The translations under genes were made by a program, and so were the position numbers. A stretch of DNA of 64,000 nt from Lysinibacillus sp. 2017 (GTDB lineage: Bacteria; Bacillota; Bacilli; Bacillales_A; Planococcaceae), in NCBI RefSeq assembly GCF_003073375.1, contig NZ_CP029002.1, positions 1,660,001 to 1,724,000 on the forward strand, read 5' to 3'. Below the pieces are notes generated by a model that was given only the letters and a program-made list of their open reading frames with translations, did not search any database and was not told the origin of the DNA. Numbering within the stretch: position 1 is the first letter of the stretch; every line of letters begins with the position of its first letter. This document shows, piece after piece, positions 1-64,000 of this stretch.

Positions 1-139
1 CCTTTAAAATCGTATTTTTACTACAATTAAACTGTACGGATAGTTGTCTAATCGATGGTAGCTTACTTCCTGCTTGATAATCGCCATTTTGCAACTGCTG
101 TTTTATCGTATCAACAATCTCTAAATACTTTGCTTTCAT
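1..139 (-). CDS. GntR/MocR-type transcriptional regulator, N-terminus only (runs off window)
   Basis: Only the first 46 codons are present; the gene continues beyond base 1. The start is the ATG whose complement is at 137-139, with GGGGGAAATAG just upstream on the minus strand. The translation (MKAKYLEIVDTIKQ, then LPSIRQLSVQFNC) is the winged-helix DNA-binding start typical of GntR proteins, which in MocR members precedes an aminotransferase-like domain. It is divergent from an EamA exporter, a very common arrangement for MocR regulators, so it probably controls that transporter. The MocR subclass is inferred from context because the C-terminal domain is outside the window. Confidence 0.8.
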   Translation of the reverse strand, partial: MKAKYLEIVDTIKQQLQNGDYQAGSKLPSIRQLSVQFNCSKNTILK

Positions 140-271
140 CCTATTTCCCCCAATCTGTACCCATACAGTGAATTAAAAATGGAATGTTAAATTAGCAACG
201 GGTCCTTTATTCTTGCATTATAACAAAAATTGCCCCTAATGAATGGGACAATTTGATTGGGAGGAAGCGTT

Positions 272-1183
272 ATGGAAAAAGAGAAAGCAGGGTTGTTGTT
301 AGGAATAATTGGGGTGACTTGTTTTAGTTTGACGCTACCCTCCACAAGTGTTGCAGTGGCGTATTTTGGTACTACCGTAGTTGGTTTGGGGAGAACCGTC
401 ATAGCAGCCATATTAGTTGCGATTATATTTTTAGTTCGTAAAGAAAAGCTGCCCACACGTAAACAATTTAAAAGTTTGCTAATTGTAGCAGTGGGCGCAG
501 TATTAGGATTCCCATTACTCACTTCTTGGGCGATGGAGACTTTGCCCGTTTCACATGGGGCAGTAGAGCTTGCTTTATTACCATTAGCTACAGCAGGTAT
601 TGCAATTTTTAGAGCTGGTGAACGACCGTCTTTGCGATTTTGGTTAGCTAGTCTTGTCGGTTCAAGCGCGGTTATTGTATACGCCCTTAATTTAGGAATC
701 GGTGGCTTTCATGTTGCGGATTTCGCATTATTAGGAGCTGTATTAATTCTAGGACTTAGTTATGCAGAAGGTGGAAAATTATCTCAAGAAATGGGGAGTT
801 GGCAAGTTATTGCATGGGCGATTGTTATCGGAGCACCATTCTTTGTCATTCCAGTAGGATTAGAGCTCTCCATAGAAATGCTGGATGCACCAATGAAAGC
901 TTGGGTTAGTTTATTCTATTTAGCCGTTGTTAGTCAGTTCTTAGCATATGTAGCATGGTACGGGGGAATGGCATTAGGGGGAATTGCAAGGATCAGTCAA
1001 TTACAATATTTGCAGCCGTTTTTAATGATTACTTTCGCCGTATTATTTTTAGAAGAGTCGATAACAATAGTGACAGTTCTAACCGCTATGATTGTTGTAG
1101 TCGCGGTAGTTATTGGGAAAAATGCATCGATATCAAAAAAAGAGTCTTCCGCTTTGAATACAGAGTTATTGGATCTAGAGTAA
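272..1183 (+). CDS. EamA/DMT-family transporter
   Basis: A 303-residue integral membrane protein with about ten hydrophobic segments arranged as two EamA repeats, the normal size for the drug/metabolite transporter superfamily. Such proteins usually export metabolites or amino acids through the cytoplasmic membrane; the substrate cannot be read from the sequence. The start at 272 is preferred over a TTG at 257 because GGGAGG ends seven bases before it. The gene is divergent from a GntR/MocR regulator and is followed by its own hairpin terminator, so it is probably a single-gene transcript controlled by that regulator. Confidence 0.88.
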   Translation: MEKEKAGLLLGIIGVTCFSLTLPSTSVAVAYFGTTVVGLGRTVIAAILVAIIFLVRKEKLPTRKQFKSLLIVAVGAVLGFPLLTSWAMETLPVSHGAVELALLPLATAGIAIFRAGERPSLRFWLASLVGSSAVIVYALNLGIGGFHVADFALLGAVLILGLSYAEGGKLSQEMGSWQVIAWAIVIGAPFFVIPVGLELSIEMLDAPMKAWVSLFYLAVVSQFLAYVAWYGGMALGGIARISQLQYLQPFLMITFAVLFLEESITIVTVLTAMIVVVAVVIGKNASISKKESSALNTELLDLE

Positions 1184-1205
1184 ATAGAAATGATAGAACT
1201 AGAAT

Positions 1206-1245
1206 AGCCGTTTAGCATTGCTTTAAGATGTTAAACGGCTTTTTG
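1206..1245 (+). terminator. Rho-independent terminator of the EamA gene
   Basis: AGCCGTTTA and TAAACGGCT form a 9-bp stem around an 18-base loop, followed by TTTTTG, 20 bases after the EamA stop codon. Confidence 0.8.
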
Positions 1246-1298
1246 TATAAAAGCATTTAAGTTCGAATAAATAATCTGAATTATTTAATTTATTTCAC

Positions 1299-1350
1299 TT
1301 GACATTAAATGGATGCATTATGTATATTGTGTATAAAGTATATATACAAT
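1299..1350 (+). promoter_or_regulatory. Promoter with palindromic operator for the YtrA-like regulator operon
   Basis: A consensus -35 TTGACA (1299-1304) is followed after 18 bases by TATATT (1323-1328). An inverted repeat, ATTGTGTATA (1326-1335) and TATATACAAT (1341-1350), with 9 of 10 positions matching, overlaps the end of the -10 and the start point. GntR proteins of the YtrA class repress their own ABC operon from such sites, so this is the likely autoregulatory operator. The assignment is inferred from position and symmetry. Confidence 0.7.
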
Positions 1351-1368
1351 GTGAATTGAGGAACATGC

Positions 1369-1746
1369 ATGCAAATTTTAATCTCTCACAATTCGAAAGA
1401 GCCTATTTATGAACAAATCGTTAATCAAATAAAGACAGGTATATTAGCGAATGAACTCCCATCAGGATACGCACTGCCATCTATGCGCAATATGGCAAAA
1501 GATTTAGATGTCAGTGTCATTACGACCAAACGTGCATATGAGGAGCTAGAGAAAGCGGGTTTGATTTACTCCGTAGTAGGGAAGGGCTCTTTCGTTTCAG
1601 AGCAAAACCTGGAAATGATTATTGACAGAAAGCAAAAGGTAATCGAAGAGCAGCTAAGTCAGGCAATTAAAAATAGTAAAGAAATTGGACTTAGCTTAGA
1701 TGAAATACAAGAATTAATTACACTTTTATATGAGGAGATGGATTAA
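1369..1746 (+). CDS. GntR-family regulator, YtrA subfamily
   Basis: A 125-residue protein with an N-terminal GntR winged helix (PIYEQIVNQIKTGI, then LPSMRNMAKDL and TTKRAYEELEKAGL) and only a short helical tail, the small size typical of YtrA regulators that lack a large effector domain. Its stop overlaps the next ATG by one base, so it is translationally coupled to the ABC ATPase. YtrA proteins generally repress cell-envelope-stress ABC transporter operons; the palindrome at 1326-1350 is the probable target. Confidence 0.88.
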   Translation: MQILISHNSKEPIYEQIVNQIKTGILANELPSGYALPSMRNMAKDLDVSVITTKRAYEELEKAGLIYSVVGKGSFVSEQNLEMIIDRKQKVIEEQLSQAIKNSKEIGLSLDEIQELITLLYEEMD

Positions 1747-2624
1747 TGGAATCAATTATAGAGCTATCCAATGTAAATAAAGCTTTTGATGGGTTTGCGA
1801 TTAAAGATCTTTCGTTCCAAGTGAAAAAAGGATTTGTTACCGGATTTGTTGGGGCAAATGGTGCGGGGAAATCGACATCTATTAAGTTGATTATGAATTT
1901 ACTTCAGCCAGATAGTGGGACCGTAAAGGTTTTCGGCTTAAGTTATAAAGAGCATGAAAAAGAAATTAAACAAAAAATCGGATTCGTATACGATGAGCAT
2001 GTTTTTTATGAGCATTTAACATTAATTGAAATGAAAAAGCTTATTAAGCCCATGTATGAACGATGGGACGATGAGCTATTTGGTTCTTATATAAAACTAT
2101 TTCAACTTCCGCTAAAGAAAAAATTAAAGACATTCTCAAAAGGGATGATGATGAAAGCTTCACTTGCAATTGCTTTGTCTCATCATGCAGAACTAATTAT
2201 TATGGATGAACCAACTGCAGGATTGGATCCTGTTTTTAGAAGAGAGTTTTTAAATTTATTACATGATATTGTTCAGGACGGGGAGAAAACGATATTTTTT
2301 TCTACGCACATCACATCAGATTTAGATAGAATTGCGGATTACATTGTCTTTTTGCATAAGGGGGAGATTATATTTACCCAAGAATTTTATGCGGTTGCGG
2401 AACAATATGTGCTTGTAAAAGGCGGGTTAGATTTACTTGATACAGACACTGAAAAAGAATTTGTCGCGATCCGAAAATCAAAGCTCGGTTTTGAAGGTCT
2501 GTCGAGTAATAAGGAACGTGTCATGCAATTATTTGGTGAATTAGCACTTTACGAAAAGGCTACGTTAGAAGACATTATGTTCTATACAAAGAAGGGAGAT
2601 GAGGGTGTTGTTTCAATTAGTTAA
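1746..2624 (+). CDS. ABC transporter ATP-binding protein (YtrB/CcmA-like)
   Basis: A 292-residue single ATPase domain. Walker A is GANGAGKST (about residues 37-45), a degenerate signature FSKGMMMK lies near 133, Walker B with catalytic Glu is LIIMDEPTAGLDP, and the switch His is in STHIT. It would power the ABC-2 permease that follows and overlaps its end by 26 bases. The set regulator-ATPase-permease resembles the ytr operon, linked in Bacillus to cell-wall antibiotic stress. The substrate is unknown. Confidence 0.88.
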   Translation: MESIIELSNVNKAFDGFAIKDLSFQVKKGFVTGFVGANGAGKSTSIKLIMNLLQPDSGTVKVFGLSYKEHEKEIKQKIGFVYDEHVFYEHLTLIEMKKLIKPMYERWDDELFGSYIKLFQLPLKKKLKTFSKGMMMKASLAIALSHHAELIIMDEPTAGLDPVFRREFLNLLHDIVQDGEKTIFFSTHITSDLDRIADYIVFLHKGEIIFTQEFYAVAEQYVLVKGGLDLLDTDTEKEFVAIRKSKLGFEGLSSNKERVMQLFGELALYEKATLEDIMFYTKKGDEGVVSIS

Positions 2625-3216
2625 GAAGGACTTCATTATTCATAAAAATATATTAGTGATTATGTTTGCTGCATTGATTGCTTATATGGTTGTCGATATT
2701 TCAATGATTATCCTTGGTCTTTTATTTTCTTGGACGATGACAATGCAAGTATTTTCAAGCGATGAGAAGCGACAAGCAAAAATGCTCTTAAGTTCTTTAC
2801 CGTTTACTCGTAAAGAGATAGTTAGCTCAAAATACATTTCAGCAATACTTTATGTTTTATTAGTTGTAGTAACGATGAGCGCTGGTAATTTAGTAATTCA
2901 CCAAGAGCTACCAAACTGGTTACATCTAGCCTTCGTTGTCATCGTATCCTTGTTTTTTGTCGCCTTAATGTATCCATTCTCATATAAATTTGCGAGTAAA
3001 TATTTACTCATTGCATTTTTCGTAGGATTTGCATTTTATTTTTTAACCGTTAAATTATTTGTGCCAAATTTGAATGATCAAATACGTAACGCATTTGCCA
3101 ATATCGCTGCTGGAGGAGAACCGATATATCTCTTATATGCAATGATCGCATTAGTGATTGTTTACTGTACATCATGGTTATTATCAATCAAGATTTATGA
3201 AAAGAAAGTGTTTTAA
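2599..3216 (+). CDS. ABC-2 family transporter permease
   Basis: A 205-residue protein with about six hydrophobic segments and a charged loop (SSDEKRQAKMLLSSLPFTRKEIV) typical of ABC-2 permeases, in which a cytosolic loop containing 'LP.TRKEIV' contacts the ATPase. The ATG at 2599 follows AAGGGAG and lies inside the end of the ATPase gene in another frame, indicating coupled translation. It is the membrane half of the exporter whose regulator begins at 1369. Confidence 0.8.
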   Translation: MRVLFQLVKKDFIIHKNILVIMFAALIAYMVVDISMIILGLLFSWTMTMQVFSSDEKRQAKMLLSSLPFTRKEIVSSKYISAILYVLLVVVTMSAGNLVIHQELPNWLHLAFVVIVSLFFVALMYPFSYKFASKYLLIAFFVGFAFYFLTVKLFVPNLNDQIRNAFANIAAGGEPIYLLYAMIALVIVYCTSWLLSIKIYEKKVF

Positions 3217-3226
3217 TGAGAGGTGA

Positions 3227-3436
3227 TGCTTCAAGCAAAAACGAAAACCCTTTTATAAAAGACAGTGGTTTCTTGCTATTTTGTCATTCGCCATTTTACA
3301 ATGCATCTTCATTTTATTGGAGCTGACAGGATGGGTTCCTCGGTTAAAAGAGATTGATGGTTGTCAAAATGCAAATATAAAAGGCATCTGGTTCAATCCT
3401 CATATGACGAAGAACACAACCACAATATGTGCATAG
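3227..3436 (+). pseudogene. Small membrane-protein reading frame without a usable start codon
   Basis: An open frame of 69 codons follows directly on the ABC permease. It reads KQKRKPFYKRQWFLAILSF, then one long hydrophobic segment and a polar Cys-containing tail, which looks like a real single-pass membrane peptide. A good ribosome site (GAGAGG at 3219-3223) lies six bases before a TTC AAG, where an ATG or TTG would be expected. The only ATG nearby (3227 region) is in another frame and stops after ten codons. Either the start codon was lost or a one-base indel separates start and body. The family was not recognised. Confidence 0.45.
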
Positions 3437-3548
3437 TCCGTCATTATAAAGGTCTAACTAATCCATTTAAAAAATCATATACTGTTGTATGTTTGTTTAA
3501 TCAATAGGAATATAACTTTCTTTTTTTATACTTAGTAGGTGGAGAAAA

Positions 3549-4175
3549 ATGACGGATTTTAATAGCTCAAATAATTCGAGAAAACAAAATAACCCTTTTA
3601 ATAAATGGGATAACTTAGTGTTCCCTAAAAGACGAGAAAATCAGAATAGTTCAAGTAATAATAACGAAAGTGATTCCAATATTACTGCTATTGCGGGGAA
3701 CTGGATTGAAGCTATTGGAACAATAATAACTGCAATTGGGAGCACACCTTCAACTATTTTTACTCAACAAACGCTAACAGATTTCAATATAATTGGAAAT
3801 ATATTAGAAGCTGGTGGAACCGCAATTGCAGCAGAAAGTGAAGATTCATTATTAAATAGTGTTGGAGACCAACTACAAGCTATAGGTAATTTAGCTGTTG
3901 TGGCAGGAATACTGGGGAATAATGAGCAGTCAAGTCAACTTTTAGAAATGCAAGGAAATCTTCTTCAAGTAGTGGGAATAGGGGTTACCATTAATACTCA
4001 GGGGCAACAAACACTCTTACAAACTATATCTAATACGGGAAATATAATTCAATTAATAGGGACAGTAATTCAAGTTTTCGCTAATACTGATACACAAGAA
4101 GGAATCGAAATGAACGCTATAGGTGCTTGGATACAAGTGGTCGGAGCTGTAATTACAGCATTGGCTACTGAATAA
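3549..4175 (+). CDS. Glycine-punctuated repeat protein (possibly DUF6944 family)
   Basis: A 208-residue protein with a 50-residue polar N-terminus rich in Asn and Ser, followed by six copies of a degenerate unit of about 22-28 residues whose core is G-N-x-(I/L)-(E/Q)-(A/V/L)-x-G. Examples are GNWIEAIGTIITAIG, GDQLQAIGNLAVVAG, GNIIQLIGTVIQVF and GAWIQVVGAVITAL. There is no signal peptide or Cys. The start has GTAGGTGGAG upstream. The pattern resembles the DUF6944 'repetitive protein' annotation seen in Bacillus, recalled rather than tested. The amphipathic repeats could stack or lie on a membrane; the function is unknown. Confidence 0.7.
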   Translation: MTDFNSSNNSRKQNNPFNKWDNLVFPKRRENQNSSSNNNESDSNITAIAGNWIEAIGTIITAIGSTPSTIFTQQTLTDFNIIGNILEAGGTAIAAESEDSLLNSVGDQLQAIGNLAVVAGILGNNEQSSQLLEMQGNLLQVVGIGVTINTQGQQTLLQTISNTGNIIQLIGTVIQVFANTDTQEGIEMNAIGAWIQVVGAVITALATE

Positions 4176-4217
4176 GGTAATTAAGAAGGTAAAAGGTAAA
4201 TTGATAATAGAATGTTG

Positions 4218-4258
4218 AAAAAAGGAGTAACGATATTTTTGTTGAAGTTATTGAACTA
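4218..4258 (+). repeat. Copy of a recurrent GTTGAAG-type intergenic element
   Basis: AAAAAAGGAGTAACG then ATATTTTTGTTGAAGTTATTGAACTA resembles the block at 54475-54512 and, in part, those at 8838-8885 and 48136-48175. This copy lies just upstream of a lipoprotein gene, as does the one at 54475, and lacks a clear GC stem. Confidence 0.4.
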
Positions 4259-4313
4259 AAGATACACGTAGGTTGTTGAAGAATATGGACCTACATTTTG
4301 GGAGAGATATGAG

Positions 4314-4838
4314 ATGAAAAAATTGAGTCTACTCTTTTTTATTTTGTTTATTGTTGGGGGATGCTCAAAAACAGAAGATATAGTTCAATTAACGAAAAAA
4401 TTCGAGAACCAACTTGATGAAAAACAAAAGGTCATACAAGAGCAACAAAAAGAAATTAAGGAATTGAAAGAAGAGATTGAAGCCTATAAACTCATTCCAG
4501 ACACGGACTATAGAACATCCTTACAAGAAACAGATCGTGAGGCTAGGAAAATAATGCGACTTATTGCAGAAGGTGAATTTGAAAAATTAAAGACAGAATA
4601 TCGTGTGGAATTTGAGATTAAAGATGATGTAATAGTTTTTGGCGTACCAGAATCCAATGCCCCATTTTCAATAGAATTAGCTTCAAACTTTATGTATATC
4701 GCAAATTTTATAAAACATAAAGAAGGCATGGAAATTAGTTATTTTATTTCTAACCCAAACTATGATAGATCAGATTTAATTTATATGTTATTTGACAATG
4801 ACATGAAATTTAAATACATATTCGTAGGGGATGCTTAA
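4314..4838 (+). CDS. Lipoprotein with coiled-coil stalk
   Basis: A 174-residue protein with a type II signal peptide (hydrophobic residues 5-15, lipobox VGGC), so it is probably anchored to the outer face of the membrane by the Cys. A heptad-like charged stretch (about residues 25-60, EKQKVIQEQQKEIKELKEEI) predicts a coiled coil, followed by a roughly 100-residue alpha/beta C-terminal domain. The lipoprotein at 54608 has the same architecture and a similar upstream repeat, so the two are probably distant paralogues. The function is unknown. Confidence 0.75.
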   Translation: MKKLSLLFFILFIVGGCSKTEDIVQLTKKFENQLDEKQKVIQEQQKEIKELKEEIEAYKLIPDTDYRTSLQETDREARKIMRLIAEGEFEKLKTEYRVEFEIKDDVIVFGVPESNAPFSIELASNFMYIANFIKHKEGMEISYFISNPNYDRSDLIYMLFDNDMKFKYIFVGDA

Positions 4839-4931
4839 TCAAGTTTCGCATCTACTTCCATGTATATTCCGTACATACTCCTCGAATCCAACTCATAAAT
4901 TATAAAACCAGAAACAAGAGGAGGACGTACG

Positions 4932-6239
4932 ATTCAAATTCATGTAGTACAACCAGGGGAGTCGTTGTGGGGGATTGCTCAAGCTTATGGAACAACTATA
5001 GAAAATTTGGTTTCGGCCAATCAAATTCCAGAACCAGACCGTTTAGTTGTCGGGCAAGCTTTAGTGATACCAATGTGGGGACAATTTTATGTCGTGCAGC
5101 CAGGGGATAGTTTATGGTCCATTGGGCAGCGTTTTGGTATAAATTATTTAACGATTGCTCAAATGAATGGCATTAATCCGAATGCACTATTGATGATAGG
5201 AACGAATTTATTTATTCCGCCACTTCCAAAAACATCCGCAGAAATTCTAGCGTATATTGAACCCAGAGGAGATGCAGTGAGCGAAGCATTAGTAAACCAA
5301 GCAAGGGAAGCAAGTCCTTATTTAACGTATTTGGCGCTATTTAGTTATGAAGCAATGCGTGATGGTACGTTAAAAGCTCCGCCAATTGAGCCATTGCCAA
5401 CCATTGCAGCACAAAGCAATACCGTTATAGCAATGGTGATAACAAATCTTGAAGACTTTCAGTTCAGTAGTGAACTAGCACGCGACATTTTTCAAAGTGT
5501 AGCTGTTCAAAATTTACTTTTTGACAATATTATTAAAGAAGCGAAGCGCGTTGGAACGATTTCGGATATTCATTTTGATTTCGAAAAAATACCAGGAGAT
5601 CAACGAGAAGCATATAATAACTTTTTACGAAGAGCGGTTGAACGCATGCACGCAGAAGGCTACACAGTATCGACAGCACTAGCACCAAAAACAAGAGCTA
5701 ATCAGCCAGGAGAATGGACGGCTGGGCATGACTATAGGGCACATGGGGAAATAGTTGATTTTGTAATGTTGATGACATATGAGTGGGGGTATTCTGCAGG
5801 ACCACCAATGGCCGTTTCGCCGTTGCCACAAGTTGAAGAAGTAGTACGGTATGCATTAACCGAAATACCGGCGAGTAAAATAATGCTTGGACAAAACTTA
5901 TATGGCTATGACTGGACGCTACCCTTCGTACAAGGTGGCGAATATGCAGAAGCAGTAAGTCCACAACGTGCAATTGAAATTGCAAAACGGTATAATGCAG
6001 TCATTTACTATGACTATACAGCACAAGCACCTTATTTTAACTATGTTGATGAACAAGGTCGTACGCATACGGTGTGGTTTGAAGATGCTCGTTCTATCCA
6101 AGCAAAGTTTAATTTAGTAAAACGATTGAATTTGCGCGGTGTAGGTTATTGGAAACTCGGACTTCCGTTCCCACAAAACTGGCAACTTATCGGAGCAAAT
6201 TTTAATGTAGTGAAGAAAGCTAATAGAAGTTCAAATTGA
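4932..6239 (+). CDS. LysM-GH18 spore peptidoglycan hydrolase (YaaH/SleL-like), apparent ATT start
   Basis: A 435-residue protein with two N-terminal LysM domains (about residues 1-48 and 50-95, each with VVQPG(E/D)SLW) and a glycoside hydrolase 18 domain. The active-site strand is SDIHFDFEKIP, the Glu being the expected proton donor. Bacillus homologues (YaaH, SleL) are spore-coat-associated N-acetylglucosaminidases acting on cortex fragments in germination. No ATG, GTG or TTG lies between the upstream in-frame TAA (4896) and the first LysM. An ATT at 4932 is seven bases after AGGAGG and matches the family N-terminus (x-QIHVVQPG). A TTG at 4965 would remove part of LysM1 and has no ribosome site. 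Confidence 0.88.
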   Translation: MQIHVVQPGESLWGIAQAYGTTIENLVSANQIPEPDRLVVGQALVIPMWGQFYVVQPGDSLWSIGQRFGINYLTIAQMNGINPNALLMIGTNLFIPPLPKTSAEILAYIEPRGDAVSEALVNQAREASPYLTYLALFSYEAMRDGTLKAPPIEPLPTIAAQSNTVIAMVITNLEDFQFSSELARDIFQSVAVQNLLFDNIIKEAKRVGTISDIHFDFEKIPGDQREAYNNFLRRAVERMHAEGYTVSTALAPKTRANQPGEWTAGHDYRAHGEIVDFVMLMTYEWGYSAGPPMAVSPLPQVEEVVRYALTEIPASKIMLGQNLYGYDWTLPFVQGGEYAEAVSPQRAIEIAKRYNAVIYYDYTAQAPYFNYVDEQGRTHTVWFEDARSIQAKFNLVKRLNLRGVGYWKLGLPFPQNWQLIGANFNVVKKANRSSN

Positions 6240-6244
6240 TTCGG

Positions 6245-6268
6245 GGGTAGGGAAACCTACCCTTTATT
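6245..6268 (+). terminator. Terminator of the LysM-GH18 gene
   Basis: GGGTAGG-GAAA-CCTACCC, a 7-bp stem with a four-base loop, is followed by TTTATTT directly after the stop codon. Confidence 0.75.
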
Positions 6269-6342
6269 TAATTTCACGTGAAATAATGTAACCTATTTAC
6301 TTTAAAAGACACTAATATATTATTAAGGAAGGTGGATTTGAA

Positions 6343-6828
6343 ATGGACAAAAATAAAAAAATAGTAATGATAATATTTGCTTTAGTTTTAGCATTATTAG
6401 CGGGTTGTGAAAATTCTACCGATATAGCGAACACAAAAGATCGTGAGCATATAAACGCTGACACGAATACAAGTGAAATTAAGAAGGAAGAATATCTCAA
6501 GAAACTTAATGCTATGGAAGAATCCGATAAAAACATTGAAGCTGGAACAACAATGGTAGAGTTGAATGAACAAGCTTCGGAGAGATATAAAAAATGGGAC
6601 GCGGAGCTGAACGAAATTTACGAAGTGTTGAAAGCTCAGCTTAGTGCAGAACAGATGAATAAATTAAGAGAAGAACAACGGAACTGGATAAAACACAGAG
6701 ATGAAACTGCAAAAGAAGCTTCACTTAAGTATGAAGGTGGCTCGATGGAACCATTAGAATATGTGACTACGCTAGCAAATCTTACAAGGGATCGATGCTA
6801 TGAGTTAGTGGAGAAATATATGAAGTAG
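6343..6828 (+). CDS. LprI/DUF1311-family lipoprotein
   Basis: A 161-residue protein with a lipoprotein signal peptide and lipobox (LLAGC, Cys about residue 22). The C-terminal 90 residues carry the DUF1311 (lysozyme-inhibitor LprI) pattern: W-x-x-ELNEIY, LREEQRNWIKHRDE, then GGS and LT-x-x-R. Family members are exported; some inhibit lysozyme, but this role is not assured in Gram-positives. AAGGAAGGTGG lies upstream of the ATG. It appears monocistronic. Confidence 0.8.
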   Translation: MDKNKKIVMIIFALVLALLAGCENSTDIANTKDREHINADTNTSEIKKEEYLKKLNAMEESDKNIEAGTTMVELNEQASERYKKWDAELNEIYEVLKAQLSAEQMNKLREEQRNWIKHRDETAKEASLKYEGGSMEPLEYVTTLANLTRDRCYELVEKYMK

Positions 6829-7219
6829 CGAACAACCATAAATCTCAAATTTTCCAACTACATAGCAACAGGAAACTAAAAACAAAAAAATTTAAAAGTA
6901 AGTGTATAAAAGTTAATAATCGACCTATACTATTAAAGATTTCACTTCCAATCTAAATGACTAGGAGGGTTAACCCGATGAGTGCGAATGATCGTTTTCT
7001 CTGAAGGACCATCAAAACTGAATACAGCTAATGCACAATTTTCTTAGGAGAATTAAGGCAGACGCGAGGCAGTGTGTCATGGAAGATTATATGTAAGTGT
7101 TAATCACGCCCGGAAATTAATTTTTCCGGGTTTTTTGTGTGTATTCTATGCGAGGAAATTCGAAATGGATTCGTTATAATTAGTGAAAAGCTTTTCGAAT
7201 GACATGAAGGGGCGAGCAT
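6829..7219. other. Intergenic region with an orphan ribosome site and 8-codon ORF
   Basis: No supported gene. AGGAGGG (6963-6969) precedes an ATG at 6978 whose frame stops after eight codons (MSANDRFL, stop at 7004), looking like the remnant start of a lost gene. A terminator hairpin lies at 7109-7137, so a transcript probably still crosses the region. Confidence 0.5.
7109..7137 (+). terminator. Rho-independent terminator
   Basis: CCCGGAAA-TTAATT-TTTCCGGG followed by TTTTTT is a textbook intrinsic terminator. It is far from the lipoprotein stop at 6828 and probably ends a transcript crossing 6840-7100. Confidence 0.8.
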
Positions 7220-7783
7220 ATGAAATGTACAGAGAGAAATTATATTAGCCGACTCAAAAAGAAAAAAGAAGACGCACTTGAATATATAATGAATCATTAC
7301 GGTGGTTTAGTACACGGTATCACTCATCAAATTTTGGGACATATTAGCCGTCAAGCTGTCGATGAATGTGTGAATGATACATTTTTACTGATTTGGCAAC
7401 GTGCGCATCAATTTGATGGAGATACAAAAGCCTTTAAAAAGTGGGTTGGCATGATTACGAAATATAAGGCCATTGATTATTATCGCGCCTTAGAAAAGCA
7501 AAAGACACGTGAAAAAATTGATGAACAGGTGATTTTGGCGCAAGCAATACCTGATATGCAAATGACCTATATACAAAAGGAACAAAGAGATGAGCTATTA
7601 GCTGCCATTAGTGGATTGCCAGAAATAGATCGCGACATTTTCATGATGAAATACTTTTTAGATCTACCAAGTGGTGAAATCGCAGAAGCTTTACAGTTGT
7701 CTGTATCTGCTATCGATAATCGATTATCACGTGGTCGGAAAAAGCTTGCTCAAAATATAAAATTAAAGGAGCAATTCATATGA
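7220..7783 (+). CDS. ECF RNA polymerase sigma factor
   Basis: A 187-residue sigma-70-family protein. Region 2 spans about residues 20-90 (DECVNDTFLLIWQRAHQF, then FKKWVGMITKYKAIDYYR) and region 4 about 125-180 (LPEIDRDIFMMKYFLDL, then ASAIDNRLSRGRKKL-like residues). It directs polymerase to a small regulon, usually including its own operon. Its stop overlaps the anti-sigma start by four bases, typical of co-translated sigma/anti-sigma pairs. GGGGCGAG precedes the ATG. The inducing signal is unknown. Confidence 0.9.
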   Translation: MKCTERNYISRLKKKKEDALEYIMNHYGGLVHGITHQILGHISRQAVDECVNDTFLLIWQRAHQFDGDTKAFKKWVGMITKYKAIDYYRALEKQKTREKIDEQVILAQAIPDMQMTYIQKEQRDELLAAISGLPEIDRDIFMMKYFLDLPSGEIAEALQLSVSAIDNRLSRGRKKLAQNIKLKEQFI

Positions 7784-8802
7784 ATGATGAAATGAAACGA
7801 TTCGTGCAAATGGATATAGATACAGTAGAAGAAATACCACTAACAGACATACAAAAGCAGAAAATCCGTAAAAATGCACGTATAAAAAAAGTACCAAATC
7901 GTAAGTGGAACAAATTGCTTACAGCTGCCGTTGTAAGCTTAGTAGTGATTTTTGGAAGTGTATATGCATTACCGACTATCGCCAGTCAGTTGCCTTTTGT
8001 TGAAAATATTTTAGAGAAAATTGATCCTAACTTTGTACCTAAAAACTATGAGGATCTCGCGACAATTATTAACCAAGTGGAATCCAGTAATGGCATTGAT
8101 ATGATGATTGAAAATGCTGTTTATGATGGTACGACATTAATGGTGACATATGCCATCCATTCCGACAAAGATTTAGGAGAACAGCCTATGACGGGTACAA
8201 TGTTAGATATAAAGGGAGCAATTGTTGCAACAGGGACTTCATCATTAGATAAATCTGCTAACGGTCTTTATACCGGTCTGAGCTCAGTAACCCCTAAATT
8301 TAATAAGAACATGGACGTATTGCAAATTAAGTGGCAGCCTAAAACAATTACAAATCCCGAGACCAATGAAACGTTTGAAGGAGATTGGTCATTTGCTTTT
8401 ACAATGGATGCACTTCCTAGCAAATCTGAACAATTAACAACAACTATAACGGATGATAACGCGCAAATCCAAATTCATACCGTTGACTATACGGATTTAT
8501 CAACAGTTATCCATTATGAATATAACATCGACCCAGCCATTATGAAAAAGTACCCGCTATCATCCATTCATATCGTAAAAGCGGTCGATACTTTTGGCAA
8601 TGAGTATGATATTCATGACAATGGTGGAATGATTTCAAAAGAAGGTCACGGTTTTAATTGGAGTTTTGCCTTATATGATTTACCGGAGGATGTATCGACA
8701 ATTACATTAACAGCTGAACTGTCTTATGTGGCACAATCAGGTGTCATCACGTCAGATATGAGTGAATTGCTAGAGCCAATTATAGTGAAACTTGAGAGAT
8801 AG
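7780..8802 (+). CDS. DUF4179-domain membrane anti-sigma factor
   Basis: A 340-residue protein with a short cytosolic N-terminus, one membrane segment (about residues 45-66, LLTAAVVSLVVIFGSVYALP) and a large extracytoplasmic region. The latter has DUF4179 features (IDMMIENAVYDGTTLMVTYA) and a C-terminal beta-rich part. In Bacillales such proteins are encoded directly after an ECF sigma and sequester it at the membrane until a signal arrives. The sigma partner is the upstream gene. The stress sensed is unknown. Confidence 0.85.
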   Translation: MNDEMKRFVQMDIDTVEEIPLTDIQKQKIRKNARIKKVPNRKWNKLLTAAVVSLVVIFGSVYALPTIASQLPFVENILEKIDPNFVPKNYEDLATIINQVESSNGIDMMIENAVYDGTTLMVTYAIHSDKDLGEQPMTGTMLDIKGAIVATGTSSLDKSANGLYTGLSSVTPKFNKNMDVLQIKWQPKTITNPETNETFEGDWSFAFTMDALPSKSEQLTTTITDDNAQIQIHTVDYTDLSTVIHYEYNIDPAIMKKYPLSSIHIVKAVDTFGNEYDIHDNGGMISKEGHGFNWSFALYDLPEDVSTITLTAELSYVAQSGVITSDMSELLEPIIVKLER

Positions 8803-8837
8803 ATTGAGAGTTATGATTCATAATCATTAAATAAACT

Positions 8838-8885
8838 AACGGGCTTTACTTCAAGAAGGAGTAAAGCCTTTTTTATTGAACTAGA
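8838..8885 (+). terminator. Terminator of the sigma/anti-sigma operon (ACTAACGGG family)
   Basis: GGCTTTACT and AGTAAAGCC form the stem, followed by TTTTTTATTGAAC. The flanks ACTAACGGG and TTTTTATTGAACTA match the element at 54457-54512, so this terminator belongs to a family of sequence-related copies rather than an independent hairpin. Confidence 0.8.
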
Positions 8886-8933
8886 TATCACCAAGCCTAA
8901 ATTTTAGAGTCAGTTGTAAACTGAGCTGTTTAT

Positions 8934-9245
8934 TTATTTTACCAGATTATATTTTCTTACAATGGCTAAATATATTGATGATGCGATGCTTTGAATAAAG
9001 AAGACGAACATGACATAAAAGATAAATAATTCTCGATTAAATAACTCGAAAATTGCTACTAAAATGACACCAATGATTATTCCGCCCGTAAGAAAGGTAT
9101 AAGAAAATGACTTTATTTTATAAGTAATCATTTTGCCTCTTTCATCCTGCGACTCCTTGTTATGTTCAAAAGTCGCTTTGTAAAATTCCGCTACCAACGT
9201 GATGATTACTAACCCCAAAATAATAGATGTGAAAATATTAATCAA
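8934..9245 (-). CDS. Small membrane protein paired with an XRE regulator
   Basis: A 103-residue protein with three or four hydrophobic segments and a cytosolic DERG motif (SQDERGKMITYKI), as found in small DUF2178-like membrane proteins encoded beside XRE regulators. It starts at a TTG seven bases after GGAGG. It lies downstream of the HTH gene, two bases apart, in one operon. The gene pair at 28224-28847 has the same design with a DERS motif. The biochemical role is unknown. Confidence 0.7.
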   Translation of the reverse strand: MINIFTSIILGLVIITLVAEFYKATFEHNKESQDERGKMITYKIKSFSYTFLTGGIIIGVILVAIFELFNRELFIFYVMFVFFIQSIASSIYLAIVRKYNLVK

Positions 9246-9247
9246 TT

Positions 9248-9448
9248 CTAATCCTCCTTATATTCAAAAATATCTGTTATTTCCTTTTCCAGTGCGGCTG
9301 CTATTTTAAAAGCTAACACTAAAGAAGGATTGTACTTATTTTGTTCCAAAGCCACGATCGTTTGACGACTTACTCCAACGGCATCCGCTAAGTGCTGTTG
9401 TGTCCACTTTTTTTCAGCTCTGCCGATTAAAATGTTATTTGTAAGCAA
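9248..9448 (-). CDS. XRE-family HTH transcriptional regulator
   Basis: A 66-residue protein consisting almost only of the Cro/C1-type helix-turn-helix ([20 protein letters not shown], then [18 protein letters not shown]). The start is a TTG after GGGGG and a five-base gap. Regulators this small commonly control their own operon, here including the adjacent membrane protein. It is closely similar in length and motif to the HTH at 28224. Confidence 0.85.
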
Positions 9449-9691
9449 AGTATCCCCCTTTTTAACGCATCTTCTGAAGACATGATTTCATTGTAATATA
9501 TTTCATACATTTTGTAAAAAAAATATTACATTTGCTGCTGCTTTTTTAAAAAGATTTTTAAGTACCAAATTAGAAATAGCCAACATAACCAAAGAGATTT
9601 GCAATTATACGTGTAATTTATTTCCAATATGCTGCTTATATTTTATAATTAAGAAATGAACTCAGCATCATTTTAGAAGTGGAGTGTTATT

Positions 9692-10393
9692 TTGAAGAAA
9701 AAAATATTGATTATTGAAGATGACCAAGCAATTAGTCAGATGGTCAGTGATAGTTTATCAAGGGAAGATTATTTAGTAACGACTGTATTTGATGGCGAAG
9801 AAGCTTTAGACGTCCTGACCCGTGAGCAGGACTTTGATTTAATTCTCTTAGATTTAATGCTACCGAAAGTGGATGGTCTTGAATGTCTAAGAGTGATTCG
9901 ACTCAATAGTGTAGTGCCGATTTTAATAATGTCTGCAAAAGGTGATGATGTAGATAAAGCATTAGGACTTGGGATGGGTGCTGATGACTACATTTCAAAA
10001 CCCTTTTCAATGATAGAATTGATCGCTAGAATTAAAGCGCTCATAAGAAGAACGACAAATTATTCTACTGAAATTGCAAACAAACAAGAGAATATTATTA
10101 GAGTAGGAGATTTAGTAGTTGATTTGAACGGTTATGCTGTGAACAAAAACGGTGAAAATTTGAAACTTACCGCTAAAGAATTCAGTATTTTAAGTTTACT
10201 TTTAACAAAGCCGAAGCAAGTATTTACGAAGGAGCAATTATATAATCTTGTATGGCAGGCAGAGTACGTGCAAGATATGAATGTCATCAATGTCCATATC
10301 AGAAGGCTTAGAGAAAAGATAGAAGAAGATCCTTCAAACCCTAAGTATATTCAAACTTTATGGGGTATCGGCTATAGGCTGGGGGAATTTTAA
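9692..10393 (+). CDS. OmpR/PhoB-family response regulator
   Basis: A 233-residue protein with a receiver domain (acidic pair EDD near residues 9-11, phospho-acceptor Asp in LILLDLMLPKVDG, Lys in YISKPF) and a C-terminal winged helix (residues 135-230, ending YIQTLWGIGYRLG). Start TTG with GTGGAG seven bases upstream. It is two bases from the histidine kinase gene and next to an ABC exporter, the usual order of two-component systems that sense peptide antibiotics and induce a BcrAB-like pump. Confidence 0.92.
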   Translation: MKKKILIIEDDQAISQMVSDSLSREDYLVTTVFDGEEALDVLTREQDFDLILLDLMLPKVDGLECLRVIRLNSVVPILIMSAKGDDVDKALGLGMGADDYISKPFSMIELIARIKALIRRTTNYSTEIANKQENIIRVGDLVVDLNGYAVNKNGENLKLTAKEFSILSLLLTKPKQVFTKEQLYNLVWQAEYVQDMNVINVHIRRLREKIEEDPSNPKYIQTLWGIGYRLGEF

Positions 10394-10395
10394 AA

Positions 10396-11328
10396 ATGGT
10401 AGTCATCCTCGTAGTTCTCGGACTGTCACTTAGTTTAAATGTCTATCTGTCTATGAAACGTGTGTCGCAATACAAACAACTGGAATATATTCATATGAAA
10501 ATACAGCAAATTATACATGAAAAAAACGATGAAAAATTATTGCTTTATACGGATAATTCTCAGATACAATCTTTACTAACGCAAATAAATCGTTTACTAG
10601 ATTACAACCAAATCATGGCAGCAGATTACAATCGTATCGAACGTTCCATGAGAAGAATGTTGTCTAATATTTCACATGATATTAAAACACCGCTAACAGT
10701 CATTCTTGGTTATACAGAAATGATGGCCAATGACGAAAGTCTAACCCCTCAACAGTTGAATTCGTTGTTAAATATCGTGAATCTAAAAGCGGAAGAGGTC
10801 ATTGGATTAATCAATAAGTTTTTTGAATTAGCAAAGCTTGAATCAGAAGATAAGACGGTAGAAATTTCAAAAGTTAATATAAATGAAATATGTCGAAAAA
10901 AAATTCTCGATTATTATGATATATTGTCGAGTAAAGATTTTAAAGTATCTATTTTAATTCCTGAAGATATTTATTATGCCTTAGTAAATACAATAGAAAT
11001 GGAAAGAGTTCTCGATAATTTACTATCTAATGCCATTAAATATGGTGCTGATGGAAAAATGGTCGGCTTAGAGGTAAAGGCGGATAAGGAGCATATTTAT
11101 ATTGTGGTATCGGATCAAGGCAAGGGGATAGATGAAATACATAAAGAGCATGTTTTTGATCGGATGTATACGATGGATGATTCTCGAAATAGCCGTTACC
11201 AAGGAAGCGGTCTTGGCTTAACGATTACGAAAACATTGGTGGAAAAAATGGGTGGAGAAATTTTATTAGAGAGTACGCCTTACCATAGAACGGCCTTCAC
11301 TGTTAAATTAAATAGGTTTATAGGTTAA
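10396..11328 (+). CDS. Sensor histidine kinase
   Basis: A 310-residue kinase with one N-terminal membrane segment (residues 2-19), no obvious extracellular domain, a DHp box with phospho-acceptor His (MLSNISHDIKTPLTVILGY) and a catalytic ATPase domain (N box NLLSNAIKYG, G1 VSDQGKGI, G2 GSGLGLTI). It phosphorylates the response regulator encoded upstream. Kinases lacking an input domain often sense through the partner ABC transporter, which fits the neighbouring BcrAB-like genes; that is inference. Confidence 0.92.
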   Translation: MVVILVVLGLSLSLNVYLSMKRVSQYKQLEYIHMKIQQIIHEKNDEKLLLYTDNSQIQSLLTQINRLLDYNQIMAADYNRIERSMRRMLSNISHDIKTPLTVILGYTEMMANDESLTPQQLNSLLNIVNLKAEEVIGLINKFFELAKLESEDKTVEISKVNINEICRKKILDYYDILSSKDFKVSILIPEDIYYALVNTIEMERVLDNLLSNAIKYGADGKMVGLEVKADKEHIYIVVSDQGKGIDEIHKEHVFDRMYTMDDSRNSRYQGSGLGLTITKTLVEKMGGEILLESTPYHRTAFTVKLNRFIG

Positions 11329-11467
11329 ACATGTCGTTGGAATACCTAATATCGAAAAGATGTTAGTATTCCAACTATTTTTTTGGAAAAGTAAGGAATT
11401 CGTAAGGAATGGTTAATAAAAAGGATAAGTTTATTCGATACAATAAAATTATGAAAGGGGCTAGAAA

Positions 11468-12391
11468 ATGAACTATATACTACAGGCAAAGAATGTAACA
11501 AAGATTTATAAAGATAAAGAAGTTGTTTCGAATGTAAATTTACATGTGAAGAAGGGAGAAATTTATGGGCTTTTAGGTCCGAATGGTGCAGGGAAAACAA
11601 CTATCATGAGAATGATTTTGAATTTGGTAAAGCCATCTCACGGAGAGATACTCGTTTTTGATCAAAAGCTAACTCCTACATCCTATGAGCTTTTCAAAAG
11701 AATCGGTAATATCATTGAATACCCGATTTTTTATGAAAAATTAACAGCTCGTGAAAACTTAAATCTTCACTGTGAATATATCGGTTATTATGACAAAAAT
11801 GGGATTGATGCTGCTCTCGCAATGGTCCAATTAAAGGACTTTGAAGAGAAACAAGTAAAGGATTTTTCATTAGGTATGAAGCAGCGTTTAGGCATTGCAA
11901 GGGCCATTCTAACTAAACCCGAATTATTAATACTCGATGAGCCATTAAATGGTCTAGATCCGGTTGGGATTAAAGAAATGCGTACGCTTTTCAAGATTTT
12001 GAAGGAAGATTATGGAATGACATTGTTGATATCTAGTCATAATCTTGGGGAAATTGAAAAAGTTGCAGACACTATTGCGATTATTAAAGATGGCCAACTC
12101 ATTAAGGAAGTATTAATGGAGGAAATTCGATCAGAGAATGTGAGCTATATAGAATTAGAAACAGATGATATCAAGAAATCTGTATTTGTAATTAATGAAA
12201 TATTAAAAATCACGAACTTTAAAATAATCGATACTCAAACAATCCGGATATATGAGTCGGAAATAGCTGAAGGTGAGATTTCAAAGGCTCTTATTTTGAA
12301 TGGTGTTCTTGTAACCAAGATGAATAAGAAAGAACATTCATTAGAAGATTACTTTATGAAAATAATTAATGGGGGTGGGACAATTGCTTAA
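11468..12391 (+). CDS. ABC transporter ATP-binding protein, BcrA-like
   Basis: A 307-residue ATPase with Walker A GPNGAGKTT, signature FSLGMKQRLGIARAI, Walker B LLILDEPLNGLDP and switch His in SSHNLGEIE. The C-terminal 90 residues form the extra domain common in bacitracin/lantibiotic self-protection ATPases. GAAAGGGG precedes the ATG. It lies 140 bases after the kinase gene and overlaps the permease start, so the four genes probably form a sense-and-pump module against peptide antibiotics. Confidence 0.88.
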   Translation: MNYILQAKNVTKIYKDKEVVSNVNLHVKKGEIYGLLGPNGAGKTTIMRMILNLVKPSHGEILVFDQKLTPTSYELFKRIGNIIEYPIFYEKLTARENLNLHCEYIGYYDKNGIDAALAMVQLKDFEEKQVKDFSLGMKQRLGIARAILTKPELLILDEPLNGLDPVGIKEMRTLFKILKEDYGMTLLISSHNLGEIEKVADTIAIIKDGQLIKEVLMEEIRSENVSYIELETDDIKKSVFVINEILKITNFKIIDTQTIRIYESEIAEGEISKALILNGVLVTKMNKKEHSLEDYFMKIINGGGTIA

Positions 12392-13073
12392 ACTAATTCA
12401 TCTAGAAATTAAGAAACATAAGCTATTTAATTACTGGTTAGGCGTCCTAATAGCGAATATAAGTATTATCGCATTGATGAGTATGATATTTATTATAGAA
12501 AAAATTGAGTTAAATATGCCATTTGAAGATTTTAATATGATGATGAGTATGAGTGATACTCTAATTCGAGCTACGTTTCTTATTTTTTCATCGATTATCA
12601 TGGTTAAAATAATCATAGAAGAGTATAAAAGTAATTTAATGAGTATTATGTTTACCTACCCAATTAGTAGAAAGAAGATTTTACTTTCGAAGCTAACCAT
12701 TGTTGTAATCTTTACTTTTACAACGATTATGTTTTCATCATTGTTGATGGGTGTTGGCGTTTATTTACTTAATCCCATGATCCATATTGTCCCTGAATCG
12801 ATTAGTGGAGAGAATGTTGTAGCGTTTCTAACGACAAGCTTTTTCGGTGCACTGGCAACGGCGGGGTTGAGCCTTATTCCACTATTTTTTGGAATGCGTA
12901 AAAAATCATCGACAGCTACAATTGTTTCAGCTATTCTCCTTGCAACTCTTACAGGATCGTCAATTGATGGGGTCAGCATGTTACAACTAATTTCCATGCT
13001 GATTTCTCTTGGGATAATAGGAATCATCATTGGTTATCTGGCAGTAAGAAATATTGAACATGTAGATATTTGA
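12384..13073 (+). CDS. ABC-2 permease, BcrB-like
   Basis: About 229 residues with six hydrophobic segments and a cytosolic loop (EEYKSNLMSIMFTYPISRKKIL) typical of lantibiotic/bacitracin ABC permeases. The TTG at 12384 is preferred because GGGGGTGGG lies just before it; an in-frame ATG at 12369 would add five residues. It overlaps the ATPase stop by eight bases, so the two subunits are translationally coupled. The substrate is probably a cell-envelope-active peptide, by family and by the adjacent two-component genes. Confidence 0.82.
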   Translation: MLKLIHLEIKKHKLFNYWLGVLIANISIIALMSMIFIIEKIELNMPFEDFNMMMSMSDTLIRATFLIFSSIIMVKIIIEEYKSNLMSIMFTYPISRKKILLSKLTIVVIFTFTTIMFSSLLMGVGVYLLNPMIHIVPESISGENVVAFLTTSFFGALATAGLSLIPLFFGMRKKSSTATIVSAILLATLTGSSIDGVSMLQLISMLISLGIIGIIIGYLAVRNIEHVDI

Positions 13074-13076
13074 TCG

Positions 13077-13169
13077 TTGGGGCGTATTTCGGTAAGCCCC
13101 AATCAAAATACGCATATAAACAACCTGGCACCTCCTGTACGATAAACGTATCTTTTAAAGGGGGTGCCA
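13077..13169 (+). other. Cluster of RNA hairpins, two of them mutually exclusive
   Basis: Stem A pairs TTGGGGC (13077-13083) with GCCCCAA (13096-13102). Stem B pairs GCGTATTT (13082-13089) with AAATACGC (13106-13113) and shares bases with A, so only one can form. A third stem pairs TGGCACCTCC (13126-13135) with GGGGGTGCCA (13160-13169) and would hide the ribosome site of the small ORF at 13175. The layout looks like a regulatory leader before the sigma operon, but no known riboswitch was recognised. Confidence 0.45.
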
Positions 13170-13174
13170 ATCTT

Positions 13175-13312
13175 ATGTCAACAAACAAATTAAACATTGT
13201 TCTCGTCAAAATCGATCCTCTTCCGGTTAAAACTTACCTTATTTTTATAAAAAATGAAAATATTTTGAATCGATTTAAGGCGTTCGTTAGTCTAATGAAT
13301 AGAGGGCGGTGA
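13175..13312 (+). CDS. Small basic hypothetical protein
   Basis: A 45-codon frame (MSTNKLNIVLVKIDPLPVKT, then a Phe- and Asn-rich basic tail) beginning ten bases after GGGGG. Its stop at 13310-13312 lies six bases before the apparent sigma-factor start, so it could be a co-transcribed leader peptide or tiny regulator. There is no recognisable family, and coding status rests only on start, ribosome site and spacing. Confidence 0.35.
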   Translation: MSTNKLNIVLVKIDPLPVKTYLIFIKNENILNRFKAFVSLMNRGR

Positions 13313-13318
13313 GGTCTT

Positions 13319-13882
13319 ATTAATTGTTTACAGGAAAATTTAATTGAACGTATCAAGCAAGGCGATTCAGAGGTGTTTTATGAGCTCATTCAGCCAATTC
13401 ATGCGGATCTTTATCGCATGGCTTATGCGTATGTGCAAAATGAAGCCGATGCAGTCGACATCCTTCAGCAAGCGATGATTCAAGCATATGAACGCATCGA
13501 CAGCCTGAAAGAGCCAAATTATTTCAAAACGTGGATGATTCGAATTGTCATTAATTGTAGTAAAACGTATTTGGCAAAAACAAGGAAACTAGATGTGACA
13601 GATCCGCTTGAACTAGTCGATGTCCAGTCTGTTTCGCATACATATCAGGAAGAAGAAATCGATTTGTGGGATGCCCTGCAATCATTAGAAGAAAAATACA
13701 AAACGGTGCTGCTTTTAAGATTTTACCAAGACTATACGGTACCAGAAGTGGCAAATATTTTAGAAACGCCTTTAGGTACGGTGAAAACAAATATTAGGCG
13801 TGGTCTCATGCAACTAAAACAAAAATTGAAAGGGGTGTATCTAGATGAATGGCTACAATCCGTTGAAGGAAATGATGAATAA
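13319..13882 (+). CDS. ECF RNA polymerase sigma factor (apparent ATT start)
   Basis: About 187 residues. Region 2 is FYELIQPIHADLYRMAYAYV to FKTWMIRIVINCSK and region 4 is LEEKYKTVLLLRFYQDYTVP to GTVKTNIRRGLMQLK. The family N-terminus (NCLQENLIERIKQGDSEV) lies upstream of the first ordinary start, a GTG at 13373 that would cut into region 2. Above it the only candidate before an in-frame TGA (13310) is ATT at 13319, four bases after GTGAGG. The 3' end (LKGVYLDE) closely matches the sigma factor at 24129, including the overlapping downstream start. The next gene is not an anti-sigma but a chimeric ABC ATPase. Confidence 0.85.
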   Translation: MNCLQENLIERIKQGDSEVFYELIQPIHADLYRMAYAYVQNEADAVDILQQAMIQAYERIDSLKEPNYFKTWMIRIVINCSKTYLAKTRKLDVTDPLELVDVQSVSHTYQEEEIDLWDALQSLEEKYKTVLLLRFYQDYTVPEVANILETPLGTVKTNIRRGLMQLKQKLKGVYLDEWLQSVEGNDE

Positions 13883-14651
13883 AATACCGGTACCACCGCT
13901 AAGAGAGGTGCTACGAATTGATGGTATGAGTAAACTTTTCGAGCAACCGTCACATACGGTCCGGGCCTTAAAAAATGTCCATTGTACGATTTATGAAGGA
14001 GAAATGGTGGCAATTATGGGAACAAGTGGCTCAGGGAAGAGTACACTGCTGAACATGATTAGTGCGATTGATGAGCCTTCATCTGGAACACTTTATTTAT
14101 TTGGCGAAAATGCCAATGAGATGTATAAGGAACCGAATGCGTCGAAATTTAGAAAAGAGCAGATTGGCTTTGTTTTTCAGGATTTTCATTTATTAAAGGA
14201 TTTGAATGTGGAGGATAACATCGCGATTCCGCTTATTTTAAATGACGTGCCTTCTAAAGAAATTGCGAGTCGAGTGGAAAAGGTGATGAAGCAACTTGGT
14301 ATTTATGAGTGGCGCAAGCATCGTCCACAGCAATTATCCGGTGGGCAAAAGCAGCGTGTGGCCATTGCCCGAGCGATTATTCATGAACCACCGATTTTAC
14401 TAGCAGACGAGCCAACAGGGGCACTTGATGTGAACACAACAAATGACATTTTACAGCTATTAACTGAGTTACAACAGCAAGGGCAAACGATTATTTTAGT
14501 GACACATGATCCGTATGTGGCAACGTTTGCGGGGCGTGTGTTATTTTTCCATGATGGTCAAATCGTCGATAGCTACCAAACAGAGCAAGCCCCAGAGGAT
14601 TTAGATATCATTTTAGAGCGCTTTAAAACGATTTCTAGAGGTGATGCGTAA
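13845..14651 (+). CDS. MacB/LolD-type ABC ATPase with an anti-sigma-like N-terminal peptide
   Basis: A 268-residue protein. From about residue 22 it is a standard ATPase: Walker A GTSGSGKST, signature LSGGQKQRVAIARA, Walker B ILLADEPTGALD, switch His in VTHDP. The first 17 residues (MNGYNPLKEMMNKIPVP) instead match the start of the DUF4179 anti-sigma at 24649 (MNEQNRFKEAMNEIPVP), 11 of 17 identical. In both loci the ATG lies inside the end of a sigma gene ending LKGVY(L/I)DE. It looks as if the anti-sigma body was replaced by an ATPase while the junction was kept. It pairs with the FtsX permease that follows. Confidence 0.9.
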   Translation: MNGYNPLKEMMNKIPVPPLREVLRIDGMSKLFEQPSHTVRALKNVHCTIYEGEMVAIMGTSGSGKSTLLNMISAIDEPSSGTLYLFGENANEMYKEPNASKFRKEQIGFVFQDFHLLKDLNVEDNIAIPLILNDVPSKEIASRVEKVMKQLGIYEWRKHRPQQLSGGQKQRVAIARAIIHEPPILLADEPTGALDVNTTNDILQLLTELQQQGQTIILVTHDPYVATFAGRVLFFHDGQIVDSYQTEQAPEDLDIILERFKTISRGDA

Positions 14652-17056
14652 TGTTTGATTTGAGAGCGATTGCATGGAAATTATGTAAGGCTGCAAAAAC
14701 GCATGTCATCACAAGTATCAGTATCATTGCCGTTTCAATCTGTTTAATCGTCACAATGGCCACGTATATTCATAATGCGAAAGCGACATTAGATGCCAAT
14801 ATTGATGCCATGTTTGGCGAAATGGATATACTCGCAGGCTACGATTACGGGCAAGGACAATATGTTTCATCTGAACTGTTTGAAACGGTGCAGGAGCTAC
14901 CAGAAGTGGATGCGATTTCGCCGGTTTCCCTTGAAATGACAGACATTAATGAATTATCAAATGTCTATACACTCGGAGTAGAAAACGATGCACTTGTAAA
15001 AAGCCGCTATCATTTTGAGCAGGATGTGACAGATGAAACCGTCATTATAAGTGAGTTGTTGGCGAAAACATTAACTGTAACAAAAGGAGATTCGGTCACG
15101 TTAAATGACAAGGTTTACACCGTAATTGAAGTGTTGCCTACAGCGATGGGCGCAGAGCCATTTAATATGGCATTCGTTCATAACGATGAATTAAAAGAGA
15201 GCGGTTTTGCAGCGTTGTTTATGCTTATTCAAACTGACGAAGTTGAAACAATAGCAAAGGCGTTACATACGTTTGATTCACAGCTCAGAATTGATATTGT
15301 GAATGATTATGATTTTGTCAAAATGAATTTACTGACTTTGCTTATTTTTGTGGTCGTATTATCTGTATTTGTCATACTCATTACTGCGCTATTATTGTTA
15401 TCAACAATGCAGCTGTTATTTACAAAACTAAAAGAGCAGCTCATGATATTACGCTCGCTTGGCGCATCTACTACACAAATTGCACAGCTTATTCGAATTC
15501 AGCTTGTTAGTATAGTCGCTTTAGGTTTAATTTCAGGCACGATGCTTAGTTTTGTAACCATTCATTTCGCTTTACCTCAGTTCATTAAATGGATGCAGTT
15601 ACCGGAAGCATCAACGGAATTTCCAATTGTTTTAGTGTTGGGTATAGTCTTTGGAATTGGCCTATTATTAACAGGCTATATGCTGATGCAAGTGCAAAAA
15701 GCTACGAATATTTTACCGCTACAAATCGTTAATGACACAGAACAGCGTATGTTTGTTTTAACGAAGTGGAAGATGATTGTTGTCGGAATTTTTGCAGTCA
15801 TGGCTTTACTTTTAGTATTAGGTGGACAGCTTGATCCAGGAGGCGGAACGGGAGCGTTGCAAATCCTTTTTGGCTCGCTATTATTGGCATTAACTGTGCT
15901 GTATTTAATTCCATTTGCCTTCCAGTGGCTATTAAAAGGTGTACTACGCCCAATTCGCATGATTTTCGGGAAGGAAGCCTATTTAGCGTGCCAGCAACTT
16001 ATTCCACAAATTCGTGTGAATATCAAAATTGTCCTTACACTAGTAGGCTTAGTTGTTATTTTAGTGTTTGGTTCATCGGTACTAAAATCGCTGCAGGCAA
16101 ATGATTTAGTGTATCTCGAGGAACGTTTTGAGGCACAGTACATTTTGACAAATTCCGCATCGGATATAGCGGTAAATAGCAATATTTTAACAGAGCTTGA
16201 GCAATTACCAAATACCGTAGTGAAACGTGTAAGAAGTTATGGGAATTCGCTGTCACTGTCGCTGTCAGCTGATGGGGAGATATTTAATTTCTTTGCGGTA
16301 AACTTGAGTGCATACGGAGTTGAGGGGGCAACAGAAAATAAAATTGTTATAACCGAAAAATTTGCTAACGCTGAAAATATTGCAATTGGTAATTTTATCA
16401 CACCGTATTTCTACGGGTATAGTTCTGGTTTCATGCAGCAGCAAGGAGCATTTGAAGTTGTCAAAATCATTGGAAAAGAAGAGTATTTAAACAACCATGC
16501 CTATATCGATTTATCCTCAGAATATGCCCGAAATCAATTACCATTGCGTGAAATCAAGCTCGATACAGTAGATAGAGGTCAGCTAGATCAGCTATTAAGT
16601 CGTTATCCAATGTTTCATTTGATAGAAAAGCAGGAAGCAATTGAACAATCAAATACGATGTTCTACCAGCGTTGGAGCCTATTTGTTGGAGTATTTTGTG
16701 TGTTACTTGTTACAACAACAATCGGCATTATTCAAACTTTAATGCATTTAATTTATACGAATCGTGCACAGTATACCATTCAACGTTTGCTCGGCCTTTC
16801 GCCAAATGGGTTAGTGAAATACTTATGTATGCAGGTTTTATGCTTTGTGTTGTATGGCTTAGTGACAGGTTTACTAATCGGCGCGTTATTAACGCGTCTG
16901 GTCGCTCTGATTGATAAGGGAGGACAAATTGCGTTTGATTTCGGAACGATTGGCTTAGTCAGTGCGGGACTCATTTTCGTATTACTCATTGTATTTGGGT
17001 TACAGGGGTATATGATTAGCAGACGCAAGCTTTCAGAGGAAATGGTGGAGCTTTGA
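14651..17056 (+). CDS. FtsX-family ABC transporter permease
   Basis: An 801-residue protein with an N-terminal membrane segment, an extracytoplasmic domain (about residues 40-220), three membrane segments (residues 230-340), further central segments, a second extracytoplasmic domain and a C-terminal FtsX triplet of segments. This duplicated MacB_PCD/FtsX layout is usual for Bacillales two-domain permeases that export peptides or drive envelope signalling. It overlaps the ATPase stop by one base, and a strong terminator follows. The sigma factor at 13319 probably drives both genes. Confidence 0.85.
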   Translation: MFDLRAIAWKLCKAAKTHVITSISIIAVSICLIVTMATYIHNAKATLDANIDAMFGEMDILAGYDYGQGQYVSSELFETVQELPEVDAISPVSLEMTDINELSNVYTLGVENDALVKSRYHFEQDVTDETVIISELLAKTLTVTKGDSVTLNDKVYTVIEVLPTAMGAEPFNMAFVHNDELKESGFAALFMLIQTDEVETIAKALHTFDSQLRIDIVNDYDFVKMNLLTLLIFVVVLSVFVILITALLLLSTMQLLFTKLKEQLMILRSLGASTTQIAQLIRIQLVSIVALGLISGTMLSFVTIHFALPQFIKWMQLPEASTEFPIVLVLGIVFGIGLLLTGYMLMQVQKATNILPLQIVNDTEQRMFVLTKWKMIVVGIFAVMALLLVLGGQLDPGGGTGALQILFGSLLLALTVLYLIPFAFQWLLKGVLRPIRMIFGKEAYLACQQLIPQIRVNIKIVLTLVGLVVILVFGSSVLKSLQANDLVYLEERFEAQYILTNSASDIAVNSNILTELEQLPNTVVKRVRSYGNSLSLSLSADGEIFNFFAVNLSAYGVEGATENKIVITEKFANAENIAIGNFITPYFYGYSSGFMQQQGAFEVVKIIGKEEYLNNHAYIDLSSEYARNQLPLREIKLDTVDRGQLDQLLSRYPMFHLIEKQEAIEQSNTMFYQRWSLFVGVFCVLLVTTTIGIIQTLMHLIYTNRAQYTIQRLLGLSPNGLVKYLCMQVLCFVLYGLVTGLLIGALLTRLVALIDKGGQIAFDFGTIGLVSAGLIFVLLIVFGLQGYMISRRKLSEEMVEL

Positions 17057-17120
17057 TATATTTCGGGCTTACTGTATATTTATCGGCTTTTCGATTTTTT
17101 CACGGTACGAACGACGAATG

Positions 17121-17160
17121 GTCAGCTAACTGAAATTTTTTTCAGTTAGCTGACTATTTT
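17121..17160 (+). terminator. Terminator of the sigma-ABC operon
   Basis: GTCAGCTAACTGAAA and TTTCAGTTAGCTGAC form a perfect 15-bp stem with a four-base loop, followed by TATTTT. Confidence 0.85.
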
Positions 17161-17251
17161 GCACATGTGGCTTGAATATTTTTTGACCAAGGCATGTACT
17201 AATGTATCTTTTACGCAAAAATGGGCCCTATTGAGTCCTACCAGATTTATG

Positions 17252-17302
17252 CGGATTTACAAAGTTAAGCAAATAATGTTCCGAAACGTGAACTACACCC
17301 TT
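17252..17302 (+). repeat. Degenerate first copy (R1) of the cassette repeat
   Basis: AGATTTATGCGG, then TTTACAAAG and AAATAATGTTCCGAAACG, resembles the left arm and core of the repeats found at 19148-29034, but the right half is missing. Directly after it, TTGTTAGA-TGTG-TCTAACAA (about 17310-17330) precedes an orphan AAGGAGGTG and a four-codon GTG frame, possibly a lost cassette. Confidence 0.4.
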
Positions 17303-17406
17303 GTTAGATGTGTCTAACAAGGAGGTGCATTTTAGTGAAAAGGATATAGGCAGTATTTGTCGAATTAAACCTATGTAGAAAAAATGTTTATTTGGAGTGA
17401 AATATT

Positions 17407-18717
17407 ATGGCTACATCAGAAAAAGTAAGGCAAATGTTAGATTCATATAACAAAAATGGATATTTAAATGGATCAATTCTTGTAGCATCTAAAGGGAATA
17501 TCCTTGAAAATAAAGGATTTGGTTATGCTAATATAGAACACGCTATACCTAATTCAAAATCAACTAAATACCGTATAGGATCACTTTCTAAAGCCTTTAC
17601 AGCTTATGCTATTTTTCAATTACTTGATAGAGGAAAATTAAATATAAACGATATGATTAGTAAATACATAGATAATTATCCGGTTGGAGAGAATATATCA
17701 ATTTATCATTGCTTAACTAATACATCTGGAATTCCGAATTATACTAGTTTTCGAGACTTTTGGTCTAGTACAATGCGGTTACCATCTTCTCTAAAACAAC
17801 TAATCGATACATTTAAAGATCAACCTTTAAACTTTAAACCCGGAGAACAATTTGAATATTCTAATTCTGGTTATGCTATTTTAACAGCTATCATTGAACA
17901 AGTGTCGGGTTTATCTTATTCGAATTATATGCGAGAGGAGATATTTATTCCTTTTGGAATGAAGAATACTGGTTGTGATGATGGTAGAAAGATAATACCC
18001 GAGTTGGCATCAGGTTATTCTTTATGGGAAGAGACAATTCACGCTGAATATACCGATATGTCATTTCCCTTAGGTTCTTATGGGCTATATTCCACGACAG
18101 AAGACTTGTATATCTGGGATCAAACATTAAAAAATTCTAATCTTTTGAATGATAATTTAATGACAAAAATGTTTACACCCCACTATTCTTCTTATGCATC
18201 TGGGTGGGTTGTATCTGAAATACTTAGTAGAAAATGTATACATCACTTTGGTGATTTAAGTGGCTATTGCAGTAGTTTTCTTCGATTTATTGATGAAGAA
18301 GTTACTGTAATCTTTTTAAGTAATTTGAATATTACTCCTGTATCGCATTTAACAAAAGAGGTAGCAAAAGTGGTTTTTGATGAAGAAGTTACCCTTCCAA
18401 GGCCATTAGAATCCATTCAATTAAAGAATCCCCCAAAAATAGTAGGTGAATATCAGTTTGAAAATGACCAAAGTAAAAAGGTGCATATCTCTGAAAAACT
18501 AAATGAACTATATTTGATAGCTCCAAAAATGTATGGTGTACTCTATAAATATAGACTGATTCCTGTTGAACAAGAATTATATAAAATAACTTTTTTAACT
18601 GAATATATAAATGAAAAAGTAATCCTTCATTATTCAAGAACTTCAGGAGAAATTGATTATATGCAATACATTGACCTGTATGGTGAGGAATACATATGTT
18701 ATCGCATTGAATTTTAA
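17407..18717 (+). CDS. Serine hydrolase, class C beta-lactamase/penicillin-binding fold
   Basis: A 436-residue protein without a signal peptide. The nucleophile motif SxxK is in IGSLSKAF (about residue 59), the second motif YxN in YSNSGY (about 155), and a HxG-like element in HFGDLSGY. The catalytic domain is followed by a roughly 100-residue beta-rich tail. Members of this broad family include esterases, D-amino peptidases and beta-lactamases; the substrate is not deducible. It is the first gene of the repeat-delimited region, with R1 before and R2 after. Confidence 0.85.
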   Translation: MATSEKVRQMLDSYNKNGYLNGSILVASKGNILENKGFGYANIEHAIPNSKSTKYRIGSLSKAFTAYAIFQLLDRGKLNINDMISKYIDNYPVGENISIYHCLTNTSGIPNYTSFRDFWSSTMRLPSSLKQLIDTFKDQPLNFKPGEQFEYSNSGYAILTAIIEQVSGLSYSNYMREEIFIPFGMKNTGCDDGRKIIPELASGYSLWEETIHAEYTDMSFPLGSYGLYSTTEDLYIWDQTLKNSNLLNDNLMTKMFTPHYSSYASGWVVSEILSRKCIHHFGDLSGYCSSFLRFIDEEVTVIFLSNLNITPVSHLTKEVAKVVFDEEVTLPRPLESIQLKNPPKIVGEYQFENDQSKKVHISEKLNELYLIAPKMYGVLYKYRLIPVEQELYKITFLTEYINEKVILHYSRTSGEIDYMQYIDLYGEEYICYRIEF

Positions 18718-18780
18718 GTACTATTAGAAGGCATGATACGAGTTGAAGTGGCTTATCAAGACATTAGTCGTGGATGGTAG

Positions 18781-18815
18781 ATATGGGGTCACTTCAACAC
18801 CGCTTTGGGAATATT
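18781..18815 (+). repeat. Cassette repeat R2 (right half)
   Basis: GGGGTCACTTCAACACCGC followed by TTTGGGAATATTTAAAGG matches the right half of R6. GTTGAAGTG at 18742-18750 is complementary to its CACTTCAAC. The left core (CGTTCCCAAA) is absent, so the copy is truncated or has been rearranged. Confidence 0.6.
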
Positions 18816-18894
18816 TAAAGGAATGAAATTCTATGTGTCGAAATAATTTAAATCTGTAATTTGAAGTTTTAGCAAAGAACGGTGGTTTAACATT

Positions 18895-19134
18895 ATGAAT
18901 ATTAAGACGGTTATTATTAGTTTTATCGTTATATATATATTGGTTAGCCTTCCAGCGATATTAGGGATTGGATATGTTATTGATTGGGTGCCAGAAGCGA
19001 CATTTCTACAAAAATTTAAGGGCTATGTGATTGAAGGATTTACAAATAACTACCTTTTCAAAATAGTAATTTCAATAATAGTCAGTGTTATATTTAGCTT
19101 TTTTCTACAAAAACGTAACGTTAAGTTGGATTAA
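18895..19134 (+). CDS. Small two-segment membrane protein
   Basis: A 79-residue protein with two hydrophobic segments (about residues 5-27 and 52-72) and a basic C-terminus (LQKRNVKLD). The ribosome site is weak (AACGGTGG, 7 bases before ATG). No family was recognised. It is a single-gene unit bounded by repeats R2 and R3. Confidence 0.6.
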   Translation: MNIKTVIISFIVIYILVSLPAILGIGYVIDWVPEATFLQKFKGYVIEGFTNNYLFKIVISIIVSVIFSFFLQKRNVKLD

Positions 19135-19147
19135 GACATTTATTCAA

Positions 19148-19197
19148 GCTATACAAAATAACGTTACCAAACGTAAATTAGACGCGTATTTGGTAAC
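19148..19197 (+). repeat. Cassette repeat R3
   Basis: The left arm CTATACAAAATAAC leads into GTTACCAAA (19163-19171), paired with TTTGGTAAC (19189-19197) around a 17-base centre unlike that of other copies. Conserved ends with a private centre are the hallmark of this repeat family. Confidence 0.75.
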
Positions 19198-19266
19198 TAT
19201 CTAACTTCATAGTTACATTATTTGGTATATTATTTTTAATTAAAACTATTTAGAAAGAGGAATATA

Positions 19267-19647
19267 ATGAGCCTTTATCGTTATTTTGCTTCAAAAAATC
19301 CCTTACCGACTGTTATAAATTTAGAATACCATTTTGGGGAACAGTTTGAAGTTCTTCCTTGTAGAAAAAATCCTCCTATCGCATCAGGGGGGCAAATTCA
19401 AAAGCCTAATATCTACAAAGTGAGAGGGAATATAAATGAAACGTTTTTAGATCAACTTGTTGACTATATTAAGGAGAATGTTGAAGAACAAAACCGAGTT
19501 GAATTTTGGGCAATATGGCACAGTGAAAAAGTACCTTCTAAAAACATACATCGAATAAATCCACAGCAAGTAACGATTGAAGATTTACGATTCTTACATA
19601 ACAATGAAAATAGCTGCATTAAATTTTTCCCAAAAAATAAAAAGTAG
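19267..19647 (+). CDS. Hypothetical protein, 126 aa
   Basis: A soluble protein starting MSLYRYFASKNPLP, seven bases after AGAAAGAGG. It contains an acidic helix (FLDQLVDYIKENVEEQNRVE) followed by FWAIWHSEK. No domain was recognised and there is no signal or membrane segment. It is a single-gene unit between R3 and the convergent VOC gene. Confidence 0.65.
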   Translation: MSLYRYFASKNPLPTVINLEYHFGEQFEVLPCRKNPPIASGGQIQKPNIYKVRGNINETFLDQLVDYIKENVEEQNRVEFWAIWHSEKVPSKNIHRINPQQVTIEDLRFLHNNENSCIKFFPKNKK

Positions 19648-19735
19648 CCTTCTTGAAGTTCAAATGAGGGATATATGTTTCCAACGTCGCTTTGGGTGCA
19701 TTTTTTAAATTAATAAAATAGGTCAATTGAAGATA

Positions 19736-19767
19736 AAATAAAAAAGGTTCAACAAATTTGTTGAACT
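19736..19767 (-). terminator. Terminator of the VOC gene
   Basis: GTTCAACAAATTTGTTGAAC (19747-19766) is a perfect 20-base palindrome. Read on the minus strand it is followed by CCTTTTTT, fitting termination of the VOC gene whose stop is at 19775. Confidence 0.75.
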
Positions 19768-19774
19768 TAACTGG

Positions 19775-20143
19775 TTATACATTTTCAAATTGAAGGTATT
19801 CTAAAATATTTCCGAATGGGTCAGTGAAACTAATATATTTTCCTGGGGGACAATCAGTTGGTTCTTCTATTATAAAATTCACGTCTTTTTCTTTTAAGGA
19901 TTTGACCGTCTCAAAAATATTATCTGTTTGCAAACCTAATACAACTCTTGAAGTTTTATTATCTTGATTGTAAGTTACATTATCATTCTCTTCTAAAATA
20001 ATTGGTAACTCGCCATGTACAAGTGAAGCAATATTAGGACCGTATTGCTTGTTTAGTTCAAAACCTAAAGTATTGGTATAAAAGTCAATCGCTTGATTTA
20101 GATTTGGTACGTAAATACTTATAACACAAACTTTATTAACCAC
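19775..20143 (-). CDS. VOC-family (glyoxalase/bleomycin-resistance-like) protein
   Basis: A 122-residue protein with paired beta-alpha-beta-beta-beta modules. The start VCVISIYVPNLNQAIDFYTN and the end FTDPFGNILEYLQF are classic VOC signatures; the C-terminal Glu (LEY) is a usual metal ligand. Such proteins isomerise, cleave or bind small molecules; the specific role is unknown. It is one of only two minus-strand units in the repeat region. GGTGGGAT precedes its start on the minus strand. Confidence 0.85.
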   Translation of the reverse strand: MVNKVCVISIYVPNLNQAIDFYTNTLGFELNKQYGPNIASLVHGELPIILEENDNVTYNQDNKTSRVVLGLQTDNIFETVKSLKEKDVNFIIEEPTDCPPGKYISFTDPFGNILEYLQFENV

Positions 20144-20180
20144 TTTATCCCACCTTTTGTTTATTGTGGTTAAATTATAC

Positions 20181-20430
20181 TTTATAAAGCATACAAAATA
20201 AACCTAATAAACGTTGCCAAATGACAATTTGGGAGCACTTCAAACACCGAAAAACACTAATTTAACAGTATTTGTCGGTGTTTTTTATAGAAAATAAGGC
20301 TCTGAGACGCTGTGAAAATTATTCTAAAGAGGACTGTTCGATCCCACTTGTTCTGAATGGCTGTAACATATAAATAGACTCTCAAAGAATTGTTACCAAA
20401 CGACGGTTTGGAGACATTCTACTTCAATTA
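20181..20430 (+). repeat. Cassette repeat R4, long double form
   Basis: The left arm TTTATAAAGCATACAAAATA and core CGTTGCCAAAT-GACA-ATTTGGGAG (about 20212-20233) are followed by a terminator-like hairpin (AACACCGA/TCGGTGTT plus T run, 20243-20287). Next come a roughly 75-bp block (20286-20361) nearly identical to 25850-25926 and a second core, GTTACCAAAC-GAC-GGTTTGGAGAC, ending CTTCAATTA. It is the same composite as R9, with no ORF between its two cores. Confidence 0.75.
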
Positions 20431-20476
20431 CCTTAATTAAATATATGGTAAAATTGTACAAAAGGAGGTTTTTTAA

Positions 20477-21409
20477 TTGTTTAATGAAATGAAAGATATG
20501 ATTAATCATTTGGAAGATACAGAATTAAAATCATTATTACTTTAAGTCTTTTTGCATATGCAAACTGTTGAGGAGAGAAAAGGCTATTCAGAGCAGCAAT
20601 TCTTTTTAGATATAAAAAATACATATAACGACCTGTTAGCATATAAAAAAAATCAAGCTAGTGTCGATCAAACACAATTTCACACGACGCATATTGTATT
20701 TGATGATTCACCTGCTGGTTGTTTAAAAATCGCTTTAAAAGAGTCTGATTTAATGCAACAAGAAAACATATTTAACTTTTCCGATTTATTTTCAATAGGT
20801 CCGATTTGGAACTTACATGCCGTAGAAGGAATCAATAATCGATACGAGTGGTTACGTACACATATAAGCATGGATGATGAAGTGCTATTCAATTATGAAG
20901 ACAACTTTAAACAAAATCTATTAACGATTGAACAAATGCCAAAGCATCACCAAGTTGTGATTTGGGCTGGAGAAAATGCACATGAACAAACGGCTTTGCG
21001 ATTTATGCTCTATGTATTAAAAGAAAAAACAAAAACGATATTGTGATGATCAATATAAATGAAGCCTATAAAACGCATTTTGAACGACCTGAAATTGATT
21101 TTACCCCACGACATATGGGTGAACTTTCAGCGAAGCAATTACAACAAATGCATGAAAACAAGAAAAATTGGCATGCACTAACACAATCAGAACGTAAAGC
21201 ATTCGAACAACAATGGGAGCGACTATGTGTCGAGAAAGAAGCTTTGCGAATCTGGCAATAGAATCATTGGCGAAGTAATGGGTCATTTAAATCAATATAT
21301 TGGCGACCAATTTATCCAGTATCGCGTCATACGCTTAATCATGAATGGCGTATTGGACATGGAAGGTGTGCCGACAGCAATGCGATACTATAGCATTAAA
21401 ATTAAATAA
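20477..21409 (+). pseudogene. Decayed DUF1835/DUF3658-domain gene
   Basis: Three collinear pieces of one protein can be read. A TTG start at 20477 after AAAGGAGG gives MFNEMKDMINHLEDTELKS and then hits TAA (20543-20545). The same frame continues as 20552-21046 (HTTHIVFDDSPAGCLKIALK, then IFNFSDLFSIGPIWNL), typical of DUF1835. A frameshift at about 21043 leads to PRHMGELSAKQLQ to 21261, and a second at about 21255 to IIGEVMGHLNQYIGDQF, ending 21409. One nonsense codon and two frameshifts make a functional product unlikely, unless these are assembly errors. Confidence 0.8.
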
Positions 21410-21452
21410 TACATTAGCTTCCTAGCCTAGATGGCAACTGTTATTTCAAAAA

Positions 21453-21495
21453 TCGTTCCTAAACACCGCTTTGGGGACGTTTTTCTTCAATTAAC
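21453..21495 (+). repeat. Cassette repeat R5 (short form)
   Basis: CGTTCCTAAA-CACCGC-TTTGGGGACG is followed by TTTTTCTTCAATTAACGAG. The cores pair with two mismatches, and the centre retains the CACCGC found in R2. No left arm is recognisable. Confidence 0.7.
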
Positions 21496-21557
21496 GAGAT
21501 AGTAGTTCAACAATAAAATAGTATAATTTATAATAAATGGGATTTTAGGGGGATTAG

Positions 21558-21977
21558 ATGAATTTTAAGAAACCAGCAGGATTTGGTATAAGATTTGTAG
21601 CAAGTATTATAGATTTTTTAATTATTTCGTCAATATTTGGAATCGTATTTTACATGATAAACGGTAATTATTCTATCGAACAGACCGAAGAATTCACTTT
21701 TCAAGCATTATATACCTTGTATTTGACCATTACTCCTATTTTGTGGGGTGGATACGTAATCGGCAAGAAAATTTGTAAGGTTAAAATAAAGCGTTTTAAC
21801 GATGATGAGAACCCTACAATACTCAATATGATTATGAGAGAAGTGGTTGGTAAATATATCATTGTATTAGCTACCTTTGGAATATCAGTATTGGTCAGTG
21901 GACTTATGGTTATCTTACGAGAAGACAAGAGAGCCATTCATGATTTCATTGGCGGGACTTATGTTAATAAAGAATAA
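21558..21977 (+). CDS. RDD-family membrane protein
   Basis: A 139-residue protein with the RDD pattern: a first segment beginning FGIRFVASIIDFLIIS (Arg and Asp), a second segment, a conserved basic loop (GKKICKVKIKRF), and a last segment ending DKRAIHDFIGGTYV. RDD proteins are small multi-pass membrane proteins, some linked to ion or compatible-solute transport. The ATG follows AGGGGG. It is a single-gene unit between R5 and R6. Confidence 0.85.
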   Translation: MNFKKPAGFGIRFVASIIDFLIISSIFGIVFYMINGNYSIEQTEEFTFQALYTLYLTITPILWGGYVIGKKICKVKIKRFNDDENPTILNMIMREVVGKYIIVLATFGISVLVSGLMVILREDKRAIHDFIGGTYVNKE

Positions 21978-21987
21978 ATTTTTCTTT

Positions 21988-22138
21988 CACTAACAGATGC
22001 TCTAGTACAACAACGATTTATAAAACATACAAATCCATATAAAATAACGTTCCCAAATAAAAGTTAGGTAATCAATAACCATGTCTAACTTTTAGGGTTC
22101 ACTTCAACATCGCTTTGGGAAGGTTATGCTTAATTAAA
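21988..22138 (+). repeat. Cassette repeat R6 (most complete copy)
   Basis: CACTAACAG, CGATTTATAAAACATACAAA, the left core CGTTCCCAAA (22048-22057), the inner pair AGTTAG/CTAACT, GGTTCACTTCAACATCGC and the right core TTTGGGAAGGTT (22114-22125), then CTTAATTAAA. Outer and inner arms both pair, giving a long bulged hairpin. R9 and R14 share its centre almost exactly. Confidence 0.8.
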
Positions 22139-22181
22139 TTATTATGAACTCCAAATCTTGAATATTAAGAGGTGAGCTATA

Positions 22182-22526
22182 TTGATAGAGTTAAAAACAA
22201 CACTTTTAAACTTAGAAAAGCAACTAATGTATTATCGATTACACGATTTTGAAACGATTCTATCCGAAGATTTTATTGAGTTTGGAACGTCGGGGAAAGT
22301 ATATGATAAGACATCACAATTAAGTTTCGTAAATGAAAAAGGATTAACCGAAATTCCATTTATAATTACGAATTTTTATGTAAATTTATTATCGGAGAAC
22401 ATTGCACATATAACTTATCAAACAGAATCAATAGTTGAGGGTTCCAAAACATTAAGAAGTTCTATTTGGCGATATGAAAATACACGTTGGTATCTGTATT
22501 TTCATCAGGGAACACGTACTCTTTAA
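22182..22526 (+). CDS. DUF4440/NTF2-like protein
   Basis: A 114-residue single cystatin/NTF2-fold protein. Residues such as ILSEDFIEFGTSGKVYDK and the end LRSSIWRYENTRWYLYFHQG are typical of DUF4440. It starts at a TTG after GAGGTGAGC. Family members bind small ligands or act in unknown resistance functions. A paralogue follows after 85 bases with no repeat between, so the two form one unit between R6 and R7. Confidence 0.82.
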   Translation: MIELKTTLLNLEKQLMYYRLHDFETILSEDFIEFGTSGKVYDKTSQLSFVNEKGLTEIPFIITNFYVNLLSENIAHITYQTESIVEGSKTLRSSIWRYENTRWYLYFHQGTRTL

Positions 22527-22610
22527 ATTATAGTTGTAAATTGAATGAATAATCTAAATAAATATAAATGCAAGTTTGGGTAATAATTATGAAAAGAAAA
22601 GGTGAAATAG

Positions 22611-22976
22611 ATGCGGGAATTTTCTTCGATAGAGAAACAACTCTTCGAATTAGAAAAAAAATTATTAGAACCTGAAGTTCGTAGTTCAAAAGCTGAATTA
22701 TGTAAGTTACTGGCGGAAAGTTTTTTTGAATTCGGAAGTTCGGGTAAAGTGCTGTATAAAGATGAAAATATTAATGAAATACAACTTAGTGAAGTACAAA
22801 TGAGTTTAAGTGATTTTGAAATTCATCCATTATCAGAGGAAATTATTTTAACAACTTATAAAATTTATAATAAGTTAAACCAACAATCTTCTTTACGTAG
22901 TTCAATATGGAAATTAGTTGATGGACATTGGAAAATGCATTTTCATCAGGGTACAAAAATACCTTCTTCACTTTAA
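22611..22976 (+). CDS. DUF4440/NTF2-like protein, tandem paralogue
   Basis: A 121-residue protein aligned with its upstream neighbour through the DUF4440 signatures LLAESFFEFGSSGKVLYKDE and SLRSSIWKLVDGHWKMHFHQ. AAAGGTG precedes the ATG. The pair is probably an old tandem duplication, since identity is moderate. The ligand and role are unknown. Confidence 0.82.
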   Translation: MREFSSIEKQLFELEKKLLEPEVRSSKAELCKLLAESFFEFGSSGKVLYKDENINEIQLSEVQMSLSDFEIHPLSEEIILTTYKIYNKLNQQSSLRSSIWKLVDGHWKMHFHQGTKIPSSL

Positions 22977-22992
22977 TTTTTATTTAATTAAA

Positions 22993-23075
22993 CGATTTAT
23001 AAAGTATACAATTGCAATCAATAAAACGTTCCCAAATCAAAGCTTGGTAACATTTTTCATTCAATTTTCACGAAA
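22993..23075 (+). repeat. Cassette repeat R7
   Basis: CGATTTATAAAGTATACAAT, then ATAAAACGTTCCCAA and TTGGTAACATT with the short centre ATCAAAGC, and CATTCAATTTTCACG at the right. The following 195 bases up to the CPBP gene hold only a TGCAGCAA/TTTGCTGCA hairpin (about 23105-23131). Confidence 0.75.
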
Positions 23076-23273
23076 GGAACCATCCTCACTTTCATTTTCT
23101 GTGGTGCAGCAATGTTGTTTTGCTGCATGGATAGCTAGCTGTGGACTTTGTCAATTTAAAATAATTTATTTACAAAAATATGGAACTTAAAATTATTTCA
23201 ATCGTATTTAAGTAATAAGTTTATTGAAGTTATGAATGTAGAATAGATTATTGATTATAAAGGAGCGTGAAAA

Positions 23274-23882
23274 ATGATAATTAATTTGTTAATTAGTGCA
23301 ATTTTCCAAGTATTGCTTTTTTCAATATTTCCATTCGTTTGGTGGCTGGTTACTGCTAGAAAAGAAACTAGGTTCTTAACTTGGTTAGGAATTAAAAAAA
23401 TAAAAATAAGAAACAATCAAACGTATATGGCTTTATTTTTATTCATTATTATTATTTTAGTAATACCCGCTTATATAGCAATTAATTTTTATATCGATGA
23501 ATCGGCAATGGCAACCTCACAGTTTACAGGTAAAGGGATTTCAGCATTTATCCCAGCTTTAATCTATGCCTTTTTGCAAACTGGACTATCAGAAGAATTA
23601 TTTTTCCGTGGTTTTCTAGCTAAAAGATTAATAAATAAATTCGGTTTTCAACTCGGTAATTCTATACAGGGTTTTCTATTTGGATTAATGCATGGTGCAA
23701 TTTTTATGATGCTACTCAATCCAATACAACTAATAATTATTATTCTAATTACTGGAATTGGAGGATATTTGCTTGGCTGGATAAATGAGAAGCAATCAAA
23801 CGGTTCAATTATTTCAAGTTGGCTAATACACGGGATTGTTAATACAATCTCTTCCACTTTGGCTTTATTTAATTTGTTGTAA
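23274..23882 (+). CDS. CPBP-family intramembrane glutamic endopeptidase
   Basis: A 202-residue membrane protein with about six segments and the CPBP (Abi) motifs: EELFFRGFLAKRL (EExxxR, about residue 115), GLMHG (second motif His) and WLIHGIVNT (third motif). Members act like type II CAAX proteases and are common in bacteriocin immunity loci; the substrate here is unknown. GGAGCGTG precedes the ATG. It is a single-gene unit between R7 and R8. Confidence 0.88.
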   Translation: MIINLLISAIFQVLLFSIFPFVWWLVTARKETRFLTWLGIKKIKIRNNQTYMALFLFIIIILVIPAYIAINFYIDESAMATSQFTGKGISAFIPALIYAFLQTGLSEELFFRGFLAKRLINKFGFQLGNSIQGFLFGLMHGAIFMMLLNPIQLIIIILITGIGGYLLGWINEKQSNGSIISSWLIHGIVNTISSTLALFNLL

Positions 23883-23895
23883 TGATATATTTTAG

Positions 23896-24045
23896 TGCTA
23901 CAAGCATTCATAACGTATACATAAACAGACCTAATAACGTTCCCAAATGAAACTTTTGGAACATTCAGGTGAGCAGCTAGGACATCTTCTTGTCTTAGCT
24001 GCTTTTCTTCCCCCATCGCTTTGGAGAATTTTTTATTCAACTAGC
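23896..24045 (+). repeat. Cassette repeat R8 with embedded terminator
   Basis: The left arm CGTATACATAAACAGACC and core GTTCCCAAAT-GAAAC-TTTTGGAAC are followed by a hairpin, AGCAGCTAGGACA/TGTCTTAGCTGCT with TTTTC (23974-24007). A right part CATCGC-TTTGGAGAATTTTTTATTCAAC ends the copy. The terminator occupies the variable centre, as in R4 and R9. Confidence 0.7.
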
Positions 24046-24128
24046 TCCACTGTTATAATTTTAAATTTCTTATAAAAAAGTGCATCTTTTTTCGATGACT
24101 GGTTCTCTAATAATTAGGGGGTGAAAAC

Positions 24129-24671
24129 ATGACGGTTAACGAAAAGAAGGTAAAGCAAGCTATAAGAGGAGATCGCGAAGCTCTACTATTTTTACTAAAT
24201 CAAGAAAAAGATAAGCTTTATAGAACTGCTTATAGTTATGTTCAAAATAAAGAGGATGCACTAGATGTTTTTCAGCAAACGGTGCTACTGGCGATTGAGT
24301 CCATTCATCAGCTACGAGAGCCAAAGTATTTCACGACATGGCTGATGAAAATTTGTATTAATGCGTCGCTTCATGTATTACATAAACAAAAAAATGTAAT
24401 TTTAATTGATGAGTTAAAATTGCAAACTCTCTCTACTGAAATCGCAACATCTGATGAAAAGTTGGACTTGCTTGATGCGATCTATCGGTTAGATGAAAAA
24501 TATAAAACGGTACTGCTTTTAAAATATTATGAGGATTTGACTTTCGAACAAATAGCACAGGTGCTTGGCGAACCGATTGGCACAGTGAAATCGAATGGTA
24601 AAAGAGCGTTAGAGAAAATAAAAAAGGCATTGAAAGGAGTGTACATAGATGAACGAACAAAACCGATTTAA
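24129..24671 (+). CDS. ECF RNA polymerase sigma factor
   Basis: A 180-residue sigma-70-family protein with region 2 (YRTAYSYVQNKEDALDVFQQ to FTTWLMKICINASL) and region 4 (LDEKYKTVLLLKYYEDLTFE to GTVKSNGKRALEKIK). It is closely related to the sigma at 13319, with the same LKGVY(I/L)DE end overlapping the next ATG. It forms the only clear operon inside the repeat region together with its anti-sigma, between R8 and R9. GGGGGTG precedes the ATG. Confidence 0.9.
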   Translation: MTVNEKKVKQAIRGDREALLFLLNQEKDKLYRTAYSYVQNKEDALDVFQQTVLLAIESIHQLREPKYFTTWLMKICINASLHVLHKQKNVILIDELKLQTLSTEIATSDEKLDLLDAIYRLDEKYKTVLLLKYYEDLTFEQIAQVLGEPIGTVKSNGKRALEKIKKALKGVYIDERTKPI

Positions 24672-25656
24672 AGAGGCTATGAATGAAATTCCTGTTCCTT
24701 CTAAAGAATTAGACGCTATTTTGGCTGACGCTTTTCAGCAAGAGAAGAAGCAGCGGAAATTCCCTTTTAAACGAATGGTTAAATATACTGCTGCCGTGGG
24801 AATTCTATCGATTGGTCTAATTTCATCTGTTTATGTTTCACCTGCATTTGCTAACTTTGTTACACAAATTCCGATTATTGGTCAGGCATTCGACTATTTC
24901 ATTTCACAAGAAGGCTACTATCAAGCATATGAGGAAATCAGTACAGATATTGGTTTAGTTGAAGAAAGCAATGGGATTGAGATAATTATTGAGCAAGCAT
25001 TTTACGATGGGAGTACGGTAACTCTTTCATACGTTTTACGAGCTGAAGAGGATTTAGGTTCATTTCCGACTTTTGAAAATATGCCAACGAATATAAGTAA
25101 CGCAGGCTATGATGGGAAGTATGTGAACGGTGTTGGCTATGTATGCATGATGACGGTATCCATGCGTGATAACCCACAAGACAAAGTGAATATAGAGTGG
25201 AGTCCTCAAGCAATTCATTCAGGAGAAAAAGTAATGAAAGGTGACTGGCATTTTGAATTTTCTTTAAACAAGCTAGAAGGAAAACAGATCGTAATTAATG
25301 AGCAAGTAAACAAAGAGGGGGTATCGATCGAGCTAATCGATGCAATCAAAACAGATGTTAATTTAACGATCAATTACTTACAAGATATCGATCCTGCTGT
25401 TCATGAAAGATGGAGGTATGTTGAGGCTGAGTTGAGTGCGATTGATAATTTAGGCAATAAATATGAAGTTCCATATAATGGTGGATCTGACACAAAAGGT
25501 GGGGATTCGAGTGAAGATATCACCTGGAATGCAACAATTCATGGACTGGATTCCGAGGCAACATCGATTACGTTTTACCCATTCGCCCATGTAAGTAATA
25601 GTCAAAGTGATAATAAACGAATTGATTTCGAAGCGATTACGATTGAATTGAATTAA
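24649..25656 (+). CDS. DUF4179-domain membrane anti-sigma factor
   Basis: A 335-residue protein with a cytosolic N-terminus (MNEQNRFKEAMNEIPVPSKE), one membrane segment (about residues 41-62) and an extracytoplasmic DUF4179 region (GIEIIIEQAFYDGSTVTLSY) followed by a beta-rich C-terminal domain. The start lies 23 bases inside the sigma gene. It probably holds its sigma partner at the membrane. Its N-terminal peptide is the one found fused to an ABC ATPase at 13845. Confidence 0.88.
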   Translation: MNEQNRFKEAMNEIPVPSKELDAILADAFQQEKKQRKFPFKRMVKYTAAVGILSIGLISSVYVSPAFANFVTQIPIIGQAFDYFISQEGYYQAYEEISTDIGLVEESNGIEIIIEQAFYDGSTVTLSYVLRAEEDLGSFPTFENMPTNISNAGYDGKYVNGVGYVCMMTVSMRDNPQDKVNIEWSPQAIHSGEKVMKGDWHFEFSLNKLEGKQIVINEQVNKEGVSIELIDAIKTDVNLTINYLQDIDPAVHERWRYVEAELSAIDNLGNKYEVPYNGGSDTKGGDSSEDITWNATIHGLDSEATSITFYPFAHVSNSQSDNKRIDFEAITIELN

Positions 25657-25670
25657 CTATTTATCATTAT

Positions 25671-25975
25671 TGCACTAACAGGGACCCCAATGTAACAACA
25701 ACTAATACTGTATAAAAAATAAATACAAATAACGTTCCCAAATCAAAGTTAGGTAACCAATAACCATGTCTAACTTTTAGGGGTCACTTCAAGTTTGGGA
25801 ACCTTTCAAACAGCGACAGACACTGATTTCACAGTGTTTGTCGCTGTTTTTATAGAAAATAACGCTCTGAGACGCTGTGAAAAATTATTTTAAAGAGGAC
25901 TGTTCGATCCACTTGTTCTGAATGGCATGAAATGTTACCAAACGACGCTTTGGGAATGTTCTATGAGTGCTATAA
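25671..25975 (+). repeat. Cassette repeat R9, long double form
   Basis: CACTAACAGGGACC, then AAATACAAATAACGTTCCC, the R6/R14-type centre, GTTTGGGAACC, a terminator-like hairpin (AACAGCGACA/TGTCGCTGTT plus T run, 25809-25845), the 75-bp block shared with R4, and a second core GTTACCAAAC-GAC-GCTTTGGGAATGTT. The hairpin stem differs from that of R4 but keeps pairing, which suggests selection for structure. Confidence 0.8.
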
Positions 25976-26034
25976 TTTCAGTTTTAAAATCCTTATCATG
26001 TATACTTGTATAAAAGTTATGGAGGAGGATTTGT

Positions 26035-26253
26035 ATGGCAAGATGCACAAATTGTAACTATAAATGGACGTTTAAAGAGGTCATGACTGCTGGATTTTCA
26101 AAAGACGGTAAATCATGTCCTAACTGTGGAGAAAAACAGTATGTTTCAAAAACAACTCAAAACATTATGAGCTTAGGTTCTATTAGTTTTCTGCTTGCAA
26201 ATATTTTCCCCTTTTTTATCAAACTTAGTAGCAAAAAAGATGGTTATCAATAA
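26035..26253 (+). CDS. TIGR04104-type zinc-ribbon protein
   Basis: A 72-residue protein with CTNCNYKW and CPNCGEKQ, two CxxC knuckles 21 residues apart, then a hydrophobic C-terminal segment (about residues 45-62). This is the pattern of the small TIGR04104 putative zinc finger proteins of Bacillales. GGAGGAGG lies seven bases before the ATG. The role is unknown. It is a single-gene unit between R9 and R10. Confidence 0.85.
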   Translation: MARCTNCNYKWTFKEVMTAGFSKDGKSCPNCGEKQYVSKTTQNIMSLGSISFLLANIFPFFIKLSSKKDGYQ

Positions 26254-26257
26254 TTAA

Positions 26258-26312
26258 TACGATACACAAATAACGTTCCCAAAGGACACTTTGGGGGCGA
26301 TTTGAATAGATA
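26258..26312 (+). repeat. Cassette repeat R10 (short form)
   Basis: CGATACACAAATAACGTTCC, with core GTTCCCAAA-GGACAC-TTTGGGGGC. It begins five bases after the zinc-ribbon stop codon. Confidence 0.75.
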
Positions 26313-26340
26313 ACACAATAATTTCATTTGAGGTGGTATT

Positions 26341-26679
26341 ATTTTTAAAAAAATAGCATTAGTTTTAATCGTTTCTAGTGTCATTTGTTTTTTATATTTT
26401 TATAAAACACCCATACTTAGTGCCGACGCAGCTTTAATTAATGCGGAAAAATATTTACTAAATCCATCAGAAGAATGGGGAACGATTTTATTTGATGGAC
26501 TAGAAGGAATCCCAGAAGAAGATATACATGTAAACCTTTCCGAAAAATCTGGATTTTTGAATGAATTATTTAATAGAATGCAATGGGAAGTGACAATAAA
26601 AGCCCCTGAAATGAATGCGACGATCGTGATAGACGCCCATAATGGAAAATTTATAGATTTAGTCGGCACTTTTAGCTAA
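26341..26679 (+). CDS. Hypothetical exported or membrane-anchored protein, apparent ATT start
   Basis: A 112-codon frame reading FKKIALVLIVSSVICFLYFY after the first codon, i.e. a signal or anchor segment, then a small acidic domain (NPSEEWGTILFDGLEGIPEE) ending DLVGTFS. No ATG, GTG or TTG lies between the in-frame TGA at 26329 and the anchor. ATT at 26341 is seven bases after GAGG (26330-26333). The next in-frame ATG (about 26578) would discard most of the protein. No family was recognised. It is a unit between R10 and R11. Confidence 0.65.
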   Translation: MFKKIALVLIVSSVICFLYFYKTPILSADAALINAEKYLLNPSEEWGTILFDGLEGIPEEDIHVNLSEKSGFLNELFNRMQWEVTIKAPEMNATIVIDAHNGKFIDLVGTFS

Positions 26680-26683
26680 GTGT

Positions 26684-26730
26684 AGAATATACAATCTCAT
26701 ACAAATAAACGTTCCCAAATGACACGGAAA
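26684..26730 (+). repeat. Cassette repeat R11 (left half)
   Basis: ATATACAATCTCATACAAAT, then AAACGTTCCCAAATGACAC. The right core is missing or too diverged to recognise. Confidence 0.65.
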
Positions 26731-26770
26731 TTTATATGCAATTTTTCAGTTAGAAAGGAGAAGGATTAAT

Positions 26771-26887
26771 ATTAAAGAGTTAATAAAAAATGAAAACTCT
26801 AGTAGCAAGCCGCTATTATTAGCAGCAATTGCATTATTTATTATATTAAGTGGTTTGACTGCTTCTGATTTTAAACTATATATTTAG
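26771..26887 (+). CDS. Very small membrane peptide, apparent ATT start
   Basis: A 38-codon frame: a polar start (KELIKNENSSSKP), then one hydrophobic segment (LLLAAIALFIILSGLTA). It begins with ATT ten bases after AAAGGAG (26754-26760), with no conventional start available. Its position alone between repeats R11 and R12 supports it as a unit. No homologue family was recognised, so confidence is moderate at best. Confidence 0.45.
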   Translation: MKELIKNENSSSKPLLLAAIALFIILSGLTASDFKLYI

Positions 26888-26900
26888 CAATCGAATGTAA

Positions 26901-26945
26901 ATGCTATGCAATAAAACGTTCCCAAATCAAAGTTAAGTAACTATA
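26901..26945 (+). repeat. Cassette repeat R12 (left half)
   Basis: CTATGCAATAAAACGTTCCC followed by AAATCAAAGTTAAGTAAC. The centre begins like R6, R9 and R14, but the right core is absent. The next gene is on the opposite strand. Confidence 0.65.
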
Positions 26946-27037
26946 TCCCCCTTCATCATACCCTGTAATGGAAAATCAAGTGTATTGTTTTAAATAAGAT
27001 TGACCAACTATAATTTAAGAGTATAGCTCATTAATAT

Positions 27038-27808
27038 CTATTCCATTTCTTCTTGCTGAATATAATATTCTATCGCTTGATCAAACCATTTTTGTTCATC
27101 TTCTGTAAAAGGAGAAGGTGTCATATTTTCAAGTTCTTGAATATCAAGTTCTCCTTCTATATTCGTATCAGCGAGTTTTTGTATCAAATCCTCACCAAGA
27201 AATGAAAAAAATTCTTCTACATAGTTCTTAATCATTCGTTGTACTTTCGGGTCCTCTACGGGTTTACCATATAATTGTTTCACTTCTTTAGACACTTGAA
27301 TAAACGTTTTATCTAAAGAGATTTTATCTTCTTCCGGTTTCTTTTCTAACTCTTCCGCGATATCCGTTAACATATGGCGATCCATCCATTCTTCTTGTAT
27401 ATGTTGAATACGCATACCGTGAATAAGGTTAAGTATTAAGTTACTATCCACTGTTCCCTCTTCCTCAATTAACCTAATTACTCTATTAATAGATTTCATT
27501 GACTGTTCGATTTGTTTTTTCTCTTTTTCTAAAGCTTGAAAATGGAGATACAAGCTTTCGTTTAAATCAACGGTAAAGCTTGTTTTATTTAATAAATTTT
27601 TTATTTCATCCAGACTATATCCTAGGTATTTTAAACTCAAAATTTTTTGTAATATTATAATATCTTGATAATTGTAAATGCGATGCCCTGAAGAAGGATT
27701 CTTTTCTGGTCGTAATAAACCAATTTCATCATAGTAATGTAAAGTAGGAATAGGTATTCCTGTTTTTTCTGAAAACTCCCCAACGGAAAACTTGTTATTG
27801 TTATTCAT
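27038..27808 (-). CDS. MerR-family transcriptional regulator
   Basis: A 256-residue protein with an N-terminal MerR helix-turn-helix (FSVGEFSEKTGIPIPTLHYY, then DEIGLLRPEKN), a linking coiled coil (about residues 85-130) and a helical acidic C-terminal domain of the TipAS-like ligand-binding type. The start at 27808 has AGGAGG seven bases upstream; the frame continues 15 codons further without a ribosome site. The target and ligand are unknown. It is a minus-strand unit between R12 and R13. Confidence 0.88.
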   Translation of the reverse strand: MNNNNKFSVGEFSEKTGIPIPTLHYYDEIGLLRPEKNPSSGHRIYNYQDIIILQKILSLKYLGYSLDEIKNLLNKTSFTVDLNESLYLHFQALEKEKKQIEQSMKSINRVIRLIEEEGTVDSNLILNLIHGMRIQHIQEEWMDRHMLTDIAEELEKKPEEDKISLDKTFIQVSKEVKQLYGKPVEDPKVQRMIKNYVEEFFSFLGEDLIQKLADTNIEGELDIQELENMTPSPFTEDEQKWFDQAIEYYIQQEEME

Positions 27809-28060
27809 CAAAATTCCTCCTAACAAAAGTATAAGTTCATTATAAAACCTCAAGTAACTTGAGGTTCAAGGGATAAATTTGAAATTGATATATTGTCACA
27901 ATGAGCGGTTCAATCACTAAAATAAAGAAACCTTCCATTGTCATTAAAACAACCTTCTTTCATAAGTATCTTGTTTATTATTATTACAACTATTGTAATT
28001 TTATATTTAAATTCCTATAAAGTGAAGTCGAGTGTTGTTAAATATTTCAAAATATAACTT

Positions 28061-28125
28061 AGGAAGCATACAAATAAAATCTAATAAACGTTCAATGCCA
28101 CTTAGGGAATGTTTTTTCACTATTC
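28061..28125 (+). repeat. Cassette repeat R13 (degenerate)
   Basis: AGGAAGCATACAAATAAAAT, then CTAATAAACGTTC-AATGCCAC-TTAGGGAATGTT and TTTTCACTATTC. The left core has lost CCAAA, but both arms are recognisable. It lies in the 415-bp gap between the divergent MerR and HTH genes; the rest of that gap upstream of 28061 shows nothing recognisable. Confidence 0.6.
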
Positions 28126-28129
28126 AATA

Positions 28130-28203
28130 AAAAGCAGGTCAATGTAAAGATATCTTTACATTGACCTGCTTTTATTATAATATACATGTAAAGATATCTT
28201 TAC
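28130..28203 (+). promoter_or_regulatory. Tandem palindromic operators upstream of the HTH gene
   Basis: Bases 28130-28173 form a perfect 44-base palindrome centred on GTAAAGATATCTTTAC (28144-28159). The same 16-base palindrome recurs at 28188-28203, exactly 44 bases further on, 20 bases before the HTH start. A TATAAT (28174-28181 region) lies between the two. Two identical symmetrical sites about four helical turns apart around a promoter indicate autoregulation by the dimeric HTH protein, perhaps by looping. Confidence 0.75.
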
Positions 28204-28223
28204 TTTTTTGTGGAGGTGCAAAT

Positions 28224-28436
28224 TTGAAAGTAATTAATCACATCAAAGAAATCCGATTAAAAAAAGGCATTACACAAGTACAAATGGCAGAGGATTTACA
28301 AATCACTAGACAAACTATAAATGCAATTGAAAAAAACAAGTATAATCCTAGCCTTGAGTTAGCACTAAAACTGGTGAAGTATTTTGATGTACCGATTGAA
28401 CAGTTATTTTATTTAGATGAAATGGAGGGGAAATAA
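28224..28436 (+). CDS. XRE-family HTH transcriptional regulator
   Basis: A 70-residue protein, nearly all Cro/C1-type HTH (ITQVQMAEDLQITRQTINAI, then EKNKYNPSLELALKL). The start is TTG at 28224, five bases after GGAGGTG and CAAAT; a longer frame back to 28161 runs through the operator palindrome and is unlikely. The stop abuts the ATG of the membrane protein. It is similar in size and motif to the HTH at 9248. Confidence 0.88.
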   Translation: MKVINHIKEIRLKKGITQVQMAEDLQITRQTINAIEKNKYNPSLELALKLVKYFDVPIEQLFYLDEMEGK

Positions 28437-28847
28437 ATGTCACCTAAGAAGTTGCAAATAATTACTTGGATTGTAATTATAGGGTGTTTTTTGATAGGTG
28501 GGTTATTGGGGATTTATTTGATAGGAAAAGAAACAGGGCGATTTAATTATGACTTATTATTGCCAATTTGCCTTGGTACATTTGGTGGTTTTCTAATTTT
28601 TATCGTATTTTCAAAGTTCAAGCAAAAAAGAAATGGAAATGTGCCAGATATTGATGAGCGTAGTGTGTCATTAATTCAGAAGTATTTTTTGATTGCACTT
28701 TATGTTATTTTATTGGCTAGTGGTGCTGCGTTACTCATTGCCTATTCACTGGGAATCGAATATATCGAAACAGGTTTATTAATTTTCTGTTTGTTCGGTT
28801 TGTATACTATACTTGGTCTAGGTACTTTAGTAGTGAAAAGATTATAA
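28437..28847 (+). CDS. Four-segment membrane protein paired with an XRE regulator
   Basis: A 136-residue protein with four hydrophobic segments and a cytosolic stretch containing DIDERSVSLIQKY. The DER motif next to a small XRE gene is shared with 8934-9245 and recalls DUF2178-like proteins. GGAGGGG lies six bases before the ATG, and the HTH stop is immediately upstream. The function is unknown. It is the last complete unit of the repeat region. Confidence 0.75.
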   Translation: MSPKKLQIITWIVIIGCFLIGGLLGIYLIGKETGRFNYDLLLPICLGTFGGFLIFIVFSKFKQKRNGNVPDIDERSVSLIQKYFLIALYVILLASGAALLIAYSLGIEYIETGLLIFCLFGLYTILGLGTLVVKRL

Positions 28848-28942
28848 AATGATAATCTAATTTAACATAGTAAGTTCTCTTCAACCATGCGGCACGATTG
28901 TTGGAGAAGCGTCATTAAATTCAAAGTTCTTAGTTCATTAAA

Positions 28943-29034
28943 GATTTATAAAATATGCAGAATCATACAAAATAACGTTTCCAAATTAAAGTTAGGTAAC
29001 CAATAACCATGTCTAACTTTTAGGGGTCACTTCA
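28943..29034 (+). repeat. Cassette repeat R14 (last copy, right core missing)
   Basis: GATTTATAAAATATGCAGAA, ATACAAAATAACGTTTCC, then the centre shared with R6 and R9 (GTTAGGTAACCAATAACC to GGGGTCACTTCA). The expected CACCGC-TTTGGGAA is replaced by sequence that belongs to a HAAS-type gene, so the array ends inside or against that gene. Confidence 0.75.
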
Positions 29035-29267
29035 TTTCCGGATGGTTGGCGTCTATAGCGTTTATTCTTGCTCCATTCAGTATTCTTATTAATTTATTTA
29101 TAGGGGTATTCAGAATGTTTGACTTATTCTTCTCACTTGGTCTTTGTGGAATTGGAATATTTATAGCGATGGGGATGTTCGTCGCAACAAAAGCTCTAAC
29201 TAAAGGATTTATTCGCTATTTGAAATTTAACATTACTTTTGTGAAGGGTGGTTTGAAGCATGGGTAA
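29035..29267 (+). pseudogene. C-terminal remnant of a HAAS/DUF1700-type membrane protein
   Basis: The frame containing GWLASIAFILAPFSILINLF and ending KFNITFVKGGLKHG is the last part of a DUF1700-like protein. Such proteins normally carry an N-terminal HAAS domain and lie between a PadR regulator and a DUF4097 gene. The DUF4097 gene follows here with an eight-base overlap, but the HAAS part and the PadR gene are absent and repeat R14 occupies their place. A TTG at 29046 could start a short product, but it has no ribosome site. Confidence 0.65.
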
Positions 29268-30051
29268 AAAATTATCAATCCTTGCGTTGCTTCTTTTACT
29301 AATTGGCGGTATCGGCAGTTTCATTACGTTTTCCCAAACCAATCAAGAAGAAACCACGACAGAGAAAACAGTGAGTTCTGATATGGTGAAAGAGGTCTAC
29401 ATTCAAACGGACAATGCAACTGTAGAAGTTCTTCCTACTTCGGATTCAGAAATTAAAGTAGAGCATGTAACAAAAGGTGTGGATGTTTCTAAGTTGGATT
29501 TTAATGCCGAAGTAAAAGGGAATAAGCTTACCATTAGATTAAAAGAGCGCAACAGTAGTTTCAGCATTGACTTTAATATTCAATCCTCTCATTTATACGT
29601 TTATGTCCCGCAAAAATCGTATTCTTCCTTTGTCGTCGATAATGATAATGGAAAAGTGAAAATGTCAGAGCTGAATATAAAGAATTTGAAAGTGAAAACG
29701 GATAATGGTCGTATTGAATTAAATAAGATTGTAGCAGAAAACGTTGACGTAAAAAGTGCAAATGGCAAGTTGGAGCTTAATGATGTAGAAGGAAATCTCA
29801 AGGGTTCCTCAAATAATGGTAAAATATCGCTCACTACAAAAGACTTAGATCGGAACATACAATTAGAGAGCGACAATGGTAAAATTACGATTAAAACGGA
29901 TAAGGAACCGACTAATACCACCTTTAAAATATCTGCAGACAATGGGGAAATCAATATTCTCGATAAATATCAGGGGAATGCAGTCATAGGAAAGGGAGAA
30001 AATCTAGTTGATCTAGAATCGAATAACGGCAAAATCGAAGTGATAAAATAA
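29260..30051 (+). CDS. DUF4097 beta-strand-repeat protein (LiaG-like)
   Basis: A 263-residue protein with an N-terminal membrane anchor (residues 4-22) and a right-handed beta-helix-like body in which short rungs repeat the pattern (D/S)-N-G-(K/R)-(I/V), e.g. VDNDNGKVKM, TDNGRIEL, SANGKLEL, SDNGKITI. This is the DUF4097 fold found in envelope-stress operons. GAAGGGTGG precedes the ATG. It probably faces outward; no partner regulator remains because the upstream HAAS gene is truncated. Confidence 0.85.
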   Translation: MGKKLSILALLLLLIGGIGSFITFSQTNQEETTTEKTVSSDMVKEVYIQTDNATVEVLPTSDSEIKVEHVTKGVDVSKLDFNAEVKGNKLTIRLKERNSSFSIDFNIQSSHLYVYVPQKSYSSFVVDNDNGKVKMSELNIKNLKVKTDNGRIELNKIVAENVDVKSANGKLELNDVEGNLKGSSNNGKISLTTKDLDRNIQLESDNGKITIKTDKEPTNTTFKISADNGEINILDKYQGNAVIGKGENLVDLESNNGKIEVIK

Positions 30052-30174
30052 AAAGAGGATTGTAGAGAGAATGTAAATCGTCGGATTTATAAAAAAGCCT
30101 GATTATATGCTATTTTCCGCCGTTAAAAATGGTATAATGACTAGATGACATAATTAGTTAGAGGAAGATGACCA

Positions 30175-30399
30175 ATGACATTTGAGGAAATTTTACCGTG
30201 CTTAAAAAATGGAGAGAAAATTATTCGTAAAGGCTGGGGCGGAGCAGAGCTATATGTAAAGTATGTGCCGCAAACGACATTAGATGGTTTATCGATGAAC
30301 CCGTATTTTGTTATTAATGTGACAGGTGAAGGCTATACGATGTTTACACCAACAGTATGTGATATTTTAGCGGACGATTGGGAAGTCGTAACAGCGTAA
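30175..30399 (+). CDS. DUF2829-domain protein
   Basis: A 74-residue protein matching DUF2829: FEEILPCLKNGEKIIRKGWG at the start, then PYFVINV and a terminal DILADDWEVV. Such proteins are common in Firmicutes and phages with no assigned biochemical role. It is a monocistronic unit with its own terminator at 30404. Confidence 0.88.
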   Translation: MTFEEILPCLKNGEKIIRKGWGGAELYVKYVPQTTLDGLSMNPYFVINVTGEGYTMFTPTVCDILADDWEVVTA

Positions 30400-30403
30400 T
30401 ACT

Positions 30404-30439
30404 AAGAGCTGACTTGTATCTAGCAGGTCAGTTCTTTTT
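30404..30439 (+). terminator. Terminator of the DUF2829 gene
   Basis: AAGAGCTGACTTG and CAGGTCAGTTCTT pair with wobbles around a seven-base loop and run into TTTT. The SDR gene starts 16 bases later. Confidence 0.7.
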
Positions 30440-30454
30440 ATGGAGGATAAATAA

Positions 30455-31177
30455 ATGAATAATCGTTTTGAAAACAACGTAGTACTTGTAACGGGAGCTG
30501 CATCTGGTATTGGACGAGCGCAGGTGAAGGCATTTTTACAGGAAGGTGCTAAAGTAATAGGAATTGACATTCAGAAAAGCGATGTCGTGGAGGAAAGCTA
30601 CTCGCATTTTGTAGGGAGTGTGACGGATCAGGAATTCCTTGAGCAAACAATTGCACAAATCGAACAAATAGATATTTTATGTAATACGGCAGGTATGCTA
30701 GACGGCTATGCGAAATCACTGGAAACGGATGAAGCTCTTTGGGATCGTATTTTTAATGTGAATGTAAAAGGTATGTATTTCGTGACGAATGCAACGCTGA
30801 AAAAAATGCTACCACGTAAGCAAGGCATCATTATTAATATGGCTTCCATTGCTGGTCTTATTGCAGGTGGTGGTGGTGCAGCATATACAGCTTCTAAGCA
30901 TGCTGTTATAGGTTATACAAAGCAGCTGTCGTACGATTATTGTCGAGACGGGATACGTGTAAACGGCATTGCCCCTGGAGCAATTGAAACGCCGATGAAT
31001 GCTGCAGATTTTGAAGGGACTGGCGAGATGGCGAAATGGGTTGCTGAGCAAACACCAGCAAAACGTTGGGCAAAGCCTGAGGAAGTTGCGAACCTTACGT
31101 TATTTTTAGCAAGTGAAGCAAGCGATTATATGCACGCAACGATTATGCCGATAGATGGCGGCTGGATGAACAAGTAA
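30455..31177 (+). CDS. SDR-family oxidoreductase (FabG-like)
   Basis: A 240-residue classical short-chain dehydrogenase: NAD(P)-binding VTGAASGIGRA (residues 10-20), NTAG motif (CNTAG), catalytic Ser in INMASIAG, YTASKHA (YxxxK) and the cofactor loop IAPGAIETPM. It is closest in style to 3-oxoacyl-ACP reductase or sugar-alcohol dehydrogenases; the substrate is unknown. ATGGAGG lies before the ATG. It is probably a single-gene unit. Confidence 0.9.
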   Translation: MNNRFENNVVLVTGAASGIGRAQVKAFLQEGAKVIGIDIQKSDVVEESYSHFVGSVTDQEFLEQTIAQIEQIDILCNTAGMLDGYAKSLETDEALWDRIFNVNVKGMYFVTNATLKKMLPRKQGIIINMASIAGLIAGGGGAAYTASKHAVIGYTKQLSYDYCRDGIRVNGIAPGAIETPMNAADFEGTGEMAKWVAEQTPAKRWAKPEEVANLTLFLASEASDYMHATIMPIDGGWMNK

Positions 31178-31186
31178 AGATGAATA

Positions 31187-31330
31187 TTGCCATTATTTAC
31201 TTTTTCCTTCATAATAGAAAGGTGCAAAAGCACACTATGGCACTTTGGCAGAGTACTAGCACTCTTGCTCCTTTGGTCATAGTTATTAGTAAAATAGCAA
31301 AAAGCTATTTTATAAAGGAGGAAATTTAAA
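31187..31330 (+). promoter_or_regulatory. Promoter and structured leader of queT (candidate preQ1-type riboswitch)
   Basis: The promoter is TTGCCA (31187-31192), 17 bases, CATAAT (31210-31215). The leader starts with GTGC-AAAA-GCAC, then an outer stem ACTATG/CATAGT enclosing GCAGAG/CTCTTGC with a TACTAGCA loop, and a last hairpin AAAATAGC-AAAAA-GCTATTTT directly before AAAGGAGG. queT genes are often controlled by preQ1 riboswitches, and the loop has the TAGC seen in preQ1-I. The arrangement does not fit the compact preQ1-I consensus exactly, so the class is uncertain. Confidence 0.45.
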
Positions 31331-31332
31331 TA

Positions 31333-31836
31333 ATGGCAACTTCTGTTTCAACGTCACGTGTTAGCGTGCATGAAACGGCTAAGGTGGCTATCATTGCTTC
31401 GCTTTATGTGGCAGTGACACTTGTTTTAGCTGTGATTAGTTTCGGTGCTGTTCAATTAAGACTATCCGAAATGTTTAACTATTTAGCACTTTTCCATAAA
31501 CGTTATATTATGGCGGTAACGCTTGGCGTAGTTATCGCAAATTTCTTATCACCGATGTGGTGGGTTGATGTACCGGTAGGTGGTATTGCGACATTCATTG
31601 CATTGATGATTTGTCGAATGCTAACAAAAAATATGAAAAGCTTGGTGTGGAAATTGATTGTAACCGGCATAATTTTTACAGCCTCGATGTTTACAGTAGC
31701 TGCACAAATCACGATCATATTTAATGCACCATTTTGGCCAACATATGGCATGGTAGCAGTCGGTGAAGCCTTTTCAATGCTAGTAGGTGGCATCACAATT
31801 TATTTATTACAGAAGAAAATTGATTTTACTAAATAA
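31333..31836 (+). CDS. queT: QueT-family queuosine precursor transporter
   Basis: A 167-residue membrane protein with five or six segments that fits QueT (COG4708): VAVTLVLAVISFGAVQLRLS, EMFNYLALFHKRYI, a conserved NFLSPMWWVDVPVGG and a last segment with VGEAFSMLVGG. QueT is the substrate-binding S component of an ECF-type importer for a queuosine precursor (preQ0/preQ1) used in tRNA modification. AAAGGAGG is upstream. The structured leader supports metabolite control. Confidence 0.88.
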   Translation: MATSVSTSRVSVHETAKVAIIASLYVAVTLVLAVISFGAVQLRLSEMFNYLALFHKRYIMAVTLGVVIANFLSPMWWVDVPVGGIATFIALMICRMLTKNMKSLVWKLIVTGIIFTASMFTVAAQITIIFNAPFWPTYGMVAVGEAFSMLVGGITIYLLQKKIDFTK

Positions 31837-31843
31837 CAGCTCC

Positions 31844-31872
31844 AGCCTCGCAAATTTAAGCGGGGCTTTTCT
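31844..31872 (+). terminator. Terminator of queT
   Basis: AGCCTCGC and GCGGGGCT pair (one wobble) around AAATTTAA, followed by TTTTC. Confidence 0.75.
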
Positions 31873-32009
31873 ATTGGGCTTATATAATACTATTTTAAAA
31901 ATAGTTAGAAACCCGAATCAGTATTTGATGAATCAATATGCAGCCATCTAGGGTGCATGTTACTGGGATTTTTACATAACATGAATTAACACGATTCTGG
32001 AGGATTCCA

Positions 32010-32735
32010 ATGCAGTATTTACCTATTATTCTTTCTTCTCTTTGTACAGGCTTAGGCGCCATTCCTGTTTTGTTAATTAAAAACGTTTCCCATAAAGGAA
32101 AGGATACATTGCTCGCTTATACAGCAGGCATAATGGTTGCCGCTTCCGCCTATGGTTTAATTCCATCTGCTCTCAAACTATCGAACATTACTGTATTGGT
32201 TATAGGGATACTGATCGGTACGTTTGTCCTCACGCTATTAGAAAGTATAATTCCACATGTTGATTTAGAGCATTCACGTAAACCGGCGACTAATTCGAGA
32301 GCAATCGTTTTGTTTTTAGTTGCCATGTCTTTACATAACTTGCCTGAGGGTTTATCAGTCGGTATTAGTAATGTACGCAATGGACAGGAGTTGGGGGTAC
32401 TTGTTGCGATTGCAATTGGACTTCAAAATGTACCAGATGGCTTTTTAGTTGCCCTGTTTTTAGTGACACAAAATGTGAAACGTAGTAAGGCCATTTTTTT
32501 GGCTACCTTGACAGGAATCATTGAAATGTGTGCTGGATTAATTGGTATATTATTTGGAGAATCGTTTGAATATATTGTCCCTTATGGCCTTGCTTTTGCT
32601 GCAGGTTCAATGCTCTTTGTTGTTTATAAAGAATTAATTCCAGAGAGTCATGGAGATGGCAATGAAAGAGCAGCAACAATCGCCTTCATTTTCGGCTTTC
32701 TGACAATGGTGATTTTAACGGATTGGTTTCGATAA
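32010..32735 (+). CDS. ZIP-family metal transporter
   Basis: A 241-residue membrane protein with eight segments. The metal-binding helix SLHNLPEGLSVGI and its partner GLQNVPDGFLVALFL are the ZIP signatures; a His- and charge-rich loop (PHVDLEHSRK) precedes them. It imports divalent cations such as zinc or iron along their gradient. TGGAGGA precedes the ATG. It converges on the TrmO-like gene with only five bases between stops. Confidence 0.9.
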   Translation: MQYLPIILSSLCTGLGAIPVLLIKNVSHKGKDTLLAYTAGIMVAASAYGLIPSALKLSNITVLVIGILIGTFVLTLLESIIPHVDLEHSRKPATNSRAIVLFLVAMSLHNLPEGLSVGISNVRNGQELGVLVAIAIGLQNVPDGFLVALFLVTQNVKRSKAIFLATLTGIIEMCAGLIGILFGESFEYIVPYGLAFAAGSMLFVVYKELIPESHGDGNERAATIAFIFGFLTMVILTDWFR

Positions 32736-32740
32736 CAATA

Positions 32741-33205
32741 TTAATCTCCCCAATAATTTTCCATTAAAGAGATGGACCAATTCGGTTGTCTTACTTCACC
32801 TTTAGGTAGGAATTCCTTCATTACTGGCTTCATGTCGATAATGGGCGTTCCATCTATTGCATCTAATCCTTTAACAATTAAAGCCCGCTCTTTAACGTCA
32901 ACCAGTTCAACCATAGTTACGCCCAATTTATTTGGTCTATTTTTTCCCCGTTGAACGAAGATCCCAACCTCAGGATATGCTTGATTGTTTCTTGGATGTC
33001 TTGCTTCATATTGAATTTGATGATCGGATACTTTATCAAAGTAAAAAATGATTTCTAAATGCGAGAATTCATTGATACCTTTTAATGATGAAGTATTAAT
33101 ATTTTCTGCAAGTTCAATTGTTGATAAGATGGAACCCCAATTATCATCCGCAATCTCTTTTCGATTATTATTTACATAAGCTACGGGCTGGATTGAATAC
33201 TGCAT
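32741..33205 (-). CDS. TrmO/TsaA-like tRNA methyltransferase
   Basis: A 154-residue protein of the UPF0066/TsaA family: IQPVAYVNNNR at the start, GINEFSHLEIIFYF, ARHPRNNQAYPEVGIFVQRG, RPNKLGVTMVELV and LDAIDGTPIIDMKP. E. coli TrmO uses SAM to N6-methylate t6A37 in tRNA-Thr; this protein lacks the C-terminal extension of the E. coli enzyme, as is usual in shorter homologues. AGGAGG lies upstream on the minus strand. Confidence 0.87.
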   Translation of the reverse strand: MQYSIQPVAYVNNNRKEIADDNWGSILSTIELAENINTSSLKGINEFSHLEIIFYFDKVSDHQIQYEARHPRNNQAYPEVGIFVQRGKNRPNKLGVTMVELVDVKERALIVKGLDAIDGTPIIDMKPVMKEFLPKGEVRQPNWSISLMENYWGD

Positions 33206-33360
33206 TTGCTGTTCCTCCTTATTTGAATAAAAAATCCCATTATTTTCATATTCATCATACCAACTACAATATATAAAAGATAATATTCATCTATTATATA
33301 GTGTCATAACTTTGTCTTATGGAGCAGCGGGGGAGAATGGGAAATTTTAAATCAAATAAT

Positions 33361-33389
33361 TGTAACCTTTTCTAAACCTCAAACGAATA
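33361..33389 (+). promoter_or_regulatory. Candidate ECF-type promoter of the sigma/amidase operon
   Basis: TGTAAC (33361-33366) and CGAATA (33384-33389), 17 bases apart, resemble the AAC/CG-type promoters read by Bacillus ECF sigma factors and sit 30 bases before the sigma start. This suggests autoregulation. It was judged by eye only. Confidence 0.35.
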
Positions 33390-33418
33390 ATGAGTGAACA
33401 GATTGAGGAGGGATAAGC

Positions 33419-33958
33419 TTGATTGATCGAAAGGACTTAGAATCGAGTATCGTTGAGATTTACCACAAACATTATTTAGACGTATTTCGATTTCTTATTT
33501 GTTTTTCAGGAAATCAAAACGATGCAGAGGACTTGACGCAAGAAGTATTTATTCGTGTATTAAAAAACTTACCAAATTTTAAAGAAGGCAACAATCTAAA
33601 GACATGGATCTTCTCCATCGCCAAACATGTAGCAGTAGACCATTATCGAAAAAAGAAGTTTACCGCTGTCTTTAAGGAAGGGTTTTTCACGCAATTAGAG
33701 TCTAAAGACAAAAAGCCTGATGAAGAGGTTGAAATTTCTGAAATGGAACAAATGGTGCATGCAGCGATTTCTAAATTAAAGCCAAAATATAGGGCGGTCG
33801 TCATTTTGCGCGGCATCAATGAATGCTCCATCAAGGAGACGTCGGAAATTCTACAATGTAGTGAATCAAAAGTGAAAGTAGATTACCACAGAGCATTGAA
33901 AGACCTGAAAGGAAAATTGAATATTGGCGTAGAGGGGGTTTTGACAAATGTTAAATGA
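33419..33958 (+). CDS. ECF RNA polymerase sigma factor
   Basis: A 179-residue protein with region 2 (YLDVFRFLICFSGNQNDAED, LTQEVFIRVLKNL, LKTWIFSIAKHVAVDHYR) and region 4 (LKPKYRAVVILRGINECSIK, SESKVKVDYHRALKDLK). It starts at TTG with GAGGAGGG six bases upstream. It belongs to a different subgroup from the three DUF4179-type pairs. Its stop overlaps the next gene by 11 bases; that partner is an anchored amidase rather than a standard anti-sigma. Confidence 0.9.
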   Translation: MIDRKDLESSIVEIYHKHYLDVFRFLICFSGNQNDAEDLTQEVFIRVLKNLPNFKEGNNLKTWIFSIAKHVAVDHYRKKKFTAVFKEGFFTQLESKDKKPDEEVEISEMEQMVHAAISKLKPKYRAVVILRGINECSIKETSEILQCSESKVKVDYHRALKDLKGKLNIGVEGVLTNVK

Positions 33959-34853
33959 AAAAGAACTATTTCAAATGATGAAAGAAACGTATCCTCAACA
34001 TCCAAGTAAGGACTTTATTGCATCAACCGAAAAGAAGTTGAGACAAAAGGCAAGAGGTATGAAGCGAACGAGCAGTGTAAAAAGATTATCAGCTGTCACA
34101 AGCAGTATTTTACTTTTCGCAATCGTATTATCCTATATGCTTTTCTTTATAGAGGACAAGTCAATTACAACTATGTTTAGTCATGCTGGCAATGGATCGT
34201 CCGCCACTGCCATTGATGACAAAAATCCAGTAGTGTTTATTTACCACACACATAATCACGAATCATATTTGCCAGAACATAATATCACACAATTTGGCGA
34301 ACCATTTAGCCCAACTAAAAATGTCACTTTAGTCGGAAAGGCTTTAAGTGAGGCTCTAAAGGAAAACAATATTAACAGTGTGTACAGTGAGACCGATATT
34401 TTCGAAATGCTACAGGAACAAAATTTAACTTTCAATGACGCCTATACCATTTCGAGGGAAGTTGTACAGGATGCCGTAAATAAATATAACAGCATTAAAA
34501 TGGTTTTCGATATACACAGAGATTCCGAAAAAAGAACAACAACCACAATCAAGATTGACGGAATCAATTATGCAAGAATCGGGTTTGTTGTATCAAAGAC
34601 AAGCGATAATTATGAAAAAAACAAAGCATTTGCCAACCGCATTCATGAAAAATTAGAGCAACTGTATCCTGGATTATCAAAAGGTGTTAGTGAAAAAGGT
34701 GTGAATCCTCGAAACACATATAATCAAGATGTCTATGATCAAGCCGCCTTGTTAAACATTGGTGGTGTTGAAAATACATTAGAGGAATCTTATAGAACTA
34801 CTAATGCTTTAGCAAAAGCTATTAAGGAAATAATTCAGGAATTAAAAGAATAA
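33948..34853 (+). CDS. Membrane-anchored SpoIIP-type peptidoglycan amidase, putative anti-sigma
   Basis: A 301-residue protein with a cytosolic basic N-terminus of 45 residues (KDFIASTEKKLRQKARGM), one membrane segment (about 46-66) and an external domain matching SpoIIP amidase/endopeptidase. Putative zinc ligands are His in VFIYHTHNHESYLP and in VFDIHRDSE, with Glu in GGVENTLEES. SpoIIP degrades septal peptidoglycan in engulfment. Here the N-terminus has the layout of an anti-sigma factor, overlapping an ECF sigma gene. The protein may therefore hold the sigma inside while cutting wall outside. Confidence 0.85.
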   Translation: MLNEKELFQMMKETYPQHPSKDFIASTEKKLRQKARGMKRTSSVKRLSAVTSSILLFAIVLSYMLFFIEDKSITTMFSHAGNGSSATAIDDKNPVVFIYHTHNHESYLPEHNITQFGEPFSPTKNVTLVGKALSEALKENNINSVYSETDIFEMLQEQNLTFNDAYTISREVVQDAVNKYNSIKMVFDIHRDSEKRTTTTIKIDGINYARIGFVVSKTSDNYEKNKAFANRIHEKLEQLYPGLSKGVSEKGVNPRNTYNQDVYDQAALLNIGGVENTLEESYRTTNALAKAIKEIIQELKE

Positions 34854-34892
34854 AATTATGTTTGGGTAATCTTTGTCCCATAAAAATATAAT

Positions 34893-34927
34893 GAGTTGTT
34901 GATCGACAAAGTTCAACAGCTCTTTTT
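34893..34927 (+). terminator. Terminator of the sigma/amidase operon
   Basis: GAGTTGTTGA and TTCAACAGCTC pair with one G-T wobble around TCGACAAAG, followed by TTTTTAC. Confidence 0.7.
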
Positions 34928-35039
34928 ACAGTTAGATACAATTTAAGTAGTTATTATAATTATCAAACAATCTTTGAAAATAAATTAATTTAGACTTCGA
35001 AAATTATGTAATAATAAGTAAAAAAGGAAGTGACTTGCT

Positions 35040-35810
35040 GTGGAAAAAAATTCGAAAAATCGATGGGATGACAGTCATCGTCCGTGGGCTCTACCGAATT
35101 TACCTTGGACGATGAAACAGACATGGAGCGATCTTTTATTTGCCCATTATCCAATTAAATTTGAAGCATTACGAAAGTTAGTACCTGAAGAACTGCCTTT
35201 GGATTCATATAATGATATGTGCTGGATTGGGGTTGTGCCGTTTCGTATGTCGGGAGTTAGGCTACGAGGATTGCCACCTATTCCGGGAACAGACCAATTT
35301 CCGGAGCTGAATGTACGGACCTATGTAGTGCTAAATGGTAAGCCTGGCGTGTACTTTTTTAGTTTGGATGCTGCCAACTGGCTTGCTGTACAGGGAGCTA
35401 AAACTCTCTATCATTTACCATATTGGTACTCTGAAATGGAAATCAAAAATAGTGGAACAACAACTATTGAATTTGAAAGTAAGAGACGAAAGGACACTGA
35501 AATTGAATTAGCGTGTAGCTATAGACCGATTTCAGAACCATTTCAAGCACCTATTGGGTCTTTCGAGGAATGGTTGGTCGAGCGTTACTGCTTTTATACG
35601 TTAAATTCCTCAGGTGTACCACTACGTTGCGATATTTTACATGAGCCTTGGATATTACAAAATGCAGAAGCAGAATTTAAGCATAATTCGATACTGTCCA
35701 AGCAAGGAATTGCTGTTGAGAGTGATTTGCCTATACTGCATTTTGCAAAAAAAATAGAGGTGCGTGCTTGGCCATTGGTTCATCATTTCACGAATCGTTT
35801 TAGTATTTGA
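35040..35810 (+). CDS. YqjF-family DUF2071 protein
   Basis: A 256-residue soluble protein matching YqjF/DUF2071: MKQTWSDLLFAHYPIKFEAL, LVPEELPLDSYNDMCWIGVV, a RTYVVLNGKPGVYFFSLDA block and a late WLVERYCFYTL. The start is GTG; AAAAAGGAAG lies about eight bases upstream. The family is widespread in Bacillales without a proven function. It is followed closely by a GNAT gene, possibly co-transcribed. Confidence 0.85.
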   Translation: MEKNSKNRWDDSHRPWALPNLPWTMKQTWSDLLFAHYPIKFEALRKLVPEELPLDSYNDMCWIGVVPFRMSGVRLRGLPPIPGTDQFPELNVRTYVVLNGKPGVYFFSLDAANWLAVQGAKTLYHLPYWYSEMEIKNSGTTTIEFESKRRKDTEIELACSYRPISEPFQAPIGSFEEWLVERYCFYTLNSSGVPLRCDILHEPWILQNAEAEFKHNSILSKQGIAVESDLPILHFAKKIEVRAWPLVHHFTNRFSI

Positions 35811-35865
35811 GGACAGAGATAGTTATCGCTTTAAGCTGGAAAATCTCAGGAGGGAGGAGTTTGTA

Positions 35866-36411
35866 ATAATAGTAAATCCAATAGAATTCCATATTCGTAA
35901 TTTAACCTATTCTTTAAGGTCAGCGAAACAAGAGGATGCGAAAAAATTGTCTGAAGTACGATTCCAAATCGATGGTGAAACAGAAAATATGGATAGGGAA
36001 CAAGGGGAAGCGTACATAGATGAGGTTGGTTTTAAACAGTTAATTAAAGAAGACACAAAAAAATCTCATAATCTTTTTCTAGTCTGTGAAGTAAGCGGTA
36101 GTATAGTAGGCTTTTCAAGGTGTGAAGGCAATGAGTTGAAAAGAATGGCTCATAAAGTGGAGTTTGGTGTTTGTGTACTAAAGGATTTTTGGGGCTATAG
36201 CATTGGTACGAACTTGTTAAAGGAATCTATTAAATGGGCTGATGCTAACGATATTAGAAAAATGACTTTAAATGTACTCGAAACCAATGAAAAAGCCATC
36301 ATGCTGTATAAAAAGTTAGGGTTTGAACAAGAAGGCGTACTAAAAAATGATAGGCTACTATCCGATGGGAATTATTATAATACAGTTGTCATGGGAAGAT
36401 TTAATGAATAA
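35866..36411 (+). CDS. GNAT-family N-acetyltransferase, apparent ATA start
   Basis: A domain of about 181 residues with GNAT motifs: LRSAKQEDAKKLSEVRFQ, the acetyl-CoA loop VLKDFWGYSIGTNLLKESIK and ETNEKAIMLYKKLGFEQEGV. A strong AGGAGGGAGGAG (35849-35859) is followed at the right distance only by GTA-ATA-ATA-GTA; ATA at 35866 is eight bases after GGAGG. An ATG at 35764 is in frame but lies inside the YqjF gene and adds 34 unrelated-looking residues. The substrate is unknown. Confidence 0.8.
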   Translation: MIVNPIEFHIRNLTYSLRSAKQEDAKKLSEVRFQIDGETENMDREQGEAYIDEVGFKQLIKEDTKKSHNLFLVCEVSGSIVGFSRCEGNELKRMAHKVEFGVCVLKDFWGYSIGTNLLKESIKWADANDIRKMTLNVLETNEKAIMLYKKLGFEQEGVLKNDRLLSDGNYYNTVVMGRFNE

Positions 36412-36433
36412 ATTAAACAGCAGGCTTCATGGG

Positions 36434-36545
36434 GAATAGAATACTACAAAATGAGGAAAGGCTTTTTGCGCATATTATACAGATGGAAAATGAAATTTCA
36501 TTAATCACCAGCATTATTCCGCAAGCGGGCTATTTTGCGGAATAA
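36434..36545 (+). pseudogene. Fragment of a DJ-1/PfpI-family gene
   Basis: The frame reading [20 protein letters not shown] then ISLITSIIP is the mid-portion of a DJ-1/PfpI (class I glutamine amidotransferase-like) protein with neither start nor end. It begins at AATAGAATACT, exactly where the larger fragment at 37846 begins. It is a short dead relic. Confidence 0.55.
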
Positions 36546-36572
36546 ATTATGCTAAACAAGGGAGATTCTAAT

Positions 36573-37067
36573 ATGGATTTAGCTTTGGAAATCGCTCTAC
36601 CTCTTATAATAGTAGGTGGAATTGCTGTATTCGTAGTGAAAAGAATGGAGCGCAAACTTAAGAAAGGCACCTTGGGTAAGAAAAATTCAAAAGGTGCTCA
36701 AATTTTATTAGATAGTTTAATACCGCTGGGAATGGTAATTGGTTATGTTGTTGGGATACTCCTTAGCATATTTTCTCCAATCTCTTTACTTTCTGCAATT
36801 AGTTTAGGAGCTGGATTCGGTTTGTTATTTGGATACTTTGCTTATGAAATTTATAGCAAAAAAGAGTATATGATTCCTTTAATTCTTTCGTTAGGATCAA
36901 TGGCATTCCTATATTTATTGGGGTTTATATTCGATATAGATTTTCTTGTATTTAAGATTACACCTTCAAGTACTGAAGTTGCCCTCTTACCAATCATTAT
37001 TGGTTTATTAATAGCGTTTATTGGTGACAAAATAGTCGATTCTAAATCAATAAAAAGAGAAAATTAA
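36573..37067 (+). CDS. Hypothetical multi-pass membrane protein
   Basis: A 164-residue protein with four or five hydrophobic segments separated by a basic loop (VKRMERKLKKGTLGKKNSKG). The ATG at 36573 is eight bases after GGGAG; an in-frame ATG at 36549 lacks a ribosome site. No family was recognised. It is a single gene flanked by relics of DJ-1-like genes. Confidence 0.65.
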   Translation: MDLALEIALPLIIVGGIAVFVVKRMERKLKKGTLGKKNSKGAQILLDSLIPLGMVIGYVVGILLSIFSPISLLSAISLGAGFGLLFGYFAYEIYSKKEYMIPLILSLGSMAFLYLLGFIFDIDFLVFKITPSSTEVALLPIIIGLLIAFIGDKIVDSKSIKREN

Positions 37068-37153
37068 CATTTGTGATATTCATTATGGGTATTTAAAATA
37101 TGGATTATTATATATAAGGAACATAAGTTTTTGTTTTATGAAGGGGAGAATGA

Positions 37154-37516
37154 ATGATGTGGAAAGCATTAGAATGTGTTGCAATTTATACAGAAGACAT
37201 TGAAAAGTCGGTAAAGTTCTATCAATCATTAGGGTTAACAAAATCTTGGGAAACATTTCAAGACGAAGAAAAACAATGGACACTGGTTGGCATGAAATTT
37301 CCTGATGGTAATTCAGAGTTAGTATTAAAGAATAACCCCAATTTGAATTTTATTGAAGCGGAAATTGTTGTTGAAGACGTTCGGGAGGCTTACAAAAGAT
37401 TAAAATTAAATACTGAAGTGCAGTGGATTCGCACGCCTTTCCCTAATTCTTTAGGTGGTCATGTTGCTGTAATGCAAGCACCAGATGGAAATGTGTTTGT
37501 TTTAGTAGGTAAATAA
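37154..37516 (+). CDS. VOC-family protein
   Basis: A 120-residue protein with the VOC fold: LECVAIYTEDIEKSVKFYQS and SLG at the start, and HVAVMQAPDGNVFVLVG at the end. AAGGGGAG precedes the two adjacent ATG codons. This is the glyoxalase/dioxygenase-like superfamily; the specific substrate is not evident. It is near another, broken VOC gene (FosB-like) but is not closely similar to it. Confidence 0.82.
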   Translation: MMWKALECVAIYTEDIEKSVKFYQSLGLTKSWETFQDEEKQWTLVGMKFPDGNSELVLKNNPNLNFIEAEIVVEDVREAYKRLKLNTEVQWIRTPFPNSLGGHVAVMQAPDGNVFVLVGK

Positions 37517-37632
37517 TAAGAATAAATCTGTTGAAGTGTAGTTACTTATTTACTTCGTTAAGGATTAGGGATATTTCCCACTACAATTAACGACCCAGTT
37601 TAATTTAAGATTCAAACTTAGGGGTGATAAAA

Positions 37633-37914
37633 GTGTCTATAAAAGGTCTTAATCATTTACTATTTTCAGTTACTGATTTAGAAGATTCAATAGAGTTTTA
37701 TCATAAAGTTTTTGATGCTAAATTGTTAGTAAAGGGTAAAAAAACTGCTTACTTCGATATAAATGGTATGTGGCTTGCTCTGAACGTAGAGAAAAATATA
37801 CCCCGTAATGAAATAAGCCAATCCTATACACATATTGCCTTTTCAATAGAATACTGCAAAATGAGGAAAGACTATTTGATTTTATTCGAGAGATGGAAAG
37901 TAAAGTTGCATTAA
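37633..37914 (+). pseudogene. fosB: Truncated FosB-like thiol transferase gene joined to a DJ-1 fragment
   Basis: From GTG at 37633 (GGGGTG six bases before) the frame reads [40 protein letters not shown], then MWLALNVE and [14 protein letters not shown], closely matching the N-terminal half of FosB-type VOC enzymes, which add a thiol to fosfomycin. At 37846 the match stops and DJ-1-family sequence begins in another frame, so the product ends after 22 foreign residues. The C-terminal metal ligands are lost, so fosfomycin resistance is not expected. Confidence 0.75.
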
Positions 37915-38165
37915 TTGCCAGCATTTCTAGTTCTCCCTATCTCCTAGCTAAAGCGGGCGTGTTAAAGGGTAAAAAATATACAGTCGGATTGACGGAACAA
38001 GCACGTGAGACGTTAGGGATTTTTGAACGTGAACATTATTCGGATAATCTCGTAGTCCAAGATGGTAAATTAATTACTGCTACAGGGAGTGGGTTTATAC
38101 AGTTTGGAACATTAATAGGAAAAGCATTGAACCTTTCTTTTGATGAAAGATGGTACCAAGGTTAA
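37846..38165 (+). pseudogene. C-terminal part of a DJ-1/PfpI-family gene
   Basis: Starting at AATAGAATACT the frame reads [20 protein letters not shown], then [44 protein letters not shown] and GKALNL, the C-terminal two-thirds of a DJ-1/PfpI protein. The nucleophile-bearing N-terminal half is replaced by FosB sequence. A TTG or ATG inside could give a short product, but there is no ribosome site. Confidence 0.7.
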
Positions 38166-38202
38166 ATGCTGGTGGAAAAATCCTTTATAGAAAGGTGAGT
38201 TT

Positions 38203-38727
38203 ATGAGCATAGGTAGAGAGTATTTGAGAACAGTTCTTCAACGCTTTACAGAAGCAAAAATAACGGCCGAAAAAGCAATTGAGCAATTAACGGAAAGTGA
38301 ATTGTTTTGGACTCCTGATGAAGAGTCTAATAGTATTGCGATTATTATCAAACATATGAGTGGAAATATGGTTTCTCGTTGGACTGATTTTTTTACAACA
38401 GATGGGGAAAAACCGGACCGTAATCGGGATGAAGAATTTGTAGGAGATTTTCATACGAAAGATCAGGTTATGGAACTGTGGAACCTTGGTTGGACTACCT
38501 TTTTAACGTCATTAAAAGACATTGACGAAGAACACCTGTTAAAAACAATTACGATCCGAAATGAGTCGCATTCAGTGATAGAAGCAATTGAACGTCAAAT
38601 GTACCATTATTCTTATCATATTGGGCAAATCATTTATATAGCCAAACATTTAAAATCAAGTAATTGGCAATCATTAACGATTCCTAAGAAATCCAAGAAG
38701 GACAATGTAACTAAATCCGGACTGTAA
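38203..38727 (+). CDS. DUF1572/DinB-like protein
   Basis: A 174-residue four-helix-bundle protein of the DinB/DUF1572 type. It starts REYLRTVLQRFTEAKITAEK, contains SNSIAIIIKHMSGNMVSRW with a metal-ligand His, and later MYHYSYHIGQIIYIAKHL with two further His. DinB-like enzymes are often metal- and thiol-dependent transferases; the role here is unknown. AGAAAGGTGAG precedes the ATG. Confidence 0.85.
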   Translation: MSIGREYLRTVLQRFTEAKITAEKAIEQLTESELFWTPDEESNSIAIIIKHMSGNMVSRWTDFFTTDGEKPDRNRDEEFVGDFHTKDQVMELWNLGWTTFLTSLKDIDEEHLLKTITIRNESHSVIEAIERQMYHYSYHIGQIIYIAKHLKSSNWQSLTIPKKSKKDNVTKSGL

Positions 38728-38848
38728 GCGTAACTAGATAAGCTTCTGTCCAAAATTCTAATTTATAGCCGTCGTTTACTAAACTTTGCTTTATTCATCA
38801 TTCGATAATTTCGCATACTAATATATAGGTTCCATCCAAAATAGTAAC

Positions 38849-39949
38849 TCAGTTTTTTTGTTCAAGTTCTTCTCCTAAAATTTTCGCTATTTTCTCAATG
38901 AGGTGATGCCAATTTAAGTTCTCTCTTGCAAAGTTTTGAATTTCCTCACATGTTACTTTAAGCAATTCTTCCTGTTCTGACACTTCTTTAAGTGACTCAG
39001 TAAAGAAGGGCCAATTGTATATAGGATGGATTCTTCCCCATCTTTGATTTTTCGTAATATCAATTGCACCATCTATATCCGTCAACATGAGATAACATCC
39101 GTTTTTTGCAGCTTCCGCTAATACGTGGGCATGACATTCAACCTTTGATGTAAGACAAAATATTTTAGCTTGTCGATATTCGGCCTCTAATTTAAGCTTG
39201 TCAAAGATAGGTCCTAAAATTTTAACCTGATTCGAATACGGACTAGCAGAAACAACATCTATTAACTGTTTTTTAAATTCATCTGACATGGCACCAACTA
39301 AACGAAGCTCCCAATCCGGAAGCCTGGCATTCAAAAAAGCATGTACGGTCATCATTACTTGTTTATCCGGTGAATCCAATCGACCGACAGTTAAAATTAT
39401 ATTTTTCTTTTCATCATAAGACACCGCTTCTGTTGGGGAAAAATCATAATACCCATTTGGAATATGGTGAATTTTCCTTTGATATTTTTCCTCAAGTATT
39501 TTTACAATGGGTGTACATTCTGCTGATACAAAATCACAATGCTGAAATAGGTGATTTAAATAATTGGGTGAATCTACTAAACGATTTAACCAATAGCGGT
39601 TCATATCCAATTTTAAATACGTTTTTCCATTTGGGTTGTTCTTTTTGTATGTCTCTAATAGTTGCAAATAAGAAGGATAAGCCCCAAAGGCAAAGGTAAT
39701 ATCGATTTCGTTCGCATGGTCTTGTAAATATTGATTCATATTTATTTCATAATTATCCTGAAAAGCGATAAATTCAAAATTGATACTTGGAAAAGTTTCC
39801 TTTAACTTTTCTTGATTTATTTCCGTCGTAATTAGAACATCATAGCCTAAATAATCCCCTAACAAGATAGGAATTAAGCAAATATCTTTAAAAATATATT
39901 GATCACCTAATGTATGCCCATCCATACTGAGTAACGCAATTTTTTTCAT
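38849..39949 (-). CDS. Glycosyltransferase, GT-B fold (family 4-like)
   Basis: A 366-residue protein with the C-terminal donor-binding half typical of GT4: ILTVGRLDSPDKQVMMTVHA, WELRLVG, VKILGPIFDKLKLEAEY, and CLTSKVECHAHVLAEAAKNG in place of the usual EGFG-type loop. It transfers a sugar from a nucleotide sugar. It is divergent from the GT2 gene at 40097 and is probably part of the surface-glycoprotein cluster that extends to 48 kb. Confidence 0.85.
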   Translation of the reverse strand: MKKIALLSMDGHTLGDQYIFKDICLIPILLGDYLGYDVLITTEINQEKLKETFPSINFEFIAFQDNYEINMNQYLQDHANEIDITFAFGAYPSYLQLLETYKKNNPNGKTYLKLDMNRYWLNRLVDSPNYLNHLFQHCDFVSAECTPIVKILEEKYQRKIHHIPNGYYDFSPTEAVSYDEKKNIILTVGRLDSPDKQVMMTVHAFLNARLPDWELRLVGAMSDEFKKQLIDVVSASPYSNQVKILGPIFDKLKLEAEYRQAKIFCLTSKVECHAHVLAEAAKNGCYLMLTDIDGAIDITKNQRWGRIHPIYNWPFFTESLKEVSEQEELLKVTCEEIQNFARENLNWHHLIEKIAKILGEELEQKN

Positions 39950-40096
39950 GAAATTTCCCCTCCATAGTATTTTCTGTCCCCTTACAATATGATAGTTTTC
40001 ATGTACAAATTAGGTTCCATTCTTACACATTTTCCCTATATATGTCCCAACCAATCTTACTTCCTATACATATATATAGTACGGGAGGGAAATGTA

Positions 40097-41173
40097 ATGA
40101 TTTCAATTAGTTTATGTATGATTGTAAAAAATGAAGAAGAGGTAATTGGTCGTTGTCTTGAATCTGTAAAAGACCTCGTTGATGAAATAAATATTGTCGA
40201 TACAGGTTCAACAGATAAAACAAAAGAAATTGTTAGTACTTTTACCGATAGAATTTTTGATTTTGAGTGGATTAATAACTTCGCTGCTGCAAGAAATTTC
40301 TCTTTCCAGCAAGCAACGAAGAACTATATTCTCTGGATTGATGCAGATGATGTATTTCTGGAAGAAGACCAAGAAAAGTTTAAACGTTTAAAAGAAACGC
40401 TTTCTCCAGATGTTGATGCAGTTTCTATGATCTATAATTTAGGATTTGATAATGATGGGAATGTTACTGCACTTTTACGAAGAAATCGCTTAGCGAAAAG
40501 ATTGAACAATTTCCAATGGGTTGGTGAAGTCCATGAGTATCTCGCAGTTCATGGAAATATATATCAGAGTGATTTAGCGGTTAGCCATCTTCCGTTAAGT
40601 CATGATACGAATCGGAATATCGGAATTTATGAAAAAATGTTAGAAGCAGGAAAAGACTTTTCTCCAAGAGATCTTTATTATTATGCAAATGAACTCGCAG
40701 ATCATGGAGAATATCTTCAAGCAATAAAGAAATATGAGGAATTTCTTGAAACAAAAAAAGGGTGGGTTGAGGATAATATTCGAGCTTGTCTTCGAATAGC
40801 TGATTGTTATAGTGAAATAAAGGAAAAAGATAAGGCGATTACAGCAACGTTAAGAACCTTTTCTTATGATATGCCACGACCAGAAGCATGCTGTCGAATT
40901 GGGTTCTATTTTATGGAGCAAAATAAAAATAATGAAGCAATATATTGGTATAAACATGCTCTTTTACACAGCACGAGTGTAGAATCGAGTTTAAGTCTGC
41001 AAAATCCAGCATTTTCTACTTGGCTTCCACATTTACAACTATGTGTTCTATACGATCGTTTAAAAGATTACCAAACTGCTTATATGCATAATGAGTTAGC
41101 TAGTAAATATATTCCAAACTCTGAAAAAGTACTATATAACAAAAAATACTTTGATAATATTTTATTCAAATAG
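40097..41173 (+). CDS. GT2-family glycosyltransferase with TPR-like C-terminus
   Basis: A 358-residue protein whose first 90 residues are a GT-A domain (ISLCMIVKNEEEVIGRCLES, INIVDTGSTDKT, ILWIDADD). The rest consists of helical TPR-like repeats (residues 190-350, e.g. YLQAIKKYEEFLETK, AIYWYKHALLH). GGGAGGG lies seven bases before the ATG; the frame extends 36 codons further without support. It is immediately upstream of the collagen-like gene and may glycosylate its Thr residues, by analogy with exosporium glycoprotein loci. Confidence 0.88.
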   Translation: MISISLCMIVKNEEEVIGRCLESVKDLVDEINIVDTGSTDKTKEIVSTFTDRIFDFEWINNFAAARNFSFQQATKNYILWIDADDVFLEEDQEKFKRLKETLSPDVDAVSMIYNLGFDNDGNVTALLRRNRLAKRLNNFQWVGEVHEYLAVHGNIYQSDLAVSHLPLSHDTNRNIGIYEKMLEAGKDFSPRDLYYYANELADHGEYLQAIKKYEEFLETKKGWVEDNIRACLRIADCYSEIKEKDKAITATLRTFSYDMPRPEACCRIGFYFMEQNKNNEAIYWYKHALLHSTSVESSLSLQNPAFSTWLPHLQLCVLYDRLKDYQTAYMHNELASKYIPNSEKVLYNKKYFDNILFK

Positions 41174-41228
41174 TTTTATGTCCTTACCTCCCATTATAGA
41201 GTTGAATAGCTTATTACGAGGGAGGTGA

Positions 41229-42983
<1,755 letters not shown>

Positions 42984-43030
42984 AAAATTATAAATAAAGG
43001 TGCTGGGATGAAACCCAACTCTATAAATTT

Positions 43031-43076
43031 AAAGTGTTGCAAATCAAATGCTAGTAGATTTGCAACACTTTTTTTA
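43031..43076 (+). terminator. Terminator of the collagen-like gene
   Basis: AAAGTGTTGCAAATC and GATTTGCAACACTTT form a perfect 15-bp stem followed by TTTTATTTT, 48 bases after the stop codon. Confidence 0.85.
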
Positions 43077-43232
43077 TTTTACCCTTAGGCTGTTTTTGGT
43101 ACAGTTAGAGATGGTAGGAGTTATTCTAATAAACGTCAGGGTTGAATTTTTTCACGGGTATTTTTCAGCTCAAAAACGCAAATAAAAAACTGAATTTGTT
43201 TTTAACAAACTCAGTTTTGAAAGTTCATATAT

Positions 43233-44090
43233 TTAAATGAAATAATGCGCATATAAATTATGGTGAGACTCAATCCAATCTTTCATCTCGATAATCATCT
43301 GTTCATAAGACGGGACTTTAAATTTAAAATCCTGCCGTTGATTGATAAGGGTTTTATCTAATTTCACTTTTGAATCAGGTAAAATGATTATTTTTTCATC
43401 CTTAAAATGTTGATTGAATAACGTTAAAAGGTCAAATTTATTTATGCTAGCATTATTTACTAAATTGTATAATCCGCATAACCCTTCGCTTCCTGCTCTT
43501 TCCATCGCTTTAGCTAACGTTAACGTTGTAACTCCAGTCCAAATAGCCTCTTTATAACCATGTATCGTGCCATTTTGTTTCATAAACCAATTAAATAAGC
43601 CAATTCCGTCTTCTTTCATATCAGGACCGATAATGGAATTTCTAAATGTTAAATGTCTTTCATTTTCGATTTCCCCTAATGCCTTCGTGCGATCATAAAA
43701 GGTTTCTCCATCACGAAGACTATGCTCATAATAGGGGGCCTTTTTTCCTGAAAATACACAATCTGTACTCATGTGGAATAACTTTTTATGTTCATCGGCT
43801 TTAAGTATTTCAACAATGGCATGTGGTAAATAACTGTTAAAAAAGACCGCATTGGAGGGTGCTTTATCACAAGCATCGTTCAATACGCCGATACAATTAA
43901 TCACAATATCGTAGTCCAAATCGAGAAGAAGGGACTTTAAAAATGCTCCATCTGTTAAATCACCATTCACATTATCTCCATACGAAAAAGGACTTCTAGA
44001 GTACGTAATGACTTCATGCCCATTCTCCAACAAATAAAGAGCAATTGTATGACCAGCCATTCCAGTTGCGCCTAATACTAAATATTTCAA
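43233..44090 (-). CDS. RmlD-like NAD(P)-dependent sugar reductase
   Basis: A 285-residue extended SDR: LVLGATGMAGHTIALYLL (Rossmann), VINCIGVLNDACDKAPS, STDCVFSGKKAPYYE and YDRTKALGE (YxxxK), as in dTDP-4-dehydrorhamnose reductase. The TTG at 44090 is chosen because AAGGGTGG lies seven bases upstream; the stop of the dehydratase gene is two bases before it. With the dehydratase it would make a 6-deoxy-N-acetylhexosamine nucleotide sugar. The end product is inferred. Confidence 0.85.
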   Translation of the reverse strand: MKYLVLGATGMAGHTIALYLLENGHEVITYSRSPFSYGDNVNGDLTDGAFLKSLLLDLDYDIVINCIGVLNDACDKAPSNAVFFNSYLPHAIVEILKADEHKKLFHMSTDCVFSGKKAPYYEHSLRDGETFYDRTKALGEIENERHLTFRNSIIGPDMKEDGIGLFNWFMKQNGTIHGYKEAIWTGVTTLTLAKAMERAGSEGLCGLYNLVNNASINKFDLLTLFNQHFKDEKIIILPDSKVKLDKTLINQRQDFKFKVPSYEQMIIEMKDWIESHHNLYAHYFI

Positions 44091-44091
44091 A

Positions 44092-45114
44092 CTAATGACC
44101 ACCCTTCCAAGAATTTAATTCCTCTTGTATTAAAGGGAGCGTTAGTAATTTCTGTTTTATTTCATCGATTGTAAGGATTTTTGTGTTGTTGGAGTTATAT
44201 TCATCACTTAATGTAATTTTAGGGGAGCCTTGATTGAGATATTTTGCGTAATTTAAATCACGGTTGTCAGCGGGGATTCGATAAAAGTTGCCAATATCAA
44301 TCGCCTTCGCTGCTTCTTCTTTCGTTAATAGTACTTCATATATTTTTTCACCATGACGAGTGCCTATTGTATGAATCTCATTATTTGCTTCAAATAACTC
44401 AATTAATGCTTGAGCGAGGTCTTTAATATAAGAAGAGGGAGCTTTTTGTACCATAATGTCACCATTTGATGCATGATGGAATGCATAGATGACTAAGTCT
44501 ACCGCTTCTTCTAGACTCATCATAAAGCGTGTCATTTTGTCATCAGTAATTGTCAGTGGTTTTCCACTCTTAATTTGATCGATAAATAACGGAATGACCG
44601 AACCTCTTGATGCCATTACATTTCCATAACGAGTACCACAGATTAACGTTTCATCAGGAGCCATTCGTGATTTTGCAATAAACGTTTTTTCCATCATTGC
44701 TTTAGAAATCCCCATGGCATTTACAGGATAAGCGGCTTTGTCGGTAGAAAGACAAATGACTTTTTTAACACCTGCTTGAATAGCGGAAGTTAACATATTA
44801 TCTGTGCCAAGAATATTTGTTTTGACAGCCTCTAAAGGAAAAAACTCGCAAGAAGGTACTTGCTTCAAGGCTGCAGCATGAAATACATAATCCACATTAT
44901 ACATAGCATGATTAATACTATGAATGTCCCTGACATCCCCGATAAAGAACTTTAATTTATCATTTTGATATAAAGTCCGCATGTCATCTTGTTTCTTTTC
45001 ATCTCGAGAAAAAATTCGAATTTCTTTAATATCCGTATTTAAAAATTGTTTCAATACTGCATTTCCAAATGAACCAGTGCCGCCAGTTATCAATAATATT
45101 TTGTCTTTAAACAA
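44092..45114 (-). CDS. UDP-GlcNAc 4,6-dehydratase-like (CapE/FlaA1/PseB type)
   Basis: A 340-residue protein with ILLITGGTGSFGNAVLKQFL, RDEKKQDDMR, FHAAALKQVPSCEFFPLEAV and a CLSTDKAAYPVNAMGISKAM active site (Met replacing the usual Tyr of YxxxK, as in inverting 4,6-dehydratases such as CapE and PseB). It converts UDP-GlcNAc to a 4-keto-6-deoxy sugar. It is the first gene of a minus-strand pair with the RmlD-like reductase. Confidence 0.88.
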   Translation of the reverse strand: MFKDKILLITGGTGSFGNAVLKQFLNTDIKEIRIFSRDEKKQDDMRTLYQNDKLKFFIGDVRDIHSINHAMYNVDYVFHAAALKQVPSCEFFPLEAVKTNILGTDNMLTSAIQAGVKKVICLSTDKAAYPVNAMGISKAMMEKTFIAKSRMAPDETLICGTRYGNVMASRGSVIPLFIDQIKSGKPLTITDDKMTRFMMSLEEAVDLVIYAFHHASNGDIMVQKAPSSYIKDLAQALIELFEANNEIHTIGTRHGEKIYEVLLTKEEAAKAIDIGNFYRIPADNRDLNYAKYLNQGSPKITLSDEYNSNNTKILTIDEIKQKLLTLPLIQEELNSWKGGH

Positions 45115-45173
45115 GGTGTATTCTCTCCAAACTTCACTGTAATATTAAATATTAGTCGTACTTCATTATGGAT

Positions 45174-45776
45174 TCACGATTTTAATCCTCTTTGATATAA
45201 ATAAAACTCCGAATTTTCCCTTGGGTAGTTGTACCAATAGGCGAAGATTCCTGTATATTTGCTCGTTGGATGTTGATCAATTAATGTTTTATTGAAATCG
45301 TAATCTCCAGCCATATCTTTTCGATTTGTAAATCTCGCATCCCCTATAAAATTTCTACGTATAATTTTAAATTGCCCACACCAACTGTACCCATCTGTTT
45401 CACTCTTCACAAAACGTTGCCCAATTTTAGTCAACATATTGTAATAGTAAATGTCGTATGTACCATCTACTTGAGCTAAAACATCTCGTATGGTAGGTAA
45501 ATAAATATCATCACTGTCAATAATTGCAATATAATCTCCGCTTGCTTCCTCAATGCATCGATTATAGGAATGACTTGCGCCTTTATTTGCGCCGTTCTTC
45601 AATATTTTGAGTTGAGGACAAGTTTGCTGATACTTCTCTAAAATTTCAACGGTCCGATCGATAGAACCATCATCGCATACAATAATTTCATAGGCATATT
45701 CTTTTGGAATACTATCTAGCATTCGCTTAATCCACGCCTCGCTATTGAACGCAGGGGATAAAAAGCTGAATTTCAA
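45174..45776 (-). CDS. GT2-family glycosyltransferase
   Basis: A 200-residue single GT-A domain: FSFLSPAFNSEAWIKRMLDS, EIIVCDDGSIDRTVEIL, ASHSYNRCIEEASGDYIAII and DSDD (DxD metal site). It is strongly similar along its length to the genes at 46752 and 47386 (shared IPKEYAYEIIVCDDGS, YDIYYYNMLTK and YTGIFAYWYNYPRE). Three short paralogues suggest stepwise addition of sugars to a common glycan. Confidence 0.88.
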   Translation of the reverse strand: MKFSFLSPAFNSEAWIKRMLDSIPKEYAYEIIVCDDGSIDRTVEILEKYQQTCPQLKILKNGANKGASHSYNRCIEEASGDYIAIIDSDDIYLPTIRDVLAQVDGTYDIYYYNMLTKIGQRFVKSETDGYSWCGQFKIIRRNFIGDARFTNRKDMAGDYDFNKTLIDQHPTSKYTGIFAYWYNYPRENSEFYLYQRGLKS

Positions 45777-45976
45777 ATAAACACCCCATTCCGTCGAATT
45801 AAACTTTTTATAGTTTTATAGATGATTCTCTAATTATTATATGGGTAGGGGGATTTTGAGTTTGGGTGCTACTACCCAAATATTTGAATCCTTGTGAAGA
45901 GAAGTTGTTCTAAGGGAAATTAGAAAAGATTATTAAATGAAATGTTATTCTTGTAACATTTCGTTCATTTCAAAAT

Positions 45977-46558
45977 ATGATAGAGGAGCTAAATTCTAAT
46001 AAATTTTTATACAATAAGGAAGGTAGTGAGAAATTGAAGGAAACGTGGCATGAGGATTTAATCGATTTTCTTGGAGGCCTTATTCGCCCAAAGTTATATG
46101 TAGAACTTGGGTTATTTCACTGTGATTTATTTAATAGAATGATTCCCCATGCGGAAAAATTAATTGGGGTTGACATGAATCCTGTAGCAGGAAATTTTAT
46201 GCAACAGTCGGAAAAAGTCCGTTTTTTTAACGGTACTACACAACAATTTGTGCAAGAATTACAAGAAAATCCATTGCAAATTGATCTTTTGTTTATCGAC
46301 GCGGACCATGCAAAAGAAGCGGTATTACAGGACTTTTATGATTATTTTCCTTTCGTCGCACCACATGGTTTAATTTTGTTCCATGATACACACCCAAGGG
46401 ATAATTGGATGATGCAAAGGGCTCTTTGCGATACGGCCTTTCAAGCAATTGAAGAATTGTCAAAAGACACAACGGAGTATGAATTAATGACAATACCGGT
46501 TAACCCTGGTTTAACTCTTTGCAGAAAACGTAAAAAGCAATTATCTTGGCACGAGTAA
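45977..46558 (+). CDS. Class I SAM-dependent methyltransferase
   Basis: A 193-residue protein with a CmcI/MDMC-like fold: KLYVELGLFHCDLFNRMIPH (motif I), KLIGVDMNP, IDLLFIDADHAKEAVLQDFY and GLILFHDTHPRD. Such enzymes often O-methylate sugars, fitting the glycan locus. The start is uncertain: ATG 45977 has no ribosome site, and AGAGGAG (45982-45988) lies inside the frame. A TTG at 46034, ten bases after AAGGAAGG, would still keep the whole domain. Confidence 0.8.
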   Translation: MIEELNSNKFLYNKEGSEKLKETWHEDLIDFLGGLIRPKLYVELGLFHCDLFNRMIPHAEKLIGVDMNPVAGNFMQQSEKVRFFNGTTQQFVQELQENPLQIDLLFIDADHAKEAVLQDFYDYFPFVAPHGLILFHDTHPRDNWMMQRALCDTAFQAIEELSKDTTEYELMTIPVNPGLTLCRKRKKQLSWHE

Positions 46559-46680
46559 CAAGCTACTGCAGAAACAATATGGATTAAGTGAAGCGAATTG
46601 TTCGGAGATGGGGAAGAAACGACTAAAAACATATAGTTAGCAATAGGCTTCCAAGATATTGTTAATATAATGAAAGAGAA

Positions 46681-46725
46681 AAAAGCTCAAATTTTACAGT
46701 GTAATGTAAAATTTGAGCTTTTTTA
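46681..46725. terminator. Bidirectional terminator between methyltransferase and GT2 gene
   Basis: AAAAAGCTCAAATTTTACA and its exact complement TGTAAAATTTGAGCTTTTT form a 19-bp stem with a six-base loop. A- and T-runs on both sides allow termination in both directions. Confidence 0.85.
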
Positions 46726-46751
46726 TTTGAAAGATTAGATTTTCCAGTATA

Positions 46752-47339
46752 TCAATGTAAACTTTTAAAGTATAAATCTGACTCTGAACCTTCTCGAGGG
46801 TAGTTATACCAATAAGCAAAAATCCCTGTATGTTTGCGGGTTGGATTTTTCGCTAATAAAGAATTATAAAAATCTAAATCTGCACCAGTAGGCTTTTTTG
46901 TATATTTTGCATCCCCAATTATGCTACTTCGAAAGATTTTAAAGTTTCCTGGCCAATCAACTGGGCCGTGAATATAATAGCTACCCTCTTTCGTTAACAT
47001 ATTGTAATAATAAATATCGTATGTACCATCGATTTGGTGTAATACGTCATTAATCGTTGGTAAATAGATATCATCACTATCGATAATGGCTACATAATCT
47101 CCTGTAACTGCAGCTAAGCAGTCATTGTAAGATTCACTTGCCCCTTTATTTTTTTCATGCTTTAAAAATTTAAGTTGAGGACATGTTTTTTGGTAGTTTT
47201 CCAAAATTTCTAATGTTCGATCGGTTGAGCCATCATCACAAACGATAATTTCGTAAGCATATTCTTTTGGAATACTATCGAGCATCATCTCAATAGAATC
47301 TTCAGCATTATAAACTGGCGTTACAAAACTAAACTTCAT
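46752..47339 (-). CDS. GT2-family glycosyltransferase
   Basis: A 195-residue GT-A protein: FSFVTPVYNAEDSIEMMLDS, EIIVCDDGSTDRTLEILENY, GDYVAIIDSDDIYLP. It is a paralogue of 45174 and 47386; the segment YDIYYYNMLTKEGSYYI differs most between them and may set acceptor choice. The C-terminus ends soon after FAYWYNYPREGSE, so there is no membrane anchor or extra domain. Confidence 0.88.
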   Translation of the reverse strand: MKFSFVTPVYNAEDSIEMMLDSIPKEYAYEIIVCDDGSTDRTLEILENYQKTCPQLKFLKHEKNKGASESYNDCLAAVTGDYVAIIDSDDIYLPTINDVLHQIDGTYDIYYYNMLTKEGSYYIHGPVDWPGNFKIFRSSIIGDAKYTKKPTGADLDFYNSLLAKNPTRKHTGIFAYWYNYPREGSESDLYFKSLH

Positions 47340-47385
47340 AGTAAACCTCTTTTCAAATATACTATTTTAATTGCTTAATCACCAT

Positions 47386-47994
47386 TTATTTTAACCCTCT
47401 TAGATGTAAATCAGATTCTGAATTTTCTCTCGGGAAGTTGTACCAATAAGCGAAAATCCCAGTATATTTACAGGTAGGACCTTGATTAAGTAACGCCATA
47501 TTAAAATCAGTATCCCCGGCATATTCTTTTCTTGTTACAAATCGCGCATTCCCTATAAAGGAGCGCCGAATAATTTTAAATTGACCTGGCCATATATAGC
47601 CATCGGTAGGCCGTTTAATAAATGCCTGCCCATCTTTTGTTAACATATTGTAATAGTAAATATCATACGTTCCATCGACTTGTTTTAATACATCAACAAT
47701 CGTTGGTAAATACATGTCGTCGCTATCTATAATGGCTACGTAATCTCCAGTTGCCTCTTCGATTAAACGATTATAACTTTCACTAGCGCCAAGATTTTTT
47801 TTATTGATTAAGATTTTAAGTTGAGGGCATTTTTTTTGATAGTCTAATAAAATATTCAGCGTATTATCTGTTGAAGCATCATCACAAATAATAATTTCAT
47901 ATGCATATTTTTTCGGGATACTGTCTAACAGTCGCGAAATCCACTTTTCAGAATTATATGCAGGTGTTAAAAAACTAAATTTTATGGGAATCAC
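47386..47994 (-). CDS. GT2-family glycosyltransferase
   Basis: A 202-residue GT-A protein: FSFLTPAYNSEKWISRLLDS, EIIICDDASTDNTLNILLDY, GDYVAIIDSDDMYLP, then YDIYYYNMLTKDGQAF. It is closest to 45174 (both with KIIRR(N/S)FIG and WPGQF/WCGQF). It lies 46 bases upstream (minus strand) of the 46752 gene with no terminator between, so the two are probably co-transcribed. Confidence 0.88.
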   Translation of the reverse strand: MIPIKFSFLTPAYNSEKWISRLLDSIPKKYAYEIIICDDASTDNTLNILLDYQKKCPQLKILINKKNLGASESYNRLIEEATGDYVAIIDSDDMYLPTIVDVLKQVDGTYDIYYYNMLTKDGQAFIKRPTDGYIWPGQFKIIRRSFIGNARFVTRKEYAGDTDFNMALLNQGPTCKYTGIFAYWYNFPRENSESDLHLRGLK

Positions 47995-48512
47995 TCCTTT
48001 GTACCTTTTAGTTGAAGATGCCTATAACTCACTTCTCCAATACTATATGCACTAATAATTAAAGGATTAAGGACTCCCCCCTAGAAGGAGATTATTGTTC
48101 AAACATCTAAGTTACTTAACTCATTACACATAGTTGGTCCAAAAAGGATTAGCGCATTTTTTGTTGAATTAATATTATTGCAATGTGTACAATCGGGTAT
48201 CTTTTATTACTTGCTTATAGTATTGCCGAAAGCTAATTAAAACAAGATGGGGAGCATTCTAACGGGGTTCGGTTTATGTGGGGAAAAACCATAAAATCAA
48301 TGTACAAACTCTAATATGCAAAACCAATATCGTGATAAATTTCTTTACCGATCTTAATTTGATACTTCTATCCTAAAATGCATACTAGAATTTCCAAATG
48401 TACTTGGAACATTCCTTTATCTATTTCGTCAGAATTTTCATTCAATAAGATTGTTATGCCACTAATTTTGACTAAGCTATCAATTGAAGAAGAATGTTAG
48501 GGGAGGATGTAG
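47995..48512. other. 518-bp intergenic region with a degenerate repeated element
   Basis: No ORF with a convincing start was found. Bases 48136-48175 (CAAAAAGGATTAGCGCATTT, then TTTTGTTGAATTAATATTATTG) match the element at 54475-54512 but without a good stem. AGGGGAGG (48499-48506) is the ribosome site of the amj-like gene. Confidence 0.5.
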
Positions 48513-49328
48513 ATGGAGTTAATAACAAGTAAAGTAATTGTAATCGCATTGTTCTTGTTAATTATTACTGCGATTGAGACTTTAGCTTATTCTACGCGGA
48601 TTTCTGGTATAAGGGTAAGATTAATCGCAACGGCTATTTCGTTGTTTAGTACGTTAGTGATTGTTTCAAGATTTTCTACTATGATTCAACAACCTTTAAC
48701 AGCAAAACTAATAGCAGAAGCACCAGATCTAAACAAGTTAGGTTTTATAGAAGACCAGTATCGGATTTTAATAGGGATTACATCTGTTGGCGTATTACTT
48801 GGTATTCTTTTATTTCCAACCTTTATCAACATTTTTTCAAGAGCTATTATTCAATTATCCAATGAAAAAGGTTCGGTAATCACCATGCTGTTCAAGCAAT
48901 TAAACCTTAAAGGTATGAAAAAAATTGTTATGTGTTTTCGCTTCCCTAAATTAACGCACTTACAGGGTATTACATTTAAGACCATACCGAAACGGTTATT
49001 TGTGATAAATGTTATTGTCTCTGCTGTTTTTACAATTGGCGTTTTATCTTCTTTATATGCATCGATGTTAGTCCCAGAGGATTATGTACAGACCGCTTTA
49101 ATGTCTTCAGGGATTATTAATGGAGTAGCAACGATTTTACTGACATTATTTATAGATCCAAAGGCTTCTGTTTTAGCAGATAGAGTATTAAAAAAGGAAA
49201 GCGATTATGTCTTTTTGAAAAGTTATTCACTAACGATGATTAGCTCGAAATTTTTTGGTACCATTTTTGCTCAATTATTATTTATACCAGCAGCCTATTA
49301 TGTTGCGTGGTTTGCCGAGTGGATTTAA
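48513..49328 (+). CDS. amj: Amj-family lipid II flippase
   Basis: A 271-residue membrane protein with six or more segments that matches B. subtilis Amj (YdaH, about 269 residues): IETLAYSTRISGIRVRLIAT at the start, SLYASMLVPEDYVQTALMSS, LLTLFIDPKASVLADRVLKK and a C-terminal SKFFGTIFAQLLFIPAAYY. Amj is an alternate lipid II flippase that can replace MurJ under envelope stress. It is a single gene with GGGGAGG upstream. Recognition is from sequence memory, not a search. Confidence 0.8.
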   Translation: MELITSKVIVIALFLLIITAIETLAYSTRISGIRVRLIATAISLFSTLVIVSRFSTMIQQPLTAKLIAEAPDLNKLGFIEDQYRILIGITSVGVLLGILLFPTFINIFSRAIIQLSNEKGSVITMLFKQLNLKGMKKIVMCFRFPKLTHLQGITFKTIPKRLFVINVIVSAVFTIGVLSSLYASMLVPEDYVQTALMSSGIINGVATILLTLFIDPKASVLADRVLKKESDYVFLKSYSLTMISSKFFGTIFAQLLFIPAAYYVAWFAEWI

Positions 49329-49668
49329 GTATAGAACAAATTGAGAATGCTGCAAATCCGTCAATGCTTATGAAGATTGGGCATTCAAAATAGCCACAGC
49401 AGAAGCTAAATCTTTTATTTTTCATTGCGTAAAATAAGTTACTTAACAATAAGGGAATGTGAGAGAAAATCTACACGTTATGGTTCTCGAAATATATGAA
49501 AAGCTTTGTTTTATGAATAGGTGTACTTATCTTCAACCCATCAACATATAGTACATTCAGTGTGTTTTTATATATTTTTTTGTTATTTCCATATAAAGAA
49601 CAGTAATGGTGATATTATAAAAATACAGAATTTTCATTAATTTTAAACTTGAGGGGGATTTTTTTAGT
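49329..49668. other. 340-bp intergenic region
   Basis: No gene, clear terminator or repeat was found. The last 20 bases hold GAGGGGG, the ribosome site of the S9 peptidase. Confidence 0.5.
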
Positions 49669-51468
49669 ATGGTATCGTTTTCTAAACCTGATGTGGAACA
49701 GTTTCTACGAACATTTGCGATAGGTGATTTTGCGGTGAGTCCAGATGAAAAACAACTTGTTTTCAGTACAAATTTAAGTGGTAAGTATAATTTATGGGCG
49801 ATGAATTTGCCGAATACGTTCCCGATGCAGCTGACATTTATTGACCAAAGCTGCCAAGGTCTTCTTTATGATAAACAAGGACAGTTCATCATTGCCGGTT
49901 TTGACCAAAATGGAGATGAAAATTCTCAATTTTATGGACTTCCGCTACAAGGGGGGACACTGAAACCAATTATTTATGAAGAAGGAACGCGTAATGCTGG
50001 ACCCATTTTATCTGAAGATGGGAAAAAGCTATATTACACATCTTCTAAAGGAAACCCAACTTATTTAAATGCTTATGGCTATGACCTTGAGACAGGCGAG
50101 GAAGAAATCGTCCTTGAGGGTAAAGATACGACAACTTTTTTAGTAGATTTTAGCCCAAATGAAGAGACATTCCTCTATGTAAAAGCCTTTGCCAATACGT
50201 ATTCACTGATGTATGCCAAACGAGGAGAGGAGCATATTCTCCTGACACCACTTACAGAGCAGGAACATACGGTCAGTGACGCCTGTTTCGTATCCGACGA
50301 ACTCATCTATTTTTTAACGAATTATGATGCAGACTTTACGTATTTGGCTACGTATAATTTAGAGAAAAATGAATTTACCAAAGTGAAAGATATAGAGAAT
50401 GAAAGTTTTACTGGCTTAAAATATGATAAACAACAACAGCGCTTGTATATTAGTAGTGAAAAAGGTGTAGAAGATCATTTATACATGTATGATTTGCAAA
50501 CAAATGATTGGAAAGAACTGCAAACACCATGCAGTGTTATCGAAAAACTTGTCGTTACGAAATCCGGTAGTTTGTATTTATTAGGAAGAGGAGCTACAAA
50601 TCCACATAATATTTATCAACTGATGGAAAATGTTTGGATCTCTCTAACGCAATACTCAGTTCCAGGCGTCGATCAAAGCGAGTTAGTCGAGCCAGATGTA
50701 ATCACGTATACTTCCTATGACGGGCTTGAAATTGAATCCTTATTCTTCAAGGCAAAAAAGGAAAATGATAATTGTGAAATCATCTTTTGGCCACATGGTG
50801 GTCCGCAAGCTGCCGAGCGTAAATTTTTCAGAGCTTCGTTCCAATTCTTTTTAAATAATGGCTATAGCATCTTTGCTCCTAATTTCCGTGGTTCAACAGG
50901 CTATGGCTTAGCTTTCACGAAAATGGTAGATGGGGATTGGGGACACGGCCCACGCCTCGACAATGTCGCTGGTCTCGATTGGCTTATTGATAATGGCTAC
51001 GCGGAAAAAGGCAATATTTTATTGATGGGCGGAAGCTATGGAGGATACATGGCGTTATTGCTTCACGGCCGACATGCTGATTATTTCAAAGCCGTAGTGG
51101 ATATTTTTGGCCCATCTGATTTGTTCTCATTTATCAATTCAGTTCCTGAAGATTGGAAACCGATGATGGATAAATGGGTAGGAAATCCAGAAAAGGACAA
51201 AGAAAAACTGACTGAATACTCTCCAATTACGTATTTAGATACGATGACGAAGCCAATGCTCGTTATCCAAGGAGCAAATGACCCACGTGTTGTGAAAGCA
51301 GAATCCGACCAAATTGTGCAAGCTTTAAAAGATAAAGGTCGTGATGTCGAATACATGCTTCTTGAAGACGAAGGCCATGGATTCTCTAAAAAGGAAAATG
51401 AAATTGCTGTTTACAAAAAAATCCTCACATTTTTTAATCAATTCGTTGAAGCGAAAGTGAAAGCATAA
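49669..51468 (+). CDS. S9-family prolyl oligopeptidase-like serine peptidase
   Basis: A 599-residue cytosolic protein with an N-terminal beta-propeller (residues about 15-340, repeated SPDEKQLVFSTN- and SEDGKKLYYTSS-like blades) and a C-terminal alpha/beta hydrolase. The nucleophile Ser is in LLMGGSYGGYMALL, Asp in QGANDPRVV and His in EDEGHGFSKK. Family enzymes cleave short peptides or acylated peptides. The size is typical. It is monocistronic, with a terminator at 51505. Confidence 0.92.
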   Translation: MVSFSKPDVEQFLRTFAIGDFAVSPDEKQLVFSTNLSGKYNLWAMNLPNTFPMQLTFIDQSCQGLLYDKQGQFIIAGFDQNGDENSQFYGLPLQGGTLKPIIYEEGTRNAGPILSEDGKKLYYTSSKGNPTYLNAYGYDLETGEEEIVLEGKDTTTFLVDFSPNEETFLYVKAFANTYSLMYAKRGEEHILLTPLTEQEHTVSDACFVSDELIYFLTNYDADFTYLATYNLEKNEFTKVKDIENESFTGLKYDKQQQRLYISSEKGVEDHLYMYDLQTNDWKELQTPCSVIEKLVVTKSGSLYLLGRGATNPHNIYQLMENVWISLTQYSVPGVDQSELVEPDVITYTSYDGLEIESLFFKAKKENDNCEIIFWPHGGPQAAERKFFRASFQFFLNNGYSIFAPNFRGSTGYGLAFTKMVDGDWGHGPRLDNVAGLDWLIDNGYAEKGNILLMGGSYGGYMALLLHGRHADYFKAVVDIFGPSDLFSFINSVPEDWKPMMDKWVGNPEKDKEKLTEYSPITYLDTMTKPMLVIQGANDPRVVKAESDQIVQALKDKGRDVEYMLLEDEGHGFSKKENEIAVYKKILTFFNQFVEAKVKA

Positions 51469-51504
51469 AAGGACTTCCTTCAAGCATGGAATAAAATAAA
51501 ATGT

Positions 51505-51557
51505 ACCCTATAAAATAGTCACTTTGCAAAAAGTCTATCTTATAGGGTGTTTTTTTA
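51505..51557 (+). terminator. Terminator of the S9 peptidase gene
   Basis: ACCCTATAA and TTATAGGGT pair (with extra A/T pairing inside) and are followed by GTTTTTTT. Confidence 0.75.
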
Positions 51558-51682
51558 TAAAATCAATGGGCGAAAAAGCGAATACACATCATGAACGATG
51601 AAATCTGTAACAATAATAATGTATGATACATAGTATAAGTTAAATACTGTACGACATACAATAAAGAACAAGAGGTGAGTCC

Positions 51683-52036
51683 ATGAGTAATTTATTGAAT
51701 TCATTAACAACAGAGCTTAGGAGAGGAACGCTGACATTAGCGGTTTTAAGTCAGTTAAGAACTCCTCAGTACGGATATTCACTAGTTCAGTTATTGGAGG
51801 GGTCTGGAATTTCCATTGATCAAAGTACCCTATATCCATTACTTCGCCGATTAGAAAAACAAGAGTTGGTTTCAAGTAGTTGGGACACATCAGAAAGCAG
51901 ACCTCGTAAGTACTACGTATTGAGTGAATATGGTTTGGAAATTTTTTTGCAATTAAAAAAAGAATGGATTAACAATTCGAAGGAACTTTATGCTCTATTA
52001 AGAGAGGATGAGGAAGATGAAGATGAGGTTAATTGA
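51683..52036 (+). CDS. PadR-family transcriptional regulator
   Basis: A 117-residue winged-helix protein: LRRGTLTLAVLSQLRTPQYG, YSLVQLLEGSGISIDQSTLY, PLLRRLEKQELV, SRPRKYYVLSEYG. This small PadR type usually represses a downstream membrane-protein gene in response to envelope or phenolic stress. AGAGGTGAG precedes the ATG. It overlaps the HAAS-domain gene by 29 bases. Confidence 0.9.
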   Translation: MSNLLNSLTTELRRGTLTLAVLSQLRTPQYGYSLVQLLEGSGISIDQSTLYPLLRRLEKQELVSSSWDTSESRPRKYYVLSEYGLEIFLQLKKEWINNSKELYALLREDEEDEDEVN

Positions 52037-53000
52037 GGTTTATATTCAAGAGGTTACTCGTAGGCTGCCTGAAAGAATGCGTACAGATATTGCACTCGAG
52101 TTACGTTCAACCATTGAGGATATGCTTCCAGATAATTATCGAGAGGAACATGTTAAAAGGGTACTAAATCAATTAGGGAACCCAGCAGTATTGGCGAATG
52201 GTTACAAAGACCAGCCAATGCATCTCATAGGTCCACGATATTTTGATCTATATGTCTCGTTATTAAAAATGATTGTACCAATTGCAATTGTCATTTCCTT
52301 AATCTCAATAATTGCTCAAAATTTTATTGGATACAGTGGAGAAGAGTCAATTTTAAATGTTGTTATAACCATTATTGTTAAAGGGATTGGGTCTATCATC
52401 GAGGTGGGAATCCAAGTCTTTTTCTGGTTAACACTTACCTTTGCGATTATCGAAAGGGTGGATAAGGATAAAGATCCACAACCAGTAACTTCAAGTATGG
52501 AAAAATGGACTGCAGACGATTTAAAAAATATTACTTATATTCCTAAGAGAAAAGCCATTTCGAAGTTTGAAGTTTTTGGAAGTTTGATGTGGACGGCCAT
52601 TTGGGCAACTCTATATTTTTATGCCAGCCAGCTTGTAGGTGTATATGAAGGGGATGGTGATCGATTTGAATTTGTGATCCCTGCTCTGAATCAGGAAGTT
52701 TTACTAAGCTATAGGCCAATTATCGTGATGATAATCGTTTTTGAAATAGCACTTTCTCTTTATAAGTTACTCAAGGAACAATGGACAAAAAGAATGGCCA
52801 TATTTAATACTATCCTCCAAATAATTATAACCATTGTCTTCACTATTATTATAACGAATCCGAATATAATGAACCAAGCATTCATCACGTATATGACCGA
52901 TTGGAAAGATCAACAGATAGTTGGTATTTTAATTTTCATCTTTATAATTGGCGCCGCAGTTAATGTATATGATGGGTTCAAGAGGGTTAGAGCGCGTTAG
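52008..53000 (+). CDS. HAAS-domain membrane protein
   Basis: A protein of about 330 residues with an N-terminal HAAS domain of 65 residues (YIQEVTRRLPERMRTDIALE, then DNYREEHVKRVLNQLGNP) and six or seven hydrophobic segments. HAAS domains follow PadR regulators in Firmicutes and are thought to transmit signals at the membrane. The start could equally be ATG at 52017 or 52023 because the N-terminus reads MRKMKMRLIE. A related but truncated copy is at 29035. Confidence 0.82.
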   Translation: MRKMKMRLIEVYIQEVTRRLPERMRTDIALELRSTIEDMLPDNYREEHVKRVLNQLGNPAVLANGYKDQPMHLIGPRYFDLYVSLLKMIVPIAIVISLISIIAQNFIGYSGEESILNVVITIIVKGIGSIIEVGIQVFFWLTLTFAIIERVDKDKDPQPVTSSMEKWTADDLKNITYIPKRKAISKFEVFGSLMWTAIWATLYFYASQLVGVYEGDGDRFEFVIPALNQEVLLSYRPIIVMIIVFEIALSLYKLLKEQWTKRMAIFNTILQIIITIVFTIIITNPNIMNQAFITYMTDWKDQQIVGILIFIFIIGAAVNVYDGFKRVRAR

Positions 53001-53009
53001 AAAATGCGT

Positions 53010-53057
53010 ATACCCCAAAAGTTAGAGGTAAAGAATCTAACTCTTGGGGTATTTTTA
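53010..53057 (+). terminator. Terminator of the PadR/HAAS operon
   Basis: ATACCCCAA and TTGGGGTAT with inner TTAGA/TCTAA pairing, followed by TTTTTAATT; it may also serve the convergent L,D-transpeptidase gene. Confidence 0.8.
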
Positions 53058-53059
53058 AT

Positions 53060-53395
53060 TTATTTATGAATATATACAGTAGTTCCAGTTTGGACTCTAG
53101 ATGATAGATCTAAAACATCATGATTAAACATCCTAATGCACCCATGGGAAACATTATGGCCAATTGACGACGGTTGATTGGTTCCGTGTATCCCATAATG
53201 AGGTTTTGATAGACCCAACCAAAAGGCTCCAAATGGTCCACCAGGATTTTTCTGTTTATTAATAATTGTGTACGATCCAGTAGGCGTTGGTGATAATATC
53301 TTCCCAACAGCTATCGGATAGGTTTTTATAAGCTCATTACCATCAAAAAGTTTTAACTGATGTTGTGATGTAGATACGTCAATCCATTTTACCAA
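53060..53395 (-). CDS. Minimal L,D-transpeptidase (YkuD domain)
   Basis: A 111-residue protein that is nearly only the YkuD catalytic domain: a [20 protein letters not shown] core, [12 protein letters not shown] with the conserved His, and [13 protein letters not shown] with the nucleophile Cys. It would form 3-3 cross-links in, or attach proteins to, peptidoglycan. The TTG at 53395 is nine bases after GGAG. No signal peptide or LysM is visible, which is odd for a wall enzyme; B. subtilis YkuD-type spore enzymes carry a LysM. Confidence 0.85.
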
Positions 53396-53697
53396 TAAGA
53401 CCAACTCCAGTTTTAAGTTTATATTATGTAGGAGATAAGGCTTTTGATTTTCTTATTTTTCATTTAAGACCTCCATAAAAGGTTTTCAGGTAAGTTTTTT
53501 GCAAATTGATTATTTTTACATTTATGTATATATGTAATAAAATATTATATATGAAGTATCTTATTTTCGAAGTCTTACCAAACCCTCGCAGAATAAGAAT
53601 CATTAGTATTTTATCTACTGGGAGGCGGAAATTGTTACAAGTGATATGGATGAGCAGCTAATATCTTAGATCTTCGCTATTTAGAAAGGTGACATAA

Positions 53698-54291
53698 ATG
53701 ATCAATTATTTAGGAACACCCAAAATTGAAACCGATAGATTAATTCTTAGAAGGATGGAACTGTCTGATGCTCCAAAGGCTTTTGACAACTGGCTTTCGG
53801 ATGAAAGGGTATCTGACAATCGAGTCAGCGCGGCACATAAGACTGTTTCGGAAACTATCGAAAGGATAGAAAAAATAGTAAAGGATTATGATAATAAAGA
53901 TTTTTGCTGGTGGACTATTGAGCGAAAAGTTACCGGAGAATTAATTGGAGAAATTGATTTGTATGATTTCGACAATACCACTGGAAACTGTGAGGTAAGT
54001 TATTCGATTGGATACGAATGGTGGAACCAGGGGTATGGGACCGAAGTATTAAGGGCGATTATGGAGTTTGGTTTTCGAAATATGAATATACATAAAATCG
54101 CAGCAGCACATAATACTGACAACATAGCTTCCGGAAAGGTAATGCGTAAGGCAGGGATGGTCCAAGAAGGAATCATCAGACATATGGTTCGCAATGCCAA
54201 GAATCAATACAAAGACTGTGCTATTTATGGAATACTTCAAGAAGATTATCTTAAATCCATGATGGTGCCAAAAGTTATATCCTTAGGTTAG
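53698..54291 (+). CDS. GNAT-family (RimJ/RimL-like) N-acetyltransferase
   Basis: A 197-residue protein: IETDRLILRRMELSDAPKAF, CWWTIERKVTGELIGEIDLY, the acetyl-CoA loop GYEWWNQGYGTEVLRAIMEF and IHKIAAAHNTDNIASGKVMR. This is the pattern of ribosomal-protein alanine acetyltransferase relatives; the actual substrate is unknown. AGAAAGGTGAC precedes the ATG. Confidence 0.88.
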   Translation: MINYLGTPKIETDRLILRRMELSDAPKAFDNWLSDERVSDNRVSAAHKTVSETIERIEKIVKDYDNKDFCWWTIERKVTGELIGEIDLYDFDNTTGNCEVSYSIGYEWWNQGYGTEVLRAIMEFGFRNMNIHKIAAAHNTDNIASGKVMRKAGMVQEGIIRHMVRNAKNQYKDCAIYGILQEDYLKSMMVPKVISLG

Positions 54292-54352
54292 AAGATTAAA
54301 ACGGGAAAAGATAAGCTATGAAGATGTTCTTTCAAATAGGGAAGAGGCATTA

Positions 54353-54424
54353 ATGGATACGAACATTGAACAATACAATTATTTAAAAATAAGCGTATTA
54401 AAAGAATTACGTAATAATAAATAG
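54353..54424 (+). CDS. 23-residue ORF, doubtful
   Basis: MDTNIEQYNYLKISVLKELR, ending after three more residues, follows AAGAGG by five bases. It may be a remnant of a larger gene rather than a functional peptide, since the flanks show other decayed sequence. There is no further support. Confidence 0.2.
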   Translation: MDTNIEQYNYLKISVLKELRNNK

Positions 54425-54454
54425 TAAAGGTTCTAATGACTTAATCGTTGTTGG

Positions 54455-54515
54455 ACTAACGGGGGCGTTGATCTAAAAAGGATTAATGCCTTTTTTGTTG
54501 AAGTAATAGACTATA
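54455..54515 (+). terminator. Terminator-like repeat of the ACTAACGGGGGC family
   Basis: GGACTAACGGGGGCGTTGAT, then CTAAAAAGGATTAATGCC and TTTTTTGTTGAAGTAATAG. GGCGTT/AATGCC with the inner ATC/GAT gives a stem followed by T6. It shares flanks with 8838-8885 and the GTTGAAG end with 4218-4258 and 48136-48175. Confidence 0.6.
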
Positions 54516-54607
54516 GCAGCAGTTTAGTTTCAAGTAATCATAAAAGCAAAGTAGTATAAGGTAATCGATTGAAGAGCAGAACACTGCCAATTTTTAGAGG
54601 GAGGTAC

Positions 54608-55120
54608 ATGAAAATAAAGAAATATTTTATATTTACCTTAGTCTTATTTTTATTTGGATGTGAGGAGAAATCAATACCGGTATTAGAAAGTAGTGAAGTA
54701 AATAATAATGCCCAAATTGAGCAACTCGAAATGGTAAATGAGCAATTGAAAAATCAAATATCTGAAATGGAAAAGAAGAATGACGAAGAAAAGGAAGCGT
54801 TACGGACAACAATGAATTTAGCATTTCATCTTTTCACGGCAATAAATAATAAAGATTTTGATTATATTACATCCATTTCTTCTTCGAATGTTCAAGTTGA
54901 CGTGGAAGAAAGTATGATCAATTCTACTAACTATAGTTATAAAATTAATGATATGGAGTATCTTTTAGAAAACCTAGAGTACCGTTTTTATGAATTAAAA
55001 AATGATACGTTGATAATTGGCTTTGCAAACTATTTTTTTGAGGGACATAGTACCATTTATTTTGGATTTATTAAACAGAATGGACAATGGCTATTTGATT
55101 ATATAGTGACTGATGCTTAA
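54608..55120 (+). CDS. Lipoprotein with coiled-coil stalk (paralogue of 4314)
   Basis: A 170-residue protein with a signal peptide and lipobox LFGC (Cys about residue 17), a predicted coiled coil (about residues 32-65, EQLEMVNEQLKNQISEMEKK) and an NTF2-like C-terminal region (AINNKDFDYITSISSSNVQV, ending WLFDYIVTDA). The ATG at 54608 begins a proper signal peptide; the frame extends 13 codons further to a TTG. The layout is shared with the lipoprotein at 4314, including a similar repeat upstream. Confidence 0.78.
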   Translation: MKIKKYFIFTLVLFLFGCEEKSIPVLESSEVNNNAQIEQLEMVNEQLKNQISEMEKKNDEEKEALRTTMNLAFHLFTAINNKDFDYITSISSSNVQVDVEESMINSTNYSYKINDMEYLLENLEYRFYELKNDTLIIGFANYFFEGHSTIYFGFIKQNGQWLFDYIVTDA

Positions 55121-55134
55121 GAAGCTGAATATAA

Positions 55135-55170
55135 GGGGGCTTTCCTTTAATGATAGGAGGCCTTTTTCTT
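55135..55170 (+). terminator. Terminator of the lipoprotein gene
   Basis: GGCTTTCCT and AGGAGGCC form an imperfect stem around TTAATGAT, followed by TTTTTCTT, 15 bases after the stop codon. Confidence 0.55.
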
Positions 55171-55301
55171 ATGTCACAAAAGACAGTTTACTTCAATAAG
55201 AAATAATTATGGATTTACATAAATAACCCATATTTTTCTTTATATACCTTATCGAGTATGATAAAGAAAAGAAATACTTTTCATACTTAGGAGGGAAATG
55301 C

Positions 55302-55664
55302 ATGATTCTTGGATTACATCACGCACAGATAACGATTCCAAGCGGTGCTGAAGAGGAAGGTAAGAATTTTTATTGTAATGTATTGGGATTAGAAGAAATT
55401 GAGAAGCCAGTTTCACTTCGAGGAAGAGGAGGCTTTTGGTTACAAGTTGGTAATAAAGAAGTACATGTAGGAACAGAAGATGGCTTTGATCGATTGACAA
55501 CAAAAGCTCACTTAGCATACCAGGTAGAGGATGTATCGTATTGGAGAAGCCTATTGATGGAAAAGGGTATAAAAATATTAGATTCAGTACCAATTCCTAA
55601 TTTTGAGCGCTTTGAGTTTAGAGACCCTTTTGGAAACAGAGTAGAGATTATTAAAGAAATTTAG
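55302..55664 (+). CDS. VOC-family protein
   Basis: A 120-residue protein: LGLHHAQITIPSGAEEEGKN, FYCNVLGLEE at the start; LQVGNKEVHVGTEDGFDR; FEFRDPFGNRVEII at the end with the expected metal-ligand Glu. This is the glyoxalase/bleomycin-resistance-like superfamily with unknown substrate. AGGAGGG lies before the ATG. Confidence 0.87.
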   Translation: MILGLHHAQITIPSGAEEEGKNFYCNVLGLEEIEKPVSLRGRGGFWLQVGNKEVHVGTEDGFDRLTTKAHLAYQVEDVSYWRSLLMEKGIKILDSVPIPNFERFEFRDPFGNRVEIIKEI

Positions 55665-55793
55665 TTTTTTTTTAGTATTCAACTTAATGAGCAGTTCACA
55701 GAAAGTAGAAGCGGAATGGAGAATGTCTTGTGGCAACTTTCTAATGACTTTGAAGTTATTATATGTTTATTAAACTTATTGGAGGATGCTATT

Positions 55794-56573
55794 TTGACAA
55801 ATTTAAAAGGTAAGTTAGCTATTGTAACAGGTGCTAGTCGCTCTACTGGAATTGGAGCTGCTGTGTGTCTAGCATTTGCAGAAGCGGGTGCAGACATTTT
55901 CTTTACACATTGGAGTCAATTTGATGAAAAAGAAGGTAATGGTGCAGAAAGAGATTTTCCAGACATTCTTAGTGAACGGATAAGTAAATTAGGTGTTAGA
56001 TGTCATCATTTAGAGATTGATTTATCAAAGCCTGAAGCACCAATAGAACTTCTAAATGAGGTTGAAAATAAAATTGGGCCGCCTAGCATTTTGGTCAACA
56101 ATGCAACATTTGGGGCACCATCTAATTTTAGAAATTTAAATGAAGAAATTTTAAATAAACATTATCAAGTTAATAATAGCGGGACAATTTTGCTAAGTAT
56201 AGAATTTGCAAAAAGGTTTGAAAAAGTTTTTTTAAGTAAAAAAGGTGGAAGAATCATAAATCTCGTTTCTGGAGGTCCAGATCCAAATAATTTAGCCTAT
56301 ATTGCTACTAAAGGGGCTATTATTGCGATTACTGAACCATTGTCAGTTGGTCTCGGCCCAATTGGCATAACTGTAAATTCGGTTAATCCAGGTCCGACTG
56401 ATACAGGGTGGATGAATGAAGAATTAAAATCTCACTTCATAAATCTATTTCCTATGGGACGTTTAGGGGTACCTGAAGATGCAGCAAAGTTAATAAAATT
56501 TTTAGCAAGTGATGATTCCGAATGGATTACTGGTCAAATTATTAATTCTGATGGTGGATTTTTGGGTAAGTAA
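55794..56573 (+). CDS. SDR-family oxidoreductase
   Basis: A 259-residue protein: AIVTGASRSTGIGAAVCLAF (a TGxxxxxGIG variant typical of FabI/YgfF-like SDRs), NNATFGAPSNF, catalytic IINLVSGG, YIATKGA (YxxxK) and NSVNPGPTDTGWM. The TTG at 55794 is eight bases after GGAGG and starts MTNLKGKLAIV, as in the family; the frame runs 26 codons further upstream without support. The substrate is unknown. Confidence 0.88.
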   Translation: MTNLKGKLAIVTGASRSTGIGAAVCLAFAEAGADIFFTHWSQFDEKEGNGAERDFPDILSERISKLGVRCHHLEIDLSKPEAPIELLNEVENKIGPPSILVNNATFGAPSNFRNLNEEILNKHYQVNNSGTILLSIEFAKRFEKVFLSKKGGRIINLVSGGPDPNNLAYIATKGAIIAITEPLSVGLGPIGITVNSVNPGPTDTGWMNEELKSHFINLFPMGRLGVPEDAAKLIKFLASDDSEWITGQIINSDGGFLGK

Positions 56574-56598
56574 TTAAATACAGAAAGGGTGTTCGCAT

Positions 56599-57606
56599 AT
56601 TTTAACATCAACTACTTTTAAAAATGTTATTCATTCCGTAGAAAATACATATCAAACTTTAGATTGTACAGGTGCAGCTCTTGTGATTTTTCATAACAAT
56701 GAATTAAAGGTCGAGCAATATTATGGGAAACAATCTGCCAAAGAAGACGCTCGTTTAGTTCAACCCGATACAAAGTTTCATATTGCTTCCTGTCGAAAAA
56801 GTTATGTCGCATTTGCTGTTGCCTATGCGCTCCATTATGGCTACATTCGATCATTAGACGATGAAATTTTAATGTACCTCCCGCTATCACATCAGAAGGA
56901 AATATATAAAGGCACGACAATTCGTCATCTTGTAACGCATTCACACGGACTTACAGAAAGTAATGGAGAAGGTGTAAGGGAATTTACTGCTGGTACGAGC
57001 TGGGCATATCGTGGCATAAATGTAGAATTAATATCTGAAATTATTCAATTTACAACTAAAAAAACAATTGCAGCTATAGTAAATGATGAGGTGTTTACAC
57101 CTTTAAATTTCACTGAAACAAATTGGTACAACACATTTGATGATACTTTTGTTGATGTGATTGGAAAAGAGAATAATAGACATTGGTCAGCTTCCAAAAA
57201 TCTTGACGGTAGCAAAATGAATATGTATGTTTCAGCACGTGAACTAGCGAAATGGGGGCTAATTCATCTAAATAAAGGCTCGTTAAACGGGGAACAAGTG
57301 CTTGATCCAAACATTTTTAAACTTGCTACGACTATACAAAGCACGCCTTACTCAAACGTTGATTTGCCTGATAATGGAATTTTTTGGTTTGTGAAAGCGT
57401 CACAGGCTAAAAAATCCGAAATAGGAGCACTTGTGCCAAATGGTGCCTATCAAATCTTAGGATATACAACGGTTACACTTTTAGTAATTCCAAGTGAAAA
57501 CATCGTAGCTGTAAGAGCATTTAATAGCTATGGAAATCCAGAGGGCTATGATTATTTGAAGGATGTAAGAGCTTTTGGAGATGCAATTATATTAGATTTA
57601 AAATGA
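56599..57606 (+). CDS. Serine hydrolase, class C beta-lactamase fold, apparent ATT start
   Basis: About 335 residues with SxxK in HIASCRKSYVAFA (about residue 70), the second-motif region TSWAYRGINVELIS and a C-terminal part with WFVKASQAKKSE. The family N-terminal strand (FKNVIHSVENTYQTLDCTGA, then ALVIFHNNELKVEQYY) lies upstream of the first ordinary start, a GTG at 56683, which would cut it. Above it, only ATT at 56599 follows AAAGGG (nine bases) after an in-frame TAA (56575). It is one of three serine hydrolases of this type in the window. Confidence 0.82.
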   Translation: MLTSTTFKNVIHSVENTYQTLDCTGAALVIFHNNELKVEQYYGKQSAKEDARLVQPDTKFHIASCRKSYVAFAVAYALHYGYIRSLDDEILMYLPLSHQKEIYKGTTIRHLVTHSHGLTESNGEGVREFTAGTSWAYRGINVELISEIIQFTTKKTIAAIVNDEVFTPLNFTETNWYNTFDDTFVDVIGKENNRHWSASKNLDGSKMNMYVSARELAKWGLIHLNKGSLNGEQVLDPNIFKLATTIQSTPYSNVDLPDNGIFWFVKASQAKKSEIGALVPNGAYQILGYTTVTLLVIPSENIVAVRAFNSYGNPEGYDYLKDVRAFGDAIILDLK

Positions 57607-57630
57607 TGGTTTAGGATGAAAGCGCAAAAT

Positions 57631-57663
57631 AACGCTCACCTGATCAACAGGTGAGCGTTTGTG
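57631..57663 (+). terminator. Terminator of the serine hydrolase gene
   Basis: AACGCTCACCTG-ATCAA-CAGGTGAGCGTT, a perfect 12-bp stem, followed by TGTG; the T tract is short, so it may act mainly as a 3' stabiliser. Confidence 0.7.
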
Positions 57664-57715
57664 TATGTTTTATTTAATGCTATTTGGCTATTTGGAATGA
57701 GACAATCTAAATGAT

Positions 57716-58414
57716 TTATTCTTTCACCTCAATTGGTTCTTTCGTGCCTTCCTGTTCTCTGTTCTTATGGTAAAGGATTACAGTAATTAGTATAATACCT
57801 GATGCTATCCATATGGCTTTGTGTTCTAAGGACGTACTAAAAAAGGTCCCAATTAAAGCGCCACCAATAAAAGAAAGAATAATTGCAGAGAAATATATGA
57901 ATTTTTTCTTGGCTTCTTGATCATGGTTTGCAAATGCTCCATAGGAAGCGGAAGCTGCTGTTCGTAGATTCCCTGTAGTGATTGTTGAATTGTAGCTCCA
58001 CTTTCCCAATTTGTTAAAGGTCGCAATTTGTAAAGAGGACACAAATGCAACACTGATGGTGATAATCATATTAGGTACACTTCCTGGTAACCATCCAACT
58101 ATAAATAAAATTACACACTCCAATGCCAGAACGGCTCGTCTATACTTATCTAGTCGATCTTTCATATGTTCTGCAACTAAAACACCTGCAATAAAGGCCA
58201 AAAAGGGTGGTACATTTTGGAATGCTCCATCATACTCCGGACTTGCAGCTCTTACCGCAAATAATACAGTATTACCGGTTTGTGCTGTTGCAAACACGCC
58301 ATCTCTGGTGATATAAGTATACGCATCTAAATAACCCCCAACTAAAGCTAATAACATACCCATAATCAAGGAGTTCGGTGCTAATGAGTACCATTTTTTC
58401 GTTTTATCCATCAT
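57716..58414 (-). CDS. YoaK/DUF1275-family membrane protein
   Basis: A 232-residue protein with six segments and the DUF1275 features MGMLLALVGGYLDAYTYITR, FATAQTGNTVLFAV near the start and ATFNKLGKWSYNSTITTGNL in the middle. The function is unknown; the family is widespread. The start at 58414 is chosen because AAGGAG lies nine bases upstream; a TTG seven codons earlier overlaps that ribosome site. Confidence 0.87.
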   Translation of the reverse strand: MMDKTKKWYSLAPNSLIMGMLLALVGGYLDAYTYITRDGVFATAQTGNTVLFAVRAASPEYDGAFQNVPPFLAFIAGVLVAEHMKDRLDKYRRAVLALECVILFIVGWLPGSVPNMIITISVAFVSSLQIATFNKLGKWSYNSTITTGNLRTAASASYGAFANHDQEAKKKFIYFSAIILSFIGGALIGTFFSTSLEHKAIWIASGIILITVILYHKNREQEGTKEPIEVKE

Positions 58415-58594
58415 CTGTTTTATCTCCTTACTCAAAATGCTCCGTTACATAGTTAATAGGCGGGACCATAAGAACACCACCACTTAACCGGAATTATTCC
58501 ACAGTTAAGCTCTAATTATTCGAAGAAAGCAATTCCAGTACCTTTATGCATTATTATCAATAGTGAAGGGGAACTCGAATGAAAGTCTTTCAAG

Positions 58595-58636
58595 ACACAA
58601 AAAGCCAAGAAACGTTGTGAAATAAACGTTTCTTGA
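58595..58636 (-). terminator. Terminator of the manganese catalase gene
   Basis: CAAGAAACGTT (58606-58616) and AACGTTTCTTG (58625-58635) form a perfect 11-bp stem; on the minus strand it is followed by GGCTTTTTGTG, 32 bases after the catalase stop. Confidence 0.8.
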
Positions 58637-58667
58637 CCTTTTCCTTGGATATTGTTTATACAGCTTT

Positions 58668-59519
58668 TTAAGCGAAATTTGGAGGCAAATCACCTTTAAT
58701 AATTGAAGGTAACGTGTCATGTATATAAGGTGGGGCAGGATTTAAAGCTGGTTTTGGTGCTAGTGGTAGAGGCTGCTCGACGTAACGGAATTGCCCCTCT
58801 CCATCTAAACTTGGTCCATTTGCCCATCTACCTGCAGCGCTCTCATTTCCTTTTGAAAAATTAAATAATGTATGAGATACCTCGCGTTTTTCAAGCTCAC
58901 GTGGGAATGTGCTTGGAACAATAATGTTTTCTTTTGCTTCAAGTTCTTTAATGGCGGCTATCCATTGATTTTGGTGCATAGTATCTCTCGCAATTAACCA
59001 CGATAGCATATCTTTTACACCTCGATCAGTAGTAGCTTCATATAATCTTACCGCTTGTAATCGGCCTTGAGATTCTGCGTTTAAATTTGCTCTAAAGTCT
59101 GCAAGTAAATTTCCACTTGCAACAATATAATCTGCATTCCAACGATTTCCTACACTATCCACTGGCATAGCGCCAAGTCCAGAGACAATAGCATGCTGCG
59201 GATTCATACCACCGAGAATGGCTCCGATTACAGGATCTTTTGCAGCGACCTCTAAATCCCCAACTGGAGCACCATCTAATAACCTTGCAATCATGGTAGC
59301 GAGCATTTCTATATGTGCCAATTCTTCAGTACCAGTATCCATCAAAAGGTCTTTATACTTGCCATCTCCACGAACATTCCAACCTTGGAACAGATATTGC
59401 AAAGCAACGGAAATCTCCCCAAATTGCCCACCTAAAATTTCTTGTAATTGCTTGGCAAAAAAAGGATCCGGTTTTTCAGGCTTTGCATGATATTGTAACT
59501 TTTTTGTATGATAAAACAA
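58668..59519 (-). CDS. Manganese catalase (CotJC/YdbD-like)
   Basis: A 283-residue ferritin-like protein with four helices bearing the dimanganese ligands: QFGEISVALQYLFQGW, GTEELAHIEMLATMI, NLNAESQGRLQAVRLYEATT and ARDTMHQNQWIAAIKELE. It ends in a Pro-rich tail (PLPLAPKPALNPAPPY). It decomposes hydrogen peroxide; in spore-formers related proteins are coat-associated or general-stress enzymes. The catalase is monocistronic with its own terminator. Confidence 0.92.
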   Translation of the reverse strand: MFYHTKKLQYHAKPEKPDPFFAKQLQEILGGQFGEISVALQYLFQGWNVRGDGKYKDLLMDTGTEELAHIEMLATMIARLLDGAPVGDLEVAAKDPVIGAILGGMNPQHAIVSGLGAMPVDSVGNRWNADYIVASGNLLADFRANLNAESQGRLQAVRLYEATTDRGVKDMLSWLIARDTMHQNQWIAAIKELEAKENIIVPSTFPRELEKREVSHTLFNFSKGNESAAGRWANGPSLDGEGQFRYVEQPLPLAPKPALNPAPPYIHDTLPSIIKGDLPPNFA

Positions 59520-60073
59520 TTTTCCACACCCTTTTGTTTAATACTACCAACCATTATATGACTTAAAAAAAATTGGGTGCATGTTTTTAGATATTTCTTA
59601 CAACTTAGAGGGGAACAATATGTATTCATTTGAATTACGAACTTGACTAGAGCTATGGGAATTTTTTCGTTTTATCTCCTTATTCAAAATGCTCTGTTAC
59701 AAAACAGGCTATCATTTGAGGTTTAATGTATCGAACAGGGCGAGGTATGAAAGAAAATGTATTTGTATTATAATGGAAAAAGCTAAATCACTACTTCATT
59801 GGGTAAATTTTTATTTGTATTAGTTCTATCAGATATAGTGGGCAAATTTTTTACCAAGACTTAATTTCAAACAATAATTTGTATATGAAATGATATTTTT
59901 AATCGGTAGTTTGACCCTATTAGAGTAACAAAATTGATATCAAGATGGAGCCACGCCCCCAGGATAGGCGTAATAATCATAAAATATGTAGAAAAGATTA
60001 TGCGTAGATCAAAATCTACGAATGGGGTCAACATATAAAATATATTTACCTCTATTATTAAGGAGAGAATAAA
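59520..60073. other. 554-bp intergenic region with a decayed duplicate of the yoaK-like 5' end
   Basis: Bases 59661-59702 (ATTTTTTCGTTTTATC, then TCCTTATTCAAAATGCTC) repeat 58393-58450, the start and ribosome-site region of the YoaK-like gene, minus an internal 16 bp. No other gene signal was seen; AAGGAGAG at 60061-60068 serves the GNAT gene. Confidence 0.5.
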
Positions 60074-60550
60074 ATGAAACTATATATTGAAAATTTGAAT
60101 GGAAATATGGCTAACGAAATTCTCAACTGGAAATACGATAAGCCATATGACTTTTACAATAATGAAGTAACCGATGAAGCGATGAAGGAAATACTTGATG
60201 GTTCATACTACGCGATTGTTGATGAATTGAAAGAATTAATTGGATTTTTTTGCATGGGTGAGAATGCCCAAGTGCCCATTGGAAAACAATTTGGAGTTTA
60301 TATAGAGGATTTTGTTGATATGGGACTTGGTATGAATCCGAATCTTGTTGGCAGAGGAAATGGTTATGAATTTTGCTCATTTATTATTAAATTTATCCAA
60401 GAAAATTGTAAAAGTACGCCAATTCGTTTAACAGTGGCAAAATTTAACCTAAGAGCTATTCATCTATATGAAAAGCTTGGTTTTGTGGCGGAAAATGAAT
60501 TTAGCACCGATTTTGCAGAATTTATGACAATGGTTAAAAAAGTCGGTTAA
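60074..60550 (+). CDS. GNAT-family N-acetyltransferase
   Basis: A 158-residue protein with ILNWKYDKPYDFYNNEVTDE at the start, the acetyl-CoA loop MGLGMNPNLVGRGNGYEFCS and LRAIHLYEKLGFVAENEFST at the end. This short GNAT form is common in Bacillus and Lysinibacillus. The substrate is unknown. AAGGAGAG lies six bases before the ATG. Confidence 0.88.
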   Translation: MKLYIENLNGNMANEILNWKYDKPYDFYNNEVTDEAMKEILDGSYYAIVDELKELIGFFCMGENAQVPIGKQFGVYIEDFVDMGLGMNPNLVGRGNGYEFCSFIIKFIQENCKSTPIRLTVAKFNLRAIHLYEKLGFVAENEFSTDFAEFMTMVKKVG

Positions 60551-60593
60551 TAGGGATATAACAGAATTCTACAGCTAAAAGGTGGGAAAATTC

Positions 60594-60981
60594 ATGAAAT
60601 TAACTGACCCAACTACTTTTGAAGCATGGCTACATCCACATTCCATCGAATGGTACAAACAACTCAGTAACCTTCAGGGAAAATACATCTAATCTTGGAA
60701 CTCTACAATTAGTGAGCCTAATGGAGAAACTATTTTTGATAAAGAAGTGACTCAAAGCTAATAGTAATTTCTCTGATTCGAATATAGATGTAATAAATAG
60801 TACAGAGTTTATTCATTCCCCCCTAGATATTTTAAAGTTACGTTGTTTTGGCCAGCATCCATCAATTTATGAAACATTGAAAGAAAAAGACTTGTATAAA
60901 ATAGCTAAAGTTTTTGAACAGCATGCAACAGAAGATGGCTTACCTATAACATTTTCGCGCTATATTCGGGCAACTATTTAA
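60594..60981 (+). pseudogene. Relic of a class I SAM-dependent methyltransferase
   Basis: The N-terminal piece (MKLTDPTTFEAWLHPHSIEW, then YKQLSNLQGKYI) ends at TAA 60690-60692; one base further on, the family sequence resumes as SWNSTISEPNGETIFDKEVT. After a large deletion removing the SAM-binding core, the C-terminal end (STEFIHSPLDILKLRCFGQH, then ATEDGLPITFSRYI) runs to 60981. The frameshift and deletion make it non-functional. Confidence 0.7.
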
Positions 60982-61015
60982 CTTTTATGGGTAATCACTA
61001 TTGTAGGGGGAAAAT

Positions 61016-62053
61016 ATGAAATTAAAGAATATCGACATTGATGGACAAATGAAACATTATAATGTGCTAGGTTTGAGTATTGCTTTGCTTGAGAACGGGC
61101 AAATTAGCGGAACAGAAAATTACGGTTTACTAGAGGCAGAAAGCGATAGGAAGGTTAATGAAAATTCTATTTTTAGTGCGTGTTCCATTAGCAAGTTTTT
61201 AACAGGAATACTTGCTATAAAGCTAATAGAGGAAGGCTTTATAGATTTAGATGAGGATATAAATCAAAGACTTAAATCATGGAAAGTACCAGAAAATGAA
61301 TTTACTAAAAATAAAGGTGTTACATTGAGAAATTTACTTAGTCATCAATCTGGAATTAAGGACCCAGAAGGCAGCTTTTCTGAACTAAATTCAGAAATAG
61401 GCATTCCTTCAATGGTTGAATTATTGGAGGGCAAAAGTCCTTATTGTAAAGCTCCTATTAAAGTGCTGTGTGAACCAGAGAGTGAATTTCACTACTCAGA
61501 TGCAGGTTATTGTGTTATTCAGCAACTAATTGAAGATGTTACAGATAAGCCGTTTTATCAAGTGGTGAATGAGTTCATATTTAAGCCATTAGGAATGGGA
61601 AATAGCAATTTAAATACAACAATGTTAGAGAAAGATAAAAAACAATTTTCTTGTGGTCATAATAAAGAAGGGGAATTGGTTGAGGAAAAGTATCCTATAT
61701 ATCCTTACCCAGCAGCTTCTGGATTATGGACAACTTCTTTAGATTTAGCTCGATTAGTTCTTGAGTTACTGAATGCTCTAAAAGGAGAAAGTAAAATTGG
61801 CATTTCAGAAAGATTAGCAAAAGAAATGATAACACCGCAAAAAGGTAAGAGTTGGACTGGATTAGGTGTGTTTCTTGAAGGTTCCGAAAAACAATTAGAA
61901 ATTACATCACTTGGTTGGGGAGTGGGCTTTCAATGTATGATGGTAGCATTACCACATATGGAAAAAGGGGCAGTTATCATGACTAATGCAGATTTAGGTG
62001 TGCATCAAATGGAAGGAATTATAGGAGAGATATATACAATGCTTATGTCTTAA
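61016..62053 (+). CDS. Serine hydrolase, class C beta-lactamase/penicillin-binding fold
   Basis: A 345-residue protein without a signal peptide: SxxK in FSACSISKFLTGILAIK (about residue 60), a second motif YSDAGYCVIQQL (YxD in place of YxN), and a late loop LGWGVGFQCMMVALP. GGGGG precedes the ATG. The physiological substrate is unknown; esterase or peptidase activity is as likely as beta-lactamase activity. Confidence 0.87.
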   Translation: MKLKNIDIDGQMKHYNVLGLSIALLENGQISGTENYGLLEAESDRKVNENSIFSACSISKFLTGILAIKLIEEGFIDLDEDINQRLKSWKVPENEFTKNKGVTLRNLLSHQSGIKDPEGSFSELNSEIGIPSMVELLEGKSPYCKAPIKVLCEPESEFHYSDAGYCVIQQLIEDVTDKPFYQVVNEFIFKPLGMGNSNLNTTMLEKDKKQFSCGHNKEGELVEEKYPIYPYPAASGLWTTSLDLARLVLELLNALKGESKIGISERLAKEMITPQKGKSWTGLGVFLEGSEKQLEITSLGWGVGFQCMMVALPHMEKGAVIMTNADLGVHQMEGIIGEIYTMLMS

Positions 62054-62074
62054 ATTATTTTAGGGGGGAGAAAG

Positions 62075-62494
62075 ATGCAAATAGCTTTCGCGAATCTAAA
62101 CCATATATCTGAAGTTGTATCATTTTTCAATGAAAATTTAGATAGTAATCATAGCGCAGTTTATTCCGAAGAGTTTGTATGTCCTCTTGGAATTAAAGCA
62201 GCCATCAGAAGAAATCAAATGATAGTAGCAACAGTAGAAGGTCAAGTAGTGGGAGCATTTCGATTTTATAGAAAAAAGACACAAAATAAAATTTCTTTAT
62301 ATCAATTTGCGATAAGAGGGGATTATCGGGGTCAAGGATTGTTAAAAAAGATGTTAAAACCGATAAATGATTTACCTATCATGATACTTTGTCCAATGAA
62401 TTCTGATTTTAATGACTATTTTCGTAAAACGGGTTGGAGTTTACAAGAACAAAATGAAGAGTATAAAATCTGGGTTTTTAGTAACCTTCATTAA
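62075..62494 (+). CDS. GNAT-family N-acetyltransferase
   Basis: A 139-residue protein: IRRNQMIVATVEGQVVGAFR, then ISLYQFAIRGDYRGQGLLKK with the acetyl-CoA loop (RGQG), and FNDYFRKTGWSLQEQ at the end. The start lies 21 bases after the serine-hydrolase stop with GGGGGG upstream, so the two are probably co-transcribed. Confidence 0.82.
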   Translation: MQIAFANLNHISEVVSFFNENLDSNHSAVYSEEFVCPLGIKAAIRRNQMIVATVEGQVVGAFRFYRKKTQNKISLYQFAIRGDYRGQGLLKKMLKPINDLPIMILCPMNSDFNDYFRKTGWSLQEQNEEYKIWVFSNLH

Positions 62495-62519
62495 TTGGTT
62501 TTTTTAATAACAAATCGCA

Positions 62520-62555
62520 AAAAAGAGAAATTGCGCTGTGCAATTTCTCTTTTTG
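62520..62555. terminator. Bidirectional terminator
   Basis: AAAAGAGAAATTGC-GCTGT-GCAATTTCTCTTTT has runs of A and T at either end. It can terminate the GNAT transcript and the convergent Ig-like protein gene. Confidence 0.8.
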
Positions 62556-62596
62556 TTTGAACTGAAATTAATTATAACTCGTACTCGGTAACTTCT

Positions 62597-64000
62597 TTAG
62601 TTGCCGTTACCGTTACCATTACCGTTGCCGTTACCATTACCATTACCATTACCGTTGCCGTTACCGTTACCGTTACCGTTACCGTTACCGTTACCGTTAC
62701 CGTTACCGTTACCGTTACCGTTACCGTTACCGTTACCGTTACCGTTACCGTTACCGTTACCGTTACCGTTACCATTACCATTACCATTACCATTACCATT
62801 ACCATTACCATTACCATTACCATTACCATTACCATTACCATTACCATTACCATTACCATTACCATTACCATTACCATTACCATTACCATTACCATTACCG
62901 TTGCCGTTACCGTTACCATTACCGTTGCCGTTGCCGTTGCCGTTACCATTACCGTTACCATTGCCTGGCTTCCCAACATTCACTTCAAACGTTAGTGTGT
63001 TTTCACCATACGTTACTGTAATCTTTGTAGTACCTTGACCTTTACCTTTTACAGCACCCGCTTTTACAGTAGCAATCTTATCATTCTCTACTTTGTAATT
63101 TGCAAGTGTTGTAACGTCTTTTTCTGTTACTTTACCGTCAAAAGTAGTTATTTCATTAATCTTAACCATAACTTCTTTACCTATACTAGTTTCAACCTGA
63201 GCTTGGTCGATTTCTAGAGTTACTACCGGTTCTTCTATAACCGGCGCCTTAACTGTAACATTTACATTTACTTCATTATTACCGTATGAAATAGTAATTG
63301 TCGTTGTGCCATCTCCTACTGCAGTTACTAATCCATTTACTACAGTTGCAACATTTTCATCTGCAATAACATACGTAGCTTTTGAAGTTACATCTTCCTC
63401 TGATGCCTCGCCTTCAGCAGGCGTTGATGTTTCCGTTACCGCAAGCTGTGCAGTTTCTCCAACTGTTAGATCTAACACAGTAGGGTTTACAGAAAGTGTT
63501 AAGACAGGTTCTACTATTTCTTTTTCATAGATTATTGCCTCGCCAACATTTCCAGCAGCGTCAGTAATTACTACTGTCACAGCATTCGTTTCTGCTGTTA
63601 CTGGGAATGTGAAGCTACCGTTCTGATTTAATTCAAAAGCAACTGGCGCTTGTACTTCGCCATTTACCGTCGCAATATATGAAGCTTTTAATTTATCATT
63701 TAAATTGTAATCTAAACCGTATAAATATAATTCTTCATTGTAATCGATATACTTATCAGTTACTTGTCCTGTAGCGACACCTTCAGCTACTGAACCTGTA
63801 ATTTCCGGCTTTGTCGTTTTTACAACAATTGGTCCAACATAATCCGAAACTACTCCTGTAGCAGCAAGACCTGTGAAGTCAATTGTATATAGACCATCCG
63901 GAATCGTTGTTGCAGGTGCTGAGCTCCACGGTTTGTATTGCCCGCCAACGTTCAGCGTATAAGATCCTTTTCCAAGCGAAGTACCTGCGTGTAGATAACC
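62597..64000 (-). CDS. Large Ig-like-domain surface protein with C-terminal Gly-Asn tail (5' end outside window)
   Basis: 467 residues are visible with no start; the frame is open to base 64000. It contains an upstream beta-rich region (LGKGSYTLNVGGQYKPW, then GPIVVKTTKPEITGSV) like the late domains of secreted S8 peptidases or S-layer-associated proteins. Two BIG2-like Ig domains follow (VLTLSVNPTVLDLTVGETAQ, ATVVNGLVTAVGDGTTTITI; VTLEIDQAQVETSIGKEV, ATVKAGAVKGKGQGTTKITV) and a tail of about 60 Gly-Asn dipeptides. It is probably exported; the tail may be a flexible wall spacer. The N-terminal activity is not visible. Confidence 0.8.
   Translation of the reverse strand, partial: GYLHAGTSLGKGSYTLNVGGQYKPWSSAPATTIPDGLYTIDFTGLAATGVVSDYVGPIVVKTTKPEITGSVAEGVATGQVTDKYIDYNEELYLYGLDYNLNDKLKASYIATVNGEVQAPVAFELNQNGSFTFPVTAETNAVTVVITDAAGNVGEAIIYEKEIVEPVLTLSVNPTVLDLTVGETAQLAVTETSTPAEGEASEEDVTSKATYVIADENVATVVNGLVTAVGDGTTTITISYGNNEVNVNVTVKAPVIEEPVVTLEIDQAQVETSIGKEVMVKINEITTFDGKVTEKDVTTLANYKVENDKIATVKAGAVKGKGQGTTKITVTYGENTLTFEVNVGKPGNGNGNGNGNGNGNGNGNGNGNGNGNGNGNGNGNGNGNGNGNGNGNGNGNGNGNGNGNGNGNGNGNGNGNGNGNGNGNGNGNGNGNGNGNGNGNGNGNGNGNGNGNGNGNGNGNGNGNGNGN
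62600..62964 (-). repeat. Hexanucleotide tract encoding poly(Gly-Asn)
   Basis: About 60 copies of a six-base unit are seen. On the plus strand there is a pure CCGTTA block (about 62650-62771), a pure CCATTA block (about 62771-62898), and mixed units at both ends. Homogeneous blocks indicate recent expansion by slippage, so length is probably variable; all changes are in sixes and keep the frame. Confidence 0.85.

Follow-up and report, generated by a model that had tools for sequence, protein, structure and literature searches.

In the single-Xer systems XerS, XerH and XerA, the recombinase gene adjoins its site. The array described in this work shares with them an Xer-family protein with an adjacent site, but here XerC and XerD are also present in the genome, and dozens of copies of the site occur, which delimit gene modules. 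The closest relatives of the array are integrons and the dif modules of Acinetobacter plasmids. Features in common with integrons (IntI, attI and attC; sedentary chromosomal integrons and CALIN included) are small, diverse genes arrayed between recombination sites of one orientation, a tyrosine recombinase, a presumed landing site where the array ends on one side, a LexA-type box, and a recombinase in trans to many arrays. In contrast to integrons, the recombinase is an Xer-type protein scoring under the IntI cut-off, its gene is localized near the replication terminus and apart from the arrays, the 12-6-12 sites are conserved in sequence, arrays and tail elements are many and dispersed, genes point toward the presumed landing site and, instead of an attI beside the integrase with an attached array, the arrays end in separate tails. 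With the dif modules (pdif sites, XerC/XerD) the array shares two arms around a 6-bp spacer, inverted neighbouring sites, two alternating module types and shuffling with crossover at the site, whereas it differs in being chromosomal and in Bacillota, in that one module type consists mostly of short linkers, and in having tail elements and a third Xer with a core upstream of its gene. The alternation of R modules and L linkers resembles the Acinetobacter dif modules (PMC13141974). Complete integrons are rare in Bacillota: for the genomes it surveyed, IntegronFinder 2.0 reports just one complete integron from Firmicutes, together with a few CALIN (PMC9024848). No such system was found described in the genera considered here among the papers listed (titles and abstract openings; preprints and most subscription journals were outside the scope).

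The window, i.e., the whole analyzed stretch of 64,000 nt, originates from a Solibacillus genome (G000), and the array occupies approximately 17.2–29.05 kb of it. We propose, with a probability of about 0.78, that this array and many others like it are cassette arrays belonging to a site-specific system that captures genes throughout the genome, and that a third Xer-family recombinase most likely acts on them. The proposal builds on computed features, namely the site anatomy, the arrays, the boundaries of common modules, the enrichment of alignment ends at cores, the co-occurrence of repeats and recombinase, the palindrome upstream of the recombinase gene and the LexA-type box.

Across the window, TTTGGGAAYGTT (up to 1 mismatch) matched 17 times, where shuffles predict 1.26; 16 of these matches fall within 18.8–29.0 kb and one at 42.5 kb. 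AATAACGTTCCCAAA (up to 2 mismatches) matched 12 times, with 0.31 predicted, always within 17.27–28.99 kb. A weight matrix listed 13 sites between 15.0 and 32.0 kb, all in a single orientation; the common direction claimed in the initial annotation was thereby borne out, as was the intergenic position of the repeats. As reported, they are absent elsewhere in the window, but genome-wide the left core (up to 2 mismatches) matched 97 times, versus 12 times for the reversed pattern. Random genome-wide occurrence, named beforehand as an argument against cassettes, is true as to the genome-wide spread, but the copies form arrays of gene units across the genome.

Each copy had been regarded as one imperfect palindrome; instead, a copy holds at most two discrete core sites of 12-6-12 layout, inverted relative to each other. 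The LH core reads AACGTTCCCAAA-TSAAAG-TTWGGKAAC and the RH core GTTACCAAA-CGACGC-TTTGGGAAYGTT; in these pairs the conserved R arm faces the gene and the weaker L arm the short linker, with 13–176 bp between LH and RH cores (37 close pairs). Several window copies have a single core only or an apparent R-to-R joint without linker (e.g., at 23025). Judged from its sequence, the repeat has the layout of a tyrosine-recombinase core site, and its two arms, 6-bp spacer and inversely oriented neighbours are those of dif modules. The same anatomy was found in four genomes from three other genera, with 0 matrix matches in shuffled sequence of their 88 kb. The supposedly private centres often are not private, as many linkers belong to families common to many copies. 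The Rfam scan of the window and three array loci returned zero known RNA families. Synteny of the window's right flank was uninformative, as its DUF4097 gene has a homolog in only two of 15 other genomes of the genus (32–33% identity). The parts of the array are summarized in Table 1.

Table 1. Features of the array (window coordinates)
Position	Strand	Feature	Basis or remark
17272..17286	+	Degenerate left core AATAATGTTCCGAAA, array start, weak	2 mismatches; absent from matrix listing
17407..18717	+	First gene unit: beta-lactamase-fold protein (PF00144)	
18804..18815	+	Right core, R' box alone, TTTGGGAATATT	motif match
19157..19171	+	Left core AATAACGTTACCAAA	motif match
19676..19702	+	Weak RH core	matrix score 16.6
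20210..20236	+	LH core, opens complete LH-linker-RH pair	matrix
20392..20418	+	RH core, partner of LH 20210	matrix
20552..21046	+	Gene module: DUF1835 protein	
21455..21481	+	RH core, no LH partner listed	matrix
21558..21977	+	Gene module: RDD-family protein	
22046..22072	+	LH core; R' box at 22114-22125	matrix and motif match
22182..22976	+	Gene module: two DUF4440 proteins	
23025..23051	+	LH core, apparent direct joint to R' flank without linker (R-R type)	matrix; joint by eye, compared with L169
23274..23882	+	Gene module: Rce1-like (CAAX) protein	
23936..23962	+	LH core, 3' boundary of common Rce1-like module	matrix, alignment
24129..25656	+	Gene module: sigma-70-family factor and DUF4179/DUF5643 protein	
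25731..25757	+	LH core of complete pair	matrix
25758..25933	+	Composite linker, terminator-like hairpin	hairpin by eye
25934..25960	+	RH core, 27/27 positions of typed consensus	matrix
26035..26253	+	Gene module: small protein, zinc-ribbon-like cysteine pattern, no Pfam match	pattern by eye
26272..26298	+	LH-type core	matrix
26708..26734	+	LH-type core, R box intact, L box decayed	matrix score 20.1
26915..26941	+	LH-type core	matrix
27038..27853	-	Gene module, reverse orientation: MerR-family regulator	
28102..28113	+	Right R' box TTAGGGAATGTT	motif match
28161..28847	+	Gene module: helix-turn-helix protein and second small protein without Pfam match	
28974..29000	+	Last LH core, then apparent truncated linker; not called tail	matrix

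Several of these parts recur elsewhere. The Rce1-like module lies within a 979-bp segment that is 86.5% identical to a segment of genome G114, with cores at the ends; the sigma-70/DUF4179/DUF5643 module is part of a 2,045-bp segment that recurs, with 96.1% identity, at G000:C1:2.249-2.251 Mb, and the composite linker belongs to a family common to L031 (95.8%) and L033 (92.5%). In comparisons of one genome per species, L041:1547-3406 proved 98.0% identical to L170:9749-7891 of G114 over 1,860 bp, the homology ending in RH and LH cores, while the recombinase loci of the two species are 74% identical. Similarly, L163 of G032 and L177 of G120 share 99.5% over 439 bp, from LH to LH and each beside a tail, with recombinase loci 71% identical. 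Alignment ends coincided with cores in 43 of 218 cases (2000 rotations gave a null mean of 5.1 and at most 14) and lay away from them in the other 175; in the strict test only three common segments had cores at all four ends, and most others had one at one end or neither. These comparisons indicate that gene modules move between species.

At 16 paired LH junctions (13 sharing the gene side and three the linker or tail side), mean identity was 0.81 upstream, 0.96 in the R arm, 0.78 in the spacer, 0.65 in the L arm and 0.39 downstream; at four RH junctions it was 0.27 upstream, 0.69 in the L arm, 0.54 in the spacer, 0.83 in the R arm and 0.66 downstream. Exchange in dif modules would be restricted to spacers that are identical or almost so; here the spacers of junction partners often differ, for which later mutation is possible. 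The 205 pairs with the same linker and different upstream sequence suggest that spacer positions 4–6 stay with the linker side; the set of 313 pairs with the same upstream and different downstream sequence was discarded from the analysis of spacer co-segregation, because the upstream consensus common to the sites contaminates it. A single LH x LH or RH x RH exchange does not account for those modules that appear to have moved from RH to LH, leaving both linkers behind.

The longest ORF runs from RH to LH in 124 of the 142 modules. This co-orientation, the single orientation of repeats within arrays, the ending of modules with unrelated flanks at a core, and the linkage of a recombinase to the repeats make it very improbable that a dispersed MITE or terminator repeat was merely spread between genes and that the shuffling reflects ordinary homologous recombination, although many linkers have terminator-like hairpins (by eye) and common linker and tail stretches of 200–300 bp could recombine homologously.

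Besides XerC and XerD, the genome encodes a third, different Xer-family protein at G000:C1:1.866 Mb, near the replication terminus; read from a TTG start it has 324 aa. It contains a Phage_integrase domain (PF00589, E 3e-41) and, by eye, the catalytic R-K-HxxR-H-Y motifs; its best solved-structure matches are XerA and XerD. The protein was found in 95 of 250 genomes of the family (E 1e-60 or better), including 51 of the 52 with at least three repeat matches (counted by hand; Fisher P 2e-25, confounded by phylogeny); 44 of the 95 have fewer than three matches, and G168 has five matches and lacks the protein. Upstream of the gene, 53 of 58 genomes have a palindromic R-R core (at least 16/18 positions), and 37 of these 53 belong to other genera; it is missing in one genus (five genomes). 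This palindrome could be an operator only. Besides it, the 9 kb surrounding the gene in G000 had no listed core, and a TTATGTAAACT half lies behind the gene in G000 and some relatives. Within the Solibacillus/Lysinibacillus clade, 19 of 30 upstream regions contain a strict LexA-type box (GAACN4GTTC), at 109–130 bp.

It might be argued that housekeeping XerC and XerD run a dif-module-like system and that the third Xer has another role. Both proteins are indeed present, and the way in which R-internal modules alternate with L-internal ones around 6-bp spacers fits the C and D modules described for Acinetobacter (PMC13141974). We consider this explanation unlikely, because the repeats track the third Xer even though XerC/XerD-level homologs occur in the genomes lacking it (five looked at), and because the core palindrome is upstream of the third Xer's gene. 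A search of the G000 genome for a Bacillus-type dif (up to 3 mismatches), with which the core arms might be compared, found none.

Many arrays, though not that of the window, end in a conserved tail element, which looks like a landing site. Among 55 tails, 29 of the 40 with sufficient room had no further site within 3 kb behind them, versus 19 of 102 other LH sites, and 11 of the 55 were followed by another site within 3 kb. Tail-ended arrays, the R-L-linker-L-R order, co-oriented genes and the LexA-type box would also be expected of a strongly diverged integron, whose integrase recognizes folded, single-stranded attC-type sites and whose tails correspond to attI. In pooled linkers, the L''/L' arms paired above shuffles over 16 nt (9.35 versus 8.75, a value reached by 28/5000 shuffles; in another pooled run, mean 9.53 versus a shuffle mean of 8.90 of 16, shuffle maximum 9.68). 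Within linker classes, however, the real value was reached by 4525/5000 shuffles for short linkers (no signal) and 707/5000 for long ones (a weak signal), and over the 9-nt box by 2307/5000 (no signal); the pooled signal thus reflects mixed linker families, and arm covariation is not established. Considering also that the recombinase scored 88.1 bits with the integron integrase model TIGR02249 (cut-off 265) and 57.6 with PRK15417 (cut-off 435), and that module genes are oriented toward, not away from, the presumed landing site, we regard a diverged integron as improbable, slightly more so than the XerC/XerD explanation. The proposed analogy with attC sites is only partial, given these scores, the dependence of arm pairing on linker class and the likewise dif-module-like alternation of R modules and L linkers. 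The core idea of the initial annotation, a cassette-recombination system separate from classical integrons, is supported by interspecies module exchange, by the co-occurring Xer-like recombinase with the site upstream of its gene, and by gene orientation.

In the system we favor, based on the third Xer, the repeats would serve as its core sites, with inverted 12-bp arms and a 6-bp spacer within which strands would be exchanged. Inward-facing R arms flank each gene module, from RH to LH, and modules are connected through short linkers that have L arms at their ends. Circular modules may be the intermediates, inserted mainly at the tail elements ending many arrays; the same recombinase may also excise or reshuffle modules, and its SOS induction via the LexA-type box is conceivable. 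There is somewhat better than an even chance that this constitutes a third independent bacterial gene-cassette platform, in which an SOS-linked Xer paralog, encoded close to the terminus and apparently inherited vertically, serves numerous landing sites scattered over the chromosome and small replicons of Bacillota, with arrays built from separable gene modules and terminator linkers. If true, a native Xer-based system would explain how small adaptive genes are gathered and exchanged among these bacilli, would add an independent case of cassette capture on an Xer-type recombinase, and would offer short, defined sites usable in genome engineering; many intergenic repeats of Lysinibacillus/Solibacillus would become predicted, testable recombination sites.

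The gene content was described initially as defence-like, which the library search did not confirm: among the 142 module proteins, only PDC-S07 (4), mad2 (2) and mad1 (2) were matched, without other defence families or defence enrichment. The sites concentrate in the terminus half of the chromosome (G032 51/51, G000 42/50, G114 18/19, G144 14/17). Their co-orientation with replication is strong in G032 (48/51) and present in G000 (34/50, P 0.008), and not significant in G114 (13/19) and G144 (11/17). Other tyrosine recombinases exist as well (12 Pfam matches), and two of them are located no more than about 2 kb from another array, that at 3.064-3.066 Mb.

The initial annotation had described each repeat copy of the array as one attC-like imperfect palindrome bounding cassettes. 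The repeats are real: within the window, both the left and the right cores occur far above chance and are concentrated between 17.2 and 29.0 kb, apart from a single stray match at 42.5 kb. Their restriction to the array, which the initial annotation noted for the window, does not extend to the whole genome, where the left core (at most 2 mismatches) gave 97 matches, forming many clusters, versus 12 for the reversed pattern. Nor does a copy constitute a single palindrome; reading of the copies and refinement of weight matrices resolved them into 12-6-12 core sites in inverted orientation, named LH and RH. In LH, a conserved R arm (AACGTTCCCAAA) and a weaker L arm enclose the spacer TSAAAG; RH is its inverse, with a spacer near CGACGC.

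At the lowest threshold, the matrices, refined on array loci from seven Solibacillus genomes, indicated 178 LH and 154 RH sites. Gene modules occupy the 92 intervals from an RH to the next LH and have a median length of 704 bp. Of the 63 LH-to-RH intervals, 37 are short linkers (13-176 bp, with clusters near 50, 154 and 176); the remaining 26 span at least 400 bp, probably because an intervening site was missed. A count made partly by eye gives the window array 11-12 sites of LH-like type and about 8 that are RH-like, several of them decayed. The same anatomy was read in four genomes of other genera (G206, G045, G016 and G098), and shuffled sequence yielded 0 matches.

Behind 55 of 173 LH sites lies a conserved tail element that spans about 230 bp and contains a terminator-like hairpin as well as motifs near TTTATACGTTGTTTTATGCAC and ATAAAATCGTGCATA; none was found in the window array. 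No further site was present within 3 kb past the tail in 29 of the 40 cases with room for one, versus 19 of 102 other LH sites, and we infer that tails are the point of module insertion. For 11 tails, the 3 kb upstream held no site; these may represent empty landing sites.

Mobility of the modules was analyzed by all-against-all comparison of 61 array loci, which revealed 169 shared segments (at least 200 bp, at least 85% identity). Segment ends fell on cores in 43 of 218 cases (segments of at least 350 bp), versus a null mean of 5.1 and a null maximum of 14. An RH-to-LH module of 1,860 bp is 98.0% identical between the source genome (G000) and G114, with flanks lacking similarity and recombinase loci 74% identical, and an LH-to-LH unit of 439 bp, adjoined by a tail in both G032 and G120, is 99.5% identical (recombinase loci, 71%). 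An intragenomic copy (L041/L047) starts at the RH core and extends through the LH core, with extra DNA interrupting the L041 copy. At 16 paired LH junctions identity falls across the core, a drop that locates the exchange within the 6-bp spacer or at its edge; for tyrosine recombinases, this spacer is the overlap region. Arrays also occur on small contigs of G092 (C2, 44.8 kb; 8 contigs in the assembly) and G108 (C2, C3 and C5 of 126, 51 and 15 kb; 7 contigs), possibly plasmids.

The initial annotation had proposed a search for a tyrosine recombinase linked to the repeats. Among the tyrosine recombinases of the source genome (12 Pfam matches, 10 over the cut-off), one, at 1.866 Mb of 3.738 Mb, has a core palindrome directly upstream. 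It is distinct from the housekeeping XerD of this genome, with which it shares 31% identity, and from its XerC (28%), and scores under the XerC, XerD and IntI cut-offs, with catalytic motifs kept. Named homologs (27 loci found) belong to Solibacillus, Lysinibacillus, Metasolibacillus and Bacillus ndiopicus, besides one clostridial MAG (44% identity). Among 250 genomes of the family, 95 carry the gene, as do 51 of the 52 with at least 3 repeat matches, a co-occurrence confounded by phylogeny. The sole exception, G168, has only XerC/D-level homologs, and its two repeat clusters (loci L232, L238, L237 and L239) are possibly arrays left without a recombinase. Two other genomes that lack it within a repeat-bearing genus have no repeats (G059) or one match (G050). 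Two more tyrosine-recombinase matches lie at most about 2 kb from a repeat array in locus L038.

In a non-random sample of 58 genomes (the 30 best recombinase matches and 28 picked to cover other genera), the palindrome was present in 53 genomes and 10 of 11 genera, being absent from one genus (five genomes, including Metasolibacillus; 0-4 repeat matches). Counts on palindrome, LexA-type box and replication co-orientation were copied by hand. The distance from the palindrome to the extrapolated start is 35-40 bp in 42 genomes (overall range, 25-159 bp). Its flanks are symmetric in 42 of 53, yet their bases vary by genome (AAGG/CCTT, AATG/CATT, AACG/CGTT, AAAG/CTTT and two further pairs); of the 11 asymmetric ones, 9 fall in genus g14, which includes Lysinibacillus. 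A strict GAACN4GTTC was found at 109-130 bp in 19 of 30 upstream regions of the Solibacillus/Lysinibacillus clade, and relaxed matching recovered the box in 27 of the 53 genomes with the palindrome, none of them from the six more distant genera. As this LexA-type box is limited to the clade, SOS control of the recombinase, which we infer from the motif, would be a clade feature.

Encoded 2.3 kb upstream of the recombinase is an Xer-like protein in which, judged by eye, the catalytic HxxR and Tyr are missing; its homologs (36-62% identity) occur near the recombinase in 16 of the 27 loci (flanks up to 6 kb), and it is a possible accessory factor. Directly behind the recombinase gene lies TTATGTAAACT, which resembles the right half of a Bacillus-type dif; it recurs in L063, L066 and L089, with one-base variants in L064 and L065 and left arms differing among loci.

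The proposed cassette system works like integrons (the subject of PMC8618304), differing in a recombinase that does not classify as IntI. Partner arms, which attC-type folding would pair, match better than shuffled ones when all linkers are pooled (28 of 5000 shuffles reach the value) but not within short (4525 of 5000) or long linkers (707 of 5000). The LexA-type box parallels the LexA control of integron integrases (PMC3108266). The alternating R-internal/L-internal modules match C and D dif modules as described in PMC13141974, where single modules with inverse flanking sites are thought to move via cointegrates; by analogy, such a route may explain linker-free movement of RH-LH modules. Simple tyrosine recombinases have subgroups, including Xer and integron-like ones (Smyshlyaev et al., PMC8138268).

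An ORF of at least 60 aa was present in 142 of 149 intervals (200-4000 bp), the longest running from RH to LH in 124 of the 142. Pfam matches of the 142 proteins were spread over 66 families; among the 25 listed, GNAT acetyltransferases (6) and DUF4179/DUF5643 (5) were followed by isochorismatases, Rce1-like proteins and NUDIX (4 each), a mix like that of integron cassettes. PADLOC matched three families, i.e., PDC-S07 (4 proteins), mad2 (2) and mad1 (2). One protein matched the chloramphenicol acetyltransferase family PF00302 (E 1.7e-86). One of two sigma-factor-like/DUF4179-type gene pairs of the window (first judged by eye) sits inside the array, and DUF4179 matches 5 of the 142 proteins. 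Two further window proteins have long repeats.

Coordinates of the features discussed in the text
Location	Coordinates	Feature
L038 (G000:C1:3060000-3070000)	3064192-3064287	Tyrosine-recombinase match, fragment
L038	3066392-3066937	Tyrosine-recombinase match
L044	1726-2625 (G000:C1:1862725-1863624)	Xer-like protein
L044	5901-5915	Element behind recombinase gene
G168:C2	57489-59292	Repeat cluster
G168:C30	3486-6542	Repeat cluster
Window	7220-8802	Sigma-factor-like gene with DUF4179-type partner
Window	24129-25656	Sigma-factor-like gene with DUF4179-type partner
Window	41235-42983	Protein with long collagen-like Gly-x-Thr repeats
Window	62597-63580	Protein with long Gly-Asn repeat tail
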